Source: Acidobacteriaceae bacterium (lineage in GTDB: Bacteria; Acidobacteriota; Terriglobia; Terriglobales; Acidobacteriaceae). Taken from it: a stretch of DNA of 64,000 nucleotides. Of this stretch, positions 1 to 64,000 are shown one piece after another. The notes under the pieces were generated by a model, which worked only from the letters and a program-made list of their open reading frames with translations, made no database searches and had not been told where the DNA came from. Where the stretch lies: the NCBI GenBank assembly GCA_003134995.1, contig PLDC01000019.1, positions 468,517 through 532,516 of the forward strand. The letters are read 5' to 3'. Both the position numbers and the translations under genes were made by a program. Positions within the stretch are counted from its first letter, which is position 1; each line of letters starts with the position of its first letter.

Positions 1-10
1 GAATCATCGC

Positions 11-18
11 GTTAGCGG
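11..18. repeat. Left 8-bp target-site duplication of the IS1595-family element
   Basis: The octamer GTTAGCGG sits directly outside the left inverted repeat and is repeated exactly at 2556-2563 directly outside the right one. An 8-bp duplication is the usual footprint of IS1595-family transposition. The exact match indicates that neither flank has changed much since insertion. Confidence 0.9.
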
Positions 19-42
19 GGCACTAATTGACTTGAGTGACCC
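19..42 (+). repeat. Left terminal inverted repeat of the IS1595-family element
   Basis: The 24 bases from 19 match the reverse complement of 2532-2555 at 20 of 24 positions. The outer end begins GGCACTAATT and the inner end finishes ACCC. Confidence 0.9.
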
Positions 43-115
43 AATGGACTAAGGCCGTCTTGATACACCAATTAAGAGGTGCGCCTTGGCCGTGACGAAT
101 TGTCTCGCTATTGAA

Positions 116-904
116 TCACAAGTCAGGGAGGTCGTCAAAGGTGGGAAGTTCGAGTCCGAGCATCTCGAACGCCTCAATCGTATTCGTGACTTCTACGGCG
201 ATCCGCGACAACGCTACGATGACAGGCTCAGAATTGAACAGAGTAGCTGGCCCGAAGACTATCGCCGGGGACGCATGGCCCTTATCCTTGACTGTGACTT
301 TTTTGCCGTTGGCATCCATGAGCCGGATACGAAACGAAGCGTCGGTGTAGTACCCTGTCTTTCCCACCTGAATGCCCTTATCATCTTCAAGGCGAACATC
401 GAGGAGAATCATAGACTCCAACACTGGGATGAAAAGCTGATGTTTGTCTCTGTCGTTCATCTGGCGGAGAGCAAAGAGCAAGGGATTCCCAGCCGCGTAG
501 GGTTTTATTGTGTCGATTATCAGAAAGAAAATTTCTGCGGAAATCTGCCATTTTTCCAAGGCACTCTTCAGCCAAGATTCTACTTTCTTCCGCTCCTCAA
601 AGATTGGAAACCGAGTGTAGTCCGAAGGCAGTCCGTCACAAGCCAAAACGGATTGGTAGTACATGTAGTCGAGAGCGCTTCTCAGATTGTGCAACGCGTC
701 TCCCACAGTCAGCGCGATATTGGCACAGGGGAACAAATCCTGTCGGAGATCGACGCAAAGGACATTCTGTCCAGTCTCTGCGTCGTGGTCAATCCAAAGA
801 GTGTAACTGTTCGGCAGATTCCCGAAGGCAAGCAGCATGGCGTGAATGTCCGTGATGTGCTTGTTGGCCCACTGAATCTTTTTGTATGAGGTGTAAAAGT
901 CCAT
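116..904 (-). CDS. Passenger hypothetical protein (262 aa), NLRSALDxL-type family
   Basis: A 262-residue soluble protein with no signal peptide or membrane segment. It carries the pattern DALHNLRSALD near residues 68-78, an RFPIFE stretch near 98 and an NDRDKHQ motif near 149-155. I recognise this arrangement from a widespread family of uncharacterised bacterial proteins, but I know no assigned function. It lies 15 bp downstream of the 104-residue gene on the same strand and probably forms a two-gene unit with it. Both lie inside the IS1595-family element, so they travel with the transposase. The long open frame on the opposite strand is taken as a shadow because only the minus-strand protein shows family-like motifs. 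Confidence 0.8.
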   Translation of the reverse strand: MDFYTSYKKIQWANKHITDIHAMLLAFGNLPNSYTLWIDHDAETGQNVLCVDLRQDLFPCANIALTVGDALHNLRSALDYMYYQSVLACDGLPSDYTRFPIFEERKKVESWLKSALEKWQISAEIFFLIIDTIKPYAAGNPLLFALRQMNDRDKHQLFIPVLESMILLDVRLEDDKGIQVGKTGYYTDASFRIRLMDANGKKVTVKDKGHASPAIVFGPATLFNSEPVIVALSRIAVEVTNTIEAFEMLGLELPTFDDLPDL

Positions 905-919
905 GACGGCTAGCGGCTC

Positions 920-1234
920 TCATTCGCGCAAGAGCATCACGGTTAAATTAAAGTCCTTACGCAAAGCTAACAAGCCGGACTCGATTGGTTTGCCTAATAC
1001 TTCTTCCCCCGCAGGCATGTCAATAAATCCACAAGTGCAACCTTCCAGCCACGCAGCAACCATGTTGAACTCATCAATAGATACCGAAAAGCCGTGCTCG
1101 TTAACACCGTATATGGTTCCAAAAACGGCGAAGGAAACGGGCGAATCTTTCAAAACAGCACGAATACGGCGCTTGGAATCACACCAGCCGCGCAGAACGA
1201 GCAGGCACTCACTGAGCGATATTTTAGCTCCCAT
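920..1234 (-). CDS. Passenger hypothetical protein (104 aa)
   Basis: A 104-residue protein beginning MGAKISLSECLLVLRGW. An AAGGCGG sequence lies about 8 bp ahead of the ATG at 1234 and suits a ribosome binding site. It contains a central beta-rich stretch (AVFGTIYGVNEHGFSVSIDE) and a C-terminal amphipathic segment; no known domain is recognised. Its stop is 15 bp upstream of the 262-residue passenger gene, which suggests co-transcription. It lies within the IS1595-family element and may be a regulator or partner of its neighbour, but that is only positional inference. Confidence 0.68.
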   Translation of the reverse strand: MGAKISLSECLLVLRGWCDSKRRIRAVLKDSPVSFAVFGTIYGVNEHGFSVSIDEFNMVAAWLEGCTCGFIDMPAGEEVLGKPIESGLLALRKDFNLTVMLLRE

Positions 1235-1299
1235 ATTTGATGTCCCGCCTTTCGTGGCGAAGGTCGCCGCCCAACTAATAAAGGGATTATGATAGGCGC

Positions 1300-1506
1300 A
1301 TGAAGTCTAAACTTGATCCCACAACTACGCCAGAGCAAAAGTTCGCACGCTTCCAGAACGCGCTTCGCCGCGTGCTCACGGTATCAAAGGACGATCTAAA
1401 CCAGAGACTTGAGGATGCCGAGAAAATACGACGCCAGGTAAAACGAAAACCCGGACCTAAGCCGGGTTCTTCCGTTTCGGGCCGCGTTGCCGATAGTAAG
1501 GCTTAG
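1300..1506 (+). CDS. Passenger small basic protein (68 aa)
   Basis: A 68-residue protein with an N-terminal helical stretch (KFARFQNALRRVLTVSKDDL) and a basic tail containing KRKPGPKPGSS. The tail looks like a disordered nucleic-acid-binding extension. It is convergent with the transposase and its last codons overlap the transposase stop by 4 bp. No strong ribosome binding site is visible. It is the only plus-strand gene in the element. I do not recognise a family with an assigned function. Confidence 0.6.
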   Translation: MKSKLDPTTTPEQKFARFQNALRRVLTVSKDDLNQRLEDAEKIRRQVKRKPGPKPGSSVSGRVADSKA

Positions 1507-2507
1507 AACGGTATTTCCTTGTCCTTGCCTGTGAGTTCGGCGAATGTGAGACGCTTGCCAGCTACTTGCGAGAGTGCCAGCAGAAAGCGGTCTGAGTCCT
1601 TGAGTGGATTGTCTTTTGTGGCGCGGTTGTTATAGCGGAAAACCTGCTCATCAACGTATCGCTCAAGGTGGAATGGTTCCACGCAAACGTAGGTGCCTTT
1701 GAGATTCCGTTTCAGCAGACTCCAGAAGTTTTCCAGCCCGTTTGTGTGAACCTGTCCGCGAACATAGGTCTCCGCATGGTTCACGACTTCGTGGATATAT
1801 TTCCAGTTCAAATTGTCATAGGGAACTGCGTTATCGGTGTAGACCTTTGACCCGTATTTCACGTTCTTCATAATGGCAGTTTGTAAAACTTCGCGCTTCG
1901 TGTTCGGCACTACCTGTGCGCGAATCTTGCGTGCATCGCGGTCAAGCATTCCGACTACGATTGTTTTCCCAGTCGCGCCGCCAGTGTGACCAGATTCAGC
2001 GGCGAAACGTGCGCGGCGATCACGGTGCATGTTCTTGAGTTTGCCGCCGATGAACGACTCATCGACTTCTACGCCGCTGCCGTCCTTGCCGCCGAGTTTG
2101 TAGTTTGATTCTGCGACTGGCGCTTTCAGTGCGAGTCTCAGCCGTTGCAGCATGAACCACGCGGTTTTCTGGGAGACTCCCAGAGCGCGATGGAGTTCCC
2201 AGCTAGAGATTCCATTCTTGCAAGCAACGAGCATCCACATCGCGGGAAGCCACTTCTGCAATGAGATGGGCGAGTCCTCGAAGATCGTGAACTTTTTAAC
2301 GGAGAACTGATTCCGGCAAGAGCGACACTTCCAGCGTTTAGCAGCCTTGAGATAGTAGGGATTTTTCGCGTCATCCCCAAGGCAGTAGGGACAGCGTGGG
2401 CCATCAGGCCAGCGCATTAAGGCGACGGCATCAATGCAGGTCTGTTCGTCGCTAAAGTATTGAATCGCTTGCTGTAAGGTCTGCGGGATGCCGTTGAATG
2501 TTTCCAT
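1503..2507 (-). CDS. IS1595-family (ISXO2-like) transposase
   Basis: A 334-residue transposase that catalyses cut or copy of its own element at the terminal repeats. It has an N-terminal zinc ribbon (C39, C42, C61, C64), a helix-turn-helix region around residues 98-125 with the pattern SxWELHRALGVSQKTAW, and a catalytic core with D149 in VDESFIGG, D225 in VYTDN, N256 and K266 in NGLENFWSLLKR. D-D-N-K is the form I expect for the ISXO2 branch of IS1595. The gene is full length, not frameshifted, and starts just inside the right terminal repeat, so it is probably functional. Confidence 0.95.
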   Translation of the reverse strand: METFNGIPQTLQQAIQYFSDEQTCIDAVALMRWPDGPRCPYCLGDDAKNPYYLKAAKRWKCRSCRNQFSVKKFTIFEDSPISLQKWLPAMWMLVACKNGISSWELHRALGVSQKTAWFMLQRLRLALKAPVAESNYKLGGKDGSGVEVDESFIGGKLKNMHRDRRARFAAESGHTGGATGKTIVVGMLDRDARKIRAQVVPNTKREVLQTAIMKNVKYGSKVYTDNAVPYDNLNWKYIHEVVNHAETYVRGQVHTNGLENFWSLLKRNLKGTYVCVEPFHLERYVDEQVFRYNNRATKDNPLKDSDRFLLALSQVAGKRLTFAELTGKDKEIPF

Positions 2508-2531
2508 GAAAGAAACATATCAAATTGGCGT

Positions 2532-2563
2532 GGGTAAGTCAAGTTAATTAATGCCGTTAGCGG
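2532..2563 (-). repeat. Right terminal inverted repeat and right target-site duplication
   Basis: Positions 2532-2555 are the right terminal inverted repeat, matching the left one at 20 of 24 bases. Positions 2556-2563 repeat the octamer GTTAGCGG found at 11-18. Joining the two flanks without the element restores a continuous reading frame through 2751, but it resembles no family I know. Confidence 0.9.
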
Positions 2564-2784
2564 GAAATTCCTTGCAAAATATAGATGTCAAAGAGCTTAT
2601 AGCTAAGTTCTTTCGAATGAATGACTTCTGGGCGCAGCGATTTGGCTTGTGCCACCGTTGCGGCCTCGACCATCATCGCGCAAGTTTGATATGCGGCGCA
2701 AGGTCAGATGTCACAATGGGGCTGTGGAAATCTTGGGCGACGCGCGGGTGAGCGCGCCCTCCGAAATCAGGCGGACCGCAGGAT

Positions 2785-3398
2785 TCAGGGGCCTGCCGTC
2801 CCGTCTACGTTCCACAGAGAAAGCACACTTATTCTTTCCCAGCCATAAACTCTCTCCACGGAGTGCCAGTGCGAAGGCTTGCTCTGAAAGGCGACAAATC
2901 TGTTCCTGATGGGATCTACCGAAGCCGAAGGTGCGGTATCTGTACCCGACTCGTATAGGTGCAGACGTCCGCCGCACTTACTTGACCATCCACTGCTTAA
3001 GTATAAGAATGACGCGATTGCATCTTGATTGGTTGTGAAATCATGGTGAAGGGGGAACGCCGGAGTATCGTCATTCATTCGCCGCAGTTGGAGCATGTTA
3101 TGTTTGTTTAATTTCACCTTGACTGCAAACGCCGAAGCCAAAGTAGAAACCATTCGCCTGGAGTAAATCGCCCGCCACATGGTCTCGCTCTTCAGGAGCG
3201 AGTATTCGATTCGCCCCGTCCCACCTGTTCTATATCAAAGTGGTAGGTGTCGGCGTCGATCTCGGCAAGAGCTTGCGCCAGTACGTCACTGGGCAAGAAG
3301 TCATCGATGATGAGGTGCGGCCAAGGATAGGCGACCAGTTCGCCTACGCGCTGGCCCTGATCCAGTGGCGACTGCTCCAGTGGCAGAGAGGCAATCAC
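2785..3398 (-). pseudogene. 2-oxoglutarate/Fe(II)-dependent oxygenase (prolyl-hydroxylase-like), frameshifted
   Basis: Two minus-strand frames together encode one oxygenase of about 200 residues. The N-terminal piece (3192-3398, GTG start, AGGGAAGG upstream) contains YPWPHLIIDDFLPSDVL, typical for the start of prolyl-hydroxylase-like folds. The C-terminal piece (stop at 2785) contains the iron ligands: HHD in PLHHDFTTN and the distal His in HWHSV, followed by the 2-oxoglutarate Arg in ERISVLSLW. The join is at a G run (C run at 3214-3217 on the plus strand). Restoring one base there gives QVGRGRIEY in a single frame. Everything else is intact, so the break is recent, programmed, or a sequencing error. 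Confidence 0.85.
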
Positions 3399-3466
3399 GA
3401 CACAGCCTTCCCTCTAAGAATTGGTCATCTATCCGCGCAATTACGGGCGCAATCGAAAAAACCAGG

Positions 3467-3637
3467 CTAACCCGTGATAATTTTCTGTATCTTGGTGTCG
3501 ATGTTTTTCAACTCATTCACTTTCACTTTAACTTCTCCCTCGACCTCGTTGTCGAGTTCTTTCACAAGCTTTGCGATGTCTTCCGAGATACTTTCCAAGT
3601 CAATGCGCCTCGCGACGCCAACATTACCGGTACACAT
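3467..3637 (-). CDS. Small helical protein (56 aa) upstream of the 2OG oxygenase
   Basis: A 56-residue protein beginning MCTGNVGVARRIDLES. The ATG at 3635-3637 is preceded by TAAGGAGGTTCCT, an almost ideal ribosome binding site at good spacing, which is the main support for the gene. After a short leader with one cysteine, the rest is a charged amphipathic helix (EDIAKLVKELDNEVEGEVK) with heptad-like spacing. It ends 69 bp before the oxygenase start on the same strand. No family is recognised. It might be a substrate or partner of the oxygenase, or an unrelated coiled-coil protein. Confidence 0.65.
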   Translation of the reverse strand: MCTGNVGVARRIDLESISEDIAKLVKELDNEVEGEVKVKVNELKNIDTKIQKIITG

Positions 3638-3710
3638 AGGAACCTCCTTATTACTTGTGCGATACCGATATCACAAACCTGGACTCAAGGCAAGCGTGAA
3701 GCGATAAGGT

Positions 3711-3790
3711 GCCTTGCTTGGGCCCGCCCACCTGCCCCACTCAAGCCAAAACCAGGCTTGGGTGGGCCACCGTCCCGCCAGGGGTGGAAG
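3711..3790. repeat. Intergenic hairpin element (CAAGCC/GGCTTG type)
   Basis: The stretch contains CCCCACTCAAGCC, a short AAAACCA loop and GGCTTGGGTGGG, forming an imperfect stem of about 12 bp. A second GGCCCGCCCACC precedes it. It lies between the divergent small gene at 3637 and the secreted protein at 3874, so it is not a simple terminator. It looks like a member of an interspersed repeat family. Confidence 0.5.
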
Positions 3791-3873
3791 CGTCTTGTCT
3801 CTCAACCCTCGTTGTGGAGGTTGGAATGATTTGGGGTAGAATCAAGCACGATTAGATGGTCGTGGAGCATGAC

Positions 3874-4830
3874 ATGAAAAGTGAACTATTCGCAATTAGA
3901 TTAGTTAAGGTTATAGTTCTTCTGCCAATACTCATCCTCTGCGTCTGTTCTCCTGCTCCTCCTGACAGTTCCTTTGTTCACTTGGTAAGCAGCGCAACAT
4001 CAATTCAGGCGCCAGGCGGCGTGGCAACCACTAGCGCCACCTGTCCATCGGGTCAACAGCTGATTGGCGGAGGCTTCACGGCCGCCGCCAATGGAACTGG
4101 ATTAGTGGCAGTTACGGATAATTATCCCTCCTCACCCAATACCTGGACGGTTACTGCTCAAGTAGGTCAGCAAGGCTCGGCGGGGGAAGTGATTGCGCTC
4201 GCATATTGTTTTACTACTCCGAACGTCCAACTGGGTTTAACGACAATTACCGCCCCCACGATTGCGCCCCCTTCGCTCCTTGGTCAGCTGACCTATAGCG
4301 CCACGGGAATTGCCCTGTGTCCTGCTGGCAGCGTACTCACTGGCGGCGGCTACCGTGCCCGAGGTCTTGTTCCCATGATCGCCGAAACCTTTAACTCGTA
4401 CATTTCAACTGAGGGACCTTCCTCAGATAGTGCTGGGCGGCCGAATGGGTGGCAAACCACTCTGACGTATCCGAACACCGTTGCCCCTACGGCGACCGCA
4501 TTCGCGATCTGCGCGAGATCTTACTTCGCTCAAGGGACCATTCTAACGGCGAATGCGTCTGCGGTCAGCGGGACTCAGACAGGGGACGTTCACTGCCGAC
4601 CAAACACCTTCACTAGCGGAGGCGGATATACTGTGCAGCAATCTACCTCGGCCTCGGTTCTGTTGGGTTACACGGTTTATTCGTCATTCTCCAATACACA
4701 GGCTGAGCAAGCTTCGACCCCGCGGAAGCCTGGCTTCTATGACGCAAGTGGTTGGCATTCCGACTCGCTGGCTGCGCCTTATACGGCCACCGTCACCATG
4801 TCGGCGAACTGTATTCCGTTCCCGAGGTGA
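3874..4830 (+). CDS. Secreted protein with three CPxG...GGG repeats
   Basis: A 318-residue exported protein of unknown function. The chosen ATG at 3874 has GGAG six bases upstream; the ATG at 3856 lacks one. The N-terminus is a signal peptide with a hydrophobic stretch (VIVLLPILILCVC); cysteines there do not form a standard lipobox. The mature part has three roughly 85-residue repeats. Each starts with a cysteine followed by a GGG(F/Y) core (SATCPSGQQLIGGGF, ALCPAGSVLTGGGY, VHCRPNTFTSGGGY) and ends with a Trp-containing strand and a second cysteine. Each repeat probably forms a small disulfide-bonded beta domain. It is probably a surface or extracellular protein. Confidence 0.85.
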   Translation: MKSELFAIRLVKVIVLLPILILCVCSPAPPDSSFVHLVSSATSIQAPGGVATTSATCPSGQQLIGGGFTAAANGTGLVAVTDNYPSSPNTWTVTAQVGQQGSAGEVIALAYCFTTPNVQLGLTTITAPTIAPPSLLGQLTYSATGIALCPAGSVLTGGGYRARGLVPMIAETFNSYISTEGPSSDSAGRPNGWQTTLTYPNTVAPTATAFAICARSYFAQGTILTANASAVSGTQTGDVHCRPNTFTSGGGYTVQQSTSASVLLGYTVYSSFSNTQAEQASTPRKPGFYDASGWHSDSLAAPYTATVTMSANCIPFPR

Positions 4831-5152
4831 TAATCCGTCAAAGCTCGCACTGGCGGCCCGATCAGGCTCAGTCTTGGCTTGACTGGGGATGTTCACACGA
4901 CACTGACTTAGTCCGGCGAACAAACTAGATTGTCCTCATGCCATGAGGACTGACGCGTTTTCAGCATTCGTTTTCGATAGTTTTGGTGCAAACGGCGGCC
5001 GCGCGCCGTTCCCTTCGGGGGCTTAGGTTGGGTTGTTTGGGAGCTTACCCCGGACTTACGTCCGGGGCTATCATATTCCGCCCCTTCGGGGCTGGGGTCG
5101 GGTGGTCTCGTCCGTTGCGCTTTTTGCGCGGGACTTGATTCAAGGGCGGTTC
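4831..5152. other. Convergent intergenic region with palindrome and REP-like hairpins
   Basis: No convincing gene lies here. It holds a 19-bp near-perfect palindrome at 4932-4950 (GTCCTCATG, one base, CATGAGGAC), a hairpin near 5047-5066 (CCCCGGAC-TTAC-GTCCGGGG) and a GCCCCTTCGGGGC hairpin near 5081-5094. The second hairpin has the same arms as one at 41345-41365, so these are members of an interspersed repeat family. They may also terminate the two convergent transcripts. Confidence 0.6.
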
Positions 5153-6616
5153 TCATTGTTCTTCGCTCGCGCTGGATTGCGAGCCCTCGTCGTCGCCGCG
5201 GATTAGGCCGAATTTTTTTAGTTTGTAGCGGAGGGCGTCGCGGCTTATGTCTAGCAGCTTGGCGGCGTGGGTTTGGTTGCTGTTGGCCTGGCGCATGGCT
5301 AGTTCGACCATGGCGTGCTCTACCTCTTCCAAAGATGTTCCGCCGTCGGGGATGTAGAGGCGGGGCAACATGCGGCCGTTGGGTAGAGGCTGGCCGCCGT
5401 CGGCGGGGCTGGTGCGTTCGAAGGCGGTGCGGCCTCCGGATTCGCCTACGGAGAATGGAAGATAGAGCGGGCGCAGTAGCGGTTCGTCTTCGAGAATCAT
5501 GCCGCGCTCGATTGTGTTTTTCAGTTCGCGGACGTTGCCGGGCCAGTTGTGGCTTTGAATCAGGCGGCGGGTTTCGTCGGTGATGCCGCGAATGGATTTC
5601 TTGAAGCGGCGATTGTAGCGGTCGATGAAGAACTCGACCAGAGGCATGATGTCTTCTTTGCGATCGCGCAGCGGCGGGATGAAGATGGCGATGATCGCGA
5701 GGCGATAATAAAGATCCTGGCGGAACTGGCTTTCGCGGACGGCTTTTTCGAGATCGCGGTTGGAGGCGGCGATTACGCGGACATCCACCTGCATGTCTTT
5801 GATGCCGCCTACGCGGCGGATTACCTGGTCTTCTAAGACGCGCAGCAGTTTGGCTTGCAGCAGCGGAGAGAGTTCGCCGATTTCGTCGAGGAAGAGCGTA
5901 CCGCCGTCGGCAGCTTCGAAGAGTCCTTTCTTCATTGTCTTGGCGTCGGTGAATGCGCCTTTTTCGTGGCCGAAGAGTTCGGCTTCCATTAACGTTTCAG
6001 GGATGGCAGAACAGTTGATGGCTACGAAGGGTTTCTGGTGGCGCGAACTTTCGTAGTGAATGGCTTTTGCGATTAGATCTTTGCCGGTGCCGCTTTCGCC
6101 TTGAATCAGAATGGTGGTGGCTTCGCTCGATGCGACTTTGCGGACGAAGTTCATGAGTTCGGTCATCTTCGAGGAGACGCTGACCACGCTGTCATAACCG
6201 ACTCCGCCGCGGACTGCGCCGCGCAGGGCCTGGACTTCAGTGCGGAGGCTGGTGGCTTCGAGCGCGTTCCTGATCGCGACCTGAAGTTCGTCGAAATCCA
6301 CGGGCTTGCCGACAAAGTCGTAGGCTCCGAGCTTGAGCGCGGCTTTCACGTCGTCGAGTTGAGGGTCGGCTGTGATCATGATGACGGCGCGGGCGTCGCC
6401 ATTTTTTTTGAGTTCGTCGAGAACCTCGATGCCGGTGAGGTCGGGCATGCGGACATCGAGCAGGACGAGGTCGGGCGATTCGCGCTGGGCTAGTTTGAGG
6501 GCTGGACCTCCGGAGTCGGCCTCGATGACCTGGTATCCCCACTCTTCGCACTTCTGGCGAAGGGACCAGCGGACGAGGCGCTCGTCGTCCACGATCATGA
6601 TCTTCTCGGCGGGCAT
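5153..6616 (-). CDS. NtrC-family sigma-54-type response regulator
   Basis: A 487-residue regulator with a receiver domain (residues 1-120, phosphoacceptor D54, conserved K104), an AAA+ ATPase domain (Walker A GESGTGKD at 173-180) and a C-terminal Fis-type helix-turn-helix near 440-475. Members of this family use ATP to open sigma-54 promoters. The sigma-54-contact loop reads GAFTDA at 220-225 instead of GAFTGA, so full sigma-54 activation is not certain. It is last in a minus-strand series resB-ccsB-kinase-regulator, 36 bp after the kinase, which is its likely partner. Confidence 0.95.
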   Translation of the reverse strand: MPAEKIMIVDDERLVRWSLRQKCEEWGYQVIEADSGGPALKLAQRESPDLVLLDVRMPDLTGIEVLDELKKNGDARAVIMITADPQLDDVKAALKLGAYDFVGKPVDFDELQVAIRNALEATSLRTEVQALRGAVRGGVGYDSVVSVSSKMTELMNFVRKVASSEATTILIQGESGTGKDLIAKAIHYESSRHQKPFVAINCSAIPETLMEAELFGHEKGAFTDAKTMKKGLFEAADGGTLFLDEIGELSPLLQAKLLRVLEDQVIRRVGGIKDMQVDVRVIAASNRDLEKAVRESQFRQDLYYRLAIIAIFIPPLRDRKEDIMPLVEFFIDRYNRRFKKSIRGITDETRRLIQSHNWPGNVRELKNTIERGMILEDEPLLRPLYLPFSVGESGGRTAFERTSPADGGQPLPNGRMLPRLYIPDGGTSLEEVEHAMVELAMRQANSNQTHAAKLLDISRDALRYKLKKFGLIRGDDEGSQSSASEEQ

Positions 6617-6652
6617 CGGCTTTAATTTACTACGAATGGGAAGAACGGTGCT

Positions 6653-7831
6653 CTAGGAAGCGGAGGTTTGGGCGACGGCTTGCGATGTGGGTTGAGCGAC
6701 GGGCGCGTGAAAAGGGAGGAGCACTGTGAACTTGCTGCCTTTTCCAACTACGCTGGTGACTTCGATGCGGCCGTGATGTTCTTCTACGATGCGGCGGGCG
6801 AGCGAGAGGCCGAGTCCGGTGCCGTTGCCCTTGGTGGTGTAGAACGGGCGGAAAATGTTGGCCAGGACTTGAGCAGAGATGCCGCGACCGGTGTCGGTGA
6901 TCACGACGCTGGCGCAGTCATCTTGAGAACCGACTTCGACGGTAACGATGCCGGCTCCCTCGACGGCCTGTTCTGCATTCAAGAGCAAATTGAGAAGCAC
7001 CTGATGAATCTGATTGCTGTCATGCTCGACTTCGGGCAGGTCGGGCGCCTTTTGCAATTCGATCTGGATAGGTTTTGAGATCACTTGCTGGCGGGCGAGC
7101 ATTACGGCGTGCTCGACGGTAGTGTTGAGGTTGCTCCGGCGAATCTGGGGCGGGTGTGGGCGCGCGGTTTCGAGAAGGTCGGTTAAGGTGCGGCTGATGC
7201 GCGCGATTTCCTGGCGAACATCTTTCACGACCGGCCGCGCCGGGCTGGTGACGGGCAGATCGCGGCCGACAATTTCTATGACTCCAGCGATGCCGGCGAG
7301 CGGATTGCGAATCTCATGGGCGAGACCTGCAGCTAATTCGCCGAGCGTAGCCAGATGTTCGGCGCGGGATATCTGGGTGCGATGCAGGACCTCGATTTCT
7401 TCGCGGCTGTCCCGCAGTTGCTTCATCATGTGATTGAAGTTGCGGCCGAGGTCTCCGATCTCGTCGTTGCGGTTGGCGAAGCTGACCGAGACATCAAGAT
7501 TGCCTTCGCTGACCTGATCCATCTTCTCCTGCAATTCAACCATGGGGCGTTGAATCAGGTAGGCCAGACCGAGCATGGCTGCGGCGCAGATGGCGACGGC
7601 TCCCGCTCCCGCGACGATCATGACTGCGTGGCGTTCGGGATCTCGAAGCGAGACGGTCGCGAGCGTGAAGAGCAGCAGTCCCGCAAGCAGCACGAGGCCT
7701 ATGGGTAAGATTGCTTTGATCTGCCACTTGACGCGAACGGAACTCAATTGAAAGCCTTCTTCCCCAGAGCGACCGGCTCTTCCTATCAGTGTACCGTTGG
7801 CCAGCGCCGCGTATTCGGTGCGGTCAGGCAT
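6653..7831 (-). CDS. HAMP-domain sensor histidine kinase
   Basis: A 392-residue membrane kinase with two transmembrane segments near residues 41-60 and 68-93, a HAMP linker (about 90-145), a dimerisation/phosphoacceptor helix with H172 in [12 protein letters not shown] and a C-terminal ATPase domain with a DTGRGIS motif and a [17 protein letters not shown] box. There is almost no periplasmic loop between the two membrane segments, so it probably senses the membrane or a partner protein. The start overlaps the ccsB stop by 8 bp, which indicates translational coupling. It presumably phosphorylates the regulator encoded immediately downstream. Confidence 0.94.
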
Positions 7832-9230
7832 AGGCGTGTAATCCTGGCAACAAGTAGGTGACGCCGAAGAAAGTAAACATCACTACGGCGAAGCCGCCGA
7901 TGGCGAAGTAGGCGGCACGCCGGCCCCGCCATCCGCGGGTAATGCGCATGTGCAGGTAACCGGCGTAGACCAGCCAGGTAATCGCAGCCCAGGTTTCTTT
8001 TGGATCCCAGCTCCAATAAGATCCCCAGGTGCGATTAGCCCAGTAAGCGCCCGCTGCGATCATCAGGGTGAGTAAAGGAAATGCAATCGCGATGGTTTTG
8101 TAAGTGATGCGATCGAGTTCGTCCGCACTGGGCAACATGCGCTCGAGATCGTTGCGCCTCCACAGCAGCAGTAAGTACAACAGTGAGACAAAGATTGTCC
8201 CTATAAGGCCCGAGAGAATGAAAGGGCTGGCGGCGAGAGCGGTCGGGAACAGTCCTTCAGCGTCGAGAGAAGCGTAATGACCGTCACGCGCCCGCAGCGC
8301 AAAGAATGCGAGAGCAAGGACCTGCAGAAGAATGCTCAAAAAGACGGCGCGATTGGCCATAGTGAGCAGACTCTGGTTGTGAGTCTTGCTCCAGATGAGG
8401 TAAAGAAACAGCGGAGCAGCTACAGCGGCCAATACCAGCACCATCAGCCAGCCGAGATCGGGAATCACCACGTAAAGCCTTACGCCTTTGGCGATAAATA
8501 TTTCTGCTTTGTCTTCCGGATTCCAACCGACGACGCTGAGGCCTCCCCATTTTTCGAAGCGGGTGAGGATTCCGACATACGTGGCGACGGTGAACAAACT
8601 GGTCGCGGCCAGAAAGGTTTCGGTTTTCATTTTGTCCTGGATCAAGAACATCATGGCCAGTGCGAAGCTGAGGGCGCATGCGGCGTAGGCGAGCATGGCC
8701 AGCGTAACATGCACATGCAGCCAGGTTGATTGCAATGCTGGCACGAGTGGACGTACCTCAGTGCGCAGTAATTGCATCAGGATCACGCCGACAATCGCCA
8801 CGGGCATGGTTACCGTGCCGATGATCTTCACGCCGTATTTCTTTTCGGCGATCAGAGTGAGCACGGCGAGCGTCCATACGAACATGAGGAGCATTTCATA
8901 GATGCTGGCGAACGGTGGATGCCCGGCTTCATACCAGCGGCGAGCGACCGCGCCGGTGTTGGCGATGAGTCCCGCCCAGGTAGCCAGGGACGCAAAGCGA
9001 ATGTAAGAGGGAAGGCCGGTGATACCGAAGGCGAGATAGAGCGTTCCCGCGCCACAATAGAAAATGAGAGCGGCGTAGAGCAGATTAGAGTCGTTGAGCA
9101 GGTTGCCGCTCTTGACCACGTTCAGAAATGCCATGAATAACAGGAATGCGACGCCCAGTCCCACCATTACGACCAGCGTGGTACCGGTAGCGACCGCCGG
9201 TTGCTGTTCGATTTTTGCGACTCGTGACAT
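7824..9230 (-). CDS. ccsB: Cytochrome c biogenesis protein CcsB/CcsA (ResC-like)
   Basis: A 468-residue multi-pass membrane protein of the CcsA/ResC family. Its hallmark is the tryptophan-rich haem-handling motif [18 protein letters not shown] near residues 406-423, and conserved His residues flank it in the membrane helices. With ResB it forms the System II machine that exports haem and attaches it to CXXCH motifs on the outer side of the cytoplasmic membrane. It is 24 bp downstream of resB. The divergent neighbours encode cytochromes with more than 30 CXXCH motifs, which are its evident clients. Confidence 0.95.
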
Positions 9231-9254
9231 AGACCCTTCCTCCGTGGCCGGAAT

Positions 9255-10694
9255 TTACTTTCCGGCGAGTGCAGCGACAGGCGCGTGTGCGACTGCCGGC
9301 GATGAAACTTTAAGTTCAGACTCAATTTGTTCCACTACATTGCGAAATTGATGTTCGAATGCATCTTTGTTCTTGTTCGCAGTGCCGCCGATCCAGAGTT
9401 TCAATTGGCCATGAGCGTCGCGGACGGGCACGGCCCACACGCGCTTGTGGACGAAGTAGAAGACCAGAGCGAGGCCGAGTCCCATCAGGACTACGCCCGC
9501 CCAAACTGCCCACTGGCCGGGCTCGTGCGAAACTTCGAGGCCGGTGAAGTAAGCCATCTGCACATCTTTGCCTCGGAATATGTAGGGCGAAGCCGCGTCT
9601 TCCTGCAAGCCTGAGCCGACCCAGACGTCTACCGACTGTGCTACCTTCTTGGATTCGACGACGAGGTGCGCTGCGGGATTTTGCAATTCGGTGGAGCGGG
9701 CGTATACATGGCCATCCTGCACCACAAAGTCGGGAATGAATTCGGCGAGACGAACGGTAGTATCGGCGTCCAGAGTGTGCGTCTCGTTGGGACCGATCTT
9801 GAATTCCTGGGGATTCTGGCCCTCGCGCGGCGTGGCGGTGAGCGCGAGTGAATCGAGCTTACCCGTGTTGCCGTAGCTGGCCTGATAAAACCGCACGCCG
9901 TGATAAACCAGAGGATCGTTGACGACGATCTGCTTGCGCAGGATCACTTGTCCATCTTTGACAACCGAGAGATCGGACCACCAGCGTTTAGGAGACCCGT
10001 CGGCGTAGTTCTCCTGGCCGGCGCCGTCACAGCGGACGGCAAATGGCAGCGTGCGCGGGCTTGCGTTTTGTGGCGTTACCTGACTGGACTCTTGCCCGCG
10101 AGTCAGCATGATGAAACCGCGCCATCCCCACAGGGCGTCGACGATGCCTCCGAGAAAAATCAGAAGCAGACTGGCGTGCACGATATAGACCGCCATTTCA
10201 GAGAAGCGGTTGCGCTCGCCGAAAAGAGAGAAGTTGTTCTGGCGCACGATGCGCTCCGGTCCGAACCCTTCTTTTTGCAGCACGCGTTCCGCGACGCTCA
10301 AAGCGGTTTCTTCATCCTTGATCGGAATGAGCGCGTGGCCGGGCAGCCCTTTGCGGAAGGCTTCATCCGGACTCTTGTAAGGACGCGAGAAAAATCTCCA
10401 GGCATTCGGGAAGCGCTGAATCGAAGCCGAAATGATGCTGAGGCTAACCAAGCTCAACAGCAATACAAACCACCAGGCGTGGAAGACATCGCTGAGCTTC
10501 AGTGCGTCGAGCAGGTGAAGCACTTGTGGCGAATAGGCTCGCTGCATTTCGTCGGCTTCGGTGGCAGGGCGCTGAAGAATCACGGTCCCCGCAGCCGAGA
10601 GTAGAACGACGAGGATCAGCAGAATGACGCCGGTCTTGATCGCGCCCAGCGTTTGCCAGAGCTTTCGAGGTACAGATTGGACGTGTGCCCCCAT
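9255..10694 (-). CDS. resB: Cytochrome c biogenesis protein ResB
   Basis: A 479-residue ResB-family protein of the System II cytochrome c maturation pathway, paired with CcsB. Membrane segments lie near residues 20-42 and 72-94, a third near 170, and the last near 405, with a large periplasmic domain before the last. I choose the ATG at 10694 because GGAAGGGG lies seven bases before it; a longer frame opens at 10826 without such a site. It heads the minus-strand unit resB-ccsB-kinase-regulator and is divergent from the multihaem cytochrome cluster, with a shared control region. Confidence 0.93.
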   Translation of the reverse strand: MGAHVQSVPRKLWQTLGAIKTGVILLILVVLLSAAGTVILQRPATEADEMQRAYSPQVLHLLDALKLSDVFHAWWFVLLLSLVSLSIISASIQRFPNAWRFFSRPYKSPDEAFRKGLPGHALIPIKDEETALSVAERVLQKEGFGPERIVRQNNFSLFGERNRFSEMAVYIVHASLLLIFLGGIVDALWGWRGFIMLTRGQESSQVTPQNASPRTLPFAVRCDGAGQENYADGSPKRWWSDLSVVKDGQVILRKQIVVNDPLVYHGVRFYQASYGNTGKLDSLALTATPREGQNPQEFKIGPNETHTLDADTTVRLAEFIPDFVVQDGHVYARSTELQNPAAHLVVESKKVAQSVDVWVGSGLQEDAASPYIFRGKDVQMAYFTGLEVSHEPGQWAVWAGVVLMGLGLALVFYFVHKRVWAVPVRDAHGQLKLWIGGTANKNKDAFEHQFRNVVEQIESELKVSSPAVAHAPVAALAGK

Positions 10695-11279
10695 TGTGTT
10701 TCCCCTTCCCCGCTTCAGCAAAGCACGTTGTGCGCCATTGCGAAGAAAGTCGGCGAAGTGATTGAAATTCCAGAGAATAGGCCGGTTCCGTGAGAAATTC
10801 GGAACGCGGGGTTTGAGCCAAATCACACAATGGAATGGAGTTGTACGGGAATTTGGCGCAGCGTGAGGAGCGGAACAGGTTTGCTAAAACCATCCCATTT
10901 CGGGCTCACTTAATCTTGGGCGCCTACTCTTCCTGTGACAAGATCACTCCCGCATGTGACTGAAATCACAGAACAATCGAGCCCCGAACCGGCAAGACTG
11001 ATTATCAGATTGAAGTGCTTTGCGCTAGAAAATGTTCAGTGTGCCGGAGTGTGCGGAAGCGGGGGATAGTTACTTTGGGTGATTTTGACCATTGCACTGT
11101 GCGATAAGCCCCCAAAGTGATGGAGCTTAAGAACAATAGTCATTTTTCGCGGGATAGAACGCAATCGCCAACTGATTCTGTTGCAATCTGTTACAAGGAG
11201 GTTTAGATATTTACCGAAGTGGGAAACTACGGCGAGGTGCGTGCATGAGCATTATGCAACAGCATCTGAGGAGGCAGTG
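10695..11279. other. Divergent control region between resB and the cytochrome cluster
   Basis: This 585-bp region separates resB (minus) from the 16-haem cytochrome gene (plus). It contains a perfect TGTGA-N6-TCACA palindrome at 10955-10970 and a degenerate partner at 10934-10948, described separately. An AAGGAGG at 11195-11201 looks like a ribosome binding site but no convincing in-frame start follows it. A TTG-started frame could open at 11181. No clear sigma-70 or sigma-54 promoter could be assigned by eye. Confidence 0.6.
10934..10970. promoter_or_regulatory. Two CRP/FNR-type operator boxes
   Basis: Positions 10955-10970 read TGTGACTGAAATCACA, a perfect match to the TGTGA-N6-TCACA consensus of the CRP/FNR regulator superfamily. 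A weaker box, TGTGACAAGATCACT at 10934-10948, is centred about 21 bp away, close to two DNA turns, which suits cooperative binding on one face. The position between resB-ccsB and the cytochrome genes suggests joint control. The regulator is not encoded in the window. Confidence 0.75.
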
Positions 11280-12749
11280 GTGGGTGTGGCATTGGGATCA
11301 ATCAAATCGAAGTTCGGCAAATCGAAGTTCGGCGCCAGCTTCAGGCTAAGCTCGCTCGTCGGCTTCCTGTTGCTGTTTGTTTTTGCCGGGCGGATTTCCG
11401 CGAAGGAACATCCGGTGCCGCTCGATCCGAAGGCTGATCCCTCGACTTGCGTTGCCTGCCATGAAGACAAGACCAAGGGCAAGTCGGTGCACTCCGCGAT
11501 TGCCATGGGCTGTACCAGTTGCCATGAAATCCGCACGGTTCGAAACGTAACCCACGTCAAGCTGATCACGACCACGTCCCACGGGCTTTGTCTCACTTGC
11601 CACGCGGATAAAAATGCCGACGATATTAAAGGTACGGTGCATCCGCCGGCAGTGCGCGATTGCGTGAAGTGCCACGACCCGCACACCTCCGATAACAAGA
11701 ATCAGTTGTTAAAGCCGGAGTCGGGCGACAAGAAAGAGAATCTCTGCCTGAGTTGCCACACGACCGGCGAGAACGTTCCCGAGAAGGGCAGCCGTCATGC
11801 AGCTCTCGACATGGGCTGCGAAACCTGCCACATCACGCACAAGACTGGTGCAGAACCAACAACGGAAAATCACTTTCATTTGACGAAGGCTGCGCCTGCG
11901 CTGTGCGTGGATTGCCACGATACGAAAGATGCCGCCTTGCAGAAGGCGCACCAGAACCAGCCGTTTGGCACGGCGAACTGCCTGCAGTGTCATGACCCGC
12001 ACCAGTCCGCATCGCCGAAGCTGATGGCCAAGTTCACGCATCCGCCGTTTGCAGATAAGAGTTGCGATACCTGCCATGCCCCTGCGAAAGATGGCAAAGT
12101 TGTTCTGACCCAGGCCAACGTGAAGGACCTTTGTGTTACGTGCCACTCCGATAAAGCTGAACTGATCGAGAAGGCGAAGGTGCAGCATCCAGGAGCGGCG
12201 GGCGATTGCACCGACTGCCACAATCCACATGCCAGCGCGTATCCGGGCTTGCCGAAAACGGATCCCGTTAACATTTGCCTGGGGTGCCACAGCGAAATCG
12301 CTGATCTGGAGAAGAAGCGAGTTCACCACCAGCCGGCATTTGTGCAGGGTTGCGGAATTTGCCATATGGCGCACGGCGGCGACAACCAGCATCTGTTGCG
12401 GGTTGCCGACACGAACAAACTTTGCCTGGAATGCCACGGCCCCGATACGAAGCCTGCGAAGCTCGAGAGCGAGCATCTGGTGACGATTTTCGGCGGTGCC
12501 GTGAAGTTGCCGGATAACTACTTTGCGAAGGTGCCGATTCTGCCGTTGAAGTACAACCTGGGGCACCCGGTGGACCGGCATCCGATATCGAACGTGATGG
12601 AAGGGACTGATATCACCAAGGTTAAGTTCGCCATCAACTGCCTGACGTGCCATCAGCCGCATGCTTCGGCACAGCCGGGATTGTTGGCGAAAGATCAGAA
12701 GAATGATTCGTTGTTCTGTGCGAGCTGTCACAAGGATCTCCGAAAGTAA
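11280..12749 (+). CDS. Exported 16-haem c-type cytochrome
   Basis: A 489-residue exported multihaem cytochrome. I count sixteen CXXCH motifs, spaced about 25-35 residues apart from CVACH near the N-terminus to CASCH near the C-terminus, many followed by a second His in the doubled CxxCHxxH pattern (for example CVKCHDPH, CLQCHDPH, CTDCHNPH). This belongs to the doubled-CXXCH/cytochrome c3-like superfamily and suits a long haem wire. A GTG at 11280 has GAGGAGG five bases upstream and gives a signal peptide (LSSLVGFLLLFVFAGRISA). A TTG-started extension to 11181 is less likely. It is first in the cluster and probably periplasmic or surface-exposed. Confidence 0.93.
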   Translation: MGVALGSIKSKFGKSKFGASFRLSSLVGFLLLFVFAGRISAKEHPVPLDPKADPSTCVACHEDKTKGKSVHSAIAMGCTSCHEIRTVRNVTHVKLITTTSHGLCLTCHADKNADDIKGTVHPPAVRDCVKCHDPHTSDNKNQLLKPESGDKKENLCLSCHTTGENVPEKGSRHAALDMGCETCHITHKTGAEPTTENHFHLTKAAPALCVDCHDTKDAALQKAHQNQPFGTANCLQCHDPHQSASPKLMAKFTHPPFADKSCDTCHAPAKDGKVVLTQANVKDLCVTCHSDKAELIEKAKVQHPGAAGDCTDCHNPHASAYPGLPKTDPVNICLGCHSEIADLEKKRVHHQPAFVQGCGICHMAHGGDNQHLLRVADTNKLCLECHGPDTKPAKLESEHLVTIFGGAVKLPDNYFAKVPILPLKYNLGHPVDRHPISNVMEGTDITKVKFAINCLTCHQPHASAQPGLLAKDQKNDSLFCASCHKDLRK

Positions 12750-12795
12750 GGGGAGGGCGGCGCGATTGGGTGAATATTCGTGGGTGGGTACGAAG

Positions 12796-14136
12796 ATGAG
12801 TGAGGGTAAAAAGATGATTTCACAACTAGGCAACACGTTTACGATGCGACGTGGAAGGCTGGGAACGGCGGCATTGGTAGCGCTGCTGACAGCCTCCTCT
12901 ATTTTGGCTTTCGGGGATGACACCAAGAAGAAGAAAGACGATGCGACGCCGCAGAAGAAGGTTTCGATCCTCGACGTGATCGATAAATCGAAGGTGGTGT
13001 GGCCGCAGCCACCGATGATCGCGCGGGTGAAATACCTGGACTATTTCGCGGGCGAAAAGCTGCCTGACTTCAGCGCGCAGCAGGCTAAACCGAAGAGCAG
13101 TTGGATGGACCGGCTGGCCGGCACCAGCGCAGAAAAGACTGACAACCCCCTCAAGAACCATTTCTTCATGGGGGAGCCGCATGGGCTGGCGGTTGATTCC
13201 AAGGGCAGGCTCTATGTTGCCGATGGCAAGGTGGGCGCCATCTTTATCATTGATCCGGAAACCAAAGATACGGTGATGATCAAGAATGGCAAAGATGCAA
13301 ATTTCGTTCTGATTAATGGGCTAGCCATTGACGACGCCGACCGGCTTTTCGTCTCCGACTCTCAGGCTCACCGGATTCTGGTTTTCAACAAGGACCATAA
13401 GGGCGAGGCCGCGATCACGTCGGGTCTGGTTACTCCCGCCGGGATGGCGATCGATAACGAGAACCGGTTTCTCTATGTCGCCGATATCGGACTGGACCAG
13501 GTGCTGGTGTTTGATGCCGACACACTCGAGCCGATTCGCAAGATTGGAACTGCGGATACAAAACATCAGTCGAGCGCGTTGGGAGATTTTTCCAAGCCGA
13601 CCAGCGTGGCCGTCGATTCCGACGGAAACGTCTATGTAGCCGACATGCTCAACTACCGGGTTGAGATTTTCGATGCCGATGGCAAGTTCATTCGCACGTT
13701 CGGAAAGCATGGCGATGGTCCGGGCTATTTCGCGATGCCCAAGGGAATCGCGGTGGATGGCGATGGCCATATTTGGGTTACGGACACGATGCAGAACCGG
13801 GTTCACCTGTTTACCCAGGATGGCGATCTGCTGATGTGGATGGGCAACAAGCAAGGCGTTCTGCCCGGCACGTTTTCCGGTCTGCAGGACATCTACTTTG
13901 ACAGCAAGCTGAACCGGGTCTTCACCTCCGAGGTTTATCCGGGGCGGGTGCAGATGTTCCGCTATGTGACGCAGGAGGAAGCGCAGAAGGAGCACGAAAA
14001 GCGCGAGGCGTTGAAGGCCGCGAACAAGACTCCGGATGTTAAGCCAGCGGCCAAGCCTCCGAAGGAAATTCCGGCGCCGTTCCCAACGCAGAAGCCGGCC
14101 GACACTGCCAAGCCGCCTGCCAATGATTCGAAGTGA
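12796..14136 (+). CDS. Exported NHL-repeat (six-blade propeller) protein
   Basis: A 446-residue exported beta-propeller. After a signal peptide (TAALVALLTASSILAFG) and a lysine-rich linker come six NHL-type repeats with the pattern G(L/I)AVD..G.LYVAD....R(V/I).(V/I)F, then a proline/lysine-rich tail (about 60 residues). NHL propellers are protein-interaction platforms with no catalysis. The start at 12796 leaves a 46-bp gap after the cytochrome gene; ATGs at 12814 and 12844 are alternatives. A paralogue is encoded at 19216. The repeated pairing of NHL protein and multihaem cytochrome suggests that it scaffolds or docks cytochromes at the envelope. Confidence 0.88.
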   Translation: MSEGKKMISQLGNTFTMRRGRLGTAALVALLTASSILAFGDDTKKKKDDATPQKKVSILDVIDKSKVVWPQPPMIARVKYLDYFAGEKLPDFSAQQAKPKSSWMDRLAGTSAEKTDNPLKNHFFMGEPHGLAVDSKGRLYVADGKVGAIFIIDPETKDTVMIKNGKDANFVLINGLAIDDADRLFVSDSQAHRILVFNKDHKGEAAITSGLVTPAGMAIDNENRFLYVADIGLDQVLVFDADTLEPIRKIGTADTKHQSSALGDFSKPTSVAVDSDGNVYVADMLNYRVEIFDADGKFIRTFGKHGDGPGYFAMPKGIAVDGDGHIWVTDTMQNRVHLFTQDGDLLMWMGNKQGVLPGTFSGLQDIYFDSKLNRVFTSEVYPGRVQMFRYVTQEEAQKEHEKREALKAANKTPDVKPAAKPPKEIPAPFPTQKPADTAKPPANDSK

Positions 14137-14169
14137 GTTTGTAGAAACCTCCCTCTGAGGTTGTGGTGT

Positions 14170-14205
14170 GCAAAGGCTTAGCGAGTTTACTCGCTAAGCC
14201 TTTGC
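14170..14205 (+). terminator. Perfect 15-bp hairpin after the first NHL gene
   Basis: Arms 14170-14184 and 14191-14205 are exactly complementary over 15 bp with a six-base loop GTTTAC. It begins 34 bp after the NHL stop codon. No T run follows, so it could be a transcript-stabilising or attenuating hairpin instead of an intrinsic terminator. Confidence 0.55.
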
Positions 14206-14225
14206 AACTGCGGTTAAGAAAAGTT

Positions 14226-14323
14226 GTCGTCCCGAGCGAAGCGAGGGATCCTGGTTTCCGCCCGCGCCACGAGTATTGCCCCTGCGGGCAAACACCAAGA
14301 TCCCTCGCTTTGCTCGGGAAGAC
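14226..14323. repeat. MITE/REP-like inverted repeat element, copy A
   Basis: The 98-bp element starts GTCGTCCCGAGCGAAGCGAG and ends with the inverted form CCCTCGCTTTGCTCGGGAAG. A second copy with the same layout is at 49950-50048. The two also share internal sequence next to the right arm (GCAAACACCAAGATCCCTCG), so they are related by descent and not only by arm similarity. No coding capacity is present. Confidence 0.75.
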
Positions 14324-14682
14324 AATTTGCTCGGGATGTCAGATCGCTTTGCTCCAGATGACAAATCGCTCGGGACGACAAGTCCCTCCAGCGAGTTCCC
14401 ACCAGCGAGTTCCCTCCCGCCCTGCCCTGGTTGCCGACTGTGCGGGAGTTTCCACAGGCTGCGGGTTACGTGGGGCTTTTCAACCAGTGAGTGAGTTGGA
14501 AAGCCCATTAAAAGCGTTACCTCAGGCACTGCTGGATTTTGCAACAGATTGGATTTCTCCAACAAACGGTCTGCATTCAGTTACTTAGGTAAACCGTGCC
14601 AGATGCACAGGGTCTGACCAAAAGGGGTGGGCAGCGTGCATAAACAATGTCCGAGTAGTCAATCTTAGAGGAGGCTTCACCA

Positions 14683-15759
14683 ATGAAAAAGCTATTTTTA
14701 GTTCTGCTTATGGTGGTTATGGTCTCGGCCATGGGCATCGCCCAGGTTACACAAGCCGCACACGCCACATCATCCGGAGCACCCGGAGCCGTCGCACCCA
14801 CGGTCGACGTCCTCGGCGCTCACCAAAACTACGGCCGCGGTTGTGCGGGCTGCCATGCTCCACACAGCGGCGCATGGGGCGAAGGCGGCAACAAGGTCAG
14901 CGGCACCGTCACCGATGCCTACACCGGTAGCAATGCACTGTTTGGGCAAGACATGGGACCTCTCTGGGGCCAGACGTTTGACTTCAGCGATGTTTCCAAC
15001 ACCCTCACCAACGGCAACGGCAGCGCCAACAAATATACGTTGGTAACCGCCGCGAACGGAAACCCGACAACCATGACTGCACAGCAATACTCCGATATGC
15101 GTGGCGTAGTAATGTGCTTGGCTTGCCATGACGGCGCAGTCGCCAAGGGCGCCATGATGCAGAACTGGGCCTTTGAAGAGCAGATCGGAGCCCTGCCGAG
15201 TTCTTACGGCACGGCCAAGATCCCGACCTTACTGGGCGCAGACGGCACGACCAACCTCGGCCTTTCGACCGACGGCGGAAACTACAACAACGACCACCCG
15301 ATCGGCGAGAACGCGACGATCGCCGCAGTGCTGGGCGCCTACTATAACCCAACCACCGGCAATGGCTTGACCTACGTTGTCGCCAATGGCGCCATCACTT
15401 CGATCACGCCCGTCGGCTCGTATGTGAATTTTATCGCTTCCTACGGGGCGCCCGCCCTGATGAAGGGTGCGCACTCCTACGGAACCCCGGTCAACGCTTC
15501 GAACGTTCCCTACGTGGTTTGCACGACCTGCCACGACCAGCACTCGATGAACGTGTACTCCGTGGTGGGTGGTCAGAACACGATCGCCGGCAACGCTACC
15601 GGAACGTATGCGAAATACTTCTTCATCAACGGCCCCTACAACCCGAACACGGTGAACATCCCGTTGGGAACGGCCGCTTCCACAACCCAGTTCTGCCGCC
15701 AGTGCCACTTTGGCGAGTCGAACGAAGCCAACGGCGGCACGCTGCCGACGACTTTCTAA
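14683..15759 (+). CDS. Exported 4-haem c-type cytochrome
   Basis: A 358-residue exported cytochrome with a clear signal peptide (KKLFLVLLMVVMVSAMGIA) and AGAGGAGG about 9 bases before the ATG. Four CXXCH motifs lie at residues 54-58 (CAGCHAPHSG), 145-149 (CLACHDG), 280-284 (CTTCHDQH) and 338-342 (CRQCHFG). Long glycine/asparagine/threonine-rich spacers separate them. The order CHAPHSG, GPLWGQT, CLACHDG, DHP, CxxCHxxH also appears at the start of the 638-residue cytochrome at 20326, so the two share a module. Low haem density and strong translation signals suit an abundant surface or filament protein, but that is inference. A strong terminator follows directly. Confidence 0.92.
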   Translation: MKKLFLVLLMVVMVSAMGIAQVTQAAHATSSGAPGAVAPTVDVLGAHQNYGRGCAGCHAPHSGAWGEGGNKVSGTVTDAYTGSNALFGQDMGPLWGQTFDFSDVSNTLTNGNGSANKYTLVTAANGNPTTMTAQQYSDMRGVVMCLACHDGAVAKGAMMQNWAFEEQIGALPSSYGTAKIPTLLGADGTTNLGLSTDGGNYNNDHPIGENATIAAVLGAYYNPTTGNGLTYVVANGAITSITPVGSYVNFIASYGAPALMKGAHSYGTPVNASNVPYVVCTTCHDQHSMNVYSVVGGQNTIAGNATGTYAKYFFINGPYNPNTVNIPLGTAASTTQFCRQCHFGESNEANGGTLPTTF

Positions 15760-15775
15760 CTTTGTAGATCGAATC

Positions 15776-15808
15776 GGGGAGGGGGATTTTCCCCTCCCCC
15801 TTTTTATT
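15776..15808 (+). terminator. Rho-independent terminator after the 4-haem cytochrome gene
   Basis: A perfect 9-bp stem GGGGAGGGG (15776-15784) pairs with CCCCTCCCC (15791-15799) across a six-base loop and is followed by CTTTTTATTT. It starts 17 bp after the stop codon. It divides the cytochrome cluster into at least two transcription units. Confidence 0.9.
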
Positions 15809-16184
15809 TGCTTTGAACTCTCAGTCAGGGTAATGGCGGTTGTGAGGGAGTAGGGATCTTTCGACTCCACATGGTCCTCGGCTTCGCCGATGACCATGTT
15901 CCGCTCAAAGCTTGCCCTGAGCCTGTCGAAGGGATGACAGCGTAGGTTTCCTTGGGTTATTTCACCAGATCGATAGCGGCAGAACGCCCATTGCGCACCT
16001 CCGCGACGCTGCAAAGATTCTTTCATCTGTCAGCCCGGTGGCCGCAACTCATTCCAGCTAAATAACTTGCAGGAACCCGGAAAGATTTTGGCAGGGCCGG
16101 CAGAAGGGCAAACGCCGTGCACAATACAGGGTGATTCTGGCAGGTGGGGTGTTCAGAAATTTGGAGATTGGGCGAGGAGTTTCC
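15809..16184. other. Intergenic region with an interspersed repeat fragment
   Basis: No gene is supported. Near 15900-15940 lies GCTTGCCCTGAGCCTGTCGA followed by AGGGATGAC, which resembles a short repeat that I have seen scattered in many environmental bacterial genomes. The stretch from about 16060 to 16180 should hold the promoter of the chaperone-barrel-cytochrome unit, but I could not assign -35 and -10 boxes. Confidence 0.5.
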
Positions 16185-17282
16185 ATGAAATACCGACTTC
16201 AGATGGCGGGGCTGGTCCTAGTTGTATGCGGAGCAGTAAGCGCAAGCGCACAACAGATGATGAGTTCACACGCTCCGACGACGGCAGCAGGTGCTCCAGC
16301 AACAGCAGCAGCACCGGCTCCGAGCGCGAAGTATCCGGCGGCAGCCAAAGCGGTAAATTCCGGCGTTGACGCCTCGAGCCTGATGGTGACGGGCAAGGCT
16401 GTGGTGAAGGTAAATGACGCGGTGCTGACCGACCGCGACCTGCTCCGGGAAATGTTCGCGCTGTTCCCGTACGCGAAGCTGCATGGCGGCTTCCCGAAGA
16501 AAGAGGAACCGGAAATCAGGCAGGGCGCGCTGCAGATGATCGTATTCGAGGAGTTGGTGTACCAGGAGGCGCTGCGGCAGAAGCTGACGATTGCGCCAGC
16601 GCGAGTGACTCGCGAAGAGAAGAATTTCAAAAGCCAATTCCCCACCGAGGCGGAATTCAACCAGTATCTGAGCACGGAACAGGACGGATCAGAGGCGAAG
16701 CTGCGGCAGTTGATCAAGCGCTCGCTGCTGATCGAGGCCATGCTGAAGCAGGAAGTGAACGACAAGGCCGGGGTCACGCTGACCGAGGCGCGAGCCTACT
16801 ACCTGAAGAACACGAAGGCGTTCGAGCACGGCGAGACTTTCGCGCTGCAGACGATTTCGATTATTCCCGCGGAACAGGCGAGCGCCCAGGTGGTTGCGGA
16901 CGCGCGCAAACGCGCGGAGGGAATTCTGGAACAGGCCAAGGCAACCAAGAGCTATCAGCAGTTTGGACTGCTGGCGGAGAAAGTTTCGGAAGACGATTTT
17001 CGCGTGAATCTTGGCGACCGGCATGTGGTGAAGGGCGAGAATCTTCCGCCGGAGGTGGTGAAAGTTGCCGAGAAGATGAAACCGGGCGAAGTGAGCGGGC
17101 TGATTCCGCTGGGCACGGCCTGGACGATTATTCGAGTGGGCGCACATACGCCCCCGGGCAAGTCAACCTTCGCCGAGGTAAAAGCGAAGCTGATGGAGAA
17201 TCTTCAGAAACAAAAATCCGAACAGCTGAGGGTGGGGCTGGACAAGCGGTTGCATGAGGGCGCGCAGATTCAGGAGCTGTAA
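16185..17282 (+). CDS. SurA-like periplasmic chaperone / peptidyl-prolyl isomerase
   Basis: A 365-residue exported protein of the SurA/PpiC type. The ATG at 16185 follows GCGAGGAG at good spacing, and a signal peptide ends around ASAQQ. An alanine/proline-rich linker leads to a SurA-like N-terminal helical domain (residues about 70-200, beginning VVKVNDAVLTDRDLLREMF) and a parvulin-like domain (about 215-330, with FALQTISI, LGDRHVVKGENLPPEVVKVAEKMKPGEVSG). Such proteins escort outer-membrane beta-barrels through the periplasm. It lies directly upstream of a large predicted barrel, which is its likely client. Catalytic isomerase activity cannot be judged from the sequence alone. Confidence 0.85.
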   Translation: MKYRLQMAGLVLVVCGAVSASAQQMMSSHAPTTAAGAPATAAAPAPSAKYPAAAKAVNSGVDASSLMVTGKAVVKVNDAVLTDRDLLREMFALFPYAKLHGGFPKKEEPEIRQGALQMIVFEELVYQEALRQKLTIAPARVTREEKNFKSQFPTEAEFNQYLSTEQDGSEAKLRQLIKRSLLIEAMLKQEVNDKAGVTLTEARAYYLKNTKAFEHGETFALQTISIIPAEQASAQVVADARKRAEGILEQAKATKSYQQFGLLAEKVSEDDFRVNLGDRHVVKGENLPPEVVKVAEKMKPGEVSGLIPLGTAWTIIRVGAHTPPGKSTFAEVKAKLMENLQKQKSEQLRVGLDKRLHEGAQIQEL

Positions 17283-17371
17283 AGACGTTGGCGGGAGGTC
17301 AGAGTTTCAGACTTTCGGCTGCGAATGGACGGCAAGGTTGGCACGCGAAAGTTTTAAGGGATGGGGCGGAC

Positions 17372-19234
17372 GTGAACAGTCAGAGAAACAACGCGCGTGT
17401 GCTCGGTTGGCTGCTGGCATTCGGGGTGATGCTGGCGGGCCAGGGATGGGCTCAGATCGAGATCGGCAAGAACACGAGCATGAGCCTGAGCGGAGACGTG
17501 GGGTTCGGCTATAACGGAAGTAACGGCGACACGATAGGCTCAAGTCATAGCACGCTTTTTAGCGGCGATGCCGTCCTGCAAGGTTATTACTACAATCCCA
17601 GGTTTTTGAGCTACTACGTTGATCCTATCTACAATCGGTCGCAGGCGGATTCGGGGGAAGGCTCGCTTACCAATGCGTCCAACGTCAGCGCGGGAGTGAA
17701 CCTGTTCAGCGGCAGCCACTTTCCCGGATCCATATCGTTCGGTGAAGGATTCAACACGAGCGGGACCTATGGGATAGGCGTGACCCCGGGGCTTGACACC
17801 ACAGGCAAGTCGCACAGCTTCGGCATTGGGTGGGCAGAACTCATTCCGGGTGCGCCGCCTGTGAACATCCAGTATTCGCAGACGGCTTCGGAAAACTCGA
17901 TTTTTGGCACCAGCCAGGACGATCACACGGACGCAAAAAATCTCAACGTCTTCAGCAACTACAAGCTCGCGGGCTGGTATATGGGAGCGCACCTGACCGA
18001 TACCTGGACGAGTACGGAGTTGCCGGCGTTGATAACCGGCACTGATCAGGCCGTTACCGGGGACACGAATTCAAAGTCATTTTCCGTCAACGCAAACCAC
18101 AAACTGCCGCTGCGGGGCTCATTTGGAGCGAGCTACGGATGGTCTGATTTCACTGGTAATGAGAACGGTTCCAGCTATTCCGGTGGTAACCAGACGTTGA
18201 GCGCGAGCGCCGCCTTTGCGCCCACAGACAGGTTCACGTCATCGTTCCAGGCTAACTACGACAGCAGTCTCGCAGGGTCCATCGAACAGCAACTCATCGG
18301 CGTGGGCGCGGTTACTCCGCAGGTTGATCTGGGCAAAAGCAGCTACTCGATTTCCCTCAACAACTCCGACAATGTGGTGATTACTAAGAGCCTGTCGGCC
18401 GGGTTCAATGTGGGCCACGTCGAGCAAGTGGTGTACGGCGAAACCGTCTCAGCAACCCACTTTAGCGCGATCATCGACTACCGGTTTCTGAAGCCGCTTT
18501 GGGGTACGGTCGTGGTCTATGCCGGGTTAAACGACGAGGCGACAGAAGCGGGGAACACGGGAGCGGGTCTGATTGCGGGAGTGAACTTCACCAAACAATG
18601 GAGCAATTTCGAGCTGGACGGAAGCTTCGGCTATTCGCAGGATACGCAGACGGTGCTGGCCACGGAGGTGACGTCCAATTATTCCTACCTGGCAAAAGCG
18701 CAGCGCCGCCTGGGCCGCCGGGTGCGGTGGTTGACTACATTTAACGGTTTCCACACCGGGTTGGGCGAGGCAGAGGGTTCGAGCGCCCATGCGGAATCCT
18801 ACGGAACCCAGCTCGTGTACAAGATGTATAACGTGGGAGCGACCTACGGTCACACTTCGGGTACGGTGCTGCTGACTGCGAATGGGCTGGTGGCGGCGCC
18901 GGGCACGCTTGCGCCGGTGCTGACGGCCAATGGGTCGCTGCTCGATACCGGCTCCTCTTACTCATTCAGCTTTACGACCAACCCGATACGCCGGCTTTCG
19001 TTCAGCACCAGCTACATGAGAACGCTCAATGACAGCCTGGCTGGGGTGGCGGGGGCGGCCGCTTCGAACAGCGCGTCGAAGGTATATCTGATGTTCACCA
19101 CTTACCAGTTCCGCAAGATGGTGTTTACAGCGGGGTATACTAACCTGAATCAGTTTGTCAGCGCATCTGGGCTGCCGCCCGCCAGCTACACGAATTTTTA
19201 CGTCGGAATCCAACGATGGTTCAAGGCCTTCTAG
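17372..19234 (+). CDS. Large outer-membrane beta-barrel protein (620 aa)
   Basis: A 620-residue exported protein with a signal peptide (VLGWLLAFGVMLAGQGWAQ) after a GTG start at 17372; longer starts at 17288 lack a ribosome site. The mature protein is made of alternating polar/hydrophobic strands rich in Gly, Ser, Asn and Tyr and ends in a C-terminal phenylalanine (QRWFKAF), the usual signal for barrel insertion. No known porin family motif or N-terminal CXXC is seen. The length would allow about 26 strands, in the range of MtrB/PioB-type electron-conduit barrels. Neighbours are a SurA-like chaperone upstream and an NHL protein plus a multihaem cytochrome downstream, which suggests a porin-cytochrome conduit. 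Confidence 0.82.
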   Translation: MNSQRNNARVLGWLLAFGVMLAGQGWAQIEIGKNTSMSLSGDVGFGYNGSNGDTIGSSHSTLFSGDAVLQGYYYNPRFLSYYVDPIYNRSQADSGEGSLTNASNVSAGVNLFSGSHFPGSISFGEGFNTSGTYGIGVTPGLDTTGKSHSFGIGWAELIPGAPPVNIQYSQTASENSIFGTSQDDHTDAKNLNVFSNYKLAGWYMGAHLTDTWTSTELPALITGTDQAVTGDTNSKSFSVNANHKLPLRGSFGASYGWSDFTGNENGSSYSGGNQTLSASAAFAPTDRFTSSFQANYDSSLAGSIEQQLIGVGAVTPQVDLGKSSYSISLNNSDNVVITKSLSAGFNVGHVEQVVYGETVSATHFSAIIDYRFLKPLWGTVVVYAGLNDEATEAGNTGAGLIAGVNFTKQWSNFELDGSFGYSQDTQTVLATEVTSNYSYLAKAQRRLGRRVRWLTTFNGFHTGLGEAEGSSAHAESYGTQLVYKMYNVGATYGHTSGTVLLTANGLVAAPGTLAPVLTANGSLLDTGSSYSFSFTTNPIRRLSFSTSYMRTLNDSLAGVAGAAASNSASKVYLMFTTYQFRKMVFTAGYTNLNQFVSASGLPPASYTNFYVGIQRWFKAF

Positions 19235-20322
19235 CGCGATCCGATGCGGGGAATTGGGTCGGCTTGTGTCTTTGCATGGTGCTGGCCGTTGGTGTGGCCG
19301 TGCCGGCATATGCGGAAGACGCCAAGGCGGAGAAAAATGAGCCGACTCCGGGACCCGAGTTGTTGCTGCAAGGCGGGCGCAAGCTGGCTTTTGTGCGCAC
19401 CTTTACCACGGACCGCGACGTTTCGCCGAAGCGGAGCTTCTTCAAAAAGGTGATCGACGTGGTGGCGGGAGCGCCGGACCGGCATCAGACGATCCGTCCC
19501 TATGGAATTGCCGTGGACTCGCGCGGGCGGGCGATTGTGACGGACCCGGGGGCGATGGGCATCCACATCTTTGATTTTCGCGACCACAAATATAAATTCA
19601 TCGCGCGCAATGACAAAGATGAGAACTCGATGAAGTCTCCGCAGTGCGTTGCCGTGGATGCGCAAGACAACTTTTATGTGACGGACTCGGAAACTGGGAG
19701 GATTTTTGTTTTCGAGCCAGGAGGGAAGTTCAAGCGCATCATCGGCAATCTGAAAGGCGGAGAAGGTTTTTTCAAGCGGCCCACGGGGATTGCGGTGGAT
19801 TCGGCGGCGCAGAGGATCTACGTCACAGACACGCTGCGGAACAAGGTTTACGTTTTGGATATGCAGGGAAGCGTGATGCAGATGATCGGCAAGACGGGAA
19901 CAGGAAACGGGGAATTCAATTTTCCGACGGAGATTGTTTTGCACGGGCAGGATCTGGCAGTGGTGGACACGATGAATTTCCGCGTGCAGGTCTTTGATCG
20001 CGGCGGGACCTTCAAGTACGCCATAGGCAACGTCGGCGACGGAGAAGATTTCGGAAGCTTCTTTCGTCCGAAGGGAATCGGGTTCGACAGCGAAGGACAC
20101 CTGTACGTGGTGGATGCCGCATGGAGCAGAGTGCAGGTATTCGATCAACTCGGTGAGTTGCTTTATTACTTTGGGACACGGGGAGAAAAACCGGGAGCGT
20201 TCAACCTGCCTTCCGGCATGTTCATCGATCGGAACGACAGCGTGTACATCGCGGATTCTTACAACAGCCGTATCCAGGAGTTTCAGTACTACGGGAAGCG
20301 AGAGCCGGGCGGAGGCCAGTGA
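19216..20322 (+). CDS. Exported NHL-repeat protein, second copy
   Basis: A 368-residue exported six-blade NHL propeller with signal peptide (VGLCLCMVLAVGVAVPAYA). Repeats follow the pattern P.GIAVD..G..YVTD....R(I/V).VF, with clear copies near residues 92-120, 142-168, 190-216, 238-262, 286-312 and 333-360. Its first 19 bases overlap the end of the barrel gene, so translation is probably coupled. The next gene starts 3 bp after its stop. It is a paralogue of the protein at 12796 but lacks the proline/lysine-rich tail. The tight placement between barrel and cytochrome supports a structural role in the same complex. Confidence 0.88.
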   Translation: MVQGLLARSDAGNWVGLCLCMVLAVGVAVPAYAEDAKAEKNEPTPGPELLLQGGRKLAFVRTFTTDRDVSPKRSFFKKVIDVVAGAPDRHQTIRPYGIAVDSRGRAIVTDPGAMGIHIFDFRDHKYKFIARNDKDENSMKSPQCVAVDAQDNFYVTDSETGRIFVFEPGGKFKRIIGNLKGGEGFFKRPTGIAVDSAAQRIYVTDTLRNKVYVLDMQGSVMQMIGKTGTGNGEFNFPTEIVLHGQDLAVVDTMNFRVQVFDRGGTFKYAIGNVGDGEDFGSFFRPKGIGFDSEGHLYVVDAAWSRVQVFDQLGELLYYFGTRGEKPGAFNLPSGMFIDRNDSVYIADSYNSRIQEFQYYGKREPGGGQ

Positions 20323-20325
20323 GAG

Positions 20326-22242
20326 ATGAAGTGGCGGCTAGTATTCGCGGCTCTGCTTTGCATGACGGGTAGCCTGCAAGGGCAATTCAGCGGCGATGTG
20401 CTGGGATCGCATGACATGGGTCCCGGCGGAACATCGCCGGTGAAGGGCGGGCTGCCTCCTTGCCAGTTTTGCCATGCGCCTCACTCGGGAAATAGCAAGG
20501 GGCCGCTTTGGGCCCAGACGTATTCTACGCAGATTTACAATCTTTACCGCAGCACCACTGATCCGGCCCAGACGATGGAACAGCCGCCGATCGGCGCGCC
20601 CAGCAGCCTGTGCCTGAGTTGCCACGATGGAACGGTTGCTCCTGGTCAGACCATACCTTACGGCAAACTTCAGACGCAGGGAACCATGAGTGCCAGCGAT
20701 ATTCTCGGGACGAGCCTGCAGAATTCGCATCCATTCAGCTTCAATAAGCTAAAGGATCAGGCCGACCTGGTAGCAAGTTTGATATCGAAGGGGCAACCCC
20801 AGGATCCGTTGCAGAGGGTGACGCTGATCAATGGAAACGTTGAATGTGAGAGCTGCCACAATCCCCATGTTCAAAATGTAGACACGACTTCGCTGAACTT
20901 CCTGGTGAGAAACAATGCCGGAGGTGCGATGTGCCTTTCGTGCCACGCAACATCTCCGCGCACAGTGAACTCCCTGAAGAACCAGTTGGTCTCGTGGCCG
21001 AACGGCGTGCACGCCACCATTTCGAACGCGATTCTGCCGGCAGCGAATGTGGGACCCTACGCCACCGTGGCTCAAAACGCGTGCACCAGTTGTCATGTGC
21101 AGCACAATGCGAACGGTCCGGCACGATTGTTGCGCGGGGCAACGCCGGCGCCGGCGAACATGGATTCCTACACGCAGAACTGCATAACCTGCCATAACGG
21201 CAACAGAAATATCTCTCCGAGCGTCGCGAACGTTTATGCGGAGTTCTCGAAGTACTCCTACCATCCATATCCCTCAGGGAATAGCACGCACGACACGGCT
21301 GAGGCGATCCTTGTAAATAACAACCGCCATGCCACTTGCGCGGACTGCCACAACGGGCACGGGGCGCAGCAAACGACTGCGTTCGCGGCTCCGCCGCTGC
21401 TTCGTCCGTCTCAGAATGCGGTGAATGGAATTTCTGCCAGCGATGGAATCACGCCTGTCACGCCAGCAGTAAACCAATATGAGAATTGCCTTCGTTGCCA
21501 CGGGAGCTCGACCGGCAAGGCCACTACATCCAAATTTGGATATCTCCCGGTGCGGTACGTGGCTAACCCAGCGGATCCTAACAATGTCATTACGCAGTTT
21601 GCCGCCACAGCATCCTCAAGCCATCCCGTAACGCACACTAACTCCTCCAGTTACCCTCAACCCAGTCTTCTCCCTTACATGTCGCAACTCAACGGAACCA
21701 GTCAGGGGCGACTGATGGGCATCCAGATTTTTTGCACGGACTGTCACAACAGCGATGACAATCGCGAATTCGGCGGATTGGGCCCCAGCGGCCCGCATGG
21801 ATCCAAATGGCCCCACCTTTTGGAGCGCCGTTATGAATTAAGCCAGGCACCCGGCCGCGGCCAGCGGATTACGAACCTTTTTCCAAACCCAGATCTATCG
21901 GTGAATGGGCCTTACGCGATGTGCGGCAAATGCCATGATCTCCCGGGCAATATCATCAAGAACACAAGTTGGTCGCAGCACTCCGCACACATCAATTCTG
22001 GATTTACATGTTCTACGTGTCATACCGCGCACGGGATAGCAGGCAGAAATGGAACTGTTAGCGGAGATCGGCTCGTCGACTTCGACCTGAATGTAGTTGC
22101 TCCGAACGGCGGGGCGCCCATTTCTTACAATGGAAACACTGGAACCTGCGCGTTGGTCTGCCATGAAGTGGCACACAACGCAAACGGCACGGTCGGCACC
22201 GCCACCGCAGCCCCCCGCAGCGGATCAAGTCCCAGGCCGTGA
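20326..22242 (+). CDS. Exported 11-12-haem c-type cytochrome
   Basis: A 638-residue exported cytochrome with a short signal peptide (KWRLVFAALLCMTGSLQG). I count eleven CXXCH motifs (CQFCH, CLSCH, CESCH, CLSCH, CTSCH, CITCH, CADCH, CLRCH, CTDCH, CGKCH, CSTCH) plus one variant CALVCH at residues 608-613 that has three residues between the cysteines. The first quarter repeats the module of the 4-haem protein (CHAPHSG, GPLWAQT, CLSCHDG, HPF). It starts 3 bp after the second NHL gene and its end overlaps the next gene by 4 bp. It is probably the terminal or outer cytochrome of the proposed conduit. Confidence 0.92.
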   Translation: MKWRLVFAALLCMTGSLQGQFSGDVLGSHDMGPGGTSPVKGGLPPCQFCHAPHSGNSKGPLWAQTYSTQIYNLYRSTTDPAQTMEQPPIGAPSSLCLSCHDGTVAPGQTIPYGKLQTQGTMSASDILGTSLQNSHPFSFNKLKDQADLVASLISKGQPQDPLQRVTLINGNVECESCHNPHVQNVDTTSLNFLVRNNAGGAMCLSCHATSPRTVNSLKNQLVSWPNGVHATISNAILPAANVGPYATVAQNACTSCHVQHNANGPARLLRGATPAPANMDSYTQNCITCHNGNRNISPSVANVYAEFSKYSYHPYPSGNSTHDTAEAILVNNNRHATCADCHNGHGAQQTTAFAAPPLLRPSQNAVNGISASDGITPVTPAVNQYENCLRCHGSSTGKATTSKFGYLPVRYVANPADPNNVITQFAATASSSHPVTHTNSSSYPQPSLLPYMSQLNGTSQGRLMGIQIFCTDCHNSDDNREFGGLGPSGPHGSKWPHLLERRYELSQAPGRGQRITNLFPNPDLSVNGPYAMCGKCHDLPGNIIKNTSWSQHSAHINSGFTCSTCHTAHGIAGRNGTVSGDRLVDFDLNVVAPNGGAPISYNGNTGTCALVCHEVAHNANGTVGTATAAPRSGSSPRP

Positions 22243-24407
22243 GGCTTGACTCGAAGGGGTCAGGCCGTCCGGTTATGACATCCCTGCGCCAAACCCGCTT
22301 ATCACAGTGCGCGCGACTAGCCCTTTTTATTCTTGCGCTTCTATATGCATTTGCCGCGGGCCTGCGAACTCTGGGAGATTTCGATCTTGGATGGCAACTG
22401 GCAACGGGCCGCTGGATCGTGCAGCACGGGCGCATACCATTTACAGATGTTTTCTCTTATACCGCTGCTGGCACGGAGTGGATTTATCCAGTTCTGTCGC
22501 AAGTTTTGCTTTATCTGTCATACGTGATTGGTGGCTATGGCCTTTTGTCGTGGCTAGGCGCGGCAGCTTGTGTGGGGACAGTCGCTCTTCTGCTGCATCG
22601 TTCTTCCACTGCAGGTGTGATTCTGACGATTGTGTCGGTTCCACTCATTGCTGCCTGCACCCCGCCCCGGACCGAAATGTTCACGGCAATCCTGTTCGCT
22701 GCATACGTAAACCTTTTATGGCACTACCACGAATCGGGAGAAGCTCGGTTGTGGTTGCTTCCCGTGCTCATGTGCTTGTGGGTGAACTTGCACTTAGGAT
22801 TCATCGCGGGCTTGGCGATGTGCGCGGCATACGTCTTGCTCGAACTCGAAGATGCGATTGCGCCTTCGCGCAGACTTGGCGCCTTGCTTCGATTGAAAAA
22901 GGCATGGCCGTGGCTGCTTGCCACGCTCGCAGCCACACTCGTCAACCCATGGGGTTGGCGAATTTATGTAGCGATAGAACGACAGCGGAGCATCGTTCAA
23001 ACCCATAGTTTATGGATTTCGGAATGGGAAGGATTGCGACTCACTCCCGCCGCTTTCGCAAAGGCACTCGCATGGCGTGACCCGGACGGCGCCGTTTATT
23101 GGTTGATACTCGCTGCAGTGGTCGCCGTACTCTGCGCATTAGCAAAGCGCAAATTCGTGCCAGCATTTCTTCTGGCGAGTGCGATCTATCTCGTGATCCA
23201 TGCCATACGGATGGAGGCGTGTTTCGCAACCATCACTGTAGTGATTGGGGGAACTTTTTTGTCGCAAGCTGCAAGTTCGGTTCGTGAACGGATTGCGACT
23301 CGCTATCAAGTATCCTCGCGTACCAGAATGTTCGCTGCAGTCACTTCGATTGCAGTAATAGCGTGTTTTGTGGCCGTCAGGGGTTATGGCCTCGTTACGA
23401 ACCGCGTTTATCTCAGATCTCCTTTCTCATTTTCTATCTTTGGAGCGGGGCAATCTGTGTGGGCTCCCGAGCAGGCGGAAGCATTTGTACTAAAAGAAAA
23501 ACTTCCGCGCAATTTGTTTCACGACTTCAATTCGGGCGGCTTCGTAGTGTGGAACCTCTCACCCGCATACCCGGATTACATTGACGGTCGTTCCGTTCCT
23601 TTTGGAGGCTCGTTGCTGATGCGCAATTCGAGCCTGTTAGAGCAATCGCTGGATTCAGAAGCATGGCGCAGTGAAGCCAACACAAGAGAAATTAACACTA
23701 TGCTCTTGTCCATGGATTTCGAGGCGGGAAACGCACTGCGAAGTTTGGGCAGCTATTGCGACGCGCAACAATGGCGACCGGTTTTTCTGGATGCGTTCGG
23801 CGCGGTTTTTTTGCGTGTCGTGCCGGAAACGACCGATTTTGTTCATCGACTTCAGATCGACTGCAAAACCGTGCAGTTTGCGGATCCGCCACCCACCATT
23901 TCGAGCGCCGAGCAATTTCGGTATCTATTAAACGTTGGAACGATTATGGTCGTCCTCGATCGAAATGAGGAAGCCCAGCAACGCCTGGAAAAGGCGGAGC
24001 GGATCTTTACAGAGAATGCATTCTTGCACTATGCGAAAGGAGTCGCACTGGGGAATATGGGGTTTCCGGAAGACTCCGAGCGTGAGTTCCTCATTTCGAC
24101 AAAACTTGGCTCAACGGATGATGCTCCAGTCGCACTTGCGCGAATTTACGATCACGACGGTCGCTATGAGGACGAGGCACAGGTTCTGAAAAACGCAGCC
24201 GACCGAGCCAGCAGACCCCATTGGTTGTATCTGATGCTGGGTAAGGTCGAACTTAAACTTGGACATTCAGACCTTGCGCTGGCCGCATTTCAGAAGGCCG
24301 AGCGCGAAAGTCCATTCCGCGGCGAAGCTTATTCACTAGGAACAGAATTCCGGTCACAGGTTGAGGCGGGAAAACAGCGTGCGACGGAGAGTACGTCGAA
24401 GAACTGA
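22239..24407 (+). CDS. Multi-pass membrane protein with C-terminal TPR domain (722 aa)
   Basis: A 722-residue protein with about ten transmembrane helices in residues 20-380, a soluble region containing FHDFNSGGFVVWNLSP and YIDGRS, and a C-terminal TPR-like helical region (about 560-710). The arrangement resembles uncharacterised membrane proteins related to GT-C-type glycosyltransferases, but I see no certain catalytic motif. The GTG at 22239 overlaps the stop of the cytochrome gene by 4 bp; an ATG at 22275 is an alternative. Coupling to the cytochrome genes could mean a role in modification or assembly of the surface complex. Function is otherwise unknown. Confidence 0.75.
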   Translation: MRLDSKGSGRPVMTSLRQTRLSQCARLALFILALLYAFAAGLRTLGDFDLGWQLATGRWIVQHGRIPFTDVFSYTAAGTEWIYPVLSQVLLYLSYVIGGYGLLSWLGAAACVGTVALLLHRSSTAGVILTIVSVPLIAACTPPRTEMFTAILFAAYVNLLWHYHESGEARLWLLPVLMCLWVNLHLGFIAGLAMCAAYVLLELEDAIAPSRRLGALLRLKKAWPWLLATLAATLVNPWGWRIYVAIERQRSIVQTHSLWISEWEGLRLTPAAFAKALAWRDPDGAVYWLILAAVVAVLCALAKRKFVPAFLLASAIYLVIHAIRMEACFATITVVIGGTFLSQAASSVRERIATRYQVSSRTRMFAAVTSIAVIACFVAVRGYGLVTNRVYLRSPFSFSIFGAGQSVWAPEQAEAFVLKEKLPRNLFHDFNSGGFVVWNLSPAYPDYIDGRSVPFGGSLLMRNSSLLEQSLDSEAWRSEANTREINTMLLSMDFEAGNALRSLGSYCDAQQWRPVFLDAFGAVFLRVVPETTDFVHRLQIDCKTVQFADPPPTISSAEQFRYLLNVGTIMVVLDRNEEAQQRLEKAERIFTENAFLHYAKGVALGNMGFPEDSEREFLISTKLGSTDDAPVALARIYDHDGRYEDEAQVLKNAADRASRPHWLYLMLGKVELKLGHSDLALAAFQKAERESPFRGEAYSLGTEFRSQVEAGKQRATESTSKN

Positions 24408-24506
24408 TCGTGCTTCTGAAAGTGAAGGCCCGATTCTGCCACGGCTGTAGAGGGAGAAGCAGTCACGGGATCGCTTTCATCTTCATCACGCAGAAGCTGT
24501 CCGTAT

Positions 24507-25190
24507 TTACTGCAATGGTTTCGCTGGTGTTCCCGGTTTCACCCCCGAATGCTTCTTGGCCTGTGCCATTAATTCCACAACCTTCTCTTTGCCTTCATAG
24601 TTCGGATTTGTGTCCAGCAATTTCTGCCAGGTGGCGACGGCTTTGTCGATATCCATCTTGCCTTGCCACTCGACGATGCCGAGGTTGAAGAGCGTGTTGG
24701 GCTTATTGGGTTCGTAGGAGAGCGACTTTTGAAATTCCACGATCGCGGAATCGGCGTCGCCGTTATACCAATACGCGGTCGCCATGTCCGTCCGGACGCC
24801 CGCGTTGGCAGGCTGTATCTTCAGCACGCGCTGGTAATAATCGATCGCTGCGGGGTAAAGCTGGGTGTCGTAATAGACATTCCCGATGTTTGCCAGAAGG
24901 GCGGCATTGTTCGGGTCAGCTTTGAGTTTGTCGAGGAGCGGTGCGGCTTGCGTGTCCGCCATTTTCTGCATCTGCGCCGGAGTCGGCGCCTGCGCTGCCT
25001 GGTCTCCCATTGCCGGAGCCGCGGCCGACGCGGTCGTGGTCTCGGCTGCAGCGGTGGCTGGGCTCTGGGATCCGCGGATCAACCAGCCGCCCGCAATTCC
25101 AACCAGCAAGCAGATAACTGCCAACACGTAGGCCTGCACGCTAGTCCATTGTTCGATCGACGAGGAACTTGCGCGATTTGTGTCCGTCAT
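24507..25190 (-). CDS. Membrane-anchored TPR protein, copy 1
   Basis: A 227-residue protein with one N-terminal membrane segment (AYVLAVICLLVGIAGGWLI), a short Ala/Thr-rich linker and three or more TPR repeats (about residues 90-200). The ATG at 25190 has AAGGAG seven bases upstream. The layout (anchor then periplasmic TPRs) is that of NrfG/CcmH-C-terminal-like factors that hold apocytochromes during haem attachment, but many other TPR proteins look alike. It is a tandem paralogue of the gene at 25274; both share RGSQSPA directly after the membrane segment. The pair lies downstream of a perfect CRP/FNR-type box that is also present upstream of the cytochrome genes. Confidence 0.85.
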   Translation of the reverse strand: MTDTNRASSSSIEQWTSVQAYVLAVICLLVGIAGGWLIRGSQSPATAAAETTTASAAAPAMGDQAAQAPTPAQMQKMADTQAAPLLDKLKADPNNAALLANIGNVYYDTQLYPAAIDYYQRVLKIQPANAGVRTDMATAYWYNGDADSAIVEFQKSLSYEPNKPNTLFNLGIVEWQGKMDIDKAVATWQKLLDTNPNYEGKEKVVELMAQAKKHSGVKPGTPAKPLQ

Positions 25191-25273
25191 TGTCATGCTC
25201 CTTGCAACATTCTGTTGCTTCCCGGCCGAAGCCAACACGGGCCAGCTTCGCCCCTTACAATCCCGAACAGACG

Positions 25274-25933
25274 TTAGCTCTTGCTCTGCGCCTGGATGTC
25301 AGTTATCAGTTTCTGCACTCTGGCTTTACGGTCTTCACTCAACTGCGGATTCGATTTCAACAGCAGTTGCCAGGCTGCGAGTGCTCCGTTGCTGTCTTTT
25401 TTCCCCTGCAATTTCATGATTCCCAGGTTGAACAGGGAGTTGGCGTCCTTGGGGTCGTAGTGCAACGCTTGCTGCAATTGACTGATCGCACCATCCACGT
25501 CGCCGCCGTAGTAGAGGGACGAAGCGAACTGAGTGCGAGTCGGTACGTTCTTCGGATCAACGTTCACGGCCTTCTCGTAATAGCCGGCTGCTGCTTTGAA
25601 CTGGTGAGTCGCCTGGTACAGGTCTCCGACTTTGACGAGCAGACCGGCGTTGTCTGGATCGGTCTTGAGTTTTTCGAGCAAGGGCGCTGCCTTGTCGTCG
25701 GCCATCTTTTTCATCTGTTCAAGGCTGGGCATCTGCTCACCCGTACCGGCAGCGTGAGGAGAGTTTGTGGCGGCGGCCACAGTTGCTGGCGGCCGCAGGG
25801 CAGGCGATTGCGACCCCCGAAACAGGTAACCAATCGCCAGTCCAACCACGAGGCTGATTACCGCCATCGCATAGGCCTGCTTCGCTTGCCAAGCCGATGC
25901 CACGGTTGGCTGCACTTCGGTTTCGTTTTCCAT
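25274..25933 (-). CDS. Membrane-anchored TPR protein, copy 2
   Basis: A 219-residue protein with the same architecture as its downstream neighbour: membrane anchor (AYAMAVISLVVGLAIGYLF), RGSQSPA, a linker, then TPR repeats with NAGLLVKVGDLY and DANSLFNLGIMKLQGK. The second shares the NTLFNLGIVEWQGK pattern of the other copy, so the two arose by tandem duplication. It is first in the pair; the gap between the two is 83 bp. A perfect CRP/FNR-type box is centred about 170 bp upstream of its start. A role in cytochrome assembly is plausible from context only. Confidence 0.85.
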   Translation of the reverse strand: MENETEVQPTVASAWQAKQAYAMAVISLVVGLAIGYLFRGSQSPALRPPATVAAATNSPHAAGTGEQMPSLEQMKKMADDKAAPLLEKLKTDPDNAGLLVKVGDLYQATHQFKAAAGYYEKAVNVDPKNVPTRTQFASSLYYGGDVDGAISQLQQALHYDPKDANSLFNLGIMKLQGKKDSNGALAAWQLLLKSNPQLSEDRKARVQKLITDIQAQSKS

Positions 25934-26081
25934 CTGACCCCCATTGGCCGGTACTAGGCTTGACCTCGCCTCTTGCCCGGCTAGCCTGTAGGGAACGGTC
26001 CATCGCCGCCGACAGGACTTTTACAGCCCTTGCCTTACCCGATTCAACCTTAAAGGCGGGGTACCAAACAGGCAGCATTCT

Positions 26082-26117
26082 ACGTCACATGAGAATGTGA
26101 CGTCGGTCACACGTGAC
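26082..26117. promoter_or_regulatory. CRP/FNR-type box within overlapping palindromes
   Basis: Positions 26096-26111 read TGTGACGTCGGTCACA, a perfect TGTGA-N6-TCACA palindrome. It overlaps a second inverted repeat, ACGTCACAT-GAGA-ATGTGACGT at 26082-26103 (9-bp perfect arms), and a third, GTCAC-AC-GTGAC at 26106-26117. Such nested half-sites can bind a dimer in alternative registers. The site is upstream of the minus-strand TPR pair and could also serve the plus-strand gene at 26513. Confidence 0.75.
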
Positions 26118-26397
26118 GAAGCGCAATCAATCGTGGCGGATGCATTCGTTTGATTGCGAATGCAGAATGCCGGGCGCAGTTACGGGGCATGGCCGCGCAC
26201 TCAGCGATCTTCCACGCTGTTCTGATTGGGTGTTCGTTCGCGTGCGGGTGTTTTATCGTGCAATTCTGGAAACCGTAACCATCGAACCGTAATCGATTAT
26301 CGTTATGGACGCGGCCGTTGCAGGGGCAAATGTTCATGCAAGCTTCCTCTGAAAGATACGATCGCGTCGCCCGATGGGCACCAGCGATGGAGGGCAT

Positions 26398-26500
26398 AAA
26401 CACTGGCAATCCCGGCGCCACTCCGGGCACTTATACTGTGGTCGTGACCGAGCCCTCGGCAACACTACGGCCACGAGCATCGTCAAACTCGGTTCACATG
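26398..26500 (+). pseudogene. Remnant of an Ig-like repeat protein gene
   Basis: One frame reads GNPGATPGTYTVVVTEPS and, after a one-base shift, the neighbouring frame reads NTTATSIVKLGS. Joined they match the last strand of the bacterial Ig-like repeats common in acidobacterial surface proteins, (T)PAGTYTVTVTGTSG..TATS.VKL. No longer intact frame is present upstream. I interpret it as the decayed 3' end of a surface protein gene. Confidence 0.5.
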
Positions 26501-26512
26501 CAAGGAGAAGCA

Positions 26513-27280
26513 TTGAAGGTAAGGATGTCGACCATATACACGAACAGAGGAGCCGCCTATATCGTGGTTGCGTTCTTCGCGCTTATCGCGGTGTATGTCC
26601 ATATCGGTGGCGTGTTTAACAGACAATTCTGGTTGTCATTCTTGCCAGGCGTGATGGAAAACCTGGTTATCTTGGCTATAGCAGTGCTGGTGATCGACAG
26701 CATCTCGAAGAGGCAGAATCGCGCCAAGCTCCAACAAACGAACGCGCGTCCGTCCCGTACGATTTTGTCCATTACCAACAAGCTGGCCTATTTGCTGCTG
26801 GAATACCTGGCCCTGGCGACCAGGGAGGAACTTCACAGCGACAAGGCTCCGAGTTTTCAGTTCGCGATTGAGCGGTTGAGGCGAACTGATCTAGGTGCGG
26901 CCTTCCACGAACGGTTAATGAATGCGCAAGACAAAGCGGCGTTTGCCGAAGGTTTTGAAAAGATACTGATCGAGCAGACAGAGGGTGTGGCGAATTCGCT
27001 AAAAGAGATTTATCCCCGCCCAGACCCCATCGTTGTACAGGGCGTAGAACAAATGCAGTTCGGCATTGGATCGGTCATGGTGCTCAAAGACGTGCTCGGA
27101 GCATTCAAAACCGTGAATGCGCAGGCGGGGATTCAGGACCAGCTTCATCCGGAGCAGTTAGATCTCATCACCGAAATTGGTTACCGTCAGGTTGGCTTGC
27201 AGTTGAACAATATGCGGGACTTCATCGTCAGTCTGTCCGACCGGGCTAAGGCGAACAGGCTGTTCATCTCTCTCCATTAA
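26513..27280 (+). CDS. Membrane protein of unknown function (255 aa)
   Basis: A 255-residue protein with two N-terminal membrane segments (YIVVAFFALIAVYVHIGGVF and a second around FLPGVMENLVILAIAVLVI) followed by a soluble, mostly helical domain of about 190 residues. I recognise no catalytic motif. The TTG at 26513 has AAGGAG five bases upstream; an ATG at 26525 is an alternative. Longer frames that start upstream run through the Ig-like remnant and are probably artefacts. It is divergent from the TPR pair across the palindromic operator region. Confidence 0.7.
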   Translation: MKVRMSTIYTNRGAAYIVVAFFALIAVYVHIGGVFNRQFWLSFLPGVMENLVILAIAVLVIDSISKRQNRAKLQQTNARPSRTILSITNKLAYLLLEYLALATREELHSDKAPSFQFAIERLRRTDLGAAFHERLMNAQDKAAFAEGFEKILIEQTEGVANSLKEIYPRPDPIVVQGVEQMQFGIGSVMVLKDVLGAFKTVNAQAGIQDQLHPEQLDLITEIGYRQVGLQLNNMRDFIVSLSDRAKANRLFISLH

Positions 27281-27423
27281 CCATCGCCCACTTGCCGTCG
27301 TACGCGGTCAGGCGGCGGAAGTGAAGCAAAAGTGAAAAAGTTCGGGGCGTCCGAAGAAGTAACAAGCATTCTTCGCGCGAACCAGCCTATTATCGTCTAA
27401 GAACAATCAGTAGGAGCCCAAGA

Positions 27424-28323
27424 ATGATTCGAAGAGTTGCTCTGCAAATTGGAATTCTCGTACTCCTTGCATTCATCGTATGCAGTGCATACTTCACCGT
27501 CGGCTACTTAAAGCGTGTGCAGGATATCGCCACACTCACGCTGGAAAGTTCCGCCATTCAGGCGGCGCTATCGAGTGTTTTGAAAGATCTAACCGATATG
27601 GAAACGGGTCAGCGCGGATATCTGCTTACCGATAACCCGTCGTACTTGCAACCCTACAATGATGCGAAGGGTAGGATCGAAAGCGATTTTTCCGATCTTC
27701 GAGCGAGGCTCGCAACGCGGACGCAGACTGATCCACCGCTGGAGCCGCAGTTGGAGACTTTGGCAAAATCAAAGCAGGCGGAGATGGAGCGCTCGGTTAG
27801 CTTGCGCCAGGGGGGGTATCGCCTTCGCTCATTCAAACTGGTGGATACAAACGAGGGCGAGGGCTACATGGATGAGATTCGCCGCATCGTGTCCTCGATG
27901 TCGTCTGCGGAACACAGCAATTTTGCAAGATTCGATAGCGAGAGGGTTGCCGCGCTGAAACATGAGGAGCGGGCGACCATCATTGCGAATTCCGTGTTGC
28001 TTGCGCTGGCAGCATGCCTGTTCGGGCTGATGGGTCGCCATGCGCGCGTGCTTGCAAAAGAAGCAGCGCACAGTAAGAAAGAGTTGGTCGCAAGGGATTT
28101 GCAACTCGAAAGATTGACGTCCGCACTTTCCGGTCCAGTGCGTTCCGATATCGGCACCATCAATACGACTCTTGAGTTGCTCATAGAGCAATACGGGGGA
28201 TTTCTCCCACGACATGGCCAGCAATATGCCGAAAAAATCAAAGAAGCTGCCACAGAAGTGGAGCGATTGCGGCAAGATTTGGTCGGCGGCCAAGGCCCTG
28301 AAAGTGATGCAAAGGCGGCTTGA
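27424..28323 (+). CDS. CHASE3-domain membrane protein with degenerate kinase helix
   Basis: A 299-residue protein. A membrane segment (residues 6-28) is followed by a CHASE3 sensory domain (about 40-185, with LTDMETGQRGYLLTD), a second membrane segment (about 188-207) and a C-terminal coiled region. The last part, LTSALSGPVRSDIGTINTTLE, resembles the phosphoacceptor helix of histidine kinases (SHDLRxPL...), but the histidine is replaced by Ser and there is no ATPase domain. The gene has AGGAG ahead of its ATG and ends cleanly, so this is not obviously a truncation by a stop. It may act as a sensor that pairs with a separate kinase. Confidence 0.8.
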   Translation: MIRRVALQIGILVLLAFIVCSAYFTVGYLKRVQDIATLTLESSAIQAALSSVLKDLTDMETGQRGYLLTDNPSYLQPYNDAKGRIESDFSDLRARLATRTQTDPPLEPQLETLAKSKQAEMERSVSLRQGGYRLRSFKLVDTNEGEGYMDEIRRIVSSMSSAEHSNFARFDSERVAALKHEERATIIANSVLLALAACLFGLMGRHARVLAKEAAHSKKELVARDLQLERLTSALSGPVRSDIGTINTTLELLIEQYGGFLPRHGQQYAEKIKEAATEVERLRQDLVGGQGPESDAKAA

Positions 28324-28338
28324 AAACACCAAACCGTG

Positions 28339-29064
28339 TCAAGGTAGGTAAGCCCGTTCATCTAGTGCATCGATGGACTTATTGCGCGCCATCTGCATTT
28401 CGGTTTTACGAATCATCTGCGGCCACAACAAATCAGGTTCGAATTTAAAAATGGTTTCGGCATCTCCGGGAAAAACGAACCACGCGCCAAGTTCCGTTTC
28501 CTTTTGCAATTGATCGACATGCCATCCGGCATAGCCCAGATACACATGAAAGGCTTTCGGGGCAGCCCGGTCGTTGAGGGTCTGTTCGAGTTGGGTCTTC
28601 GTAGAAATCTGGAAGACACCGGCGCAAATCTGCATCGCTCCGTCGACCTTAGTCGACGACTTGCGCAAAGCCCGTATCTGATGAGGATCAACTGGCCCTC
28701 CGAAATAGACAGGGTCGGAACGATCTTTCGCGGCTTGGAAGTCCCCAAGCACGCTTGACACCCGGAGATCGGTTCGGCGGTTGAGAATCAGTCCGACCAC
28801 ACCGCCGGCATCATATTGAACCAGCAGGATTACGGTTTGTGCGAAATTCGGATCGCCGAGGTTTCGGCTGGCCACCAGTATCTTTCCGACACCCAAAAGT
28901 TCGGGGTTCTTGGATTGGATAGGAAGAGGAATGGCCGGAGATATCTTGCTACTGGCGTGAGTTGTCTCGGCCCCATTTGCCGCGTCCAGATTGTTGGCTA
29001 CCAGCGGCGCGGAGGCAGCAACTGTGATAAGAACCGCTAAAAAGCCGAGCTTGGCCAGACCCAT
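28339..29064 (-). CDS. Exported YqgE/AlgH-family protein
   Basis: A 241-residue protein whose residues from about 57 onward match the AlgH/YqgE (UPF0301) family: LGVGKILVASRNLGDPNFAQTVILL, GVVGLILNRRTD, VYFGGPVD and VYLGYAGWHVDQLQKE are typical. The family usually starts at the GKILVA segment and is cytoplasmic. Here it carries an N-terminal signal peptide (LGFLAVLITVAASAPLVA) and a linker, so this version is probably exported. A TGAGGAG sequence precedes the ATG. Function of the family is unclear. It is convergent with the CHASE3 gene. Confidence 0.88.
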   Translation of the reverse strand: MGLAKLGFLAVLITVAASAPLVANNLDAANGAETTHASSKISPAIPLPIQSKNPELLGVGKILVASRNLGDPNFAQTVILLVQYDAGGVVGLILNRRTDLRVSSVLGDFQAAKDRSDPVYFGGPVDPHQIRALRKSSTKVDGAMQICAGVFQISTKTQLEQTLNDRAAPKAFHVYLGYAGWHVDQLQKETELGAWFVFPGDAETIFKFEPDLLWPQMIRKTEMQMARNKSIDALDERAYLP

Positions 29065-29209
29065 GGCTGCTCTCCTCAGACTGAATCACGTTTTCGATTT
29101 CGAACGCGCTCATGCGCCTGCAAAAATTATACCCAGTATCGCCGCATCATCTCTGGTTGGCGTGCACGAGCTGGCTGAACGACGAAACATAGGACGACGA
29201 GAAAAAGAT

Positions 29210-30652
29210 CTACGGCGCCGTTATCTTTTCCGCTTCCTCGCGAATCCTCCTCCACGCCCGCTCCACGTGACGCGCCCCTGTATTCGTCTGGCCCACGCAC
29301 AGCCGCAGAGTGAACTTCCCGTTCAGTTTGGTGTGCGTCAGGAATAGATCGCCGCTGCGGTTCAGCCGCTCCATGATCGTCTGATTTGCCGCGTCCCCGC
29401 CCTTGTGCCGAAAGCAAACCAGGTTCAATGGGACAGGCGCGGCAAGCTCAAAGTTTTCATCCTCGCGCACCCAATGCGCGAACTCCTGCGCCAGTTGTAC
29501 ATGCCGTCGAATGTGATGCTGCAAGCCTTCCACGCCGTAATGCCGAATCACGAACCACAACTTCAGCGACCGAAAGCGCCGCCCAAGCTGAATGTGCCAA
29601 TCGCGATAGTCAATGACCGCGCCCGATTCCGTGGCCTGATTGCGTAGATATTCCGGCAGAATGCTCAGCGTCTTGATCAGCGCCTTGCGGTCCGCGACCC
29701 AAAAGCAGTTGCAGTCGAAGTTGGTGAACATCCACTTATGCGGATTGAAATTGTAACTGTCCGCGAACTCGACTCCGTTTTGCAGATGTCGAAACTCAGG
29801 ACAAAGCGCCGCCGTGCCCGACATCGCTGCGTCCACATGCAGCCAGAGATTGTGCCGGCCGCAGATCTTCGCGATCTCAGCGACGGGATCCATCGCATTC
29901 GACGACGTCGTTCCCACCGTCGCGCATACAAAGCAGGGAACCAGGCCAGCGCGTTTATCCGCTTCAATCTGGCGGGCCAATGCCTCGGGACGCACCGCGA
30001 ACTTATCGTCCACTTCGATCAGCCGCAGATTCGATACACCTATGCCCGCGATCATCGCAGCCTTCTCCAAAGAAGAATGCGTCTGCGTAGATGCGTAAGC
30101 AACAATGCGCCCATCGCATCCTTTCTGATTGCTGGTATAGTTCGTGGCGCGTTCGCGCGCGGCCAACAGTGCGCACAGCGCGGCGCTCGACGCCGTATCT
30201 TGAATCACTCCACCGCCCGCATTCGACGACAGAAACTTCTCCGGCAAACCCAGCATGCGCACTAGCCAGTCGAGCACATGCGTTTCCAGTTCCGTGCACG
30301 CCGGGCTAGTCGACCAGAGCATGCCCTGGACGCCAAGTCCCGAAGAAAGAAGATCGCCAAGAATCCCAGGCCCCGAAGCGTTACAAGGAAAGTAAGCGAA
30401 GAAATTCGGCGACTGCCAATGCGTAACTCCGGGCAGGATTAACCTCTCAACATCTTTCAGCAGCGCCTCGAACGGTTCGCCCCGTGTTGGAGCGTTTGCC
30501 GGCAGCGAGGCGCGAATCTCTCCCGGCTTCACCTGCGAGAGCACCGGGAACGACTCGATGCGGGAGTGGTAGTCGGCGATCCAATCCACCACGGCATGGC
30601 CGTGGCGGCGGAATTCGTCTGGGGTCATGTGAAAAGACTTTTCGTCAGGCAC
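29210..30652 (-). CDS. Pyridoxal-phosphate-dependent (aromatic) amino-acid decarboxylase
   Basis: A 480-residue group II PLP decarboxylase, close to aromatic-L-amino-acid decarboxylases. The PLP lysine lies in NFNPHKWMFTNFDC; HVDAAMSGTA holds the Asp that contacts the pyridine ring and the region HWQSPNFFAYFP is characteristic. Removal of the carboxyl group of an aromatic amino acid to give an amine is expected, but the substrate cannot be fixed. The GTG at 30652 has GAGGT upstream; an ATG follows at residue 9. It is 30 bp downstream of the methyltransferase gene and may be co-transcribed with it. Confidence 0.92.
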   Translation of the reverse strand: MPDEKSFHMTPDEFRRHGHAVVDWIADYHSRIESFPVLSQVKPGEIRASLPANAPTRGEPFEALLKDVERLILPGVTHWQSPNFFAYFPCNASGPGILGDLLSSGLGVQGMLWSTSPACTELETHVLDWLVRMLGLPEKFLSSNAGGGVIQDTASSAALCALLAARERATNYTSNQKGCDGRIVAYASTQTHSSLEKAAMIAGIGVSNLRLIEVDDKFAVRPEALARQIEADKRAGLVPCFVCATVGTTSSNAMDPVAEIAKICGRHNLWLHVDAAMSGTAALCPEFRHLQNGVEFADSYNFNPHKWMFTNFDCNCFWVADRKALIKTLSILPEYLRNQATESGAVIDYRDWHIQLGRRFRSLKLWFVIRHYGVEGLQHHIRRHVQLAQEFAHWVREDENFELAAPVPLNLVCFRHKGGDAANQTIMERLNRSGDLFLTHTKLNGKFTLRLCVGQTNTGARHVERAWRRIREEAEKITAP

Positions 30653-30682
30653 TAGCGTTACCTCGGAAGGAATGCGACTTGT

Positions 30683-31447
30683 TCAGCCCAGCCGTCCAAA
30701 ATATAACCGCGTCTTGTACTCGAACGCGACGCGTCCTCCGACGGCACTGGCATCAAAAATGCGCCGCAACTCGCGCAGCATGGGCGCATGTTGAGGATCA
30801 TCCGGTCCCGGCGCGTACGACGATGACAGCAATCGCCCTTCCACGCCGGCGCAATCGAATTCCTGGCGCATCTCGAACGCTCTCTCTTGAAATGGTGCGG
30901 GATCGAAGAACTCCTTCATCGCGTCGGTCGTGCGCTCATGGCGAACGTCTTCGTAGTCGGTTCCATAAGTCAGCAGCAACTGTTCATAATCGCGAAGAAA
31001 CTTCGTCGACTCCGTGAGCCGCTCATTCCAAAGCAGCACAAGCCATCCTCCGGGCTTCAGGATGCGAACGAACTCGCGTCGCGCCCGTACACGGTCGAAC
31101 CAGTGCGCGGCCTGTGCCGCGGTGACGAAGTCCACGCTGCGATCGGCCAGCGTTGTCGCTTCGGCAGTTCCCGCAATGCTGGTGAAGTTCGGGAACGCCG
31201 CCAGCAGGCGTTCGCCAGCCTCACGCATCTCCGTATTGGGCTCGACGCCGAAGACCGGATTCCCATTCTCCAGCAGCATGCGAGTCCAAATCCCAGTTCC
31301 GGAGGCGATGTCGGCAACCACGTGGCTTGGTGCGAGACCGCACTGGTCTTGCAGTTCCTGAATGACTTGCGCGGGATATCCCGGCCGGTAACGCACGTAA
31401 TTCTCGACGCGATCGGAGAAGCGACTGGTAGCATTAGGCGCAGGCAT
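30683..31447 (-). CDS. Class I SAM-dependent methyltransferase
   Basis: A 254-residue methyltransferase of the type-11 (UbiE-like) class. Motif I is VADIASGTGIWTRMLLE near residues 44-60, the acidic loop GVEPNTEMREAGERLL follows, and LKPGGWLVLLWNE is the post-II motif. AAQAAHWFD is common in this subgroup. The ATG at 31447 is preferred to the upstream TTG in frame. Substrate unknown. It lies directly upstream of the PLP decarboxylase on the same strand, so it may act on the same small molecule, but this is positional inference. Confidence 0.88.
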   Translation of the reverse strand: MPAPNATSRFSDRVENYVRYRPGYPAQVIQELQDQCGLAPSHVVADIASGTGIWTRMLLENGNPVFGVEPNTEMREAGERLLAAFPNFTSIAGTAEATTLADRSVDFVTAAQAAHWFDRVRARREFVRILKPGGWLVLLWNERLTESTKFLRDYEQLLLTYGTDYEDVRHERTTDAMKEFFDPAPFQERAFEMRQEFDCAGVEGRLLSSSYAPGPDDPQHAPMLRELRRIFDASAVGGRVAFEYKTRLYFGRLG

Positions 31448-31643
31448 AGGGTTAAAAAGTGGCAAGATTTTTCATCTTGCCAGAAAGCCATTTTAATTGC
31501 AGGATAGGTATATTGTCCTTCCCCGCTGGGCCCCTGTGCCGCAAGCCCGAGCGACTTCGAGAGAGTAAAGCGAACAAGAAGGGAAATCCTCCTCCAGCAT
31601 TAAGTGCGATACCATTCCAACTAGACAGGAAAGTTTCGATTAC

Positions 31644-32399
31644 ATGAGAGTCGTCATCAAAGTTGGCACCAGCCTCATCGCCCCGGGCGGTCAGATTGAC
31701 GCGAACCTGCTGCGCGCCATGGTCGATCAATTCGATCTCAACAAGAACGAATATCTGATCGTAACCTCGGGCGCAATTGCCGCGGGCATGTCCGGCCTCG
31801 CCCTAACCGAGCGCCCGAGCGGCGTCCCCGGCATGCAAGCCTGCGCAGCCGTGGGTCAGAGCAAGCTCATGCACACTTACGAGCGCCTGTTTTTCGGCAA
31901 GAAGGTGGTTGCGCAGCTTCTGCTTTCAAGCGACGACTTCACGTCGCCGGTCCGTTATCGCAACCTGCAGAACGCTCTGGCCGAGCTGCTTTCGCTGGGC
32001 GTGGTTCCCATCGTGAATGAAAACGACAGCGTCAGCGTGCGCGAACTGGAAGGCGCTTTCGGCGATAACGACGAACTCAGTTCGCTGCTGGCCACCGCGG
32101 TGAAGGCTGACTGGCTGCTGTTGCTCACCAATGTCGATGGCTTCCTCATGCCAAACGGTCGAAAAAAGCCGAAACTCGTTCGGGTTGTTCGCAAGCTCAC
32201 TCCGGCTCTTGAAGCGCAATGCAACGGCAAGAGCGCCCAGGGACGCGGTGGCATGATTTCCAAACTGCGCGCCGCCAAACTCGCCAGCGACGGCGGTGTG
32301 CACGTCGCAATTGTGAATGGCCGCCATCCACAAGGAATCACATTGGCCATGCAACGAAAGGTCGGAACCTATTTCCCTCCCACGAACGGAAAATACTGA
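31644..32399 (+). CDS. proB: Glutamate 5-kinase, short form without PUA domain
   Basis: A 251-residue glutamate 5-kinase, the first enzyme of proline synthesis. It contains the amino-acid kinase fold with VVIKVGTSLI at the start, VTSGAIAAG near residue 40, NENDSV near 130, DNDELSS near 145 and TNVDG near 167. Many bacteria have an additional C-terminal PUA domain of about 100 residues, which is absent here; short forms are known. An AGGAAAG precedes the ATG. Its stop overlaps the proA start by one base. Confidence 0.95.
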   Translation: MRVVIKVGTSLIAPGGQIDANLLRAMVDQFDLNKNEYLIVTSGAIAAGMSGLALTERPSGVPGMQACAAVGQSKLMHTYERLFFGKKVVAQLLLSSDDFTSPVRYRNLQNALAELLSLGVVPIVNENDSVSVRELEGAFGDNDELSSLLATAVKADWLLLLTNVDGFLMPNGRKKPKLVRVVRKLTPALEAQCNGKSAQGRGGMISKLRAAKLASDGGVHVAIVNGRHPQGITLAMQRKVGTYFPPTNGKY

Positions 32400-33652
32400 T
32401 GGCGACGACTATTACCAACTCGGCTTCGACGCAGGAAAAGCTGCTGCGCGCGCGCGATGCAGCCGCGAAACTCGCGCTGCTCTCAACCAGTGAGAAGAAC
32501 GCGTTGCTGCTGGCGATTGCCGATGCGATTGAAGCCCAGGCCCAAACGATTCTTGCGGCGAACCGCGAAGACGTAGAAAGTTCCGGCCTCGAAGGCGCGA
32601 TGCGTGATCGCTTGCTTCTGACTCCTGCGCGAATCAAGGAGATGGCGCAAGGTGTGCGCGAAGTTGCGGCGCTCGGCGATCCGATTGGCGAGACCCTCGC
32701 GGAGTGGACTCGCCCGAACGGTCTGCGCATCCGCAAAGTGCGTGTGCCGCTGGGCGTAGTCGGCATCATTTACGAGTCGCGCCCGAACGTTACCGTTGAC
32801 ACCGCCGTGCTCGCGCTGAAGACCGGCAATGCCATCGTTTTGCGCGGCGGCAAAGAAGCGGCGCACAGCAATCAGCGCCTGGTGGAGATTCTCGCAGCCG
32901 TGCCGGGTGTGCCTGACGGTGCAATCGAACTGCTCGATTCGAGCACACGGCAGTCCGTGACAGAACTCATCAGGGCTCGTGGCTTGGTGGATGTAATCAT
33001 TCCGCGCGGCGGCGCGGGGCTCATCGCATTCGTCACCGAGAATTCCGCAGTACCGGTCATCGAAACCGGAGCAGGGAACTGCCACATCTTCGTCGATGAA
33101 TCCGCTGACTTCGATATGGCCGACCCGATCGTGATCAATGCCAAGACACAGCGGCCGTCGGTATGCAACTCCGCAGAAAAACTGCTGGTGCACGAACGCG
33201 TCGCCGCGGAATACGTCCCACGAATCGTGAAGAAGTTGATCGAGGCCGGAGTAGAAGTTCGTGGAGACGGCGAGTCACGCAACCTGGCCGCCGGGCAAAA
33301 CGTTGAGCCCGCGGTCGAGCGCGATTGGCCCGAAGAATATCTGCGCTTGTGCATGGCGGTCCGCGTGGTTGCAAATGTTGATGAGGCAATTGCCCACATC
33401 AATCGCTATTCCACCAAGCACTCCGATTCCATCGTGACCCGCGACGAAGCCAATGCAAGAAAATTCCTCCGCGGAGTAGATTCGGCCGCAGTCTATTGGA
33501 ACGCCTCAACTCGTTTCACCGATGGCGCCGAGTTCGGCTTCGGCGCGGAAATGGGCATCAGTACCCAGAAACTCCACTGCCGCGGCCCTTTCGCGCTAGC
33601 AGAACTCACCTCTTCGAAATACGAGATCGTCGGGACAGGGCAGGTAAGATAG
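32399..33652 (+). CDS. proA: Gamma-glutamyl phosphate reductase
   Basis: A 417-residue enzyme that reduces gamma-glutamyl phosphate to the semialdehyde, the step after ProB. The aldehyde-dehydrogenase-like fold shows VPLGVVGIIYESRPNVT, ALKTGNAIVLRGGKEA, and the catalytic Cys in QRPSVCNSAEKLLVH. The start at 32399 overlaps the proB stop (TGATG), which marks a coupled proBA operon. A frame that extends upstream into proB is not used because it lies on top of proB. Confidence 0.96.
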   Translation: MATTITNSASTQEKLLRARDAAAKLALLSTSEKNALLLAIADAIEAQAQTILAANREDVESSGLEGAMRDRLLLTPARIKEMAQGVREVAALGDPIGETLAEWTRPNGLRIRKVRVPLGVVGIIYESRPNVTVDTAVLALKTGNAIVLRGGKEAAHSNQRLVEILAAVPGVPDGAIELLDSSTRQSVTELIRARGLVDVIIPRGGAGLIAFVTENSAVPVIETGAGNCHIFVDESADFDMADPIVINAKTQRPSVCNSAEKLLVHERVAAEYVPRIVKKLIEAGVEVRGDGESRNLAAGQNVEPAVERDWPEEYLRLCMAVRVVANVDEAIAHINRYSTKHSDSIVTRDEANARKFLRGVDSAAVYWNASTRFTDGAEFGFGAEMGISTQKLHCRGPFALAELTSSKYEIVGTGQVR

Positions 33653-33800
33653 TCTCCCTCCGCTGAAACTCCGGTGGCACGGGGCCGGTCGCGTCAGGAA
33701 ATGCCAGATAGTAGTCGTGGTTCCTGCTCACGTCGCTAAGACCGCTTTTCCCAAGCGGCGTAATCCTAAAACGCTTGAACCTCTTGCGCGTTAGCTTCAT
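33606..33800 (-). CDS. Possible small basic protein (64 aa)
   Basis: A 64-residue frame convergent with proA, which it overlaps by 47 bp. The first 45 residues (KLTRKRFKRFRITPLGKSGL, then DYYLAFPDATGPVPPEF) look protein-like, but there is no clear ribosome binding site and no family is recognised. It is kept only as a candidate. Confidence 0.25.
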   Translation of the reverse strand: MKLTRKRFKRFRITPLGKSGLSDVSRNHDYYLAFPDATGPVPPEFQRRETILPALSRRSRISKR

Positions 33801-33810
33801 CTGTCTAGCG

Positions 33811-33826
33811 TGGCACCCGCTGTGCT
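33811..33826 (+). promoter_or_regulatory. Candidate sigma-54 promoter of the M28 peptidase gene
   Basis: The sequence TGGCACCCGCTGTGCT has GG and GC dinucleotides 10 bp apart as in the sigma-54 consensus TGGCAC-N5-TTGC, with one mismatch at the first T of TTGC. The implied start site would be about 20 bp before the ATG at 33856. Three sigma-54-type activators are encoded in the window, though none is adjacent. Confidence 0.4.
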
Positions 33827-33855
33827 ACCTTACATACTTTCGCTGCGGGAGCCTC

Positions 33856-36030
33856 ATGAGATTGTTCTCATCCGTTCTTCTTTCTTCGCTCGTCCTGTTT
33901 GCGCTTCTGTCGCCGATAGTCAGCGGCCAACCTGCGCAACCCCCCGAGGCGACTCAATCCATCTTCGGCTTCCGCGACTCCACCGCCGAAGCCGCCACGG
34001 AAGCCCGTTTCCTTGCCGTGCCCGATCCCAAGCTCGCCGAAGAGCACCTGCGTACTCTGACTCAGGCGCCGCACATGGCAGGCACGGTGGAAGACAAAGC
34101 CACCGCAGATTACGTTGCGCAGAAGTTTCGCGCCGCCGGACTCGACACCGAAATCTTCGAATACAAGGTGTGGATGAACTACCCCGCGGAGATCAGCGTG
34201 GACATCACGGCGCCCGCCGGAGTCGAAATGCACGGGCCCACGCGCGAGCACGTCGATGGCGATCCTTATGACGGCGACCCGCGCGTGGTGATGCCGTTCA
34301 GCGGCATGTCGCCTTCCGGCGACGTCGAGGCCGAGGTGGTTTACGCCAACTACGGCACGCCGGAAGATTTCGAGAAGCTGGAGAAGTTAAAGATCGACGT
34401 ACGCGGCAAAATTGTGCTGGTGCGCTACGGCCAGAATTTTCGCGGCGTAAAAGTATTCATCGCGCAAGAACACGGCGCCGCTGCGGTGATCCTCTATTCC
34501 GACCCGTTTGACGACGGCTGGCGGAAAGGCGATAAGTATCCCGCTGGCCCATGGCGGCCCGATACCGGCGTGCAGCGCGGCTCGACGGGCTTCATGTTTG
34601 AGTTTCCCGGCGATCCCACAACGCAAGGCTTCGCATCCCTGCCTACTCTTTCGGAGAGCAAACGCGTTTCTCCCGAGAAGTCCGCGCAGATGCCGAAGAT
34701 CCCTGTCACGCCACTCTCCTACCACGATGCCTCGCCCATTCTTCAACATCTTGGCGGGCCCGACTCGCCGCGCGAATGGCAGGGCGCGCTGCCTTTCACA
34801 TATCACGTGGGCCCGGGGCCGGTGCGCGTGAAGATGCACCTCAAACAGGATTATCAGTTCCGCACTCTCTGGGATGTAATCGGCCGCGTGCGCGGCCGCG
34901 AATTTCCGGACGAATGGGTGATTGCCGGAAATCATCGCGACGCGTGGGTCTACGGCGCAGTCGACCCCAATAGCGGCACGGCGGCGATGCTCGAATCCGT
35001 GCACGGGATCGGCGAGCTGTTGAAGACAGGCTGGAAGCCGAAGCGCCCCATGATTTTTGCGAGTTGGGATGGCGAAGAAGAAGGACTGATGGGCTCAACC
35101 GAATGGGCCGAGCAACACGAATCGAATCTCGCGAGTGCCGCCGCATATTTCAATATGGATGTCGGTGACTCCGGCCCCAAGTTTGGCGCATCGTCCGTGC
35201 CCAGCCTGAAGCAGTTTGTGCGCGACGTCACCAGGGCCGTTCCCAGTCCAAAAGGCGGAACGGTCTATGATGCGTGGCAAAAGTCGGATCAGCCGGGCGC
35301 ATCAACAATACAGTCCCGCCCGGAAGCCTTCGAGGGCAATCGAGGCGCGCCGGCCGCTCCCACCGCGGGAGAGGTTCCGGTCGGCGACCTCGGCAGCGGC
35401 TCCGATTACAGCGTTTTCCAGCAGCACCTCGGCGTGCCTTCGACCGATATAAGTTCCACCGGCCCGTACGGCGTGTATCACTCGGTGTTCGACAACTTTG
35501 CCTGGTTCAAGAAGTTCGGCGATCCTGATTTTGTCTATGAGCAGCAGATGGCGAGAGTGTTTGGACTAGAAGCGCTACGTATGGCCGACGCCGACGTGCT
35601 GCCCTACGACTACAACGAATATGGAAAAGAGATCGCCGTTTATCTGGACGCAGCCAGGAAGCGGGCAGAAAACAAGTTCGGCGACCACGCGCTCGATCTG
35701 AGTGCGGCAACTGCGGCTGCGAAACACTTCCAGGAAGCCGGGGCAAAGATTCTGCTCAAGCAAAAAAATCCGCCGCGAGACGCCGCTCGCTTGAATCAGG
35801 CTCTGCGCAACGCCGAGCGCGCTCTGCTCGTGCCGGAAGGTCTGCCGCACCGCCCCTGGTTTCGCCACGCCATCTACGCTCCAGGCGAATACACAGGCTA
35901 TGCAGCGGTCGTGATTCCAGGAGTGAATGAAGCTCTCGACAAAGGCGACGCCGAGCGAGTGCGCCGGCAGCTCACGCTTCTGACGGCCGCTCTCGATCGC
36001 GCGGCCAAGGCGCTCGATGGATACCGTTGA
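33856..36030 (+). CDS. Exported M28-family metallopeptidase (glutamate carboxypeptidase II-like)
   Basis: A 724-residue exported zinc peptidase. Signal peptide (LFSSVLLSSLVLFALLSPIVSG), then an N-terminal part, a PA domain (about 130-250, VRYGQNFRGVKV), a di-zinc M28 catalytic domain and a C-terminal transferrin-receptor-like dimerisation domain. Zinc and catalytic residues are visible in HRDAWVYGAVDPNSG, the catalytic EE in WDGEEEGLMGSTEW, FNMDVGDSG and the last His in GVYHSVFDNF. The order of domains is that of human PSMA/NAALADase. The ATG at 33856 is chosen because the signal peptide follows it directly. It probably releases amino acids from peptides in the periplasm. Confidence 0.93.
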   Translation: MRLFSSVLLSSLVLFALLSPIVSGQPAQPPEATQSIFGFRDSTAEAATEARFLAVPDPKLAEEHLRTLTQAPHMAGTVEDKATADYVAQKFRAAGLDTEIFEYKVWMNYPAEISVDITAPAGVEMHGPTREHVDGDPYDGDPRVVMPFSGMSPSGDVEAEVVYANYGTPEDFEKLEKLKIDVRGKIVLVRYGQNFRGVKVFIAQEHGAAAVILYSDPFDDGWRKGDKYPAGPWRPDTGVQRGSTGFMFEFPGDPTTQGFASLPTLSESKRVSPEKSAQMPKIPVTPLSYHDASPILQHLGGPDSPREWQGALPFTYHVGPGPVRVKMHLKQDYQFRTLWDVIGRVRGREFPDEWVIAGNHRDAWVYGAVDPNSGTAAMLESVHGIGELLKTGWKPKRPMIFASWDGEEEGLMGSTEWAEQHESNLASAAAYFNMDVGDSGPKFGASSVPSLKQFVRDVTRAVPSPKGGTVYDAWQKSDQPGASTIQSRPEAFEGNRGAPAAPTAGEVPVGDLGSGSDYSVFQQHLGVPSTDISSTGPYGVYHSVFDNFAWFKKFGDPDFVYEQQMARVFGLEALRMADADVLPYDYNEYGKEIAVYLDAARKRAENKFGDHALDLSAATAAAKHFQEAGAKILLKQKNPPRDAARLNQALRNAERALLVPEGLPHRPWFRHAIYAPGEYTGYAAVVIPGVNEALDKGDAERVRRQLTLLTAALDRAAKALDGYR

Positions 36031-36057
36031 TCGATACTTCGCCGATATAAGAGACAA

Positions 36058-36249
36058 ATGAAAAACACGAAATCAAATCGAGATCAGGCCCGCAAGAGCA
36101 AAAAGAAATGCTCGACGAAAAAAACGCAGGATGTACCTAACGCCGAGGTTCCGAATATCAAGGAGTTGTTGCTCAACGGTCCAAAATTCGACCTGATTAT
36201 CCCAAAACGCACACGATGGCGGCGTCGTCCCACCATTATCTTTGACTGA
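36058..36249 (+). CDS. Possible small basic protein (63 aa)
   Basis: A 63-residue Lys/Arg-rich frame 27 bp after the peptidase gene. The C-terminal part (NIKELLLNGPKFDLIIPKRT) looks like tails of some small antitoxin-type proteins, but no toxin gene is adjacent and the match is by impression. AAGAGAC upstream is a weak ribosome binding site. It is AT-richer than its neighbours. Confidence 0.4.
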   Translation: MKNTKSNRDQARKSKKKCSTKKTQDVPNAEVPNIKELLLNGPKFDLIIPKRTRWRRRPTIIFD

Positions 36250-36451
36250 CCATGCGTGCCCACCCATTCTTTCGGTGCAATTCCTGCGCACATTGCCCTC
36301 CCAGTCGTGAGGGATGGAGTAGCCGACTTTCCTAGTTAACTTCCTTCGGCAGGCTCTGTCCGCGAAATGCGCCCACCTCCAGAAATTTAAGGGAACCGCG
36401 ACCATATCCCGCCCGTACCGTAATCAGGCGCCCGTGCGCCGGAGGTGTTCC

Positions 36452-37087
36452 ATGCCCGGAAAGTCTCCCATCCGTTTATCCATCCTTCACAAGACCATCA
36501 TCGTCTGTCTCCTGCTCGCGCCTTTCTGCGCCGCCTCAGACCATTGGGACTACTCAGAAACCCACGACGAGGTGCGCGAATTCGCCGCTGGAGGCAGGGT
36601 GCACCTGCGCCTCAACGTGGGCGACCTGCACATTCTCCGCGGAGATTCCGACAAGATCCGCCTCCACTACACCGTCAAGTCGTGGAGCGAAAGCCACGTG
36701 AAAGACGCGCACGTCGACATCGACGTGCACGGCCGCGACGCCAACATCGAATTCCGAGCGCCCACCAGCGGCAACACCCAATTCGACGTAGAACTAGAGG
36801 TCCCGCAAAACACCAATCTTGACGTGCACGAAAAGGTCGGCGATCTCAGGATCGAAGACATCGAGGGCGACAAAGATCTTCAGTTAGGCATTGGCGACAT
36901 CCGCGTCGCCTACGGGCGCGGGGCCTACCACCTGGTCCGCGCCAGCACCAGCATCGGCGACGTCAACACCAGCACAGGAGACGTCAGCGCAGGCTTCCTA
37001 GGCAAGACCCTGAAATACCAGGGCGACGGCAAGTACGAACTGCGGGCCCACGTTTCAATCGGCGATATCTCGCTGGAAGGGAAGTAG
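36452..37087 (+). CDS. Exported DUF4097-like beta-helix protein
   Basis: A 211-residue exported protein. The ATG at 36452 follows CGGAGG at ideal spacing; an upstream frame start at 36434 lacks this. After the signal peptide (ending near APFCAA) the protein is a series of short beta strands with repeated acidic patterns (VHLRLNVGDLHILRGDSDKI, KVGDLRIEDIEGDKDLQLG, SIGDVNTSTGDVSAG, VSIGDISLEGK). This is the pattern of DUF4097/adhesin-like repeats, often encoded with anti-sigma or transport genes. No such partner is adjacent. Function unknown. Confidence 0.82.
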   Translation: MPGKSPIRLSILHKTIIVCLLLAPFCAASDHWDYSETHDEVREFAAGGRVHLRLNVGDLHILRGDSDKIRLHYTVKSWSESHVKDAHVDIDVHGRDANIEFRAPTSGNTQFDVELEVPQNTNLDVHEKVGDLRIEDIEGDKDLQLGIGDIRVAYGRGAYHLVRASTSIGDVNTSTGDVSAGFLGKTLKYQGDGKYELRAHVSIGDISLEGK

Positions 37088-37217
37088 CTGTCCTCCTCCG
37101 AGTGCAATTCTCAGGATTCTTAGAAAGTCACTCTCGAAGACGTTGCGATTGCGCGGTAGTTTTCAGGCCTCGCCCACCTCTCGCAAAGGAGGCGAGAATT
37201 GGGGCATCCACTACTGC

Positions 37218-37751
37218 CTATAATTGGTTGAGTTCGATCTCCCGCGCATGCTTCCTCACCTCTCGCTCGAAACGCGATTGTCCTACCAGCAACGGTGAGA
37301 ACGATACCGGCCGACCTCCGTTCCGACTCTTGACATAAGTAGTGCCCGTGTTGCGCCCTCTCTTCATCCAGGCGATCTCGTTCCAGGCAATGATTCGGTC
37401 ACCGCGAAGCAGGCGGCGCTGACGAATGCCTTCACGGTCGGTCCAGACTGTGCTGGGTTTAGCGAGAAGAATAGCGGCTAGTACCAGCAGGGGAATCAGC
37501 GCTGCGTATTGTCCTTCACCTGTGCGGACTGTCTCAAACACGGTCAGAGCGGTAAAGGCAAATAGAGATACAATGACGATCTCGATGAGTACGTGCATGC
37601 GGGGTGCCAGCGAAAACTCAATCGAGGTGCCGTTTTCATGCGGACGTAGCTTCTTGGCGGAACGCCGAATCCACCAGAACAAAAGCATGAACGGAGAGAC
37701 GAACAAGAATCTAAGAAGAACAGCGCCGAAGATTAAGGCGATTATCTTCAT
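37218..37751 (-). CDS. Membrane protein with bacterial PH-like domain (177 aa)
   Basis: A 177-residue protein with three predicted membrane segments (residues 3-28, 55-74, 84-98) and a C-terminal soluble part. The sequence VWTDREGIRQRRLLRGDRIIAWNEIAWMKRG resembles the strand pattern of small bacterial PH-like domains. I recognise no enzyme motif. It is convergent with the DUF4097-like gene. Confidence 0.65.
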   Translation of the reverse strand: MKIIALIFGAVLLRFLFVSPFMLLFWWIRRSAKKLRPHENGTSIEFSLAPRMHVLIEIVIVSLFAFTALTVFETVRTGEGQYAALIPLLVLAAILLAKPSTVWTDREGIRQRRLLRGDRIIAWNEIAWMKRGRNTGTTYVKSRNGGRPVSFSPLLVGQSRFEREVRKHAREIELNQL

Positions 37752-37829
37752 CCTATCGATCCCGGATATGCTTCACGGGGCATCCCGGCCTTAACTTCAA
37801 GGCGTGCCGGCCACGGTCCCGCATCACCG

Positions 37830-38075
37830 TTACTCAATTGAAACCAGCCGCTCCACCAGTTCCGAATAATACTTCTTTTCGCGCTTCTGAAAGAAATCTT
37901 TTCCGTTCGCAACCAGATTGGTCACGAGATGGACATTGATTTCTCTCAGGCGAATCGCAGTCGTCGAGCACGAGCGATGGAGAAAATGGTTAAGTTTGCG
38001 GCGAAGTTGCTCGGAATTGCCGCCAGGTTCCTGGCCGAAGTGGACTCGAAGCTCCCCGTGTAGAAGACGCTTCAT
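37830..38075 (-). CDS. Possible small hypothetical protein (81 aa)
   Basis: An 81-residue frame with protein-like codon use (KKYYSELVERLVSIE at the end), divergent from psd by 64 bp. No ribosome binding site is evident before the ATG. A 44-codon frame on the opposite strand overlaps it, and I cannot decide firmly between them. No family is recognised. Confidence 0.42.
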   Translation of the reverse strand: MKRLLHGELRVHFGQEPGGNSEQLRRKLNHFLHRSCSTTAIRLREINVHLVTNLVANGKDFFQKREKKYYSELVERLVSIE

Positions 38076-38139
38076 ACTTCATCGGGATGGGCCTGAGCCA
38101 GAGCCGCTTGCCTCTGCTCTATAATGGCAGTCTGTTCCC

Positions 38140-38805
38140 ATGGTTCGTGACGGCTATAATTACGGGCTGGTTTTCATTGCGGCCGCAGTTCTGGTGGGCT
38201 GGTTCGCTCAGCCGGCCTGGGCTTTGCTGCCGCTGTTGTTGGCGCTGTTCTTTCTGTGGTTCTTCCGCGATCCGGAGCGGGCCATCCCGGATGCCGCAGG
38301 CGCTCTTGTCTCGCCGGGCGACGGGAAAGTTACAGACGTTTCACTCGTCACCGTGGATGGAGCGAAGCAGACTCGCATCAGCATCTTCTTGAGTGTTTTC
38401 GACGTGCACGTGAACCGCTCGCCGATCGCAGGAGTCATTCGCGATGTGCGCTACCAGCGCGGGAAATATCTGAACGCCATGAATCAAGCATCCGCGGAGC
38501 TGAACGAGCAGAATATTGTCCTCGTGGAAGGCGATGGACAAGTGGTGGTCTTCAAGCAGATCGCCGGATTGCTGGCGCGAAGAATTGTTTTCACTCCGAA
38601 AATAGGCGACCGGCTGGAACGCGGCCAGCGCGTAGGGCTGATCAAGTTCGGTTCCCGGGTAGACGTTTTGTTCGATGCCGCCGCCGTTCTGCAAGTGAAA
38701 GTTGGTGACCGGGTTCGTGGCGGCGCCAGCGTTCTGGCTCTCTTGCAGCCGAAAGGTGAACTGGCGACTGCAGGGCGGTCTTCTGCCCATGAAGGGACGC
38801 GCTGA
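38140..38805 (+). CDS. psd: Phosphatidylserine decarboxylase proenzyme (short form)
   Basis: A 221-residue PSD of the short type. After two N-terminal membrane segments come [21 protein letters not shown] and [16 protein letters not shown], all typical for the family. The self-cleavage site that makes the pyruvoyl group is in IKFGSR, with G171 and S172. It converts phosphatidylserine to phosphatidylethanolamine at the cytoplasmic membrane. Its stop overlaps the pssA start by one base, so the two steps of PE synthesis are coupled. Confidence 0.94.
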
Positions 38806-39677
38806 TGGATAATCCCACTCAAACACCAGGTCAGGGTGAGCGGGTACCGCGGCACATGCGCAAGGGCATGTACATTCTCCCGTCGCTATTCACCAGCGGG
38901 AATATGGCGGCCGGCTTCTACGCCATTGTGCAGGTTCTGCATTACGCGATCACCAGCGAGTACTGGCATCTTGACCATGCTGCGATTGCGATTGGCTTTG
39001 CCGTGCTGTTCGACGGACTCGATGGCCGCATCGCCCGCATGACTGGGACGAGCAGCGAGTTTGGCAAAGAACTCGATTCACTGGCGGATGTCATCACGTT
39101 TGGCGTAGCGCCCGCAATGCTGGCATGGGCGTGGGGCTTTCACGGCGTCCCACCTGTCTCGCTTACTGAATGGCACATTAAGCTTACGCAGCTCGGCGGC
39201 ATCGCCTGTTTTCTATTCTTGATGGCTGGCGCCAGCCGTCTGGCTCGATTCAATATCACGCACAATCCGCAGCCCTCGAACCCAGGGCGTCCCGGCAAGA
39301 AGTATTTCGTCGGTATGCCCATCCCTGCCGGGGCTGGCATGATCGCTGCCGTCGTGCATTTTCAGGAAGGTGATCCGATCCGCTCGTGGTACACGGCGCT
39401 GGTCTGGTTGACGATGGTGTCCGCGGTCGGCTACCTCATGGTCAGCACGTGGCGCTTCTACAGCTTCAAAGACATCGACTTCCGTTCGCGCCATCCCTTC
39501 CGTCTTATTCTTGTGTTGGCCGCGCTGATAGCCGGCGTCGCGGCTTTCTCAGGGCCGGTGCTGTTTGGGATTGCCCTGCTCTACATGTTTTCCGGGGTGT
39601 TCTGGCGTCTGCAATGGATCTTCCGGCGCAAGAACCCGCCTCCGCCGCCCTATAAGGAGGCTTCGCAGACTTCATGA
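38805..39677 (+). CDS. pssA: CDP-diacylglycerol-serine O-phosphatidyltransferase
   Basis: A 290-residue multi-pass membrane enzyme that makes phosphatidylserine, the substrate of Psd. The CDP-alcohol phosphatidyltransferase signature is visible near residues 68-93: DGLDGRIARMTGTSSEFGKE followed by LDSLAD. Several membrane helices follow. It overlaps psd by one base and the next gene by 4 bp, so psd-pssA-asd-like-lptE reads as one operon for envelope lipid functions. Confidence 0.94.
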   Translation: MDNPTQTPGQGERVPRHMRKGMYILPSLFTSGNMAAGFYAIVQVLHYAITSEYWHLDHAAIAIGFAVLFDGLDGRIARMTGTSSEFGKELDSLADVITFGVAPAMLAWAWGFHGVPPVSLTEWHIKLTQLGGIACFLFLMAGASRLARFNITHNPQPSNPGRPGKKYFVGMPIPAGAGMIAAVVHFQEGDPIRSWYTALVWLTMVSAVGYLMVSTWRFYSFKDIDFRSRHPFRLILVLAALIAGVAAFSGPVLFGIALLYMFSGVFWRLQWIFRRKNPPPPPYKEASQTS

Positions 39678-40753
39678 GCACGCCGCCGAAAATCGTATCG
39701 CCTTCGCTTTCTTCTACGGCCCGCGGGCAACTCTATCGCGCGGCGGTTGTGGGCGCGGCCACGCTCAAAGGGAAAGAAGTCATTGAAATGCTCAATGAGC
39801 GAAACTTTCCGGCGGTCGATATTCGCCTGCTTGACGATGATGAGTCGATCGGACAGCTAGAAGCGGCAGGCGATGAAATTAATTTCATTCAAAGCGTGCG
39901 CACAGAGCAATTCACCAACGTGGACTTCACTTTTTTCGCCGCGGATGCCGAATCTACGCGCAACAACTGGAAACGGGCGCGCGATGCCGGCAGCGCGATT
40001 ATTGATTTATCGGGCGCTCTCGATGAAGAGCCCGGCGCTCAGATTCGCTCGCTCTGGCTGGAGCGCGAGCGCGCAGCGATGTGGCAACCGGAATTGCAGC
40101 CAGGTCCGTGCGTGGTTGCGCATCCGGCGGCCGTGACTCTCGCTCTGCTGCTGGTGCGGGCGCGCAAAGCTGGCGCTATTCGCAGCGCGGTCGCGACAAT
40201 GTTCGAGCCCGCGTCAGAGCAGGGACAGAAGGGCATGGACGAGTTGCACCAGCAAACCGTCAACCTGTTGTCGTTTCAATCGCTGCCCAAAGATTTGTTC
40301 GATGAGCAGGTCGCGTTCAACATGATTGCGCGCTACGGGCGGAATTCGCGGCTCTCGCTGGCGTCGCTTGAAGCGCGCGTGCGTCGCCACTATCAAGCGA
40401 TTGCCGGAACGGATGCGCCGCAGCCCGCGCTGATGCCGCTTCAACCCCCGGTATTTCACGGCCACGCGCTGGCGATCTTTTTGGAGATGGCGCAGACGGT
40501 TGATCAAGAAGAATTATCGCAGGCGCTCGCAGGAGATCACGTGACGGTGGTGACCGCGGAAGATGATTCGCATCCGACGAACGTGAGCACGGCAGGACAG
40601 GCCAACATTCTGGTTTCGCTGAAGAGCGATGCCGCGCGGCCCAGCGGGATCTGGCTGTGGGCAGCCGCGGATAATCTGCGAATCGCTGCTATGACTGCTG
40701 TGGAATGCGCAGAAAGCATGATCGCTACCCGCCCGCTGGGAAAGATTCAATGA
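39674..40753 (+). CDS. Aspartate-semialdehyde-dehydrogenase-like protein without catalytic cysteine
   Basis: A 359-residue protein of the Asd/Usg family. The N-terminal NADP-binding motif VVGAATLKGKEVIEML and the C-terminal PPVFHGHALAIFLE (catalytic His region in true Asd) are present. The catalytic cysteine segment, normally like NPNCST, here reads AHPAAVT, so the nucleophile is Ala. It therefore cannot act as a normal semialdehyde dehydrogenase, like the Usg paralogues. It overlaps pssA by 4 bp and lptE by 4 bp. Its role is unknown. Confidence 0.87.
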   Translation: MSTPPKIVSPSLSSTARGQLYRAAVVGAATLKGKEVIEMLNERNFPAVDIRLLDDDESIGQLEAAGDEINFIQSVRTEQFTNVDFTFFAADAESTRNNWKRARDAGSAIIDLSGALDEEPGAQIRSLWLERERAAMWQPELQPGPCVVAHPAAVTLALLLVRARKAGAIRSAVATMFEPASEQGQKGMDELHQQTVNLLSFQSLPKDLFDEQVAFNMIARYGRNSRLSLASLEARVRRHYQAIAGTDAPQPALMPLQPPVFHGHALAIFLEMAQTVDQEELSQALAGDHVTVVTAEDDSHPTNVSTAGQANILVSLKSDAARPSGIWLWAAADNLRIAAMTAVECAESMIATRPLGKIQ

Positions 40754-41331
40754 GGAAGGCCGGGGAAAGACTGAGCCGGGCAAAACCCGCCCCAGCCAAG
40801 TTTGGATCGATGTTCCCGTTTGTTGTCATCTCTTTATCTCTTTTGTCCACTCTTGTCAGCGGATGTAACTATCACACGGCCGGCCACTCAGGACATCTTC
40901 CAGAGAACGTCAAGACAATCGCCGTGCCCGCATTCATAAACGAAACCAGCACGTACCGTATCGAGCAGATGCTGACGTCGTCTGTGATACGCGAGTTCAC
41001 GACGCGCACGCACTATCACATTCTCAACACTCCCGGCGAAGCTGCCGACGCCACGCTGCACGGCACAGTCATCTCCGCTTCTTCAACACCGCTCACCTAC
41101 AACTCTTCGACTGGACAAGCGGCCAGCGTTTTGGTGGTGGTGAGCATGAGGGTGTCGCTGACGGACCGGCAGGGCAAAGTGCTCTACCAGAATCCTGCAT
41201 ATCTGTTTCGCGAGCAGTACGAAGTCTCTCAGGATCTGACCAGCTTCTTCGAGGAAGACTCGCCAGCCTTTCGCAGACTCTCGCAGGATTTCGCGCGCAC
41301 GCTGGTATCGAATATTCTCGAGGGCTTCTAG
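40750..41331 (+). CDS. lptE: LPS-assembly lipoprotein LptE-like
   Basis: A 193-residue lipoprotein. The lipobox LVSGC places the acylated Cys at residue 39, followed by NYHTAGHSGHLPENVKTIAVPAFINET, which is typical for LptE-type proteins in Acidobacteria and delta-proteobacteria. LptE plugs LptD in the outer membrane during LPS delivery. The ATG at 40750 overlaps the stop of the Asd-like gene (ATGA). A start at 40705 is inside the upstream gene and is not needed. Confidence 0.88.
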   Translation: MRKAGERLSRAKPAPAKFGSMFPFVVISLSLLSTLVSGCNYHTAGHSGHLPENVKTIAVPAFINETSTYRIEQMLTSSVIREFTTRTHYHILNTPGEAADATLHGTVISASSTPLTYNSSTGQAASVLVVVSMRVSLTDRQGKVLYQNPAYLFREQYEVSQDLTSFFEEDSPAFRRLSQDFARTLVSNILEGF

Positions 41332-41703
41332 AAGAGACAGGGAACCCCGGACGCCTCGTCCGGGGCGCTTCGAAAAGAATCTTCGGGCCAGGCTGGCGGA
41401 CGAGGCGTCCGCCGCTCCACGATTCTGTTTGTTATCAGCAGCTTACCTCTAAGCTATTGATAATACAGATGAAATTTTCCATGCGGCAACCTGTCTCGAA
41501 TCGAGATTCTACACCTTGATTGAGTCAAGGGCATAATCTCGAACAACATAGCCCGATGCCGGCGCTCCGTTGCCGATGTGCCACCATTGAAAACATGACA
41601 CTTAGGCATCTGCGGCAAAAATGACATGACGATGCCACTTCCAACCCAGGTTCACGGATGCTAGAGTCGTGACTGGGATTCTTTCGTCGATGGAGAGGTT
41701 CTG
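41332..41703. other. Intergenic region with paired GC-rich hairpins
   Basis: No gene is supported in this 372-bp gap. Two hairpins occur: CCCCGGACG-CCT-CGTCCGGGG at 41345-41365 and GGCGGACG-AGG-CGTCCGCC at 41395-41413. Their cores are reverse complements of one another, so the pair can also fold as a larger cruciform. The first begins 14 bp after lptE and may terminate that operon. The rest probably holds the holA promoter. Confidence 0.6.
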
Positions 41704-42834
41704 ATGCGGGCTTTCGCCCAGGCCGAGCGGTTTGTCAGCGAACTGGAGTCCCGGAAGCTGCGTCCCGCCTACGTGTTTGTTGGCGATGAAGCATTCTTTC
41801 GCAAGCGTTTTCGCGACGCGATCCTCGAGCATCTGGTTCCTGTCGATCTGCGCGACTTCAGCCTGTTCGAATTCGACCTCGCGGAAAACGATCTCGCAGA
41901 AGTTCTTGATCGCGCGCGCACTCCCTCGCTGATGGCGCCATTCCAGGTGTTTTTTGTGCGCGGCGTGAAAACTCTTTTCGGCCGCGGCTCGAATGATGAA
42001 AAGCTCGCCGCCATCGAAGGCTACTGCAAGAATCCGAATCCCGATGCGCTGATTGTTTTCGTCGCCGACCACATCAGCATCCCGGCTGACGTGCGCCGCA
42101 TGGAGATGCAGGATAAAGAACGTTACCAGCGCATCCGCGAGACGATGGGCCAGTATTGCGGCATCGTCGAACTGGCGCGCGTGGAAGAAGGCGAAGCCGT
42201 GCGCTGGATTTCTGATTACTGCACCAGCCGCGATGTGCCGGTGAAGATCGACCCCGATGGCGCACGCGAATTAGTCGACGCGCTCGGCGGCGACATGATG
42301 ATGATTTCGAATGAGCTGGAAAAGCTGATGCTATACGTCGGCGCGCGCAATCGCATTACGTTGGGCGATGTGGAAACGATGGTGCTCGCGGCGAAGCAGC
42401 GCTCGCTCTACGAGTTGACCGACGCGATCTCTTCGAAAGACCGCGTGCGTGCTCTCGAAGTGCTGGATGCGATGCTGTCATCGGGCGATGGCGAAGAAGC
42501 TGCGATCGGTCACATCTACATGCTGGCCAAGACTTTCCGCCAGATGCTCGTGATTCTGGAGCGCAACGTGCGCGACCAGCGCATGCTGTGGGCCGCGCTG
42601 TGGCAGGGCTTCCGCGTGCCTCCGTTCGCCGCCGACGATATTATCAAGCAGGCCCGCCGCTACAAATCCCGCCGCGACCTGACGCGCGCGATTCGCTTAG
42701 TGGCGAAGGCTGATCTAGCCCTGCGTTCGAATCCCGTAAGCAAGCGCATGGTGCTGGAACGTCTAGTGATGGACCTGACCACCGAGCCAAAGTTGGAAGC
42801 GCCGGGGTGGATGCAGGAACAGTTGCCGGTGTGA
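41704..42834 (+). CDS. holA: DNA polymerase III delta subunit
   Basis: A 376-residue clamp-loader delta subunit, which opens the beta clamp during replication. It begins with LRPAYVFVGDEAFFRKRFRDAI, typical for HolA, and carries the family patterns LDRARTPSLMAPFQVFFVRG, DALGGDMMMISNELEKLMLY and SLYELTDAISSKDR. GAGAGG precedes the ATG. In many bacteria holA is next to a convergent rpsT; here a foreign segment separates the two. Confidence 0.94.
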   Translation: MRAFAQAERFVSELESRKLRPAYVFVGDEAFFRKRFRDAILEHLVPVDLRDFSLFEFDLAENDLAEVLDRARTPSLMAPFQVFFVRGVKTLFGRGSNDEKLAAIEGYCKNPNPDALIVFVADHISIPADVRRMEMQDKERYQRIRETMGQYCGIVELARVEEGEAVRWISDYCTSRDVPVKIDPDGARELVDALGGDMMMISNELEKLMLYVGARNRITLGDVETMVLAAKQRSLYELTDAISSKDRVRALEVLDAMLSSGDGEEAAIGHIYMLAKTFRQMLVILERNVRDQRMLWAALWQGFRVPPFAADDIIKQARRYKSRRDLTRAIRLVAKADLALRSNPVSKRMVLERLVMDLTTEPKLEAPGWMQEQLPV

Positions 42835-42840
42835 GGAAAG

Positions 42841-42949
42841 TAGCTCTTAGCCGTTAGCTCTTGGCTTCCATTCCACCAGCCTAGGTAGCCCTTCGCGGGC
42901 CTGCCGATCCAAGTTTCAAGCTAGCAGCTAAAGGCTAAGAGCCAAAAGT
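42841..42949. repeat. Short-unit inverted repeat, type TAGCTCTTAGCC
   Basis: The left arm (42841-42868) repeats TAGCTCTTAGCC / TTAGCTCTTGGC. The right arm (42917-42949) has the inverted form (GCTAGCAGCTAAAGGCTAAGAGCC). It belongs to a set of five intergenic elements in this window that share this layout but have different unit sequences. Confidence 0.6.
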
Positions 42950-42961
42950 CCGAGTCAACCG

Positions 42962-43050
42962 CTACTTCATCGCATTGACGCGCGCGCCCAGCCGCGACTT
43001 GTAGCGCGCCGCACTATTTCCATGCAGCGTGCCCTTCTGAATCGACTTGT
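42962..43050 (-). pseudogene. Truncated second copy of the rpsT 3' end
   Basis: The minus strand encodes [20 protein letters not shown] then LGARVNAMK and a stop, compared with [20 protein letters not shown] and LGKRVTAMK in the intact rpsT at 44617. The DNA of the two is about 88% identical over 89 bp, beginning exactly at the stop codon. No start or N-terminal part is present. It lies directly after holA, where rpsT would be expected ancestrally, and forms a direct repeat with the intact gene around the segment 43051-44616. Confidence 0.88.
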
Positions 43051-43214
43051 CCGGCCCAAGTCCGGGCTGTGGGTGAGTCCTCTTTCCGCTGCGCCGGCTC
43101 AATTCAGCGACACCCGGAACGACTACCTCCGCCGAGTTCCCCTCAACTAGCGACTATCGGCGGCTCACGTTCTCCCCCTATAACAATTCCAAACGTTTTC
43201 ACCGAGGCTCCCTT

Positions 43215-44504
43215 ATGTCCACCGCGTATGAATCTGAACTTGAGACGGCCCTGGAAGAGGAATTCCGGGAACTGAACGAAGACGAATTGGAAGACGATGA
43301 GGGCGAAGGCTTTTTGGGTGCACTCTCGGGCCTGGGAAGTTTCGCGAGCGGTTTGGGCAAATTGGGAAGCGTGGCCAGCAGCATCGGAAAGTTGGGCAGT
43401 AGTATGGGCAAACTGGGAGGTCTGGCGGGCAGCGTCGGCAAATTGGGTGCTGCGGCCGGGGGCTTGCGCAAGTTAGGGGGCCTGGGCCGACTGGGTGGTA
43501 TAGGCAGGCTGGGCCGGACCGCGGCGGGCTTTGGCAAGTTGGGAGGCCTCGCTGGCAGGTACGGCAGGCGGGCTGGCGCGGCTGCCAGATGGGGCCGATC
43601 TGCAAGATCGGGAGGGCGTGTCGGCGTGGGCAGGTCGAGCAGTCTGACACGCACTTTGAACAAAACTGGGATATTCGGAAGGCCCGAGGCTTGGGATAAA
43701 TGGGGAGATGTGGCGGAACGCTCGCAGGGAATTCTGGAAAAACTCGACACTCTGGGCGATCTGGCACACGACGTGGATAAACTGGGGAGGTTGGCAAAGC
43801 CAGGAGGTTTGAGAAAGTTGGGAGCGCTTGCGGGGAATTTCGGGAGATCCCGCACTCTAGGTCATTTTGTGACGAATTCCGCTCCTCTGCTGAGAGTGAC
43901 GTCCAAAAAGGCAGCGCCCATGGTCGCTCGCGCTATTGGAGGACCGTTCCGCGCGATGACGGCAAGAATGCTCAGACGGAGGCTAAGGGAAGCGGAAGGG
44001 GAGTTGTACGAACTGGAGAGTGAGTTTGAACTGGAGACCGAACTCCACGAAGGCTGGCACGAGGCGGAGCTTGAAATCCTAAGCCATAAATCGGCGTATC
44101 ACGAAGCGCTTGCTGAGATGATGGCCGAAGCGGCGGAACAGGAACAGAACGAAGCCGAGGCGGAAGCGATGGCGGGTGCCGCAGCGGTGACCGTAATCTC
44201 GACGGCGGATCGGCTCGCGTTGCGGCGTGTTCTGCCGCATCTGGTTCGCGGCACGGCGATCCTCACGCGTATCCTGCGAGCAAATCCCAGGACGCGCCCC
44301 GCAGTGCGGGCCGTCCCTACGATTGCGCGCCGCACCGTTCGCGCTTTGAAGCAGCAGGCGGAAGAGGGAACTCCGATCACACGAAGCGCTGTAGGGCGAG
44401 CTGCGGCGAGGGAAGTACGGCGAATCCTCGGCAATCCGGTCGCCTGCGCGTCTGCTATGGCAAACAATGTACTCTCGGCCCGCGCGTTGCGCGCCGCGGC
44501 ATGA
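43215..44504 (+). CDS. Low-complexity GKLG-repeat protein with acidic N-terminus (429 aa)
   Basis: A 429-residue protein with three parts. Residues 1-33 are strongly acidic (ESELETALEEEFRELNEDEL). Residues 35-135 are a glycine/leucine-rich tract in which GKLG recurs about every 7-11 residues (GLGKLGSVASSIGKLGSSMG and on), a glycine-zipper-like pattern. The C-terminal 200 residues are Ala/Arg-rich helices, with LPHLVRGTAILTRILRANPR then TRPAVRAVPTIARRTVRAL. I recall similar C-termini in uncharacterised proteins with Glu-rich starts, but know no function. It has no signal peptide. It is the only gene in a segment bounded by a duplicated rpsT 3' end. A membrane-active or secreted effector role is speculation. 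Confidence 0.85.
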   Translation: MSTAYESELETALEEEFRELNEDELEDDEGEGFLGALSGLGSFASGLGKLGSVASSIGKLGSSMGKLGGLAGSVGKLGAAAGGLRKLGGLGRLGGIGRLGRTAAGFGKLGGLAGRYGRRAGAAARWGRSARSGGRVGVGRSSSLTRTLNKTGIFGRPEAWDKWGDVAERSQGILEKLDTLGDLAHDVDKLGRLAKPGGLRKLGALAGNFGRSRTLGHFVTNSAPLLRVTSKKAAPMVARAIGGPFRAMTARMLRRRLREAEGELYELESEFELETELHEGWHEAELEILSHKSAYHEALAEMMAEAAEQEQNEAEAEAMAGAAAVTVISTADRLALRRVLPHLVRGTAILTRILRANPRTRPAVRAVPTIARRTVRALKQQAEEGTPITRSAVGRAAAREVRRILGNPVACASAMANNVLSARALRAAA

Positions 44505-44562
44505 TCGGCAATGCCGGAGGTAGCAGATACGGCTCAGACAGCAGCGATTTACTCAACAACAA

Positions 44563-44593
44563 AAAGGGCAGCCCTGGGCTGCCCGGCACTTGA
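44563..44593 (-). terminator. Rho-independent terminator of rpsT
   Basis: On the minus strand GGGCAGCC, a three-base loop and GGCTGCCC (44584 to 44566) are followed by TTTTTG (44565 downwards). It lies 33 bp after the rpsT stop codon. The truncated rpsT copy at 42962 lacks such a terminator. Confidence 0.85.
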
Positions 44594-44616
44594 ATAGGGT
44601 GACGCGGACTGTCATC

Positions 44617-44880
44617 CTACTTCATCGCGGTGACGCGCTTGCCCAGCCGCGACTTGTAGCGCGCTGCAGTATTCCCGTGAAGCGTGCCCTTCTGAATGGC
44701 CTTGTCGAGCGCGGATACGGTCTCGCGATAAGTTTTCTCGGCGGCAGCTTTGTCGCCCTTTTCGATGGTCTCGCGCAGAGTGCGCAGCGCGGTGCGCAGG
44801 CGGGAGGTGTTGGTGCGATTGGTCGCTGTGCGCTTCGTGGTCTGACGGGCTCGTTTGAGCGCCGAAAAATGATTAGCCAT
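44617..44880 (-). CDS. rpsT: 30S ribosomal protein S20
   Basis: An 87-residue basic protein of normal length for S20, beginning [22 protein letters not shown] and ending [18 protein letters not shown]. It binds 16S rRNA early in small-subunit assembly. It is the intact copy; the last 30 codons are duplicated at 42962-43050. It is convergent with the inserted gene at 43215. Confidence 0.96.
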
Positions 44881-45220
44881 ATTGCTTGGTTGCCCTCTGC
44901 GTGTGTAACGAGATTATTCCGGTGAGTACCGAATAGAACATTCTACGGGACTAAGTCTCGGCTGGTCAAACGATTGCGGGTGCAAAAGTCTTCAACACAG
45001 GGGACACAGAGGAGCACAAAGGAAACCCCAGCGCCAAGGAGATGCGAACTTCCGAACGGAGCTTGCGCGGCCATTGACTCCCGCCCCGGCACGGGGTACG
45101 CTTTACGTAATGGTAGTGACTTGCCCTTTGGGCATGAGCATCCCGTCTGGTTCCGTCTCGAAGCATAATCCTGTTTTGTCCGCAAAACGCCTGAAGTGTG
45201 TGTATTTCAAAAGAGATTGA
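44881..45220. other. Intergenic region between rpsT and phoH
   Basis: This 340-bp gap separates divergent rpsT and phoH. Near 44995-45030 the phrase ACACAGGGGACACAGAGGAG followed by CACAAAGG matches an ACACAGAGG-type short repeat that is widely scattered in environmental genomes. No gene is supported; promoters for both neighbours must lie here. Confidence 0.5.
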
Positions 45221-46285
45221 ATGAAGAAAAGCATCGGGATTAGTCCCAACATCGAGACTCTGTTTGGCACGCGCGACGAAAATGTTCGCGTGCTCGAAGA
45301 TGGCCTGAACATCACGATTGACCTGCGATCGAACGGAATCGAACTCGAGGGCGCGGCCCGCGACGTGGCTCGCGCCGAACAGGTGTTTGCCGATTACGAG
45401 AGCCTGCAGAAATCCGGCTACAGCTTTAACAATGGCGATCTCAACAGCATGCTGCGCGTGCTCACGGCAGATTCGAGCGCGACTTTGCGCGGACTGGCCG
45501 ACGCCGGCAAGCAGCGCTCGCTGGGGCGGCGCATGGTGCAGCCGAAGAGCGTGAATCAGCGGCGCTATGTGGAGGCGATTGAGACGCACGACATGGTGTT
45601 CGGCATCGGTCCGGCGGGCACAGGCAAGACTTATCTTGCCGTGGCTATGGCGATTTCTGCGCTGCTGGCGAAGCGAGTGAACCGCATCATCCTGGCGCGT
45701 CCGGCGGTGGAAGCGGGCGAGCGGCTGGGCTTTTTGCCGGGCACGTTGCAGGACAAAATCGATCCGTATTTGCGTCCGCTGTACGATGCGCTCTATGACA
45801 TGCTTGATCCAGAGAAGGTGGATCGATATCTTGAAAAGAACGTCATCGAGATTGCGCCGATTGCATTCATGCGCGGGCGCACGCTGAACGATTCTTTCGT
45901 GATTCTCGATGAAGCGCAGAATACTACCTCCGAACAGATGAAGATGTTTGTCACGCGTCTCGGATTCAATTCCAAGGCGGTGATTACTGGAGACATCACT
46001 CAGATCGATTTGCCTAACGCGCGGCGCAGCGGGTTGCTGGAAGCGATTGACATTCTGAAACGCGTGGAAGGTTTGACGTTTGTGCACTTCGATGAATCTG
46101 ACGTGGTGCGGCATCATTTGGTGCAGCGCATTATTCGCGCCTACGACGAGCATAAGACGCACGTTGCCGAGCAGCAGATGCTGTTGCTGGCGGGCGGAAG
46201 AAGCGGCGAATCGGGAGTGAGGAATACGGAAGCGAAGAGTTCAGCGGCGGATACGAATGATAGATCCACTGCTTCGGGAGAGTAA
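45221..46285 (+). CDS. phoH: PhoH-family ATPase
   Basis: A 354-residue PhoH-type protein with Walker A GPAGTGKT at residues 131-138 and Walker B FVILDEAQN near 226-234, in an RNA-helicase-like ATPase fold. PhoH is encoded next to ybeY in many bacteria and is thought to work in RNA processing. That order is kept here: phoH-ybeY-corC/hlyC-era. The last 30 residues are Ser/Ala-rich and poorly conserved. The next gene starts 12 bp later. Confidence 0.94.
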   Translation: MKKSIGISPNIETLFGTRDENVRVLEDGLNITIDLRSNGIELEGAARDVARAEQVFADYESLQKSGYSFNNGDLNSMLRVLTADSSATLRGLADAGKQRSLGRRMVQPKSVNQRRYVEAIETHDMVFGIGPAGTGKTYLAVAMAISALLAKRVNRIILARPAVEAGERLGFLPGTLQDKIDPYLRPLYDALYDMLDPEKVDRYLEKNVIEIAPIAFMRGRTLNDSFVILDEAQNTTSEQMKMFVTRLGFNSKAVITGDITQIDLPNARRSGLLEAIDILKRVEGLTFVHFDESDVVRHHLVQRIIRAYDEHKTHVAEQQMLLLAGGRSGESGVRNTEAKSSAADTNDRSTASGE

Positions 46286-46297
46286 AATTTTTGCGTT

Positions 46298-46873
46298 ATG
46301 GGAGGGCTGAAATCTGGCCCTCCTGTTTATTTTGGGACGCGTTTGAAGTGCAATGGGAACGAATTGGTTATTTTTCGAAAAAGAATCGCGGGGTTGAGCG
46401 CGCCCACGCTCGAACGTTTTGTGCTGCGGGCGAGGAGGATGATCCACTTGCGCGACACGGTAAATGTGCTGGTGACGAACAATTCGGAGTTGCGCGCGTT
46501 GAACCGGCGATTCCGGGGAGCGGACAAGGCTACGGATGTGTTGTCGTTTCCAGCGCCTGCGCAAGAACTCTCGAAGATGGGGCGTAGCGCGGGGGAAGTA
46601 GCGATTTCCGCCGACATCGCGCGCGAGAACGCCCGGCGCATGGGGCACACCGCGGCGAATGAAGTGAAAATTCTGGCGCTGCACGGCATTCTGCACCTGG
46701 CAGGATTCGATCATGAACGCGACCATGGCGAGATGGCTCGCAAAGAAAAACGGCTGCGGCAGCAGCTGAAGTTGGAAGCAGGACTGATCGAACGAGTAAA
46801 GATCGAACGAGTAAAGATCGAGAGAATACAGACGCGCACTGGCGTGCCCGCTAAACGGCGGAGAACCGCATGA
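46298..46873 (+). CDS. ybeY: Endoribonuclease YbeY
   Basis: A 191-residue YbeY protein, a metal-dependent RNase for 16S rRNA maturation and ribosome quality control. The metal-binding motif HGILHLAGFDHE begins at H129, and RFRGADKATDVLSFP is also typical. The C-terminus beyond about residue 155 is an extra tail that contains a small tandem repeat (IERVK IERVK IERIQ), coded by a repeated GATCGAACGAGTAAA. Its stop overlaps the next start by 4 bp. Confidence 0.95.
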   Translation: MGGLKSGPPVYFGTRLKCNGNELVIFRKRIAGLSAPTLERFVLRARRMIHLRDTVNVLVTNNSELRALNRRFRGADKATDVLSFPAPAQELSKMGRSAGEVAISADIARENARRMGHTAANEVKILALHGILHLAGFDHERDHGEMARKEKRLRQQLKLEAGLIERVKIERVKIERIQTRTGVPAKRRRTA

Positions 46874-48135
46874 ACTGGGGCGTTGCGCTTGCGCTGATTC
46901 CGCTGCTGGCCCTGCTGGCGCTGGCCTCTTACGTGGACCGCGTCTACCAGGAGATCGGCAAATTTCTTTCGCGCGATTTCCAGGACAACATTGATGTCTT
47001 CGAGCAGAAGGTTGAGCCGAATCTGCGCGTGAGCCGGTCGCGAGCGTCGCTTTCCATGTCGGTGCTCAAGCAGTTGACGACCGCGACCATCGCGTTGCTG
47101 GTAGGTTTCGTTGTGTTTGGCGACCAGCGCTGGAGCATCTACGAGATATTGCAGGCTGCCATCAGCCTGATTCTGATCATCATTGTGTTCAATCAATTCC
47201 TGCCATTCGTTTTCTTTTCGCGCACGAACGGCGCGTGGCTGATTCGCTGGACATGGCTTTTGACCGCGCTGATTTATCTTGTACTGCCTGTGACGATTGT
47301 TCTGGGATTTCTGCAATCGGTGGCATCGCTTACTCACGAGAACACGCGCGAGCAGCCGGAAAGCGCTTCTGAGGCCGTGGATGCGCTGATTGAAGCAGGG
47401 CAGGAAGAAGGCATCATCCAGGAAGGCGATCGCGAGCTGATCCAGTCTGCGGTTGAGTTCAGCGGCAAGACGGTGCGGGAAGCCATGAAGCCTCGTCCGG
47501 AGATTTTTGCCGTGCCGGTGGAAACTACGGTTGAGCGATTCATCGAAATGCTGCGCACCAAGCACTACTCGCGGGTTCCGGTGTACGCGGAGAGCATCCA
47601 CAATATTAAAGGCGTCGTCTACGCTCAGGACGTATTGCAGGTGCCTGACAGCGAGGCATCGAAGCGCACGCTCGAAACGCTGATGCGCCGTGACGTTTAT
47701 TTCGTGCCCGAGAGCAAGCTGGGCAGCGATCTTCTGCGGGAGATGCAGAAGAATAATATTCGTATGGCGATTGTGGTCGATGAATATGGGGGCGTGGCCG
47801 GCCTGGTCACGATTGAAGATCTGGTAGAAGAAATCGTGGGAGAAATCCGCGACGAGCATGAAAAGCCGGAAATCACGCGCGAGAATGATCACTCCTTTAT
47901 CGTTTCCGGTGGAATGGACGTTGACCGCCTCGCGGAACTGTTTGGCACGAAACCGGAAGGCAAGGAATCTGCGACGGTGGCGGGGCTGGTTAGCGAACTG
48001 GCAGGGCACATCCCGCAACGCGGCGAAACTGTGGATGACGATGGACTGCGCTTCGAAGTTCTGGAATCGACGGACCGCAAGGTGGAGCGCGTGAGAATTA
48101 CAGCGGTGCAGCCGCAGCAGTTGAAGCTGATATGA
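46870..48135 (+). CDS. CBS-domain transporter-associated protein (CorC/HlyC, DUF21 type)
   Basis: A 421-residue membrane protein of the hemolysin-C/CorC (UPF0053) group. The N-terminal half has about four membrane segments (residues 1-20, 70-85, 95-118, 128-152). Two CBS domains follow (about 200-315: [54 protein letters not shown]) and a CorC-HlyC transporter-associated domain ends the protein. Members are linked to magnesium or cobalt efflux. It overlaps ybeY by 4 bp and is part of the phoH-ybeY-era cluster. Confidence 0.92.
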
Positions 48136-48136
48136 G

Positions 48137-48277
48137 TCGGGCTTCGGGCTTCGGGCTTCGGCAAAACACTCGGCCTGATATAGTCGAAATGAATCTTAAG
48201 CTGACGGGGTCCGGCAGAGTCTAACCAATTTAGGCTTGAGCCCGAAGCCCGATAGCTGAAGCCCGAAGCCCGCCCCT
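48137..48277. repeat. Short-unit inverted repeat, type GGGCTTC
   Basis: Left arm 48137-48161 is a tandem of the heptamer GGGCTTC (three full units plus a partial). Right arm 48239-48277 has the inverted heptamer GAAGCCC repeated with one interruption. The spacer is about 77 bp. It fills the gap between the CBS-domain gene and era. Confidence 0.7.
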
Positions 48278-49279
48278 ATGCCTTTCCGCTCTGGTTTTGT
48301 TTGCATCCTCGGCCGCCCTAATGCTGGCAAGTCCACGCTGCTCAATGCTCTTGTGGGCGAAAAGCTGGCGATCATCTCGCCGAAACCGCAGACTACTCGC
48401 AACCGGATTCAAGGCATCCTCAACCTGCCGAAGGGCAAAGGTCACGCCGCCGCGCAGATCGTTCTGATCGATACTCCGGGCGTGCACAAGCCGGATAGTT
48501 CGCTGGGCCGCAAGATGATGGTCGAAGTGCGGGAGGCGCTGGAAGGTTGCGATCTCGTGCTTCTGATCATGGATGCGACGCGCAAGCGTGATCAGCGTGA
48601 TGAGTTTGCGATTCAGATGCTGAAGCATTCGCCGACGAAAGTCTGTTTGATCCTTAATAAGGTTGACCTGCTGCGCGGGGGCAAGGGGCAACTGCTGCCG
48701 CTGATTGAGGAGTACAAGAAGCTGCATGCGTTCCACGAAATCATTCCCATCTCAGCGTTGAAGCGCGATGGACTCGACATCCTGTTGAAAGCAGTGACGG
48801 CCGCGCTGCCTGCGGGGCCACCTTATTTTCCTCCTGATCAAGTGACCGATCAGCCGTCGCGTTTTATGTCGGCGGAAATTATTCGTGAGCGGGTGTTGAT
48901 GGAGACGGAGGAAGAACTTCCTTATGCGACCACCGTGATCGTCGATGCGTTCGAAGAAGGAGCCAGGCTGACACGCATCTCTGCGACGATTTACTGCGAG
49001 CGGGAAGGCCAGAAGGGAATTCTGATCGGGAAAAAAGGACAGATGCTGAAGCGCATTGGCACTTCGGCCCGCTTGCAAATTGAACGCATGTTAGGGATGA
49101 AGGTCTTTCTCGAACTTTATGTGAAGGTGCAGCCTAACTGGCGGGAATCGCGCGCATTCGTGGAAGAACTCGATTGGAGAAGGCAACTGGAGAATCTTAC
49201 GGATGGCAGAGTCGAACGCGCAGAACCGTCTTCACCAAGAAAGACTGGCAAGAAGAAAAAGCGCGGCGTCCTTAGTTAA
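48278..49279 (+). CDS. era: GTPase Era
   Basis: A 333-residue Era GTPase, required for 30S subunit maturation. GTP-binding motifs are G1 GRPNAGKST near residues 12-20, G3 DTPG near 68 and G4 NKVD near 127. A C-terminal KH domain (about 225-310, GQKGILIGKKGQMLKRIGT) binds the 3' end of 16S rRNA. It is slightly longer than usual because of a basic tail (KTGKKKKRGVLS). Location after phoH-ybeY matches conserved gene order. Confidence 0.96.
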   Translation: MPFRSGFVCILGRPNAGKSTLLNALVGEKLAIISPKPQTTRNRIQGILNLPKGKGHAAAQIVLIDTPGVHKPDSSLGRKMMVEVREALEGCDLVLLIMDATRKRDQRDEFAIQMLKHSPTKVCLILNKVDLLRGGKGQLLPLIEEYKKLHAFHEIIPISALKRDGLDILLKAVTAALPAGPPYFPPDQVTDQPSRFMSAEIIRERVLMETEEELPYATTVIVDAFEEGARLTRISATIYCEREGQKGILIGKKGQMLKRIGTSARLQIERMLGMKVFLELYVKVQPNWRESRAFVEELDWRRQLENLTDGRVERAEPSSPRKTGKKKKRGVLS

Positions 49280-49451
49280 CCAATGAGTTACGAAGGCGTA
49301 GTAAATTAGTTTCGAGTAATCGCAAAACTATCTTTTTGTAGTAGTTCGTTGACGAAGCTTTACACTGCTGAGGCAAGCGCGGTTTGTCCTAACGAGGTTT
49401 ACCAGCTAGAATCAACGTACGTCGGCCCTGCAGCGCGATAACGAGCCCAAA

Positions 49452-49922
49452 ATGCCATCAGTGGATTCTTCGGATTCTTCCCAGAAACCTCTTCCCGAGA
49501 AAGATTTTGATCCGGATAGATTGCATCTGGATTTGCGGGTGACGCTTTCCGCTGATCGCAGGGCGGTCGATCCAGTCGTTCAGGAAGTGATGTCAGTTGT
49601 GCGTCAGATGAAGGGCGTGGACGGCAAGGAAGATGCGATTGAGTTAGCGCTCACGGAGGCGCTGGCCAATGCCGTGATTCACGGGGCTAAAGAGGATCCC
49701 ACCAAGACGGTGGAGTGCCTGGTGAGCAGCGACGATGAACGAAGCGTGCTGATCGTGGTGCGAGATCCCGGCACGGGTTTTAAGCCTGAGGCAATTCCCG
49801 CATGTACGGTCGGAGAGAATGTTTATTCGAATCATGGGCGCGGGATTTTTCTTATTAACCAGCTCATGGATCAAGTGGAGTTCAGAAAGAACGGCACGGA
49901 AATCCGGATGGTCAAGCGGTAG
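49452..49922 (+). CDS. Anti-sigma-factor-type serine kinase (RsbW/SpoIIAB-like ATPase)
   Basis: A 156-residue protein with a GHKL ATPase fold. The N box is EALANAVIHGAK near residues 68-79, the G1 motif is DPGTGFKP and the G2 region is NHGRGIFLINQLMDQV. Proteins like this bind or phosphorylate anti-sigma antagonists in partner-switching control of stress sigma factors. No sigma factor or antagonist gene is adjacent, so its partner is unknown. The segment before residue 25 is a disordered Ser/Asp/Pro-rich leader. Confidence 0.87.
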   Translation: MPSVDSSDSSQKPLPEKDFDPDRLHLDLRVTLSADRRAVDPVVQEVMSVVRQMKGVDGKEDAIELALTEALANAVIHGAKEDPTKTVECLVSSDDERSVLIVVRDPGTGFKPEAIPACTVGENVYSNHGRGIFLINQLMDQVEFRKNGTEIRMVKR

Positions 49923-49949
49923 CGCTTCGATCCCTTTCAAATTAAGAGT

Positions 49950-50048
49950 GTCATCCCGAAGCGTAGCGAGGGATCTTGGTTCTTGCTTGTGCTGAACGCG
50001 TTGGCGCCGCACGCAAACACCAAGATCCCTCGCTGCGCTCGGGATGAC
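49950..50048. repeat. MITE/REP-like inverted repeat element, copy B
   Basis: The 99-bp element starts GTCATCCCGAAGCGTAGCGA and ends with the inverted form CCCTCGCTGCGCTCGGGATG then AC. It matches copy A at 14226-14323 in length, in both arms and in GCAAACACCAAGATCCCTCG next to the right arm. It sits between two convergent genes, where the hairpin could also act as a bidirectional terminator. Confidence 0.75.
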
Positions 50049-50068
50049 AAACCTCTCTCGATCAGGTC

Positions 50069-51427
50069 TTACTCTTTCACCGCAATTCCTAGTGTCTTCA
50101 TTTTGCGATAGAGGTGGCTGCGTTCTAAGCCGAGCACTTCGGCGGCGCGGGTGATGTTGCCGTGATTCTCGTCGAGTTTCTTCAGAATGAAATCGCGCTC
50201 GTAGGCGTCGCGGGCCTGGTGCAGCGTGGAGAACTCGCTGCGCGCTGCGCGCCGGTGGCCGTCGCGGTACACAAGCGGCGGCAGGTGCTTGCGGTCGAAG
50301 CGTGTGGTCATTGGATTCATGATCACAATCCGCTCGATCACATTGCGCAATTCGCGCACGTTGCCTGGCCACGAATAGCGCATCAGGGCCTCGACTGCAT
50401 CGTCGGTAATCTCGCGTGGACGGCGTCCATAGGTCGCAGCCAGGTCTTTGAGAAAGTGCCGCGCGAACAGCGGAATATCTTCCTTGCGATCGCGCAGCGG
50501 AGGAACAAAAAAAGGAATCACGTTCAGCCGGTAAAACAGATCTTCGCGAAAATTTCCCTTGGAGATTTCTTCTTCCAGATCTTTGTTGGTTGAGGCGATG
50601 ATGCGTGCATCCACCATGATGGTTTCGTCGCTGCCGAGAGGCGCGACGCGCTGTTCTTCGAGCGTGCGCAACACTTTCGATTGCGTCTTCAGGCTCATGT
50701 CGCCGACTTCATCGAGAAACAGCGTTCCTCCGCTGGCCTTTTCGAACTTGCCTTCCTTGTCGGCCGTGGCTCCGGGGAACGATCCTTTGTAATGTCCGAA
50801 GAGTTCGCTTTCGATGAGATCTTCTGGAATTGCCGCGCAGTTGACCTCGACAAAAGTTTCATCTTTGCGAAGGCTTTGAGCATGGATTGCGTGGGCGACA
50901 AGTTCCTTCCCCGTTCCCGACTCGCCGTAGATCAGAACCCGGCCGTTGGTGGGCGCCATTAGGCCGATCTGCTGGCGCAACGCTTTCATCGGAATGCTGT
51001 CGCCGACGATCACGCTTTTGGCATAAAGCTGTTTCTTCAGGTCGACGTTTTCATGCCGCAACTTTTTGGATTCGATCGCATTCTTGACCAGGATCAGCGT
51101 CTTGTCGATGGAGAGCGGCTTCTCGAGAAAATCGTAGGCGCCGAGCTTGGTCGCGCGCACCGCGGTTTCGATCGTACCGTGGCCTGAGATCATGATCACT
51201 TCGGGCGCGTCATCCATGTCGCGGATGCTTTCCAGCGTTTCCAGGCCATCGATCCCGGGGAGCCAGATATCGAGCAGCACCACTTCGAAAGTGTGCTCGC
51301 GGCGCAGCACCTTAAGGCATTCTTCACCGCTCTCGACCGATGCGGTTTCGTAACCTTCATCCGCGAGCACGGCCTGCAGCGATTCGCGAATTCCGGTTTC
51401 GTCATCGACGATGAGAATTTTATGCAT
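50069..51427 (-). CDS. NtrX-like sigma-54-type response regulator
   Basis: A 452-residue regulator with receiver domain (D53; conserved K103), AAA+ domain (Walker A GESGTGKE at 168-175) and a C-terminal Fis-type helix-turn-helix (NITRAAEVLGLERSHLYRKM). The loop that should read GAFTGA reads GSFPGA at 215-220, so contact with sigma-54 is doubtful; NtrX-like proteins often act without sigma-54. The ATG at 51427 overlaps the end of the kinase gene by 8 bp. The kinase is its evident partner. NtrYX systems are linked to redox, nitrogen and envelope control in other bacteria. Confidence 0.93.
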   Translation of the reverse strand: MHKILIVDDETGIRESLQAVLADEGYETASVESGEECLKVLRREHTFEVVLLDIWLPGIDGLETLESIRDMDDAPEVIMISGHGTIETAVRATKLGAYDFLEKPLSIDKTLILVKNAIESKKLRHENVDLKKQLYAKSVIVGDSIPMKALRQQIGLMAPTNGRVLIYGESGTGKELVAHAIHAQSLRKDETFVEVNCAAIPEDLIESELFGHYKGSFPGATADKEGKFEKASGGTLFLDEVGDMSLKTQSKVLRTLEEQRVAPLGSDETIMVDARIIASTNKDLEEEISKGNFREDLFYRLNVIPFFVPPLRDRKEDIPLFARHFLKDLAATYGRRPREITDDAVEALMRYSWPGNVRELRNVIERIVIMNPMTTRFDRKHLPPLVYRDGHRRAARSEFSTLHQARDAYERDFILKKLDENHGNITRAAEVLGLERSHLYRKMKTLGIAVKE

Positions 51428-53732
51428 GCTGCACCGTGGCTGCGGCCAGCGCGAGCTCGGGGACAACCGGCAGCTCGACGATGAAGCGCGCTCCGACCGG
51501 CTGGTTTTCCTCGACGCGAATCGAGCCGTGATGTTCTTCGATGACGCGGCTGACGATCGCGAGGCCGAGGCCGGTTCCGCGCTTTCTGGTGGAGAAATAT
51601 GGAAGAAAAAGTTTTTCTTTCAGCTCGCGAGTCACGCCGTGTCCGGTATCTGCGACGGTGATCTCAACGGCGTCGCGGCTGGCCACGAGCGAGGTTGAAA
51701 TCTGAATCTCGCGCACCAGCGAATTGTGCATGGCTTCGGCCGCATTGTCCACGAGGTTGGCGACGGCGCGTTTCATCGCCTCGGTGTCGGCCATGACTTT
51801 GGGCAAGTCTGCGGCCAAGGATTTGTGCAGGCCGATGCCATCCAGCCTGCCGTTGAACATAGCGAGAGCGCTCTCGATCACTTCGTTGATATCTGCCGGA
51901 TGCGGATTCGACGCGGGGAAGCGCGCGAGCGTGGAGAATTCATCCACGAGGCGGCGAACGGTTTCGACCGCGCCTGCAATGGTTTGAGCGGAGGCGCGGA
52001 TGACTTCGAGCGATGCCGGGTCAGAGGGCGTGGCGCGTTCCAGATGGCGCTGTATGCGTTCCGCGGAAAGTGCGATGGGCGTAAGCGGATTTTTAATCTC
52101 GTGTGCGACGCGCCGCGCCACCTCGCGCCATGCCGCTTGCTTCTGCGCCTTCAGAAGATCGGAGAGATCTTCGAACACGAGCACATATCCGGAGCGCTCG
52201 TCCTGATGGCGCAGCGTTGCCACGGTGACCGCCACGTTAAGAGACGTGCGCTGCAGCGGCATTTCCATCTGGCTGGTGGTCATGCCCATGCGATCGGCGC
52301 GGCGCAGCAGCGGCTCCAGATCCTGGAGCACTTCCGAAGGGAATACATCCGCCAGGCGCGCACCGCTCAGCATGCGCTCTCTTTCAGCCAGGCTCTCGGG
52401 ATGAAACATGCGCAGCAGAGCCTGGTTGGCGTGTGTGACGCGACGCGCGGCATCGAGCGAGAGAACTCCAGTGGGAATGCTTTCGAGGATGGTTTCCATC
52501 TGGCGGCGGCGCTGCTCGAGTTCAGCATTGGCAGCGCTGGCATCGCGACTGGAAGCTTCGATCTGCCGGCGGCTGGTTTCGAGATCCTCCGCCATGCGGT
52601 TGAAAGAGCGGACGACATCGCCAATCTCATCGGTGGTATTTACGTCGATGCGGTAATCGAGACGGCCGCGCGAAATTTCCTGCGTGGCCTCGGCCAGGGC
52701 GGATAAAGGCCTAGTCACCAGCTTCGAAAGAAACAGCGCGAGCCACGTGCTGACAAAAAGCACCATCATCGTGAGCAGCAGAAGCAGGCCCATGTAGGTT
52801 TGGCGTACGTGCCTGCGCTCGAGGCTTAGCTGAAAATAGCGGCGCTGGCTGGCCTCGATCTGGTTCACTGTTTTGGAAAACTCTGGCGGCAGCGGCATGG
52901 CGACCAGAATCAGTCCATTCTTGCCGACCGGGGCGCTGCCCACCGTGTAGTCAGTTTGCTGCAAGGTGAAATGGGCGGACTGGCCTGCGGCAAGTTGCGC
53001 CAGTGGGAGCTTCTCTTTTAATACCGCCCAGGCAGCGGGAACACCGAAGCTTGCCTCGGCAATTCCGTTTTTTATGGCGAGGACAAACCCGCCTTGCAAC
53101 GTGGGTTCGTGAGTGCGAAATTCTTCAACCGCGGAGGAGAATCCGTGGCCTTCAAAAGCGCGCTTGGTCTCAGGCGAGGCGGCGATGGCGATGGCCTCTG
53201 AGCGCGCGTTCTGCGCGGCGTAAGTGGCCAGCAGCAAAGCCATGGCATCGGTGTCGGCACGAACTTCTTCGACTGGCGTGGAGAACCATTTGTCGATCGA
53301 GCGGTTCATCAGTCCGTAGGCGAACCAGTACATCACCATGACGGGGACGAATGAGAGCAGCAATGCTCCGACGACCATGCGCGTGCGGAACTTGGACCCG
53401 AGCACGCCCAGACGGCGCTCGGCTAGCAGTTTGAGCAGATTGCGCGCTAGCACGAACGTGAGCGCGACAAACAGAAGAGAAATCAGCAGCGAGAGCGCAT
53501 AGAAAACTACAGTCTGCTGATTTGTTCCGGGATTTAATATAGTTTCGTTAAATGCGGTTTGCGAAACCAAAATTGCGAGCAGTACAAAAACCGCCACCGT
53601 CAGCAGAATGATGACCTGCTTGCGGTTCGAAGTTTTAGGAGGTCGAGTTGGAGCGGTTTGCACCACGCTGTTTCGGCGGTCCGCTCGCCGTGTGCAGTGG
53701 GGTTTGCAGGCGTTGAACAGACCGAAACTCAT
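51420..53732 (-). CDS. NtrY-like sensor histidine kinase
   Basis: A 770-residue membrane kinase. Membrane segments lie near residues 40-60, 77-97, 118-140 and 310-330; a periplasmic sensory domain is between the last two. A HAMP linker (about 330-385), a PAS domain (about 420-520), the phosphoacceptor helix with H544 in VAHEIKNPLTPI, and a C-terminal ATPase domain (DTGHGVT, GTGLGLAIVSRVIEEH) follow. This order matches NtrY. It overlaps the NtrX-like gene by 8 bp. Confidence 0.93.
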   Translation of the reverse strand: MSFGLFNACKPHCTRRADRRNSVVQTAPTRPPKTSNRKQVIILLTVAVFVLLAILVSQTAFNETILNPGTNQQTVVFYALSLLISLLFVALTFVLARNLLKLLAERRLGVLGSKFRTRMVVGALLLSFVPVMVMYWFAYGLMNRSIDKWFSTPVEEVRADTDAMALLLATYAAQNARSEAIAIAASPETKRAFEGHGFSSAVEEFRTHEPTLQGGFVLAIKNGIAEASFGVPAAWAVLKEKLPLAQLAAGQSAHFTLQQTDYTVGSAPVGKNGLILVAMPLPPEFSKTVNQIEASQRRYFQLSLERRHVRQTYMGLLLLLTMMVLFVSTWLALFLSKLVTRPLSALAEATQEISRGRLDYRIDVNTTDEIGDVVRSFNRMAEDLETSRRQIEASSRDASAANAELEQRRRQMETILESIPTGVLSLDAARRVTHANQALLRMFHPESLAERERMLSGARLADVFPSEVLQDLEPLLRRADRMGMTTSQMEMPLQRTSLNVAVTVATLRHQDERSGYVLVFEDLSDLLKAQKQAAWREVARRVAHEIKNPLTPIALSAERIQRHLERATPSDPASLEVIRASAQTIAGAVETVRRLVDEFSTLARFPASNPHPADINEVIESALAMFNGRLDGIGLHKSLAADLPKVMADTEAMKRAVANLVDNAAEAMHNSLVREIQISTSLVASRDAVEITVADTGHGVTRELKEKLFLPYFSTRKRGTGLGLAIVSRVIEEHHGSIRVEENQPVGARFIVELPVVPELALAAATVQHA

Positions 53733-53772
53733 TATAGATGGAGAAGTCGCTGGCGAAGAGTTCTTAGTAGGG

Positions 53773-54837
53773 TCAGTGGGCGGGCGAGCGTCCTGCCGAA
53801 AGCTCTTCCATCACTGCGCGGTAAGCGGGTTTGGGCGCGTAGGCGCGATCAAAAGGCAGGGCATGCCCGCGAGCGCCGCGCGAGTGCGATCCGATCCACG
53901 AGTATTTGTCGGTGAATCCCCAAGTCTGAATCGCCGTGCAGCCCGCGCTGTTCAAGCATGCGCGGACGATGCCGCGATAGACGTCGGCCTGGCGCGTCAA
54001 GTCTTCCGGCCTGGGCAGGCCGTTGGCATTCACCGGTAACGAGACGTCGAGTTCGGTGATGTGAACTTGCACATTGAGCGCCGCGAGCCGCGCGATGTTG
54101 GCGGCAATCGCTGGGATATCCGCGTCGAGCGCAGGTACGTGCAGTTGCAATCCGACGCCATCGATCGGAGCGCCGCGGCGTTTGAAATCCTTGACCATGG
54201 CATAGATCGCATCTGACTTGCGGTTCAGCCCTTCCCCCTCGGCTTCGTTGTAGAAGAGCAACGCATGCGGATCTGCCTTGTGCGCCCAGCGGAAAACTTG
54301 CTCAATGTAGTCTTTCCCTTGGCCTGACAACCCGATGCCGGGCTGGTTGTACCAGAGAGAATCGCGCACCGCGCCGTTTTCGTCGAGGGCTTCGTTGACT
54401 ACATCCCATGCGAAGACCTGGCCGGCGTAGTGCTGCATCACGCGAGTGATGTGTTCTTGCAAGAGCTGAGATAGTTGCTGGGTTGTGAAGTGACTTTGCG
54501 TGAGCCAATCCGGGTTGTAGCGGCCCCAGACCAGGCAATGGCCGCGGACCTTCATCTGATGGGCCTGCGCGAAGCGAACCACTTCGTCGCCCTGGCGAAA
54601 GTCGTAGGTGGCTTGGTCCGGCCGCAAAATCCACCACTTCATCGCATCTTCTGCCTCGACTATGTTGAACTCGCGCGCTAAAGTGGAGGCGTAGGCAGGT
54701 TCTGAAAGTTGTGGAGGGCGGACGGCTGTGCCGATGAGGATGCCGTCGCGATCTGCGGCCTCGCGCAGAGTTTGAGCGCAGCAGATGGATGTAATGCCCA
54801 GCGCGAGAATTGTGAAGCGCCACGAATATCTAAGCAA
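53773..54837 (-). CDS. Exported GH10 endo-1,4-beta-xylanase
   Basis: A 354-residue exported glycoside hydrolase family 10 enzyme that cuts the xylan backbone. Signal peptide ends near CCAQT. The acid/base is E149 in WDVVNEALDE and the nucleophile E262 in HITELDV; NAEGEG-type and GVGLQLH motifs are in place. The stretch HCLVWGRYNPDWL has Gly where many GH10 enzymes have His after the Trp, a variant seen in some subgroups. There is no binding module. It is transcribed away from the kinase gene with a 40-bp gap on the same strand, so it may be in the same unit or independent. Confidence 0.94.
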   Translation of the reverse strand: MLRYSWRFTILALGITSICCAQTLREAADRDGILIGTAVRPPQLSEPAYASTLAREFNIVEAEDAMKWWILRPDQATYDFRQGDEVVRFAQAHQMKVRGHCLVWGRYNPDWLTQSHFTTQQLSQLLQEHITRVMQHYAGQVFAWDVVNEALDENGAVRDSLWYNQPGIGLSGQGKDYIEQVFRWAHKADPHALLFYNEAEGEGLNRKSDAIYAMVKDFKRRGAPIDGVGLQLHVPALDADIPAIAANIARLAALNVQVHITELDVSLPVNANGLPRPEDLTRQADVYRGIVRACLNSAGCTAIQTWGFTDKYSWIGSHSRGARGHALPFDRAYAPKPAYRAVMEELSAGRSPAH

Positions 54838-54892
54838 TGGATCGTCCTCGGAGCGCCGGAAGCCTATGACCTAAGACCTTCAGGCAGAACCT

Positions 54893-55762
54893 TCAGTTAG
54901 ACGCAGGAAGGAACTTTTGTAAAGGGCATTCGTCACACCGTGCCTGTGATTTCTTGCAGTAATTTTTTCCCACGCCGACGATAAGGCCGTGCATCTCGTT
55001 GTAAACCTGCGCCAGAGCTGTGCGTTTCGCTGTGCTCATCGCCGATGGAGGATGTGCCGCGCCGGGAAATCCTTTCGCCAAATATTCCTTGCTGCTACCC
55101 CTGGTTTCGGCAACGGACTCTGCGACGGGCGCGAGCGCCTGCTCGAACAGTTTCCGAATCTCGTCGTAAGCGCTTTCTTCCGGAAGAATTTCGTGACGAG
55201 CAAGAATCCGGCGCGTGTAGGCGTCGACAACGAAGACCGGATGATTGCCCGCATACAGCAGGATGGAATCGGCAGTTTCGGGGCCGACTCCATGCAGATT
55301 GAGTAGTTCTTCCCGAAGTTGTTCCGTAGGGCGCGAAAACAATTTTTTCAGCGAGCCTTGATATTGCTGATCCAGAAACTCAACAAAAAGTTTTAGCCGC
55401 TTGGCTTTCTGACGAAAATATCCGGCGGGACGAATCAGGCGCTCGAGTTCAGCCAAAGGCGCGAGGCGAATCCCTGTCAGACTCAGCAAGCGGGCGGAAC
55501 GAAGATTCGCCAGAGCTTTTTCTACGTTTGTCCACGCAGTGTTCTGCGTGAGATAAGCGCCGACAATCATCTCGAACCGCGACTGTGCCGGCCACCAATG
55601 TTGGGATCCCCACGCGTTAAACAAAGCGCGATAGTAGGCCCGAATCTGCTTTTGTCTCGCGTCCAACCGCAAAATTAAATCCCTCGATTGCCTGAGTGCA
55701 CGCCGCCTTTGAGGCTCGCGCTTCCGTTCACAAGCAAGTTGTTTCGTCTTACCGAAGTGCAT
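54893..55762 (-). CDS. HhH-GPD DNA glycosylase (endonuclease III/MagIII-like)
   Basis: A 289-residue base-excision repair glycosylase. The helix-hairpin-helix is LNLHGVGPETADSILLYA; where endonuclease III has a catalytic Lys (GVGxKTA) this protein has Glu, so it is expected to lack beta-lyase activity and remove bases only, as in MagIII-type enzymes. The catalytic Asp is in FVVDAYTRRIL. The C-terminal iron-sulfur motif shows three cysteines (YCKKSQARCDECP) and the fourth is missing. The ATG at 55762 has GAGGT just upstream; a GTG ten codons earlier is an alternative. Confidence 0.88.
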   Translation of the reverse strand: MHFGKTKQLACERKREPQRRRALRQSRDLILRLDARQKQIRAYYRALFNAWGSQHWWPAQSRFEMIVGAYLTQNTAWTNVEKALANLRSARLLSLTGIRLAPLAELERLIRPAGYFRQKAKRLKLFVEFLDQQYQGSLKKLFSRPTEQLREELLNLHGVGPETADSILLYAGNHPVFVVDAYTRRILARHEILPEESAYDEIRKLFEQALAPVAESVAETRGSSKEYLAKGFPGAAHPPSAMSTAKRTALAQVYNEMHGLIVGVGKNYCKKSQARCDECPLQKFLPASN

Positions 55763-55868
55763 GTACCTCAGCTGGGTTTTCGGTCCGCGCACTTGAAAAA
55801 AGTTCGTTTGGCGCGGGTTTCAAGGCTCAGCCCTTAAACCGTTTATTGCCGCTCTCAGTCCAAGTACT

Positions 55869-56014
55869 ACGGTAACTGGTACGGTAATCGACTTACTGTG
55901 ACAATTTGTGTCACCACGAAGACGGTGCTCTTCTCCCACAGCAAAAGCAGCGCTTCGTGGAAATGCCGGTAACTTTTCCGGCATCGTTCACTTCGTGGAT
56001 AGGAGATCGAAAGT
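55869..56014 (+). promoter_or_regulatory. Structured leader/operator region of the pil operon
   Basis: Several repeats lie upstream of pilB: direct repeats ACGGTAA separated by 12 bp (55869-55887), an inverted repeat GTGAC-N7-GTCAC (55898-55914), a hairpin ATGCCGG-N8-CCGGCAT (55963-55984), and CTTCGTGG twice (55953-55960 and 55991-55998) with its inverse CCACGAAG at 55914-55921. The first two could be operators; the hairpin flanked by CTTCGTGG would be in the transcript. No sigma-54 promoter was found. Confidence 0.5.
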
Positions 56015-57730
56015 ATGTCTCAACGGCTGGGTGACCTTCTCGTCAAAGAGAAGATCATAACCCCAGAGCAGTTGGAACAAGCGACCAAGGCCCAGAAGGA
56101 GGGGAACGTCCGCCTGGGGTCCGCTTTGGTGAAGCTCGGCTTCCTCACGGATGAGGACGTCACGAATTTTCTCTCCCGGCAGTACGGCGTTCCGGCCATC
56201 AATCTTTCTTATTTTGAAATTGATCCGGCCGTGGTCAAGCTGATTCCGTTTGAAACCGCGAAGCGCTACCAGATTCTTCCGCTGAGCCGCGTAGGTGCGT
56301 CGCTGACGATCGCGATGGTCGATCCCACCAACGTCTTCGCCATGGACGATATCAAGTTCATGACTGGCTTCAACATTGAGCCGGTCGTGGCGTCTGAGAG
56401 TTCCATTCTCACGGGAATTGATAAAGCGTACGGAGGGAAGACAGAAGAAGACCTTGAAACCGTGATGCAGTCGATGTCGGAGATGAGCGAGAGCGACATC
56501 GAAGTGCAGGCGGAAGAGCAGGAGATGGAGCTGTCGCAGCTGGAAAAAGCGGCGGACGAAGCTCCGGTGGTCAAGCTGGTGAACCTGGTGCTTACCGACG
56601 CGGTGAAGCGGGGAGCCAGCGATATTCACATCGAGCCTTACGAAAAAGAATTCCGGGTGCGCTTCCGCATTGACGGCGTGTTGCAGGCGATTATGTCGCC
56701 GCCGATGAAGTTGAAAGATGCAATTACTTCGCGCCTGAAAATTATGGCGAAGCTCGACATCAGCGAGAAGCGGCTGCCGCAAGATGGCCGCATCATGCTG
56801 AAGATGAACATCGGCGGGCGCAAGAAACAGCTCGACTTCCGTGTCAGCACATTGCCGACTCTTTGGGGCGAGAAGATCGTGCTCCGGTTGCTGGACAAAG
56901 AAAACCTGCGTCTCGACATGACGAAACTCGGTTTCGAACCGGAGTCTCTGGTCAAGTTCGAGAAAGCCATTCTCAAGCCTTATGGCATGGTGCTGGTTAC
57001 AGGGCCAACCGGATCAGGAAAAACCAACACGCTGTATTCGGCCATCTCGCGCCTTAACCAGCCCGATACGAACATTATGACGGCTGAAGATCCGGTCGAA
57101 TTTCAGTTGGGCGGCGTCAATCAGGTGCAGATGAAAGAGCAGATTGGATTGAACTTTGCCGCTGCTCTGCGCTCTTTCTTGCGCCAAGATCCCAACATCA
57201 TTCTGGTCGGCGAAATCCGCGACTTTGAAACGGCGGAAATCGCCATTAAGGCCGCGCTTACAGGCCATCTTGTGCTTTCTACGCTGCACACCAACGGCGC
57301 GCCTGAAACGATTACGCGCTTGATGAACATGGGTATTGAGCCTTTTCTGGTTGCGACCTCAGTTCACTTGATCTGCGCCCAGCGCCTGATCCGGCGCGTC
57401 TGCAAGGAATGCGCGGAGACCGTGGACGTTCCGGTGCAGACGCTGATCGAAGAAGGATATTCGCCCGAGGAAGCCAAGACAATCCAGATTCAAAAAGGCA
57501 AAGGATGCGCCGTGTGCAACAACACGGGATACAAGGGCCGCTGCGGTTTGTACGAAGTGATGGAAGTGGACGATGAGATCAGGGAACTGGTGCTGGTAGG
57601 CGCGTCGGCGGTCGAACTGAAAAAGAAAGCGATCGAGCGCGGCATGATCACGCTCCGGCGCAGCGGTCTGATTAAAGTGGCGGCGGGCATTACCACTCTG
57701 GAAGAAGTTGCACGCGAGACGATTCATTAA
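56015..57730 (+). CDS. pilB: Type IV pilus extension ATPase PilB
   Basis: A 571-residue hexameric ATPase that drives pilus assembly. An N-terminal MshE-type domain (about 1-150) is followed by the GspE/PilB core with Walker A GPTGSGKTNTLY near residue 329, the Asp box, Walker B ILVGEIRDFETAEI near 395, and the zinc-binding cysteines CKEC near 462 and CAVC near 498. The four Cys separate PilB from PilT. TAGGAGATC precedes the ATG. It is first in pilB-pilT-pilC-pilS-pilR. Confidence 0.96.
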   Translation: MSQRLGDLLVKEKIITPEQLEQATKAQKEGNVRLGSALVKLGFLTDEDVTNFLSRQYGVPAINLSYFEIDPAVVKLIPFETAKRYQILPLSRVGASLTIAMVDPTNVFAMDDIKFMTGFNIEPVVASESSILTGIDKAYGGKTEEDLETVMQSMSEMSESDIEVQAEEQEMELSQLEKAADEAPVVKLVNLVLTDAVKRGASDIHIEPYEKEFRVRFRIDGVLQAIMSPPMKLKDAITSRLKIMAKLDISEKRLPQDGRIMLKMNIGGRKKQLDFRVSTLPTLWGEKIVLRLLDKENLRLDMTKLGFEPESLVKFEKAILKPYGMVLVTGPTGSGKTNTLYSAISRLNQPDTNIMTAEDPVEFQLGGVNQVQMKEQIGLNFAAALRSFLRQDPNIILVGEIRDFETAEIAIKAALTGHLVLSTLHTNGAPETITRLMNMGIEPFLVATSVHLICAQRLIRRVCKECAETVDVPVQTLIEEGYSPEEAKTIQIQKGKGCAVCNNTGYKGRCGLYEVMEVDDEIRELVLVGASAVELKKKAIERGMITLRRSGLIKVAAGITTLEEVARETIH

Positions 57731-57733
57731 AAC

Positions 57734-57789
57734 CGTCGTTGGTCGTTCGTCTTTGGTCGTTGGCCAACGACGAATGGCCAACGACTGAC
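57734..57789. repeat. Short-unit inverted repeat, type TTGGTCG
   Basis: Left arm repeats GTCGTTGGTCGTT and TTGGTCGTTGG, and the right arm is the inverse CCAACGACGAATGGCCAACG. The two arms meet almost without a spacer, so the transcript could form a long hairpin between pilB and pilT. It is one of five intergenic elements of this layout in the window. Confidence 0.7.
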
Positions 57790-57830
57790 ACGTTGTAAAG
57801 ATTAGGAACACACAGGGAAGGAATACTGCT

Positions 57831-58964
57831 ATGGGTCTGTCATTGAGTGATTTGCTGAAACGCATGCTGGAGATGAGTGGCAGCGACCTCCATATCACGA
57901 CTAACTCGCCGCCGCAAATCCGCGTCCACGGACATCTGGTGCCGCTGGATCTTCCGCAGATGACGCCCGCTGAGACCAAGCAGCTGGCCTACAGCGTCAT
58001 GACGGACTCGCAGAAGCACCGCTTCGAAGAAAGCCTCGAGCTGGATTTTTCTTTCGGATTGAAAGGCCTCGCGCGCTTCCGTGCCAACGTTTTCAACCAG
58101 CGCGGCGCTACTGCGGCTGTCTTCCGTCTGATTCCTTTCGAGATCAAGTCTTTTAATCAACTCGGACTGCCGGCAGTGGTGAGCAAGCTCTGCGACAAGC
58201 CGCGTGGTCTGGTGCTGGTCACAGGACCGACCGGCTCCGGTAAGTCGACGACGCTGGCGGCGATGATCGACAAGATCAACAGCGAGCGGCACGATCACAT
58301 CCTCACGATCGAGGACCCGATCGAGTTCGTTCACATGAACAAGAACTGCGTGGTCAACCAGCGCGAGCTGCATGCCGATACCAAGAGCTTTACTGACGCC
58401 TTGCGCGCCGCGCTTCGTGAAGACCCGGACGTTGTGCTGATCGGCGAAATGCGTGACCTGGAAACTATCGAATCGGCACTGCGCATTGCGGAAACCGGCC
58501 ACTTGACTTTCGGCACCTTGCACACCAACTCGGCAACGTCGACCATCAACCGTATCATCGACGTCTTTCCGGCGCACCAGCAGCCGCAGATTCGCGCCCA
58601 GCTTTCGCTGGTGCTCGAAGGCATCATGTGCCAAAGCCTGGTGGCAACGCCGAGCGGCAAGGGTCGCTGCATGATTATGGAAATTCTTATCCCCAACCCG
58701 GCGGTTCGCAACCTCATCCGCGAAGACAAAATTCACCAGGTTTATTCGGCGATGCAGTCCGGACAAGACAAGTACGGCATGCAAACCTTCAACCAGGCGC
58801 TGGCCTCGGCGTACTTCCAGAAGCAAGTCACGCTGGAAGTTGCGCTGCAACGCTCGAGCATGCCCGACGAGCTTCAGGAAATGATTAACCGCGGCGCCGG
58901 GTTGACGACTCGCAACGCGGCCGGAACGAGCATGGCGCGCGGAGCGACGCCGACGAAGGGCTAA
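57831..58964 (+). CDS. pilT: Type IV pilus retraction ATPase PilT
   Basis: A 377-residue ATPase that powers pilus retraction and twitching. Walker A GPTGSGKSTTLAA near residue 130, HILTIEDPIEFVH, Walker B VVLIGEMRDLETI near 201, HLTFGTLHTNSA and the PilT-specific AVRNLIRE near 289 are all present. GGAAGG precedes the ATG. There is no zinc-cysteine motif, in keeping with PilT and not PilB. Confidence 0.96.
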   Translation: MGLSLSDLLKRMLEMSGSDLHITTNSPPQIRVHGHLVPLDLPQMTPAETKQLAYSVMTDSQKHRFEESLELDFSFGLKGLARFRANVFNQRGATAAVFRLIPFEIKSFNQLGLPAVVSKLCDKPRGLVLVTGPTGSGKSTTLAAMIDKINSERHDHILTIEDPIEFVHMNKNCVVNQRELHADTKSFTDALRAALREDPDVVLIGEMRDLETIESALRIAETGHLTFGTLHTNSATSTINRIIDVFPAHQQPQIRAQLSLVLEGIMCQSLVATPSGKGRCMIMEILIPNPAVRNLIREDKIHQVYSAMQSGQDKYGMQTFNQALASAYFQKQVTLEVALQRSSMPDELQEMINRGAGLTTRNAAGTSMARGATPTKG

Positions 58965-59066
58965 AGCATTTGACGACGAAATCGCGCATAGCAACTGAGC
59001 GCGATGAGCAGTTGATGCACGTTAAGAAATTCAGGAATCAGCGACGACACTTAGGAGTTTAAAACC

Positions 59067-60275
59067 ATGCCAGTCTTCACATTTTCGGGCAAGGATGCAT
59101 CGGGGCAAAAAATTTCCGGGGAGCGCGTGGCGCCGACCAAACAGGCGCTGGGTCAGCAACTGCGGCGCGAGCGCATTACACCCGGAGCGATCCGCGAAAA
59201 GGGCAAAGAGTTTTCCATGCCCACATTCGGCTCGAGCCGGGTTAAGGTCAAGGACATCGCCATCTTCTTCCGCCAGTTCTCGGTGATGATCGATGCCGGA
59301 CTGCCGCTGGTGCAGTGTCTGGAAATTCTCGCGGCCAACCAGGAAAACCAATCGTTTCAGAAGACTCTCACCGGCGTACGGACAACGGTGGAAGGCGGCG
59401 CGACGCTGGCCAATGCCATGCGCCAATATCCCAACGTCTTCGACGACCTCACGACCAACATGATTGAAGCGGGTGAAACCGGCGGTATTCTCGATCTCAT
59501 CTTGCAGCGGTTGGCGGTCTACGTTGAGAAAGCGGTTCGCCTGAAGGCTGCCGTGAAATCGGCGTTGATCTATCCGGTCGCGGTGGTCAGCATTGCCGGA
59601 TTGATTGTCGGCGCACTGCTGAAGTGGGTCGTGCCGATCTTCTCCAATCTTTTTGCTGGTCTGGGCGTGGCGCTGCCTCTTCCGACCCGTATCGTGATGG
59701 GGTTGAGCGCATTCATCGGAAGTTTCTGGTGGGTGTTCATCGTGGTGGCAGTGGGCACAGTCTTCGGTCTGAAGTCGATTCGCAAGCACCCGCGCGGGCG
59801 CTATTACTTCGATAAAACTTTGCTCTATCTGCCGGTTGTCGGCTCGCTCTTGCGCAAGATCGCGGTCGGCCGATTTACGCGGACACTGGGTACTTTGATC
59901 ACGTCGGGCGTGCCGATTCTTGAAGGCCTGGCGATTACCGCTCGAACTTCCGGAAACGCTGTGCTCGAAGAGGCGCTGATGAAAGTGCGCAAGGCGATTG
60001 AAGAAGGCCGCACGATCGTCGACCCGCTGCGAGAATGCGGAGTCTTCCCGAACATGGTGACGCAGATGATCGGCGTCGGCGAAGCTACCGGCGCGATGGA
60101 CAACATGTTGCAGAAAATCGCTGACTTCTACGAAGAAGAAGTCGATGCAGCCACTAAAGATATGTTGGCCATGCTCGAGCCGGTCATCATCGGCGTGCTC
60201 GGCGTCACCATCGGCGGCATCGTGATTTCGCTCTATATGCCGCTGTTTGCAATGATCGCCAAGTTGGCTGGATAA
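59067..60275 (+). CDS. pilC: Type IV pilus inner-membrane platform protein PilC
   Basis: A 402-residue PilC/GspF protein with two cytoplasmic T2SSF domains (about 65-190 and 270-395) and membrane segments near 168-190, 215-237 and 370-395. IFFRQFSVMIDAGLPLVQCLEIL and FTRTLGTLITSGVPILEGL are the typical starts of the two halves. It links the ATPases to the pilin in the inner membrane. It follows pilT by 102 bp. Confidence 0.95.
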   Translation: MPVFTFSGKDASGQKISGERVAPTKQALGQQLRRERITPGAIREKGKEFSMPTFGSSRVKVKDIAIFFRQFSVMIDAGLPLVQCLEILAANQENQSFQKTLTGVRTTVEGGATLANAMRQYPNVFDDLTTNMIEAGETGGILDLILQRLAVYVEKAVRLKAAVKSALIYPVAVVSIAGLIVGALLKWVVPIFSNLFAGLGVALPLPTRIVMGLSAFIGSFWWVFIVVAVGTVFGLKSIRKHPRGRYYFDKTLLYLPVVGSLLRKIAVGRFTRTLGTLITSGVPILEGLAITARTSGNAVLEEALMKVRKAIEEGRTIVDPLRECGVFPNMVTQMIGVGEATGAMDNMLQKIADFYEEEVDAATKDMLAMLEPVIIGVLGVTIGGIVISLYMPLFAMIAKLAG

Positions 60276-60278
60276 AGG

Positions 60279-60369
60279 CAAGGTTTCAAGGTGGAAAATG
60301 GTTTCAAGGTTTCAAGGAGAGCTCCTGAAAAAACTTTGGAACTTGTGAAACTTTAAGACTTTGAAACCC
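60279..60369. repeat. Short-unit inverted repeat, type GGTTTCAA
   Basis: The left arm has GGTTTCAAGG three times within 60280-60318; the right arm has TTTGGAACTTGTGAAACTTT and CTTTGAAACCC (60333-60369). It lies between pilC and pilS and its end reaches the pilS leader. Confidence 0.65.
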
Positions 60370-60378
60370 GGATTGACC

Positions 60379-62106
60379 ATGCAATCGACATTTGACGAGC
60401 GGAATTGGCTGGCATGGCTGGTCAAAGTGCGGATCCTGATCCTCACTTTCCTGCTCGGAATCCAGTTGGCGGTCGCGGAGTTGACGCCGACGCGCCTGCC
60501 GTTGCGACTTTTCCTCAGCACAATTCTGCTCTGGTATACCATCTCGCTTTTCTATGTCGTGCTGCTCTCGTTCTGGCAGGAGCACCGTTTGCAGGCATCG
60601 TTGCAAGTGCTGACCGATCTGATCATGGTCAGCCTGGTCGTGCATGAAACCGGAGGCTGGGATAGTTCGCTGAACTTTCTTTACCCGCTGGTCATCATCG
60701 TGGCGGGCATTCTGCTTCCGCGAGTTTGGGCGCATCTTGTGGCGGCGCTGGCCTTCATTCTTTACGGCACCGTTCTTGAACTGAACTACTACGGGGTCGT
60801 GCCGTCTTACTGCACCACGCATCCTGAGTTAAAGGCGCTGCGCGGAATTATTTTCGTGAACCTGTTTGCGTTCCTCGCGGTCGCATATCTGGCGGGGCAG
60901 TTGGTCGCCAAGTTGCGCCAGGCGCGTGTGCAACTGAAAGACGCAAGCGGAGCGCTCGCGGATCTTCAGATCCTGCACGAGAATATTATTCAATCCATCA
61001 GCAGCGGCTTGATCACTACTGGTCTCGATGGCCGCATAACGCTGGTGAACAATGCAGCGCAGAAACTTTTGGAGCGAACTCCTTACGAGCTGCTGGGAAA
61101 ACCGGTGAGCGGTTTATTTCTCGACGCGCTGCCCAATGCCGAATCGCTCAATCACGCCGAAGTTCGATTTGATACGACGGGAACATTTCGCAAAACGGCT
61201 CGAGTGCGGGTAGCCGCGTTGAACGGGCCGGAGCGCGGTACGCTGGGCTATGTTTACGCGCTCGATGATCTCACCGAGATCCGGCGACTGGAGCGCGAAG
61301 TGCGCATGCAGGATCGCCTTGCCGCTGTAGGTCGGCTGGCGGCGGCCATCGCCCACGAGATTCGCAATCCGCTGACTTCCATCGCAGGATCCGTGAGCAT
61401 GCTCTCGGGCATACCCGAAATGAATGAAGAACACCGGCGCCTGCTCGATATTGTGACCCGCGAATCGCAGCGACTGAACGGCATCATCACCGACTTTCTG
61501 ACGTACTCGCGCGGCAAGCAGTATCACTTTGAAAGGGCCGACCTCGTGCGATTGGTGGAAGACACGCTCACGCTCATGCGTCACCGCATGACGGCGGAAA
61601 GTACTGGCATCACGATCGAGACACGGTTCGCTGCGCCAGAGGCTTGGGTGCTCGCTGACGGCGACAGGATCAAGCAGGTTTTCTGGAACTTCGCCGAGAA
61701 CGCGGTTCGCGCTATGCGCAACGGCGGCATTTTGAAAGTGTCGATCGAGCGTCTGGGCGATGACTGGCAAGTCAGTTTTGCGGATACGGGAACAGGCATG
61801 ACGCCGCAACAGACGGAAAAACTTTTCGAGCCTTTCCAATCGAACTTCGAAGGCGGCACCGGACTTGGGCTCGCAGTGGTTTACCAGATCGTGCAGGCGC
61901 ACGAAGGCAAAGTGTGGGCGCGTTCGAAGCCGGGGCATGGAACCACTTTGGTCTTGAGGTTGCGGCGCCTCGACGCAGAAAGGCCCGGCGCAGAAAGACA
62001 GAGCGCCCGCGCGGCGTCAACTGGAGATTTCGCCTCAGCTGAGTTGCCCGCGCCTTCGCCCGCGCCACTAGTGGCCGCTTCGGCAGAACGGAGGCCGCGT
62101 GGCTAA
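60379..62106 (+). CDS. pilS: PilS-like membrane histidine kinase
   Basis: A 575-residue kinase with six or so N-terminal membrane segments (about 15-170), a PAS domain (about 200-300), the phosphoacceptor H326 in [12 protein letters not shown] and an ATPase domain (DTGTGMT, GTGLGLAVVYQIVQAH). The architecture and the location after pilC match PilS, which in other bacteria controls pilin gene transcription. The ATG at 60379 is preferred to a TTG at 60361. The end overlaps the pilR-like gene by 8 bp. An Ala/Pro-rich tail of 40 residues is unusual. Confidence 0.92.
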   Translation: MQSTFDERNWLAWLVKVRILILTFLLGIQLAVAELTPTRLPLRLFLSTILLWYTISLFYVVLLSFWQEHRLQASLQVLTDLIMVSLVVHETGGWDSSLNFLYPLVIIVAGILLPRVWAHLVAALAFILYGTVLELNYYGVVPSYCTTHPELKALRGIIFVNLFAFLAVAYLAGQLVAKLRQARVQLKDASGALADLQILHENIIQSISSGLITTGLDGRITLVNNAAQKLLERTPYELLGKPVSGLFLDALPNAESLNHAEVRFDTTGTFRKTARVRVAALNGPERGTLGYVYALDDLTEIRRLEREVRMQDRLAAVGRLAAAIAHEIRNPLTSIAGSVSMLSGIPEMNEEHRRLLDIVTRESQRLNGIITDFLTYSRGKQYHFERADLVRLVEDTLTLMRHRMTAESTGITIETRFAAPEAWVLADGDRIKQVFWNFAENAVRAMRNGGILKVSIERLGDDWQVSFADTGTGMTPQQTEKLFEPFQSNFEGGTGLGLAVVYQIVQAHEGKVWARSKPGHGTTLVLRLRRLDAERPGAERQSARAASTGDFASAELPAPSPAPLVAASAERRPRG

Positions 62107-63493
62107 CATTCTGGTTTGCGACGATGAGCGCTCCATCTGCGAAATGCTTGACATCGCCCTGCGCCGCGAAGGACATCGCGTAGAAACTGTGCAATCGGGC
62201 CAGGCAGCCAAGAATAAGATAGACGGCGCTCTTTACGATTTGATTATCACCGACATTAAGATGCCGAATATCGACGGCATCGAAGTGCTGCGCCACGCGC
62301 ATCGCGTCTCGCCCGATTCTCCCGTCATCCTCATCACTGCAGTCGACGACTACGAAGCCGCTGTGGAAGCGGTAAAGGCCGGAGGAGCGTCGGATTACAT
62401 TCGCAAGAGTCCCGGCCTGATGGATGAAATCAAGCTGGCGATCAACCGCGTGCTGGAAAAATCGCACCTGAGCAAGCAGAACTTTGCCCTGCGCCGCGAT
62501 GCCGCTTCCCACAATTCGCTCGACAATATTATCGGCTCCAGTCCTGCGATGGAGAAGTTGAAGCAGACTTTGCGCACCGTCGCTTCGACGGCCAGCACCG
62601 TGCTGATTCACGGCGAGAGCGGCACTGGTAAAGAGTTGGTGGCCCGCGCCGTCCACATCTGTTCGCCGCGCGCCTCCGAGCCGTTCGTCTCGGTGAACTG
62701 TGGCGCCTTCCCTGAGACTCTGCTCGAGAGTGAACTCTTCGGCTATCTGAAGGGAGCTTTTACCGGAGCGAATCAGAATAAACGCGGACTGTTTGAAGTG
62801 GCTGGTGGTGGCACCATTTTTCTGGATGAAATCAGCGAAATGACGCTGGCCATGCAGGTAAAGCTGCTTCGTGTATTGCAGGAGCGCACCGTGCGTCCGG
62901 TCGGCGGCGCCAGTGAAATTCCTATCGATGTGCGGGTTATCGCGGCGACGAATCGAGACCTGGACAAAGCTGTCGCCGACAATCTTTTCCGCGAAGATCT
63001 CTATTATCGGCTGAACGTTATTCCGGTACGCGTGCCGAATTTGCGCGAGCGCCGCGAAGACATCCCGCTGCTGGCCAATCACTTCTTGAAAAAATATGCG
63101 GCGGCAGCCAATCGAAGTATTATGCGCGTTAATAAAAACTCGCTCGATTCCCTCTGCGGCTACGAGTGGCCGGGCAATGTCCGCCAGTTGGAGAACACCG
63201 TAGAGCGCGCCGTAGCCCTGGAGATGACCGATGAGTTACACGTCGAGTTGCCGATGGAACGACCGAAAGCCCGCGCGGCCGCGGCTGGCGCGGGTGCTTC
63301 AGGAATGTCCGAAGTATCGCCGGGTGCGGTACTTCCCGACGGCGTGGGCATGGAGGGCTACGTGGCAAGCATCGAACGCACGCTGCTGCAAAGCGCTCTC
63401 GACCGCTCAAATGGCGTGCAGACCAAAGCCGCCGACCTGCTCAGTATCTCCTACCGCTCGTTCCGGCATTTGATGAAGAAGTACGAGTTGTGA
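62099..63493 (+). CDS. pilR: PilR-like sigma-54-dependent response regulator
   Basis: A 464-residue activator with receiver domain (D52), AAA+ domain (Walker A GESGTGKE at 172-179) and a C-terminal Fis-type helix-turn-helix. The sigma-54-contact loop is intact (GAFTGA at 219-224), unlike the two other regulators in this window. The GTG at 62099 overlaps pilS by 8 bp. By analogy it activates the pilin gene from a sigma-54 promoter, which must lie outside this window. Confidence 0.94.
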   Translation: MANILVCDDERSICEMLDIALRREGHRVETVQSGQAAKNKIDGALYDLIITDIKMPNIDGIEVLRHAHRVSPDSPVILITAVDDYEAAVEAVKAGGASDYIRKSPGLMDEIKLAINRVLEKSHLSKQNFALRRDAASHNSLDNIIGSSPAMEKLKQTLRTVASTASTVLIHGESGTGKELVARAVHICSPRASEPFVSVNCGAFPETLLESELFGYLKGAFTGANQNKRGLFEVAGGGTIFLDEISEMTLAMQVKLLRVLQERTVRPVGGASEIPIDVRVIAATNRDLDKAVADNLFREDLYYRLNVIPVRVPNLRERREDIPLLANHFLKKYAAAANRSIMRVNKNSLDSLCGYEWPGNVRQLENTVERAVALEMTDELHVELPMERPKARAAAAGAGASGMSEVSPGAVLPDGVGMEGYVASIERTLLQSALDRSNGVQTKAADLLSISYRSFRHLMKKYEL

Positions 63494-63524
63494 GCTCTCA
63501 GCTTTCAGCCGTCAGCTCTCAGCC
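63493..63524. repeat. Short-unit repeat, type AGCTCTCAGC, left copy
   Basis: AGCTCTCAGC units occur in tandem here, with the inverse (GAGCTGACAGC, GAGAGCTGACAGC) at 63839-63870. The two arms flank the small membrane protein gene at 63533-63802. The layout matches the other short-unit inverted repeats in the window. Confidence 0.65.
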
Positions 63525-63532
63525 ACAACCAC

Positions 63533-63802
63533 ATGAACCTTACACGAGAGATACCAGAACCAATCGAACGACGCGACGATGGGAATGCTAGGCAGCCTCA
63601 TTCGCGTAGCGCTATCTTGCGAAAGCGCATCATGGCCGTCTTCCTCGCTGTCTTGTGCGCTCTGATGCAAACCATATATTTTTACTACCGATCCGCGTAC
63701 CTTCGTAGTGCCGGGGATTGGCGTTTGTTTTGGATTGGTGAAGTATTCATTGGCGTTTGGCTTGTTTTTGCCGTCGTGCAGATCCTCAGAAAAGGACCAT
63801 GA
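63533..63802 (+). CDS. Small membrane protein (89 aa)
   Basis: An 89-residue protein with two predicted membrane segments (IMAVFLAVLCALMQTIYFYY and WIGEVFIGVWLVFAVVQIL) separated by a short basic loop, and an acidic N-terminal tail. I recognise no family. It follows pilR by 39 bp and is bracketed by inverted short repeats, so it may be a separate cassette and not a pilus gene. Confidence 0.6.
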   Translation: MNLTREIPEPIERRDDGNARQPHSRSAILRKRIMAVFLAVLCALMQTIYFYYRSAYLRSAGDWRLFWIGEVFIGVWLVFAVVQILRKGP

Positions 63803-63838
63803 AGTTTACAGATTGAGTGGGGCTTGACCCGTGAGTGT

Positions 63839-63870
63839 GAGCTGACAGCTAGGGCTGAGAGCTGACAGCT
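63839..63870. repeat. Short-unit repeat, type AGCTCTCAGC, right (inverted) copy
   Basis: GAGCTGACAGC and GAGAGCTGACAGC are the inverted counterpart of the units at 63493-63524. Its end abuts the stop codon of the partial TPR gene on the minus strand. Confidence 0.65.
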
Positions 63871-64000
63871 ACCTCTTCTTCAACTGCTGCTTCCATCCCA
63901 ACACCCGCGCTTTTGCTCCTTCGGCCTCAGCTTCCGGAATCATTCCCTTTTTCTGATAGAGCACTGACAAGCTGGTGTGCGCGAGCACGTCGTCGGGATC
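63869..64000 (-). CDS. C-terminal end of a TPR-type protein (partial)
   Basis: The minus strand encodes 43 residues up to a stop at 63869: DPDDVLAHTSLSVLYQKKGM then IPEAEAEGAKARVLGWKQQ and a basic end. LAHTSLSVLYQKKGMIPEAEAEG fits a TPR helix pair. The gene runs out of the window at its 5' side, so length and role cannot be judged. Confidence 0.65.
   Translation of the reverse strand, partial: DPDDVLAHTSLSVLYQKKGMIPEAEAEGAKARVLGWKQQLKKR

Follow-up and report, generated by a model that had tools for sequence, protein, structure and literature searches.

OmcE-Family Cytochromes, a Predicted Outer-Membrane Barrel and Folding Genes in a Uet-Like Gene Cluster of an Acidobacteriaceae Bacterium

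Gene Content and Conservation of the Cluster

The window was a 64,000-nt stretch of contig PLDC01000019.1 from an Acidobacteriaceae bacterium. An assignment to Acidobacteriota was also suggested by an Acido-Lenti-1 RNA and by the similarity of cytC to its counterpart in a named Acidobacteria MAG (L123). Seven exported proteins were encoded at 11292-22242, namely a 16-haem cytochrome, an NHL protein, a 4-haem cytochrome, a SurA-like isomerase, a barrel, a second NHL protein and an 11/12-haem cytochrome, and this set was divergent from resB-ccsB at 7824-10826 (Table 1). The CXXCH motifs numbered 16 in cytA, 4 in cytB and 11 in cytC, and these were the only ORFs of the window with at least two such motifs. 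The start codons were picked for the best signal-peptide score, so the signal peptide on all seven proteins was partly built in. The initial annotation had listed these cytochromes together with two NHL propellers, a SurA-like chaperone, adjacent maturation genes and tight packing, and all of these were confirmed by the motif counts, the family matches and the gene spacing; the barrel and nhl2 genes overlapped by 19 nt, and nhl2 and cytC were 3 nt apart. The block of 10695-24407 proposed there was kept for the seven genes. However, a 722-aa membrane/TPR gene at 22239-24407 was rejected as a cluster part, as relatives did not retain it next to the cluster, and the feature was therefore defined as the seven genes plus resB-ccsB.

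Table 1. Features of the cluster and its flanks, with positions counted from the start of the window.
Feature	Position	Strand	Evidence or remark
NtrC-type (sigma-54) response regulator, possible regulator only	5153..6616	-	Pfam Response_reg, Sigma54_activat, HTH_8
HAMP histidine kinase	6653..7831	-	Pfam HAMP, HisKA, HATPase_c; adjoins ccsB
ccsB/resC, system II cytochrome c maturation (haem delivery)	7824..9230	-	TIGR03144 254 bits, cut-off 187.6; CcsB E 1e-75
resB, system II cytochrome c maturation	9255..10826	-	Pfam ResB E 7e-86
cytA, exported 16-haem cytochrome, MtrA/DmsE-like, likely periplasmic wire	11292..12749	+	16 CXXCH
nhl1, exported NHL beta-propeller	12844..14136	+	Pfam NHL E 4e-29; start by signal-peptide score
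cytB, exported 4-haem cytochrome, OmcE-family/UetA-like, candidate filament subunit	14683..15759	+	8 invariant His, OmcE pattern
10-bp GC-rich hairpin then CTTTTTATTT	15776..15799	+	17 nt past cytB stop; candidate intrinsic terminator/attenuator
ppi, exported SurA/parvulin-type prolyl isomerase, UetB-like	16185..17282	+	Pfam Rotamase_2 E 1e-14, SurA_N_3 E 3e-7
barrel, ~28-strand predicted outer-membrane barrel, C-terminal Phe, UetC-like	17372..19234	+	AlphaFold model
nhl2, exported NHL beta-propeller, UetI-like position	19216..20322	+	Pfam NHL E 2e-32; overlaps barrel gene
cytC, exported 11-haem (12 with CX3CH) cytochrome, UetJ-like	20326..22242	+	residues 21-209 = OmcE-type 4-haem domain

The gene order was kept in 20/20 same-genus stretches, as far as the contigs extended; of the other 22 positive genomes, 19 contributed to this set, and G005, G013 and G024 were left out of the wide retrieval. 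Divergent resB was seen in 13 of the 20 and the HAMP histidine kinase next to ccsB in 10, and the NtrC-type regulator was found in two (L026 and L038), most stretches ending short of its position. Another 32 stretches from the class also shared the core: the 4-haem gene lay ahead of the barrel in 31 (one cut), the 11-haem gene came after it in 30 (two cut), and the second NHL gene was present in 31. The 11-haem gene occurred in 58 of the 399 sampled genomes of the class. Barrel and cytC were both present in 50 genomes, the barrel alone in 1, cytC alone in 8 and neither in 340, all co-occurrence figures being raw genome counts in which shared ancestry is ignored. The link between cytochromes and barrel expected in the initial annotation was accordingly seen in 50 of the 51 barrel-positive genomes.

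The alignments retained 19/20 rows for cytB (A1; L043 dropped, 5' cut), 20/21 for the barrel (A2; L045 dropped, 3' cut), 20/20 for A3, 19/20 for nhl2 (A5; L038 dropped, split ORF) and 13/18 for cytA (A4), where L029 was cut, L026 and L041 started too late, and L035 and L043 were mispicked cytC. Rows above 80% of the median length were used for the class-stretch HMMs and for counting gaps, terminators and hairpins. Sigma-54 control through a -24/-12 site was rejected, with 20 site matches against 21.6 expected and no excess, and sigma-70 sites were at chance level (6 versus 5.5 expected).

The 16-Haem Cytochrome and the CbcL-Like Partner

The start codon of cytA was a TTG selected by signal-peptide score, in an ORF that opens at 11181. 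Its profile matched 6r2q_A with an E value of 1e-20; the entry is a Mtr complex, and we take its chain A to be MtrA. On the DmsE model TIGR03508, cytA scored 172.8 bits, under the cut-off of 192.2, and on the OmcA/MtrC model TIGR03507 it scored 44 bits, with a cut-off of 209; the OmcA/MtrC NCBIfam cut-off was reached by no protein. The Pfam MtrC/MtrF domain II/IV model (PF22113, cut-off 30) was exceeded by both cytA (37.2) and cytC (48.2). As raw counts, cytA was found in 41 of the 51 barrel-positive genomes and in 3 of the 348 others. The cytA-NHL1 pair lay downstream of cytC in 3 of the 32 class stretches, 17 kb away in G353 and on a separate contig in G394. Among the 12 most distant class stretches, seven had a cytA with 7 haems.

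A b/c cytochrome was encoded elsewhere in the same genome and is, by its architecture, presumably CbcL-like. Its gene lay immediately upstream of cytA in G202 and likewise, judged by coordinates, in G186, and it was present in 53/59 cluster genomes compared with 86/340 others. In addition, the genome encoded a decahaem DmsE-family cytochrome and three COX1 oxidases; given these oxidases, it is not evident that the cell requires electron transfer to the outside.

OmcE Kinship of the 4-Haem and 11-Haem Cytochromes

In hhalign, cytB matched the Geobacter-type OmcE set with 97.7% and E 2e-12 over 63 columns, against 55.7% and E 1e-4 for the best control. The four CXXCH motifs and four more His columns were common to OmcE, 19/19 cytB and 20/20 cytC copies, and in more distant 4-haem sets three distal His columns fell to 0.80-0.93. 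In a direct profile comparison with the PDB, cytB matched weakly, as the whole sequence gave 5.8e-5 but the domain i-Evalue was 1 with high bias, and its AlphaFold model was poor (pLDDT 40). Additional cytB-like copies were found in L092, L093 and L097.

A hairpin of at least 8 bp stood behind cytB in 19/19 genus copies and behind the other genes in 0/20 to 7/16, a count made after inspection of the 10/19 copies that a strict terminator rule had missed. The cytB gene of L043 is absent from this count because of the length threshold for rows. The strict terminator was present behind cytB in just 2 of the 12 most distant class stretches, and the gap ahead of cytB had a median of 435 nt. Such a hairpin is what one would expect if cytB were a filament subunit made in large amounts from a transcription unit of its own.

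The profile of cytC matched OmcE (7tfs_A, E 5.9e-23; 9yuq_N, E 5e-20). Its homologues occurred in Gallionella and Rhodocyclaceae loci, and tblastn gave no match in plasmids. The CX3CH motif was kept in 20/20 genus copies, the window included, and the haem number is given as 11-12 since this motif adds to the 11 CXXCH. In a tree of the OmcE-type domain, built on 7 genus loci per gene plus chosen outside loci and containing two rows with very long branches and an unsettled bootstrap, the 36 N-domains of 11-haem proteins fell on one side of a branch with weak support (81/45). In OmcE filaments, as described in part of a review, the interfacial haem is ligated by His from two subunits. Judged by profiles and His columns, cytB and the first four haems of cytC belong to the OmcE nanowire family, which is new here. 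The initial annotation had overlooked this kinship, and with two such relatives the cluster appears to go beyond a simple porin-cytochrome conduit.

The Isomerase and the Predicted Barrel

The ppi protein gave matches of 53-78 bits in the Uet-type loci L134-L150. Read from a GTG at 17372, the barrel comprised 620 residues and ended in Phe, as had been noted before, and 28 long strands were counted in its AlphaFold model (pLDDT 70, pTM 0.54). Compared with barrels of Beta- and Gammaproteobacteria Uet-type loci, it gave 95.6% and E 1e-8 over 486 columns in hhalign, a method that can mislead on barrels, as the beta set against its own reverse gave 94% and the acidobacterial set against the reversed distant set 38%. 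No kinship was detectable with the barrels of Geobacter-type omcE loci (4.9%). By sequence, the barrel matched no porin family and no Pfam model above cut-off, and MtrB/PioB (PF11854) had 0 matches in the genome of this bacterium. The top fold matches were TonB-type receptors with a TM of 0.28-0.43 and an rmsd above 11 A, with MtrB among them; the Foldseek and VIA results were generic. A substrate-specific porin, which the initial annotation had weighed as a counter-explanation, was rejected, as there was no family match, the TonB-type fold matches were weak and cytochrome genes were neighbours throughout.

Comparison with Known Systems

The Uet cluster of Tenderiales and Gallionella was reportedly described by Eddie et al. 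in 2022. This undecahaem electron transfer cluster, according to excerpts of PMC10734462, comprises a 4-haem cytochrome, an isomerase, a barrel, an NHL protein and an 11-haem cytochrome, and is presented as a porin-MHC complex from cathode-oxidising Tenderiales and Gallionella. All of these parts were present here, with NHL proteins and an 11/12-haem cytochrome. The cytB, ppi and barrel genes were adjacent, like UetA, UetB and UetC, other parts matched UetH/I and UetJ, and the UetJ-like cytC, with 11 CXXCH plus CX3CH, came directly after nhl2. The Uet-type loci of Rhodocyclales and Gallionella, called so by composition and not by Tenderia reference sequences, had the same relative gene order. 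However, the periplasmic trihaem UetDEG was lacking, with no 3-CXXCH ORF within the window, and for this reason the cluster was regarded as a Uet variant and not a full member. It had the 16-haem MtrA/DmsE-like cytA and an extra NHL gene upstream in place of the trihaem proteins, and also differed in its divergent resB-ccsB and a shorter 11-haem protein with CX3CH.

In Geobacter relatives, the locus around omcE, the gene of the OmcE nanowire (PDB 7TFS), was similar in having resB-ccsB, MtrA/DmsE-like cytochromes, NHL genes and an OmcE-family 4-haem protein. Of 16 Geobacter-type loci, 13 had resB in the vicinity of omcE. The 4-haem gene was followed, often past a second NHL gene, by a barrel-like ORF with Phe as its last residue. 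The locus was different in having 9- and 8-haem proteins instead of cytA and a barrel of ~750 aa for which hhalign detected no relationship. No 11-haem protein or isomerase lay within 10 kb of omcE in the 16 loci. Beside OmcE-family genes in general, NHL was found in 43/50 loci and the isomerase in 15/50; as a rough criterion, an ORF in these 50 loci was counted as barrel-like when it had 480-1000 aa, no more than 5 Cys, an aromatic last residue and a hydrophobic start. A similar omcE-type locus is reported, in an excerpt, from Geoalkalibacter. MtrCAB, PCC3 and Oet likewise have a barrel next to multihaem cytochromes, and cytA is MtrA-like. MtrCAB differs, as the genome had no MtrB/PioB match and no protein reached the OmcA/MtrC cut-off. 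The MtrA-like cytA has 16 haems, and MtrA/DmsE is decahaem.

The osc (omcS-companion) operon is said by Shen et al. in 2025 to include isomerase and propeller-like parts. In excerpts of PMC13194489, the operon of G. sulfurreducens is assigned OscH for folding, OscE/F/G for secretion and OscD for morphology. By these descriptions, proteins for folding, secretion and morphology serve a nanowire cytochrome, in which the parts resemble the present ones; in contrast, OmcS is hexahaem and has no sequence similarity to OmcE (excerpt of PMC12977616). The suggestion that NHL and isomerase genes neighbour Geobacter nanowire cytochromes was correct for NHL at omcE and, according to PMC13194489, for the isomerase at osc/OmcS, while the 10 kb around omcE held no isomerase in the 16 loci.

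MtrCAB is reported from some Acidobacteriia, and PCC3 is described as combining a porin and an inner-membrane protein with two multihaem cytochromes. A literature search at the level of titles and excerpts found no description of the cluster in Acidobacteriota; a precedent is possible, since undecahaem porin-cytochrome clusters are noted for cave MAGs in PMC13264449. The initial annotation had proposed a distinct type of electron route. This was not borne out, as the published Uet cluster (PMC10734462) has the same gene set and NHL and barrel-like genes also flank omcE, and the cluster looks like a variant of described clusters rather than a wholly new system.

Proposed Function and Alternatives

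An extracellular electron route formed by the barrel, the cytochromes and the folding and maturation genes, as first annotated, is probable. Beyond this, we lean towards the reading, somewhat better than even, that the cluster is a Uet/OmcE-type extracellular electron-transfer module with a haem filament docked on an outer-membrane barrel. ResB-CcsB would attach haem in the periplasm, and the SurA-like ppi may aid the folding of the cytochromes and/or the barrel. The ~28-strand barrel would lie in the outer membrane, and cytA would span the periplasm into it and conduct electrons through; the plugging by cytA stays a prediction, because the barrel does not match MtrB in sequence and resembles it in fold no more than it does TonB-type receptors. 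On the outer face, cytC may be an adaptor whose OmcE-type N-domain offers one polymerisation face and whose extra haems run towards the barrel. Many copies of cytB, from their own transcription unit, could polymerise in OmcE fashion into a haem filament on the cytC base, and the NHL propellers may act in assembly or docking. Quinol electrons would probably enter via the CbcL-like b/c cytochrome, so that the putative route joins the quinone pool, the CbcL-like cytochrome, cytA in the barrel, the cytC adaptor and the OmcE-type filament. An observation in Ca. Tenderia, where the undecahaem gene was without differential expression between electrode potentials, counts against this reading.

It is rather unlikely that the cluster is a plain MtrCAB-like conduit, with cytA in the barrel, cytB and cytC as monomeric surface cytochromes and no filament. 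The MtrA-like cytA, the large barrel, the MtrC/MtrF domain scores and the porin-MHC description of Uet (PMC10734462, in excerpts) would suit such a conduit, but the conserved His columns that place cytB and cytC in the OmcE family, the hairpin behind cytB and the extra cytB-like copies argue against it. An osc-like nanowire-secretion machine would use the barrel as the secretion channel of cytB/cytC, the isomerase as chaperone and the propellers as morphology factors, and cytA would feed electrons without plugging. The excerpted osc roles (PMC13194489) and the NHL and isomerase neighbours of OmcE-family genes are in agreement with it; however, the MtrA-like cytA accompanies the barrel as expected for a plug, and ~28 strands would be fitting for a barrel that encases a chain of cytochromes, which makes this machine improbable. 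That no outer-membrane electron transfer occurs, the genes being a periplasmic cytochrome store or detoxification set beside an unrelated porin, is very improbable in view of the synteny and co-occurrence of the genes, the OmcE kinship and the recurrence in Geobacter-type, Gallionella and Rhodocyclales loci.

The same hardware could also work inward, in electron uptake by Fe(II), mineral or cathode oxidation, which is compatible with the other readings and is a real possibility, although short of likely. CbcL-like and decahaem DmsE-family cytochromes are usual in reducers, and OmcE is a protein of reducers. The presence of the two former in this genome and the occurrence of Geobacter-type omcE loci in reducers argue against uptake, while the three COX1 oxidases and the cathode-oxidising hosts of Uet, as excerpted in PMC10734462, argue for it.

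Returning to the docked filament, we tentatively propose that the Uet clusters, the omcE locus of Geobacter relatives and the acidobacterial cluster may be one ancient modular system making an OmcE-type filament docked on a porin, with UetJ/cytC as the base. In UetJ/cytC a single side would be able to polymerise, since the opposite one is, as proposed, fused to a 7-8 haem chain into the pore. If true, this would explain how cytochrome nanowires connect to the outer membrane. By uniting an OmcE-type subunit and a larger protein that carries an OmcE domain with folding factors, an MtrA-like chain and a barrel, the cluster provides a defined, testable parts list for the export and wiring of cytochrome filaments, and suggests that the Uet "porin-cytochrome complex" is worth re-examining for filaments.

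Gene Organization and Conservation

We take the cluster from cytA to cytC to be a module of the type of Uet (the undecahaem electron transfer cluster of Tenderiales and Gallionella) and OmcE (the four-haem nanowire cytochrome of Geobacter).

Genes of the cluster in the window
Gene	Position	Strand	Feature
cytA	11292-12749	+	16 CXXCH
nhl1	12844-14136	+	NHL protein
cytB	14683-15759	+	4 CXXCH
ppi	16185-17282	+	prolyl isomerase
barrel	17372-19234	+	
nhl2	19216-20322	+	NHL protein
cytC	20326-22242	+	11 CXXCH plus CX3CH

The genes resB and ccsB were divergent from these seven. The initial annotation, which proposed a porin-cytochrome electron conduit, described cytA to cytC accurately, and its last gene (22239-24407) was foreign to the cluster. 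A signal-peptide-like start was possible for all seven proteins by a simple hydropathy score, which also served to choose the gene starts, so the result partly depends on that choice. Directly behind the cluster, two tandem TPR proteins (24507-25933, other strand) with a hydrophobic N-terminus weakly resembled the TPR of CcmH/CycH. The window also held an Acido-Lenti-1 RNA (RF01687, 59.7 bits; 5048-5093) immediately downstream of an NtrC-type regulator, and an IS1595-family transposase (1503-2507).

The barrel search was positive in 23 of 61 genomes (own included), every one in the window's genus. In 20 stretches drawn from 19 of the 22 other positive genomes, the order cytA-nhl1-cytB-ppi-barrel-nhl2-cytC was unbroken up to contig ends. 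All 14 full-length cytA had 16 haems and all 19 cytB had 4, while cytC had 11 in 18 of 19 copies and 10 in one; divergent resB was visible in 13 of the 20 stretches.

The barrel profile was positive in 51 of 399 genomes of the class. Co-occurrence of the barrel with a cytochrome in relatives, on which the conduit proposal had hinged, was borne out: 50 genomes had barrel and cytC, 1 the barrel alone, 8 cytC alone and 340 neither. Such counts are inflated by shared ancestry. Among 32 class stretches (20 strong and 12 weak barrel matches), a 4-haem gene preceded the barrel in 31 (1 cut) and an 11-haem gene followed it in 30 (2 cut). The second NHL gene was found in 31; the sole exception was L105 (8979-12880), where the interval from the barrel to the 11-haem gene held no recognised NHL2. 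In three stretches (L092, L093, L097) the pair cytA-nhl1 lay downstream, and in L096 it fell beyond the stretch. Of the 12 weak stretches, seven had a cytA with 7 haems and two a cytA with 16, cytA was unrecognised in three, and a recognised isomerase was absent from 11. Furthermore, 23-haem ORFs (616-664 aa) adjoined clusters lacking a 16-haem cytA in L076, L084 and L085, and a second cytB-like 4-haem gene lay near the cluster in L092, L093 and L097, on the opposite strand in the latter two.

Relationship to OmcE and Uet

The cytC profile matched 7tfs_A (E 5.9e-23), a subunit of the OmcE nanowire, and 9yuq_N, from a 16-chain entry (E 5e-20), both over the first four haems of cytC; the next PDB match reached only E 0.005. 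By direct HMMER search, cytB matched the PDB weakly. In profile-profile comparison, cytB matched Geobacter-type OmcE at 97.7% (E 2e-12, 63 columns) and the cytC N-domain at 99.1% (E 1e-18), compared with at most 55.7% (E 1e-4) for five four-haem segments taken from cytC and cytA as controls. The cytC N-domain matched OmcE at 99.8% (E 2e-29); because its controls reached up to 96.3% (E 2e-9), E-values rather than probabilities discriminate here. A joint alignment of OmcE, 19 cytB and 20 cytC N-domains had eight common His columns, four of them within CXXCH; these eight were the only invariant His of cytB. In two further sets of 4-haem proteins, 14 distant and 15 outside, three of the four non-CXXCH columns dropped to 0.80-0.93. 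According to a review, 7TFS is OmcE, and in both OmcE and OmcS an interfacial haem takes its His ligands from two subunits.

Querying a species-genome collection with OmcE gave 50 named loci, scored for neighbours within 10 kb with contig-cut loci included. The neighbours were NHL (43), barrel-like ORF (26), ccsB (18), 11-haem OmcE-domain protein (16), isomerase (15), MtrA-like cytochrome (15) and resB (13). The 16 Geobacter-type loci (L108-L122, L128), where long enough, had resB-ccsB, a 9/8-haem MtrA-like cytochrome, NHL, OmcE, often a second NHL, and a barrel-like ORF (NHL 16/16, barrel-like ORF 14/16, resB 13/16); none of the 16 had an isomerase within 10 kb. The Rhodocyclales and Gallionella loci had the order 4-haem, isomerase, barrel, trihaem genes, NHL, 11-haem. 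This gene set equals the Uet composition described in PMC10734462.

The acidobacterial barrel matched the barrels of eight loci of this Uet composition at 95.6% (E 1e-8, 486 columns), and the distant acidobacterial set matched the same eight at 91.8%. Neither LptD (0.1%) nor TonB-type barrels (4.4%) from related genomes gave a match, nor did the Geobacter-type locus barrels (4.9%); the distant set gave 20.8% with TonB-type barrels. These values call for caution, as reversed controls scored too: the eight-locus set gave 94% against its own reverse, and the acidobacterial set 38% against the reversed distant set.

Several OmcE-type loci had other large cytochromes. In a Desulfuromonadales MAG, the neighbour of an OmcE-family gene was a 2,324-aa ORF with 43 CXXCH (L126:10774-17745). 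Gammaproteobacterial and Polarisedimenticolaceae loci (L135, L147, L149, L151, L156) carried a protein of about 1,026 aa with 24 haems; a CbcL-like cytochrome-b ORF (344-368 aa) lay upstream in all of these but L147. L135, a locus named Acidobacteriota, and L147, from Pseudomonadota, had almost identical OmcE domains, reflecting either recent transfer or a mixed bin. In addition, L157, a contig of the Gram-positive Bacillus sp. 7884-1, had a weak OmcE match (E 6e-4) with an NHL protein and ORFs of 10 and 12 haems nearby.

Proposed Roles and Expression

It is quite probable that electrons cross the outer membrane through the cluster. The exact division of labour is favoured only slightly: cytA and the barrel would form the conduit, cytC the adaptor and cytB the filament, and the remaining proteins would be folding and assembly factors. 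The boldest part is cytC as the putative base piece, suggested by its own domain layout as read from sequence.

Among the genus copies, the gap before cytB had a median of 435 nt (115-1318) and that after it was 117 nt (66-425); the ppi-barrel gap had a median of 71, and barrel, nhl2 and cytC overlapped or abutted. All 19 genus copies examined had, within 75 nt 3' of cytB, a perfect hairpin of 8 bp or more. The same criterion found hairpins after cytA in 1/15, nhl1 in 7/16, ppi in 2/20, the barrel in 0/20, nhl2 in 2/19 and cytC in 3/20. Under a strict terminator rule, cytB scored in 9/19 genus and 10/19 strong class loci (other genes 0-2) and in 2 of 12 distant loci. The spacing and hairpin pattern is compatible with a candidate attenuator by which the nearer relatives would make subunit in excess of machinery.

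Candidate Electron Supply Genes

On contig C12 (L208:3191-7743) the own genome encoded a 13-haem/cytochrome b561 fusion, an architecture which we take to be CbcL-like, adjoined by a NapC/NirT-type protein with 5 CXXCH. CbcL-like matches (E up to 1e-40, some partial) occurred in 53 of 59 cluster-positive genomes versus 86 of 340 others. The gene lay immediately upstream of cytA in one genome (G202, L209) and, judged by coordinates, likewise in G186; in a same-genus stretch (L036) only a few kb separated it from cytC. MtrB was not found in the own genome by PF11854. About 137 kb from the cluster, contig C23 (L207:6044-9682) held a decahaem cytochrome of the DmsE family (252.9 bits, cut-off 192.2) and, directly after it, an 886-aa ORF that matched no family; together they may constitute a second, MtrAB-like conduit. 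The genome also had three COX1 oxidases.
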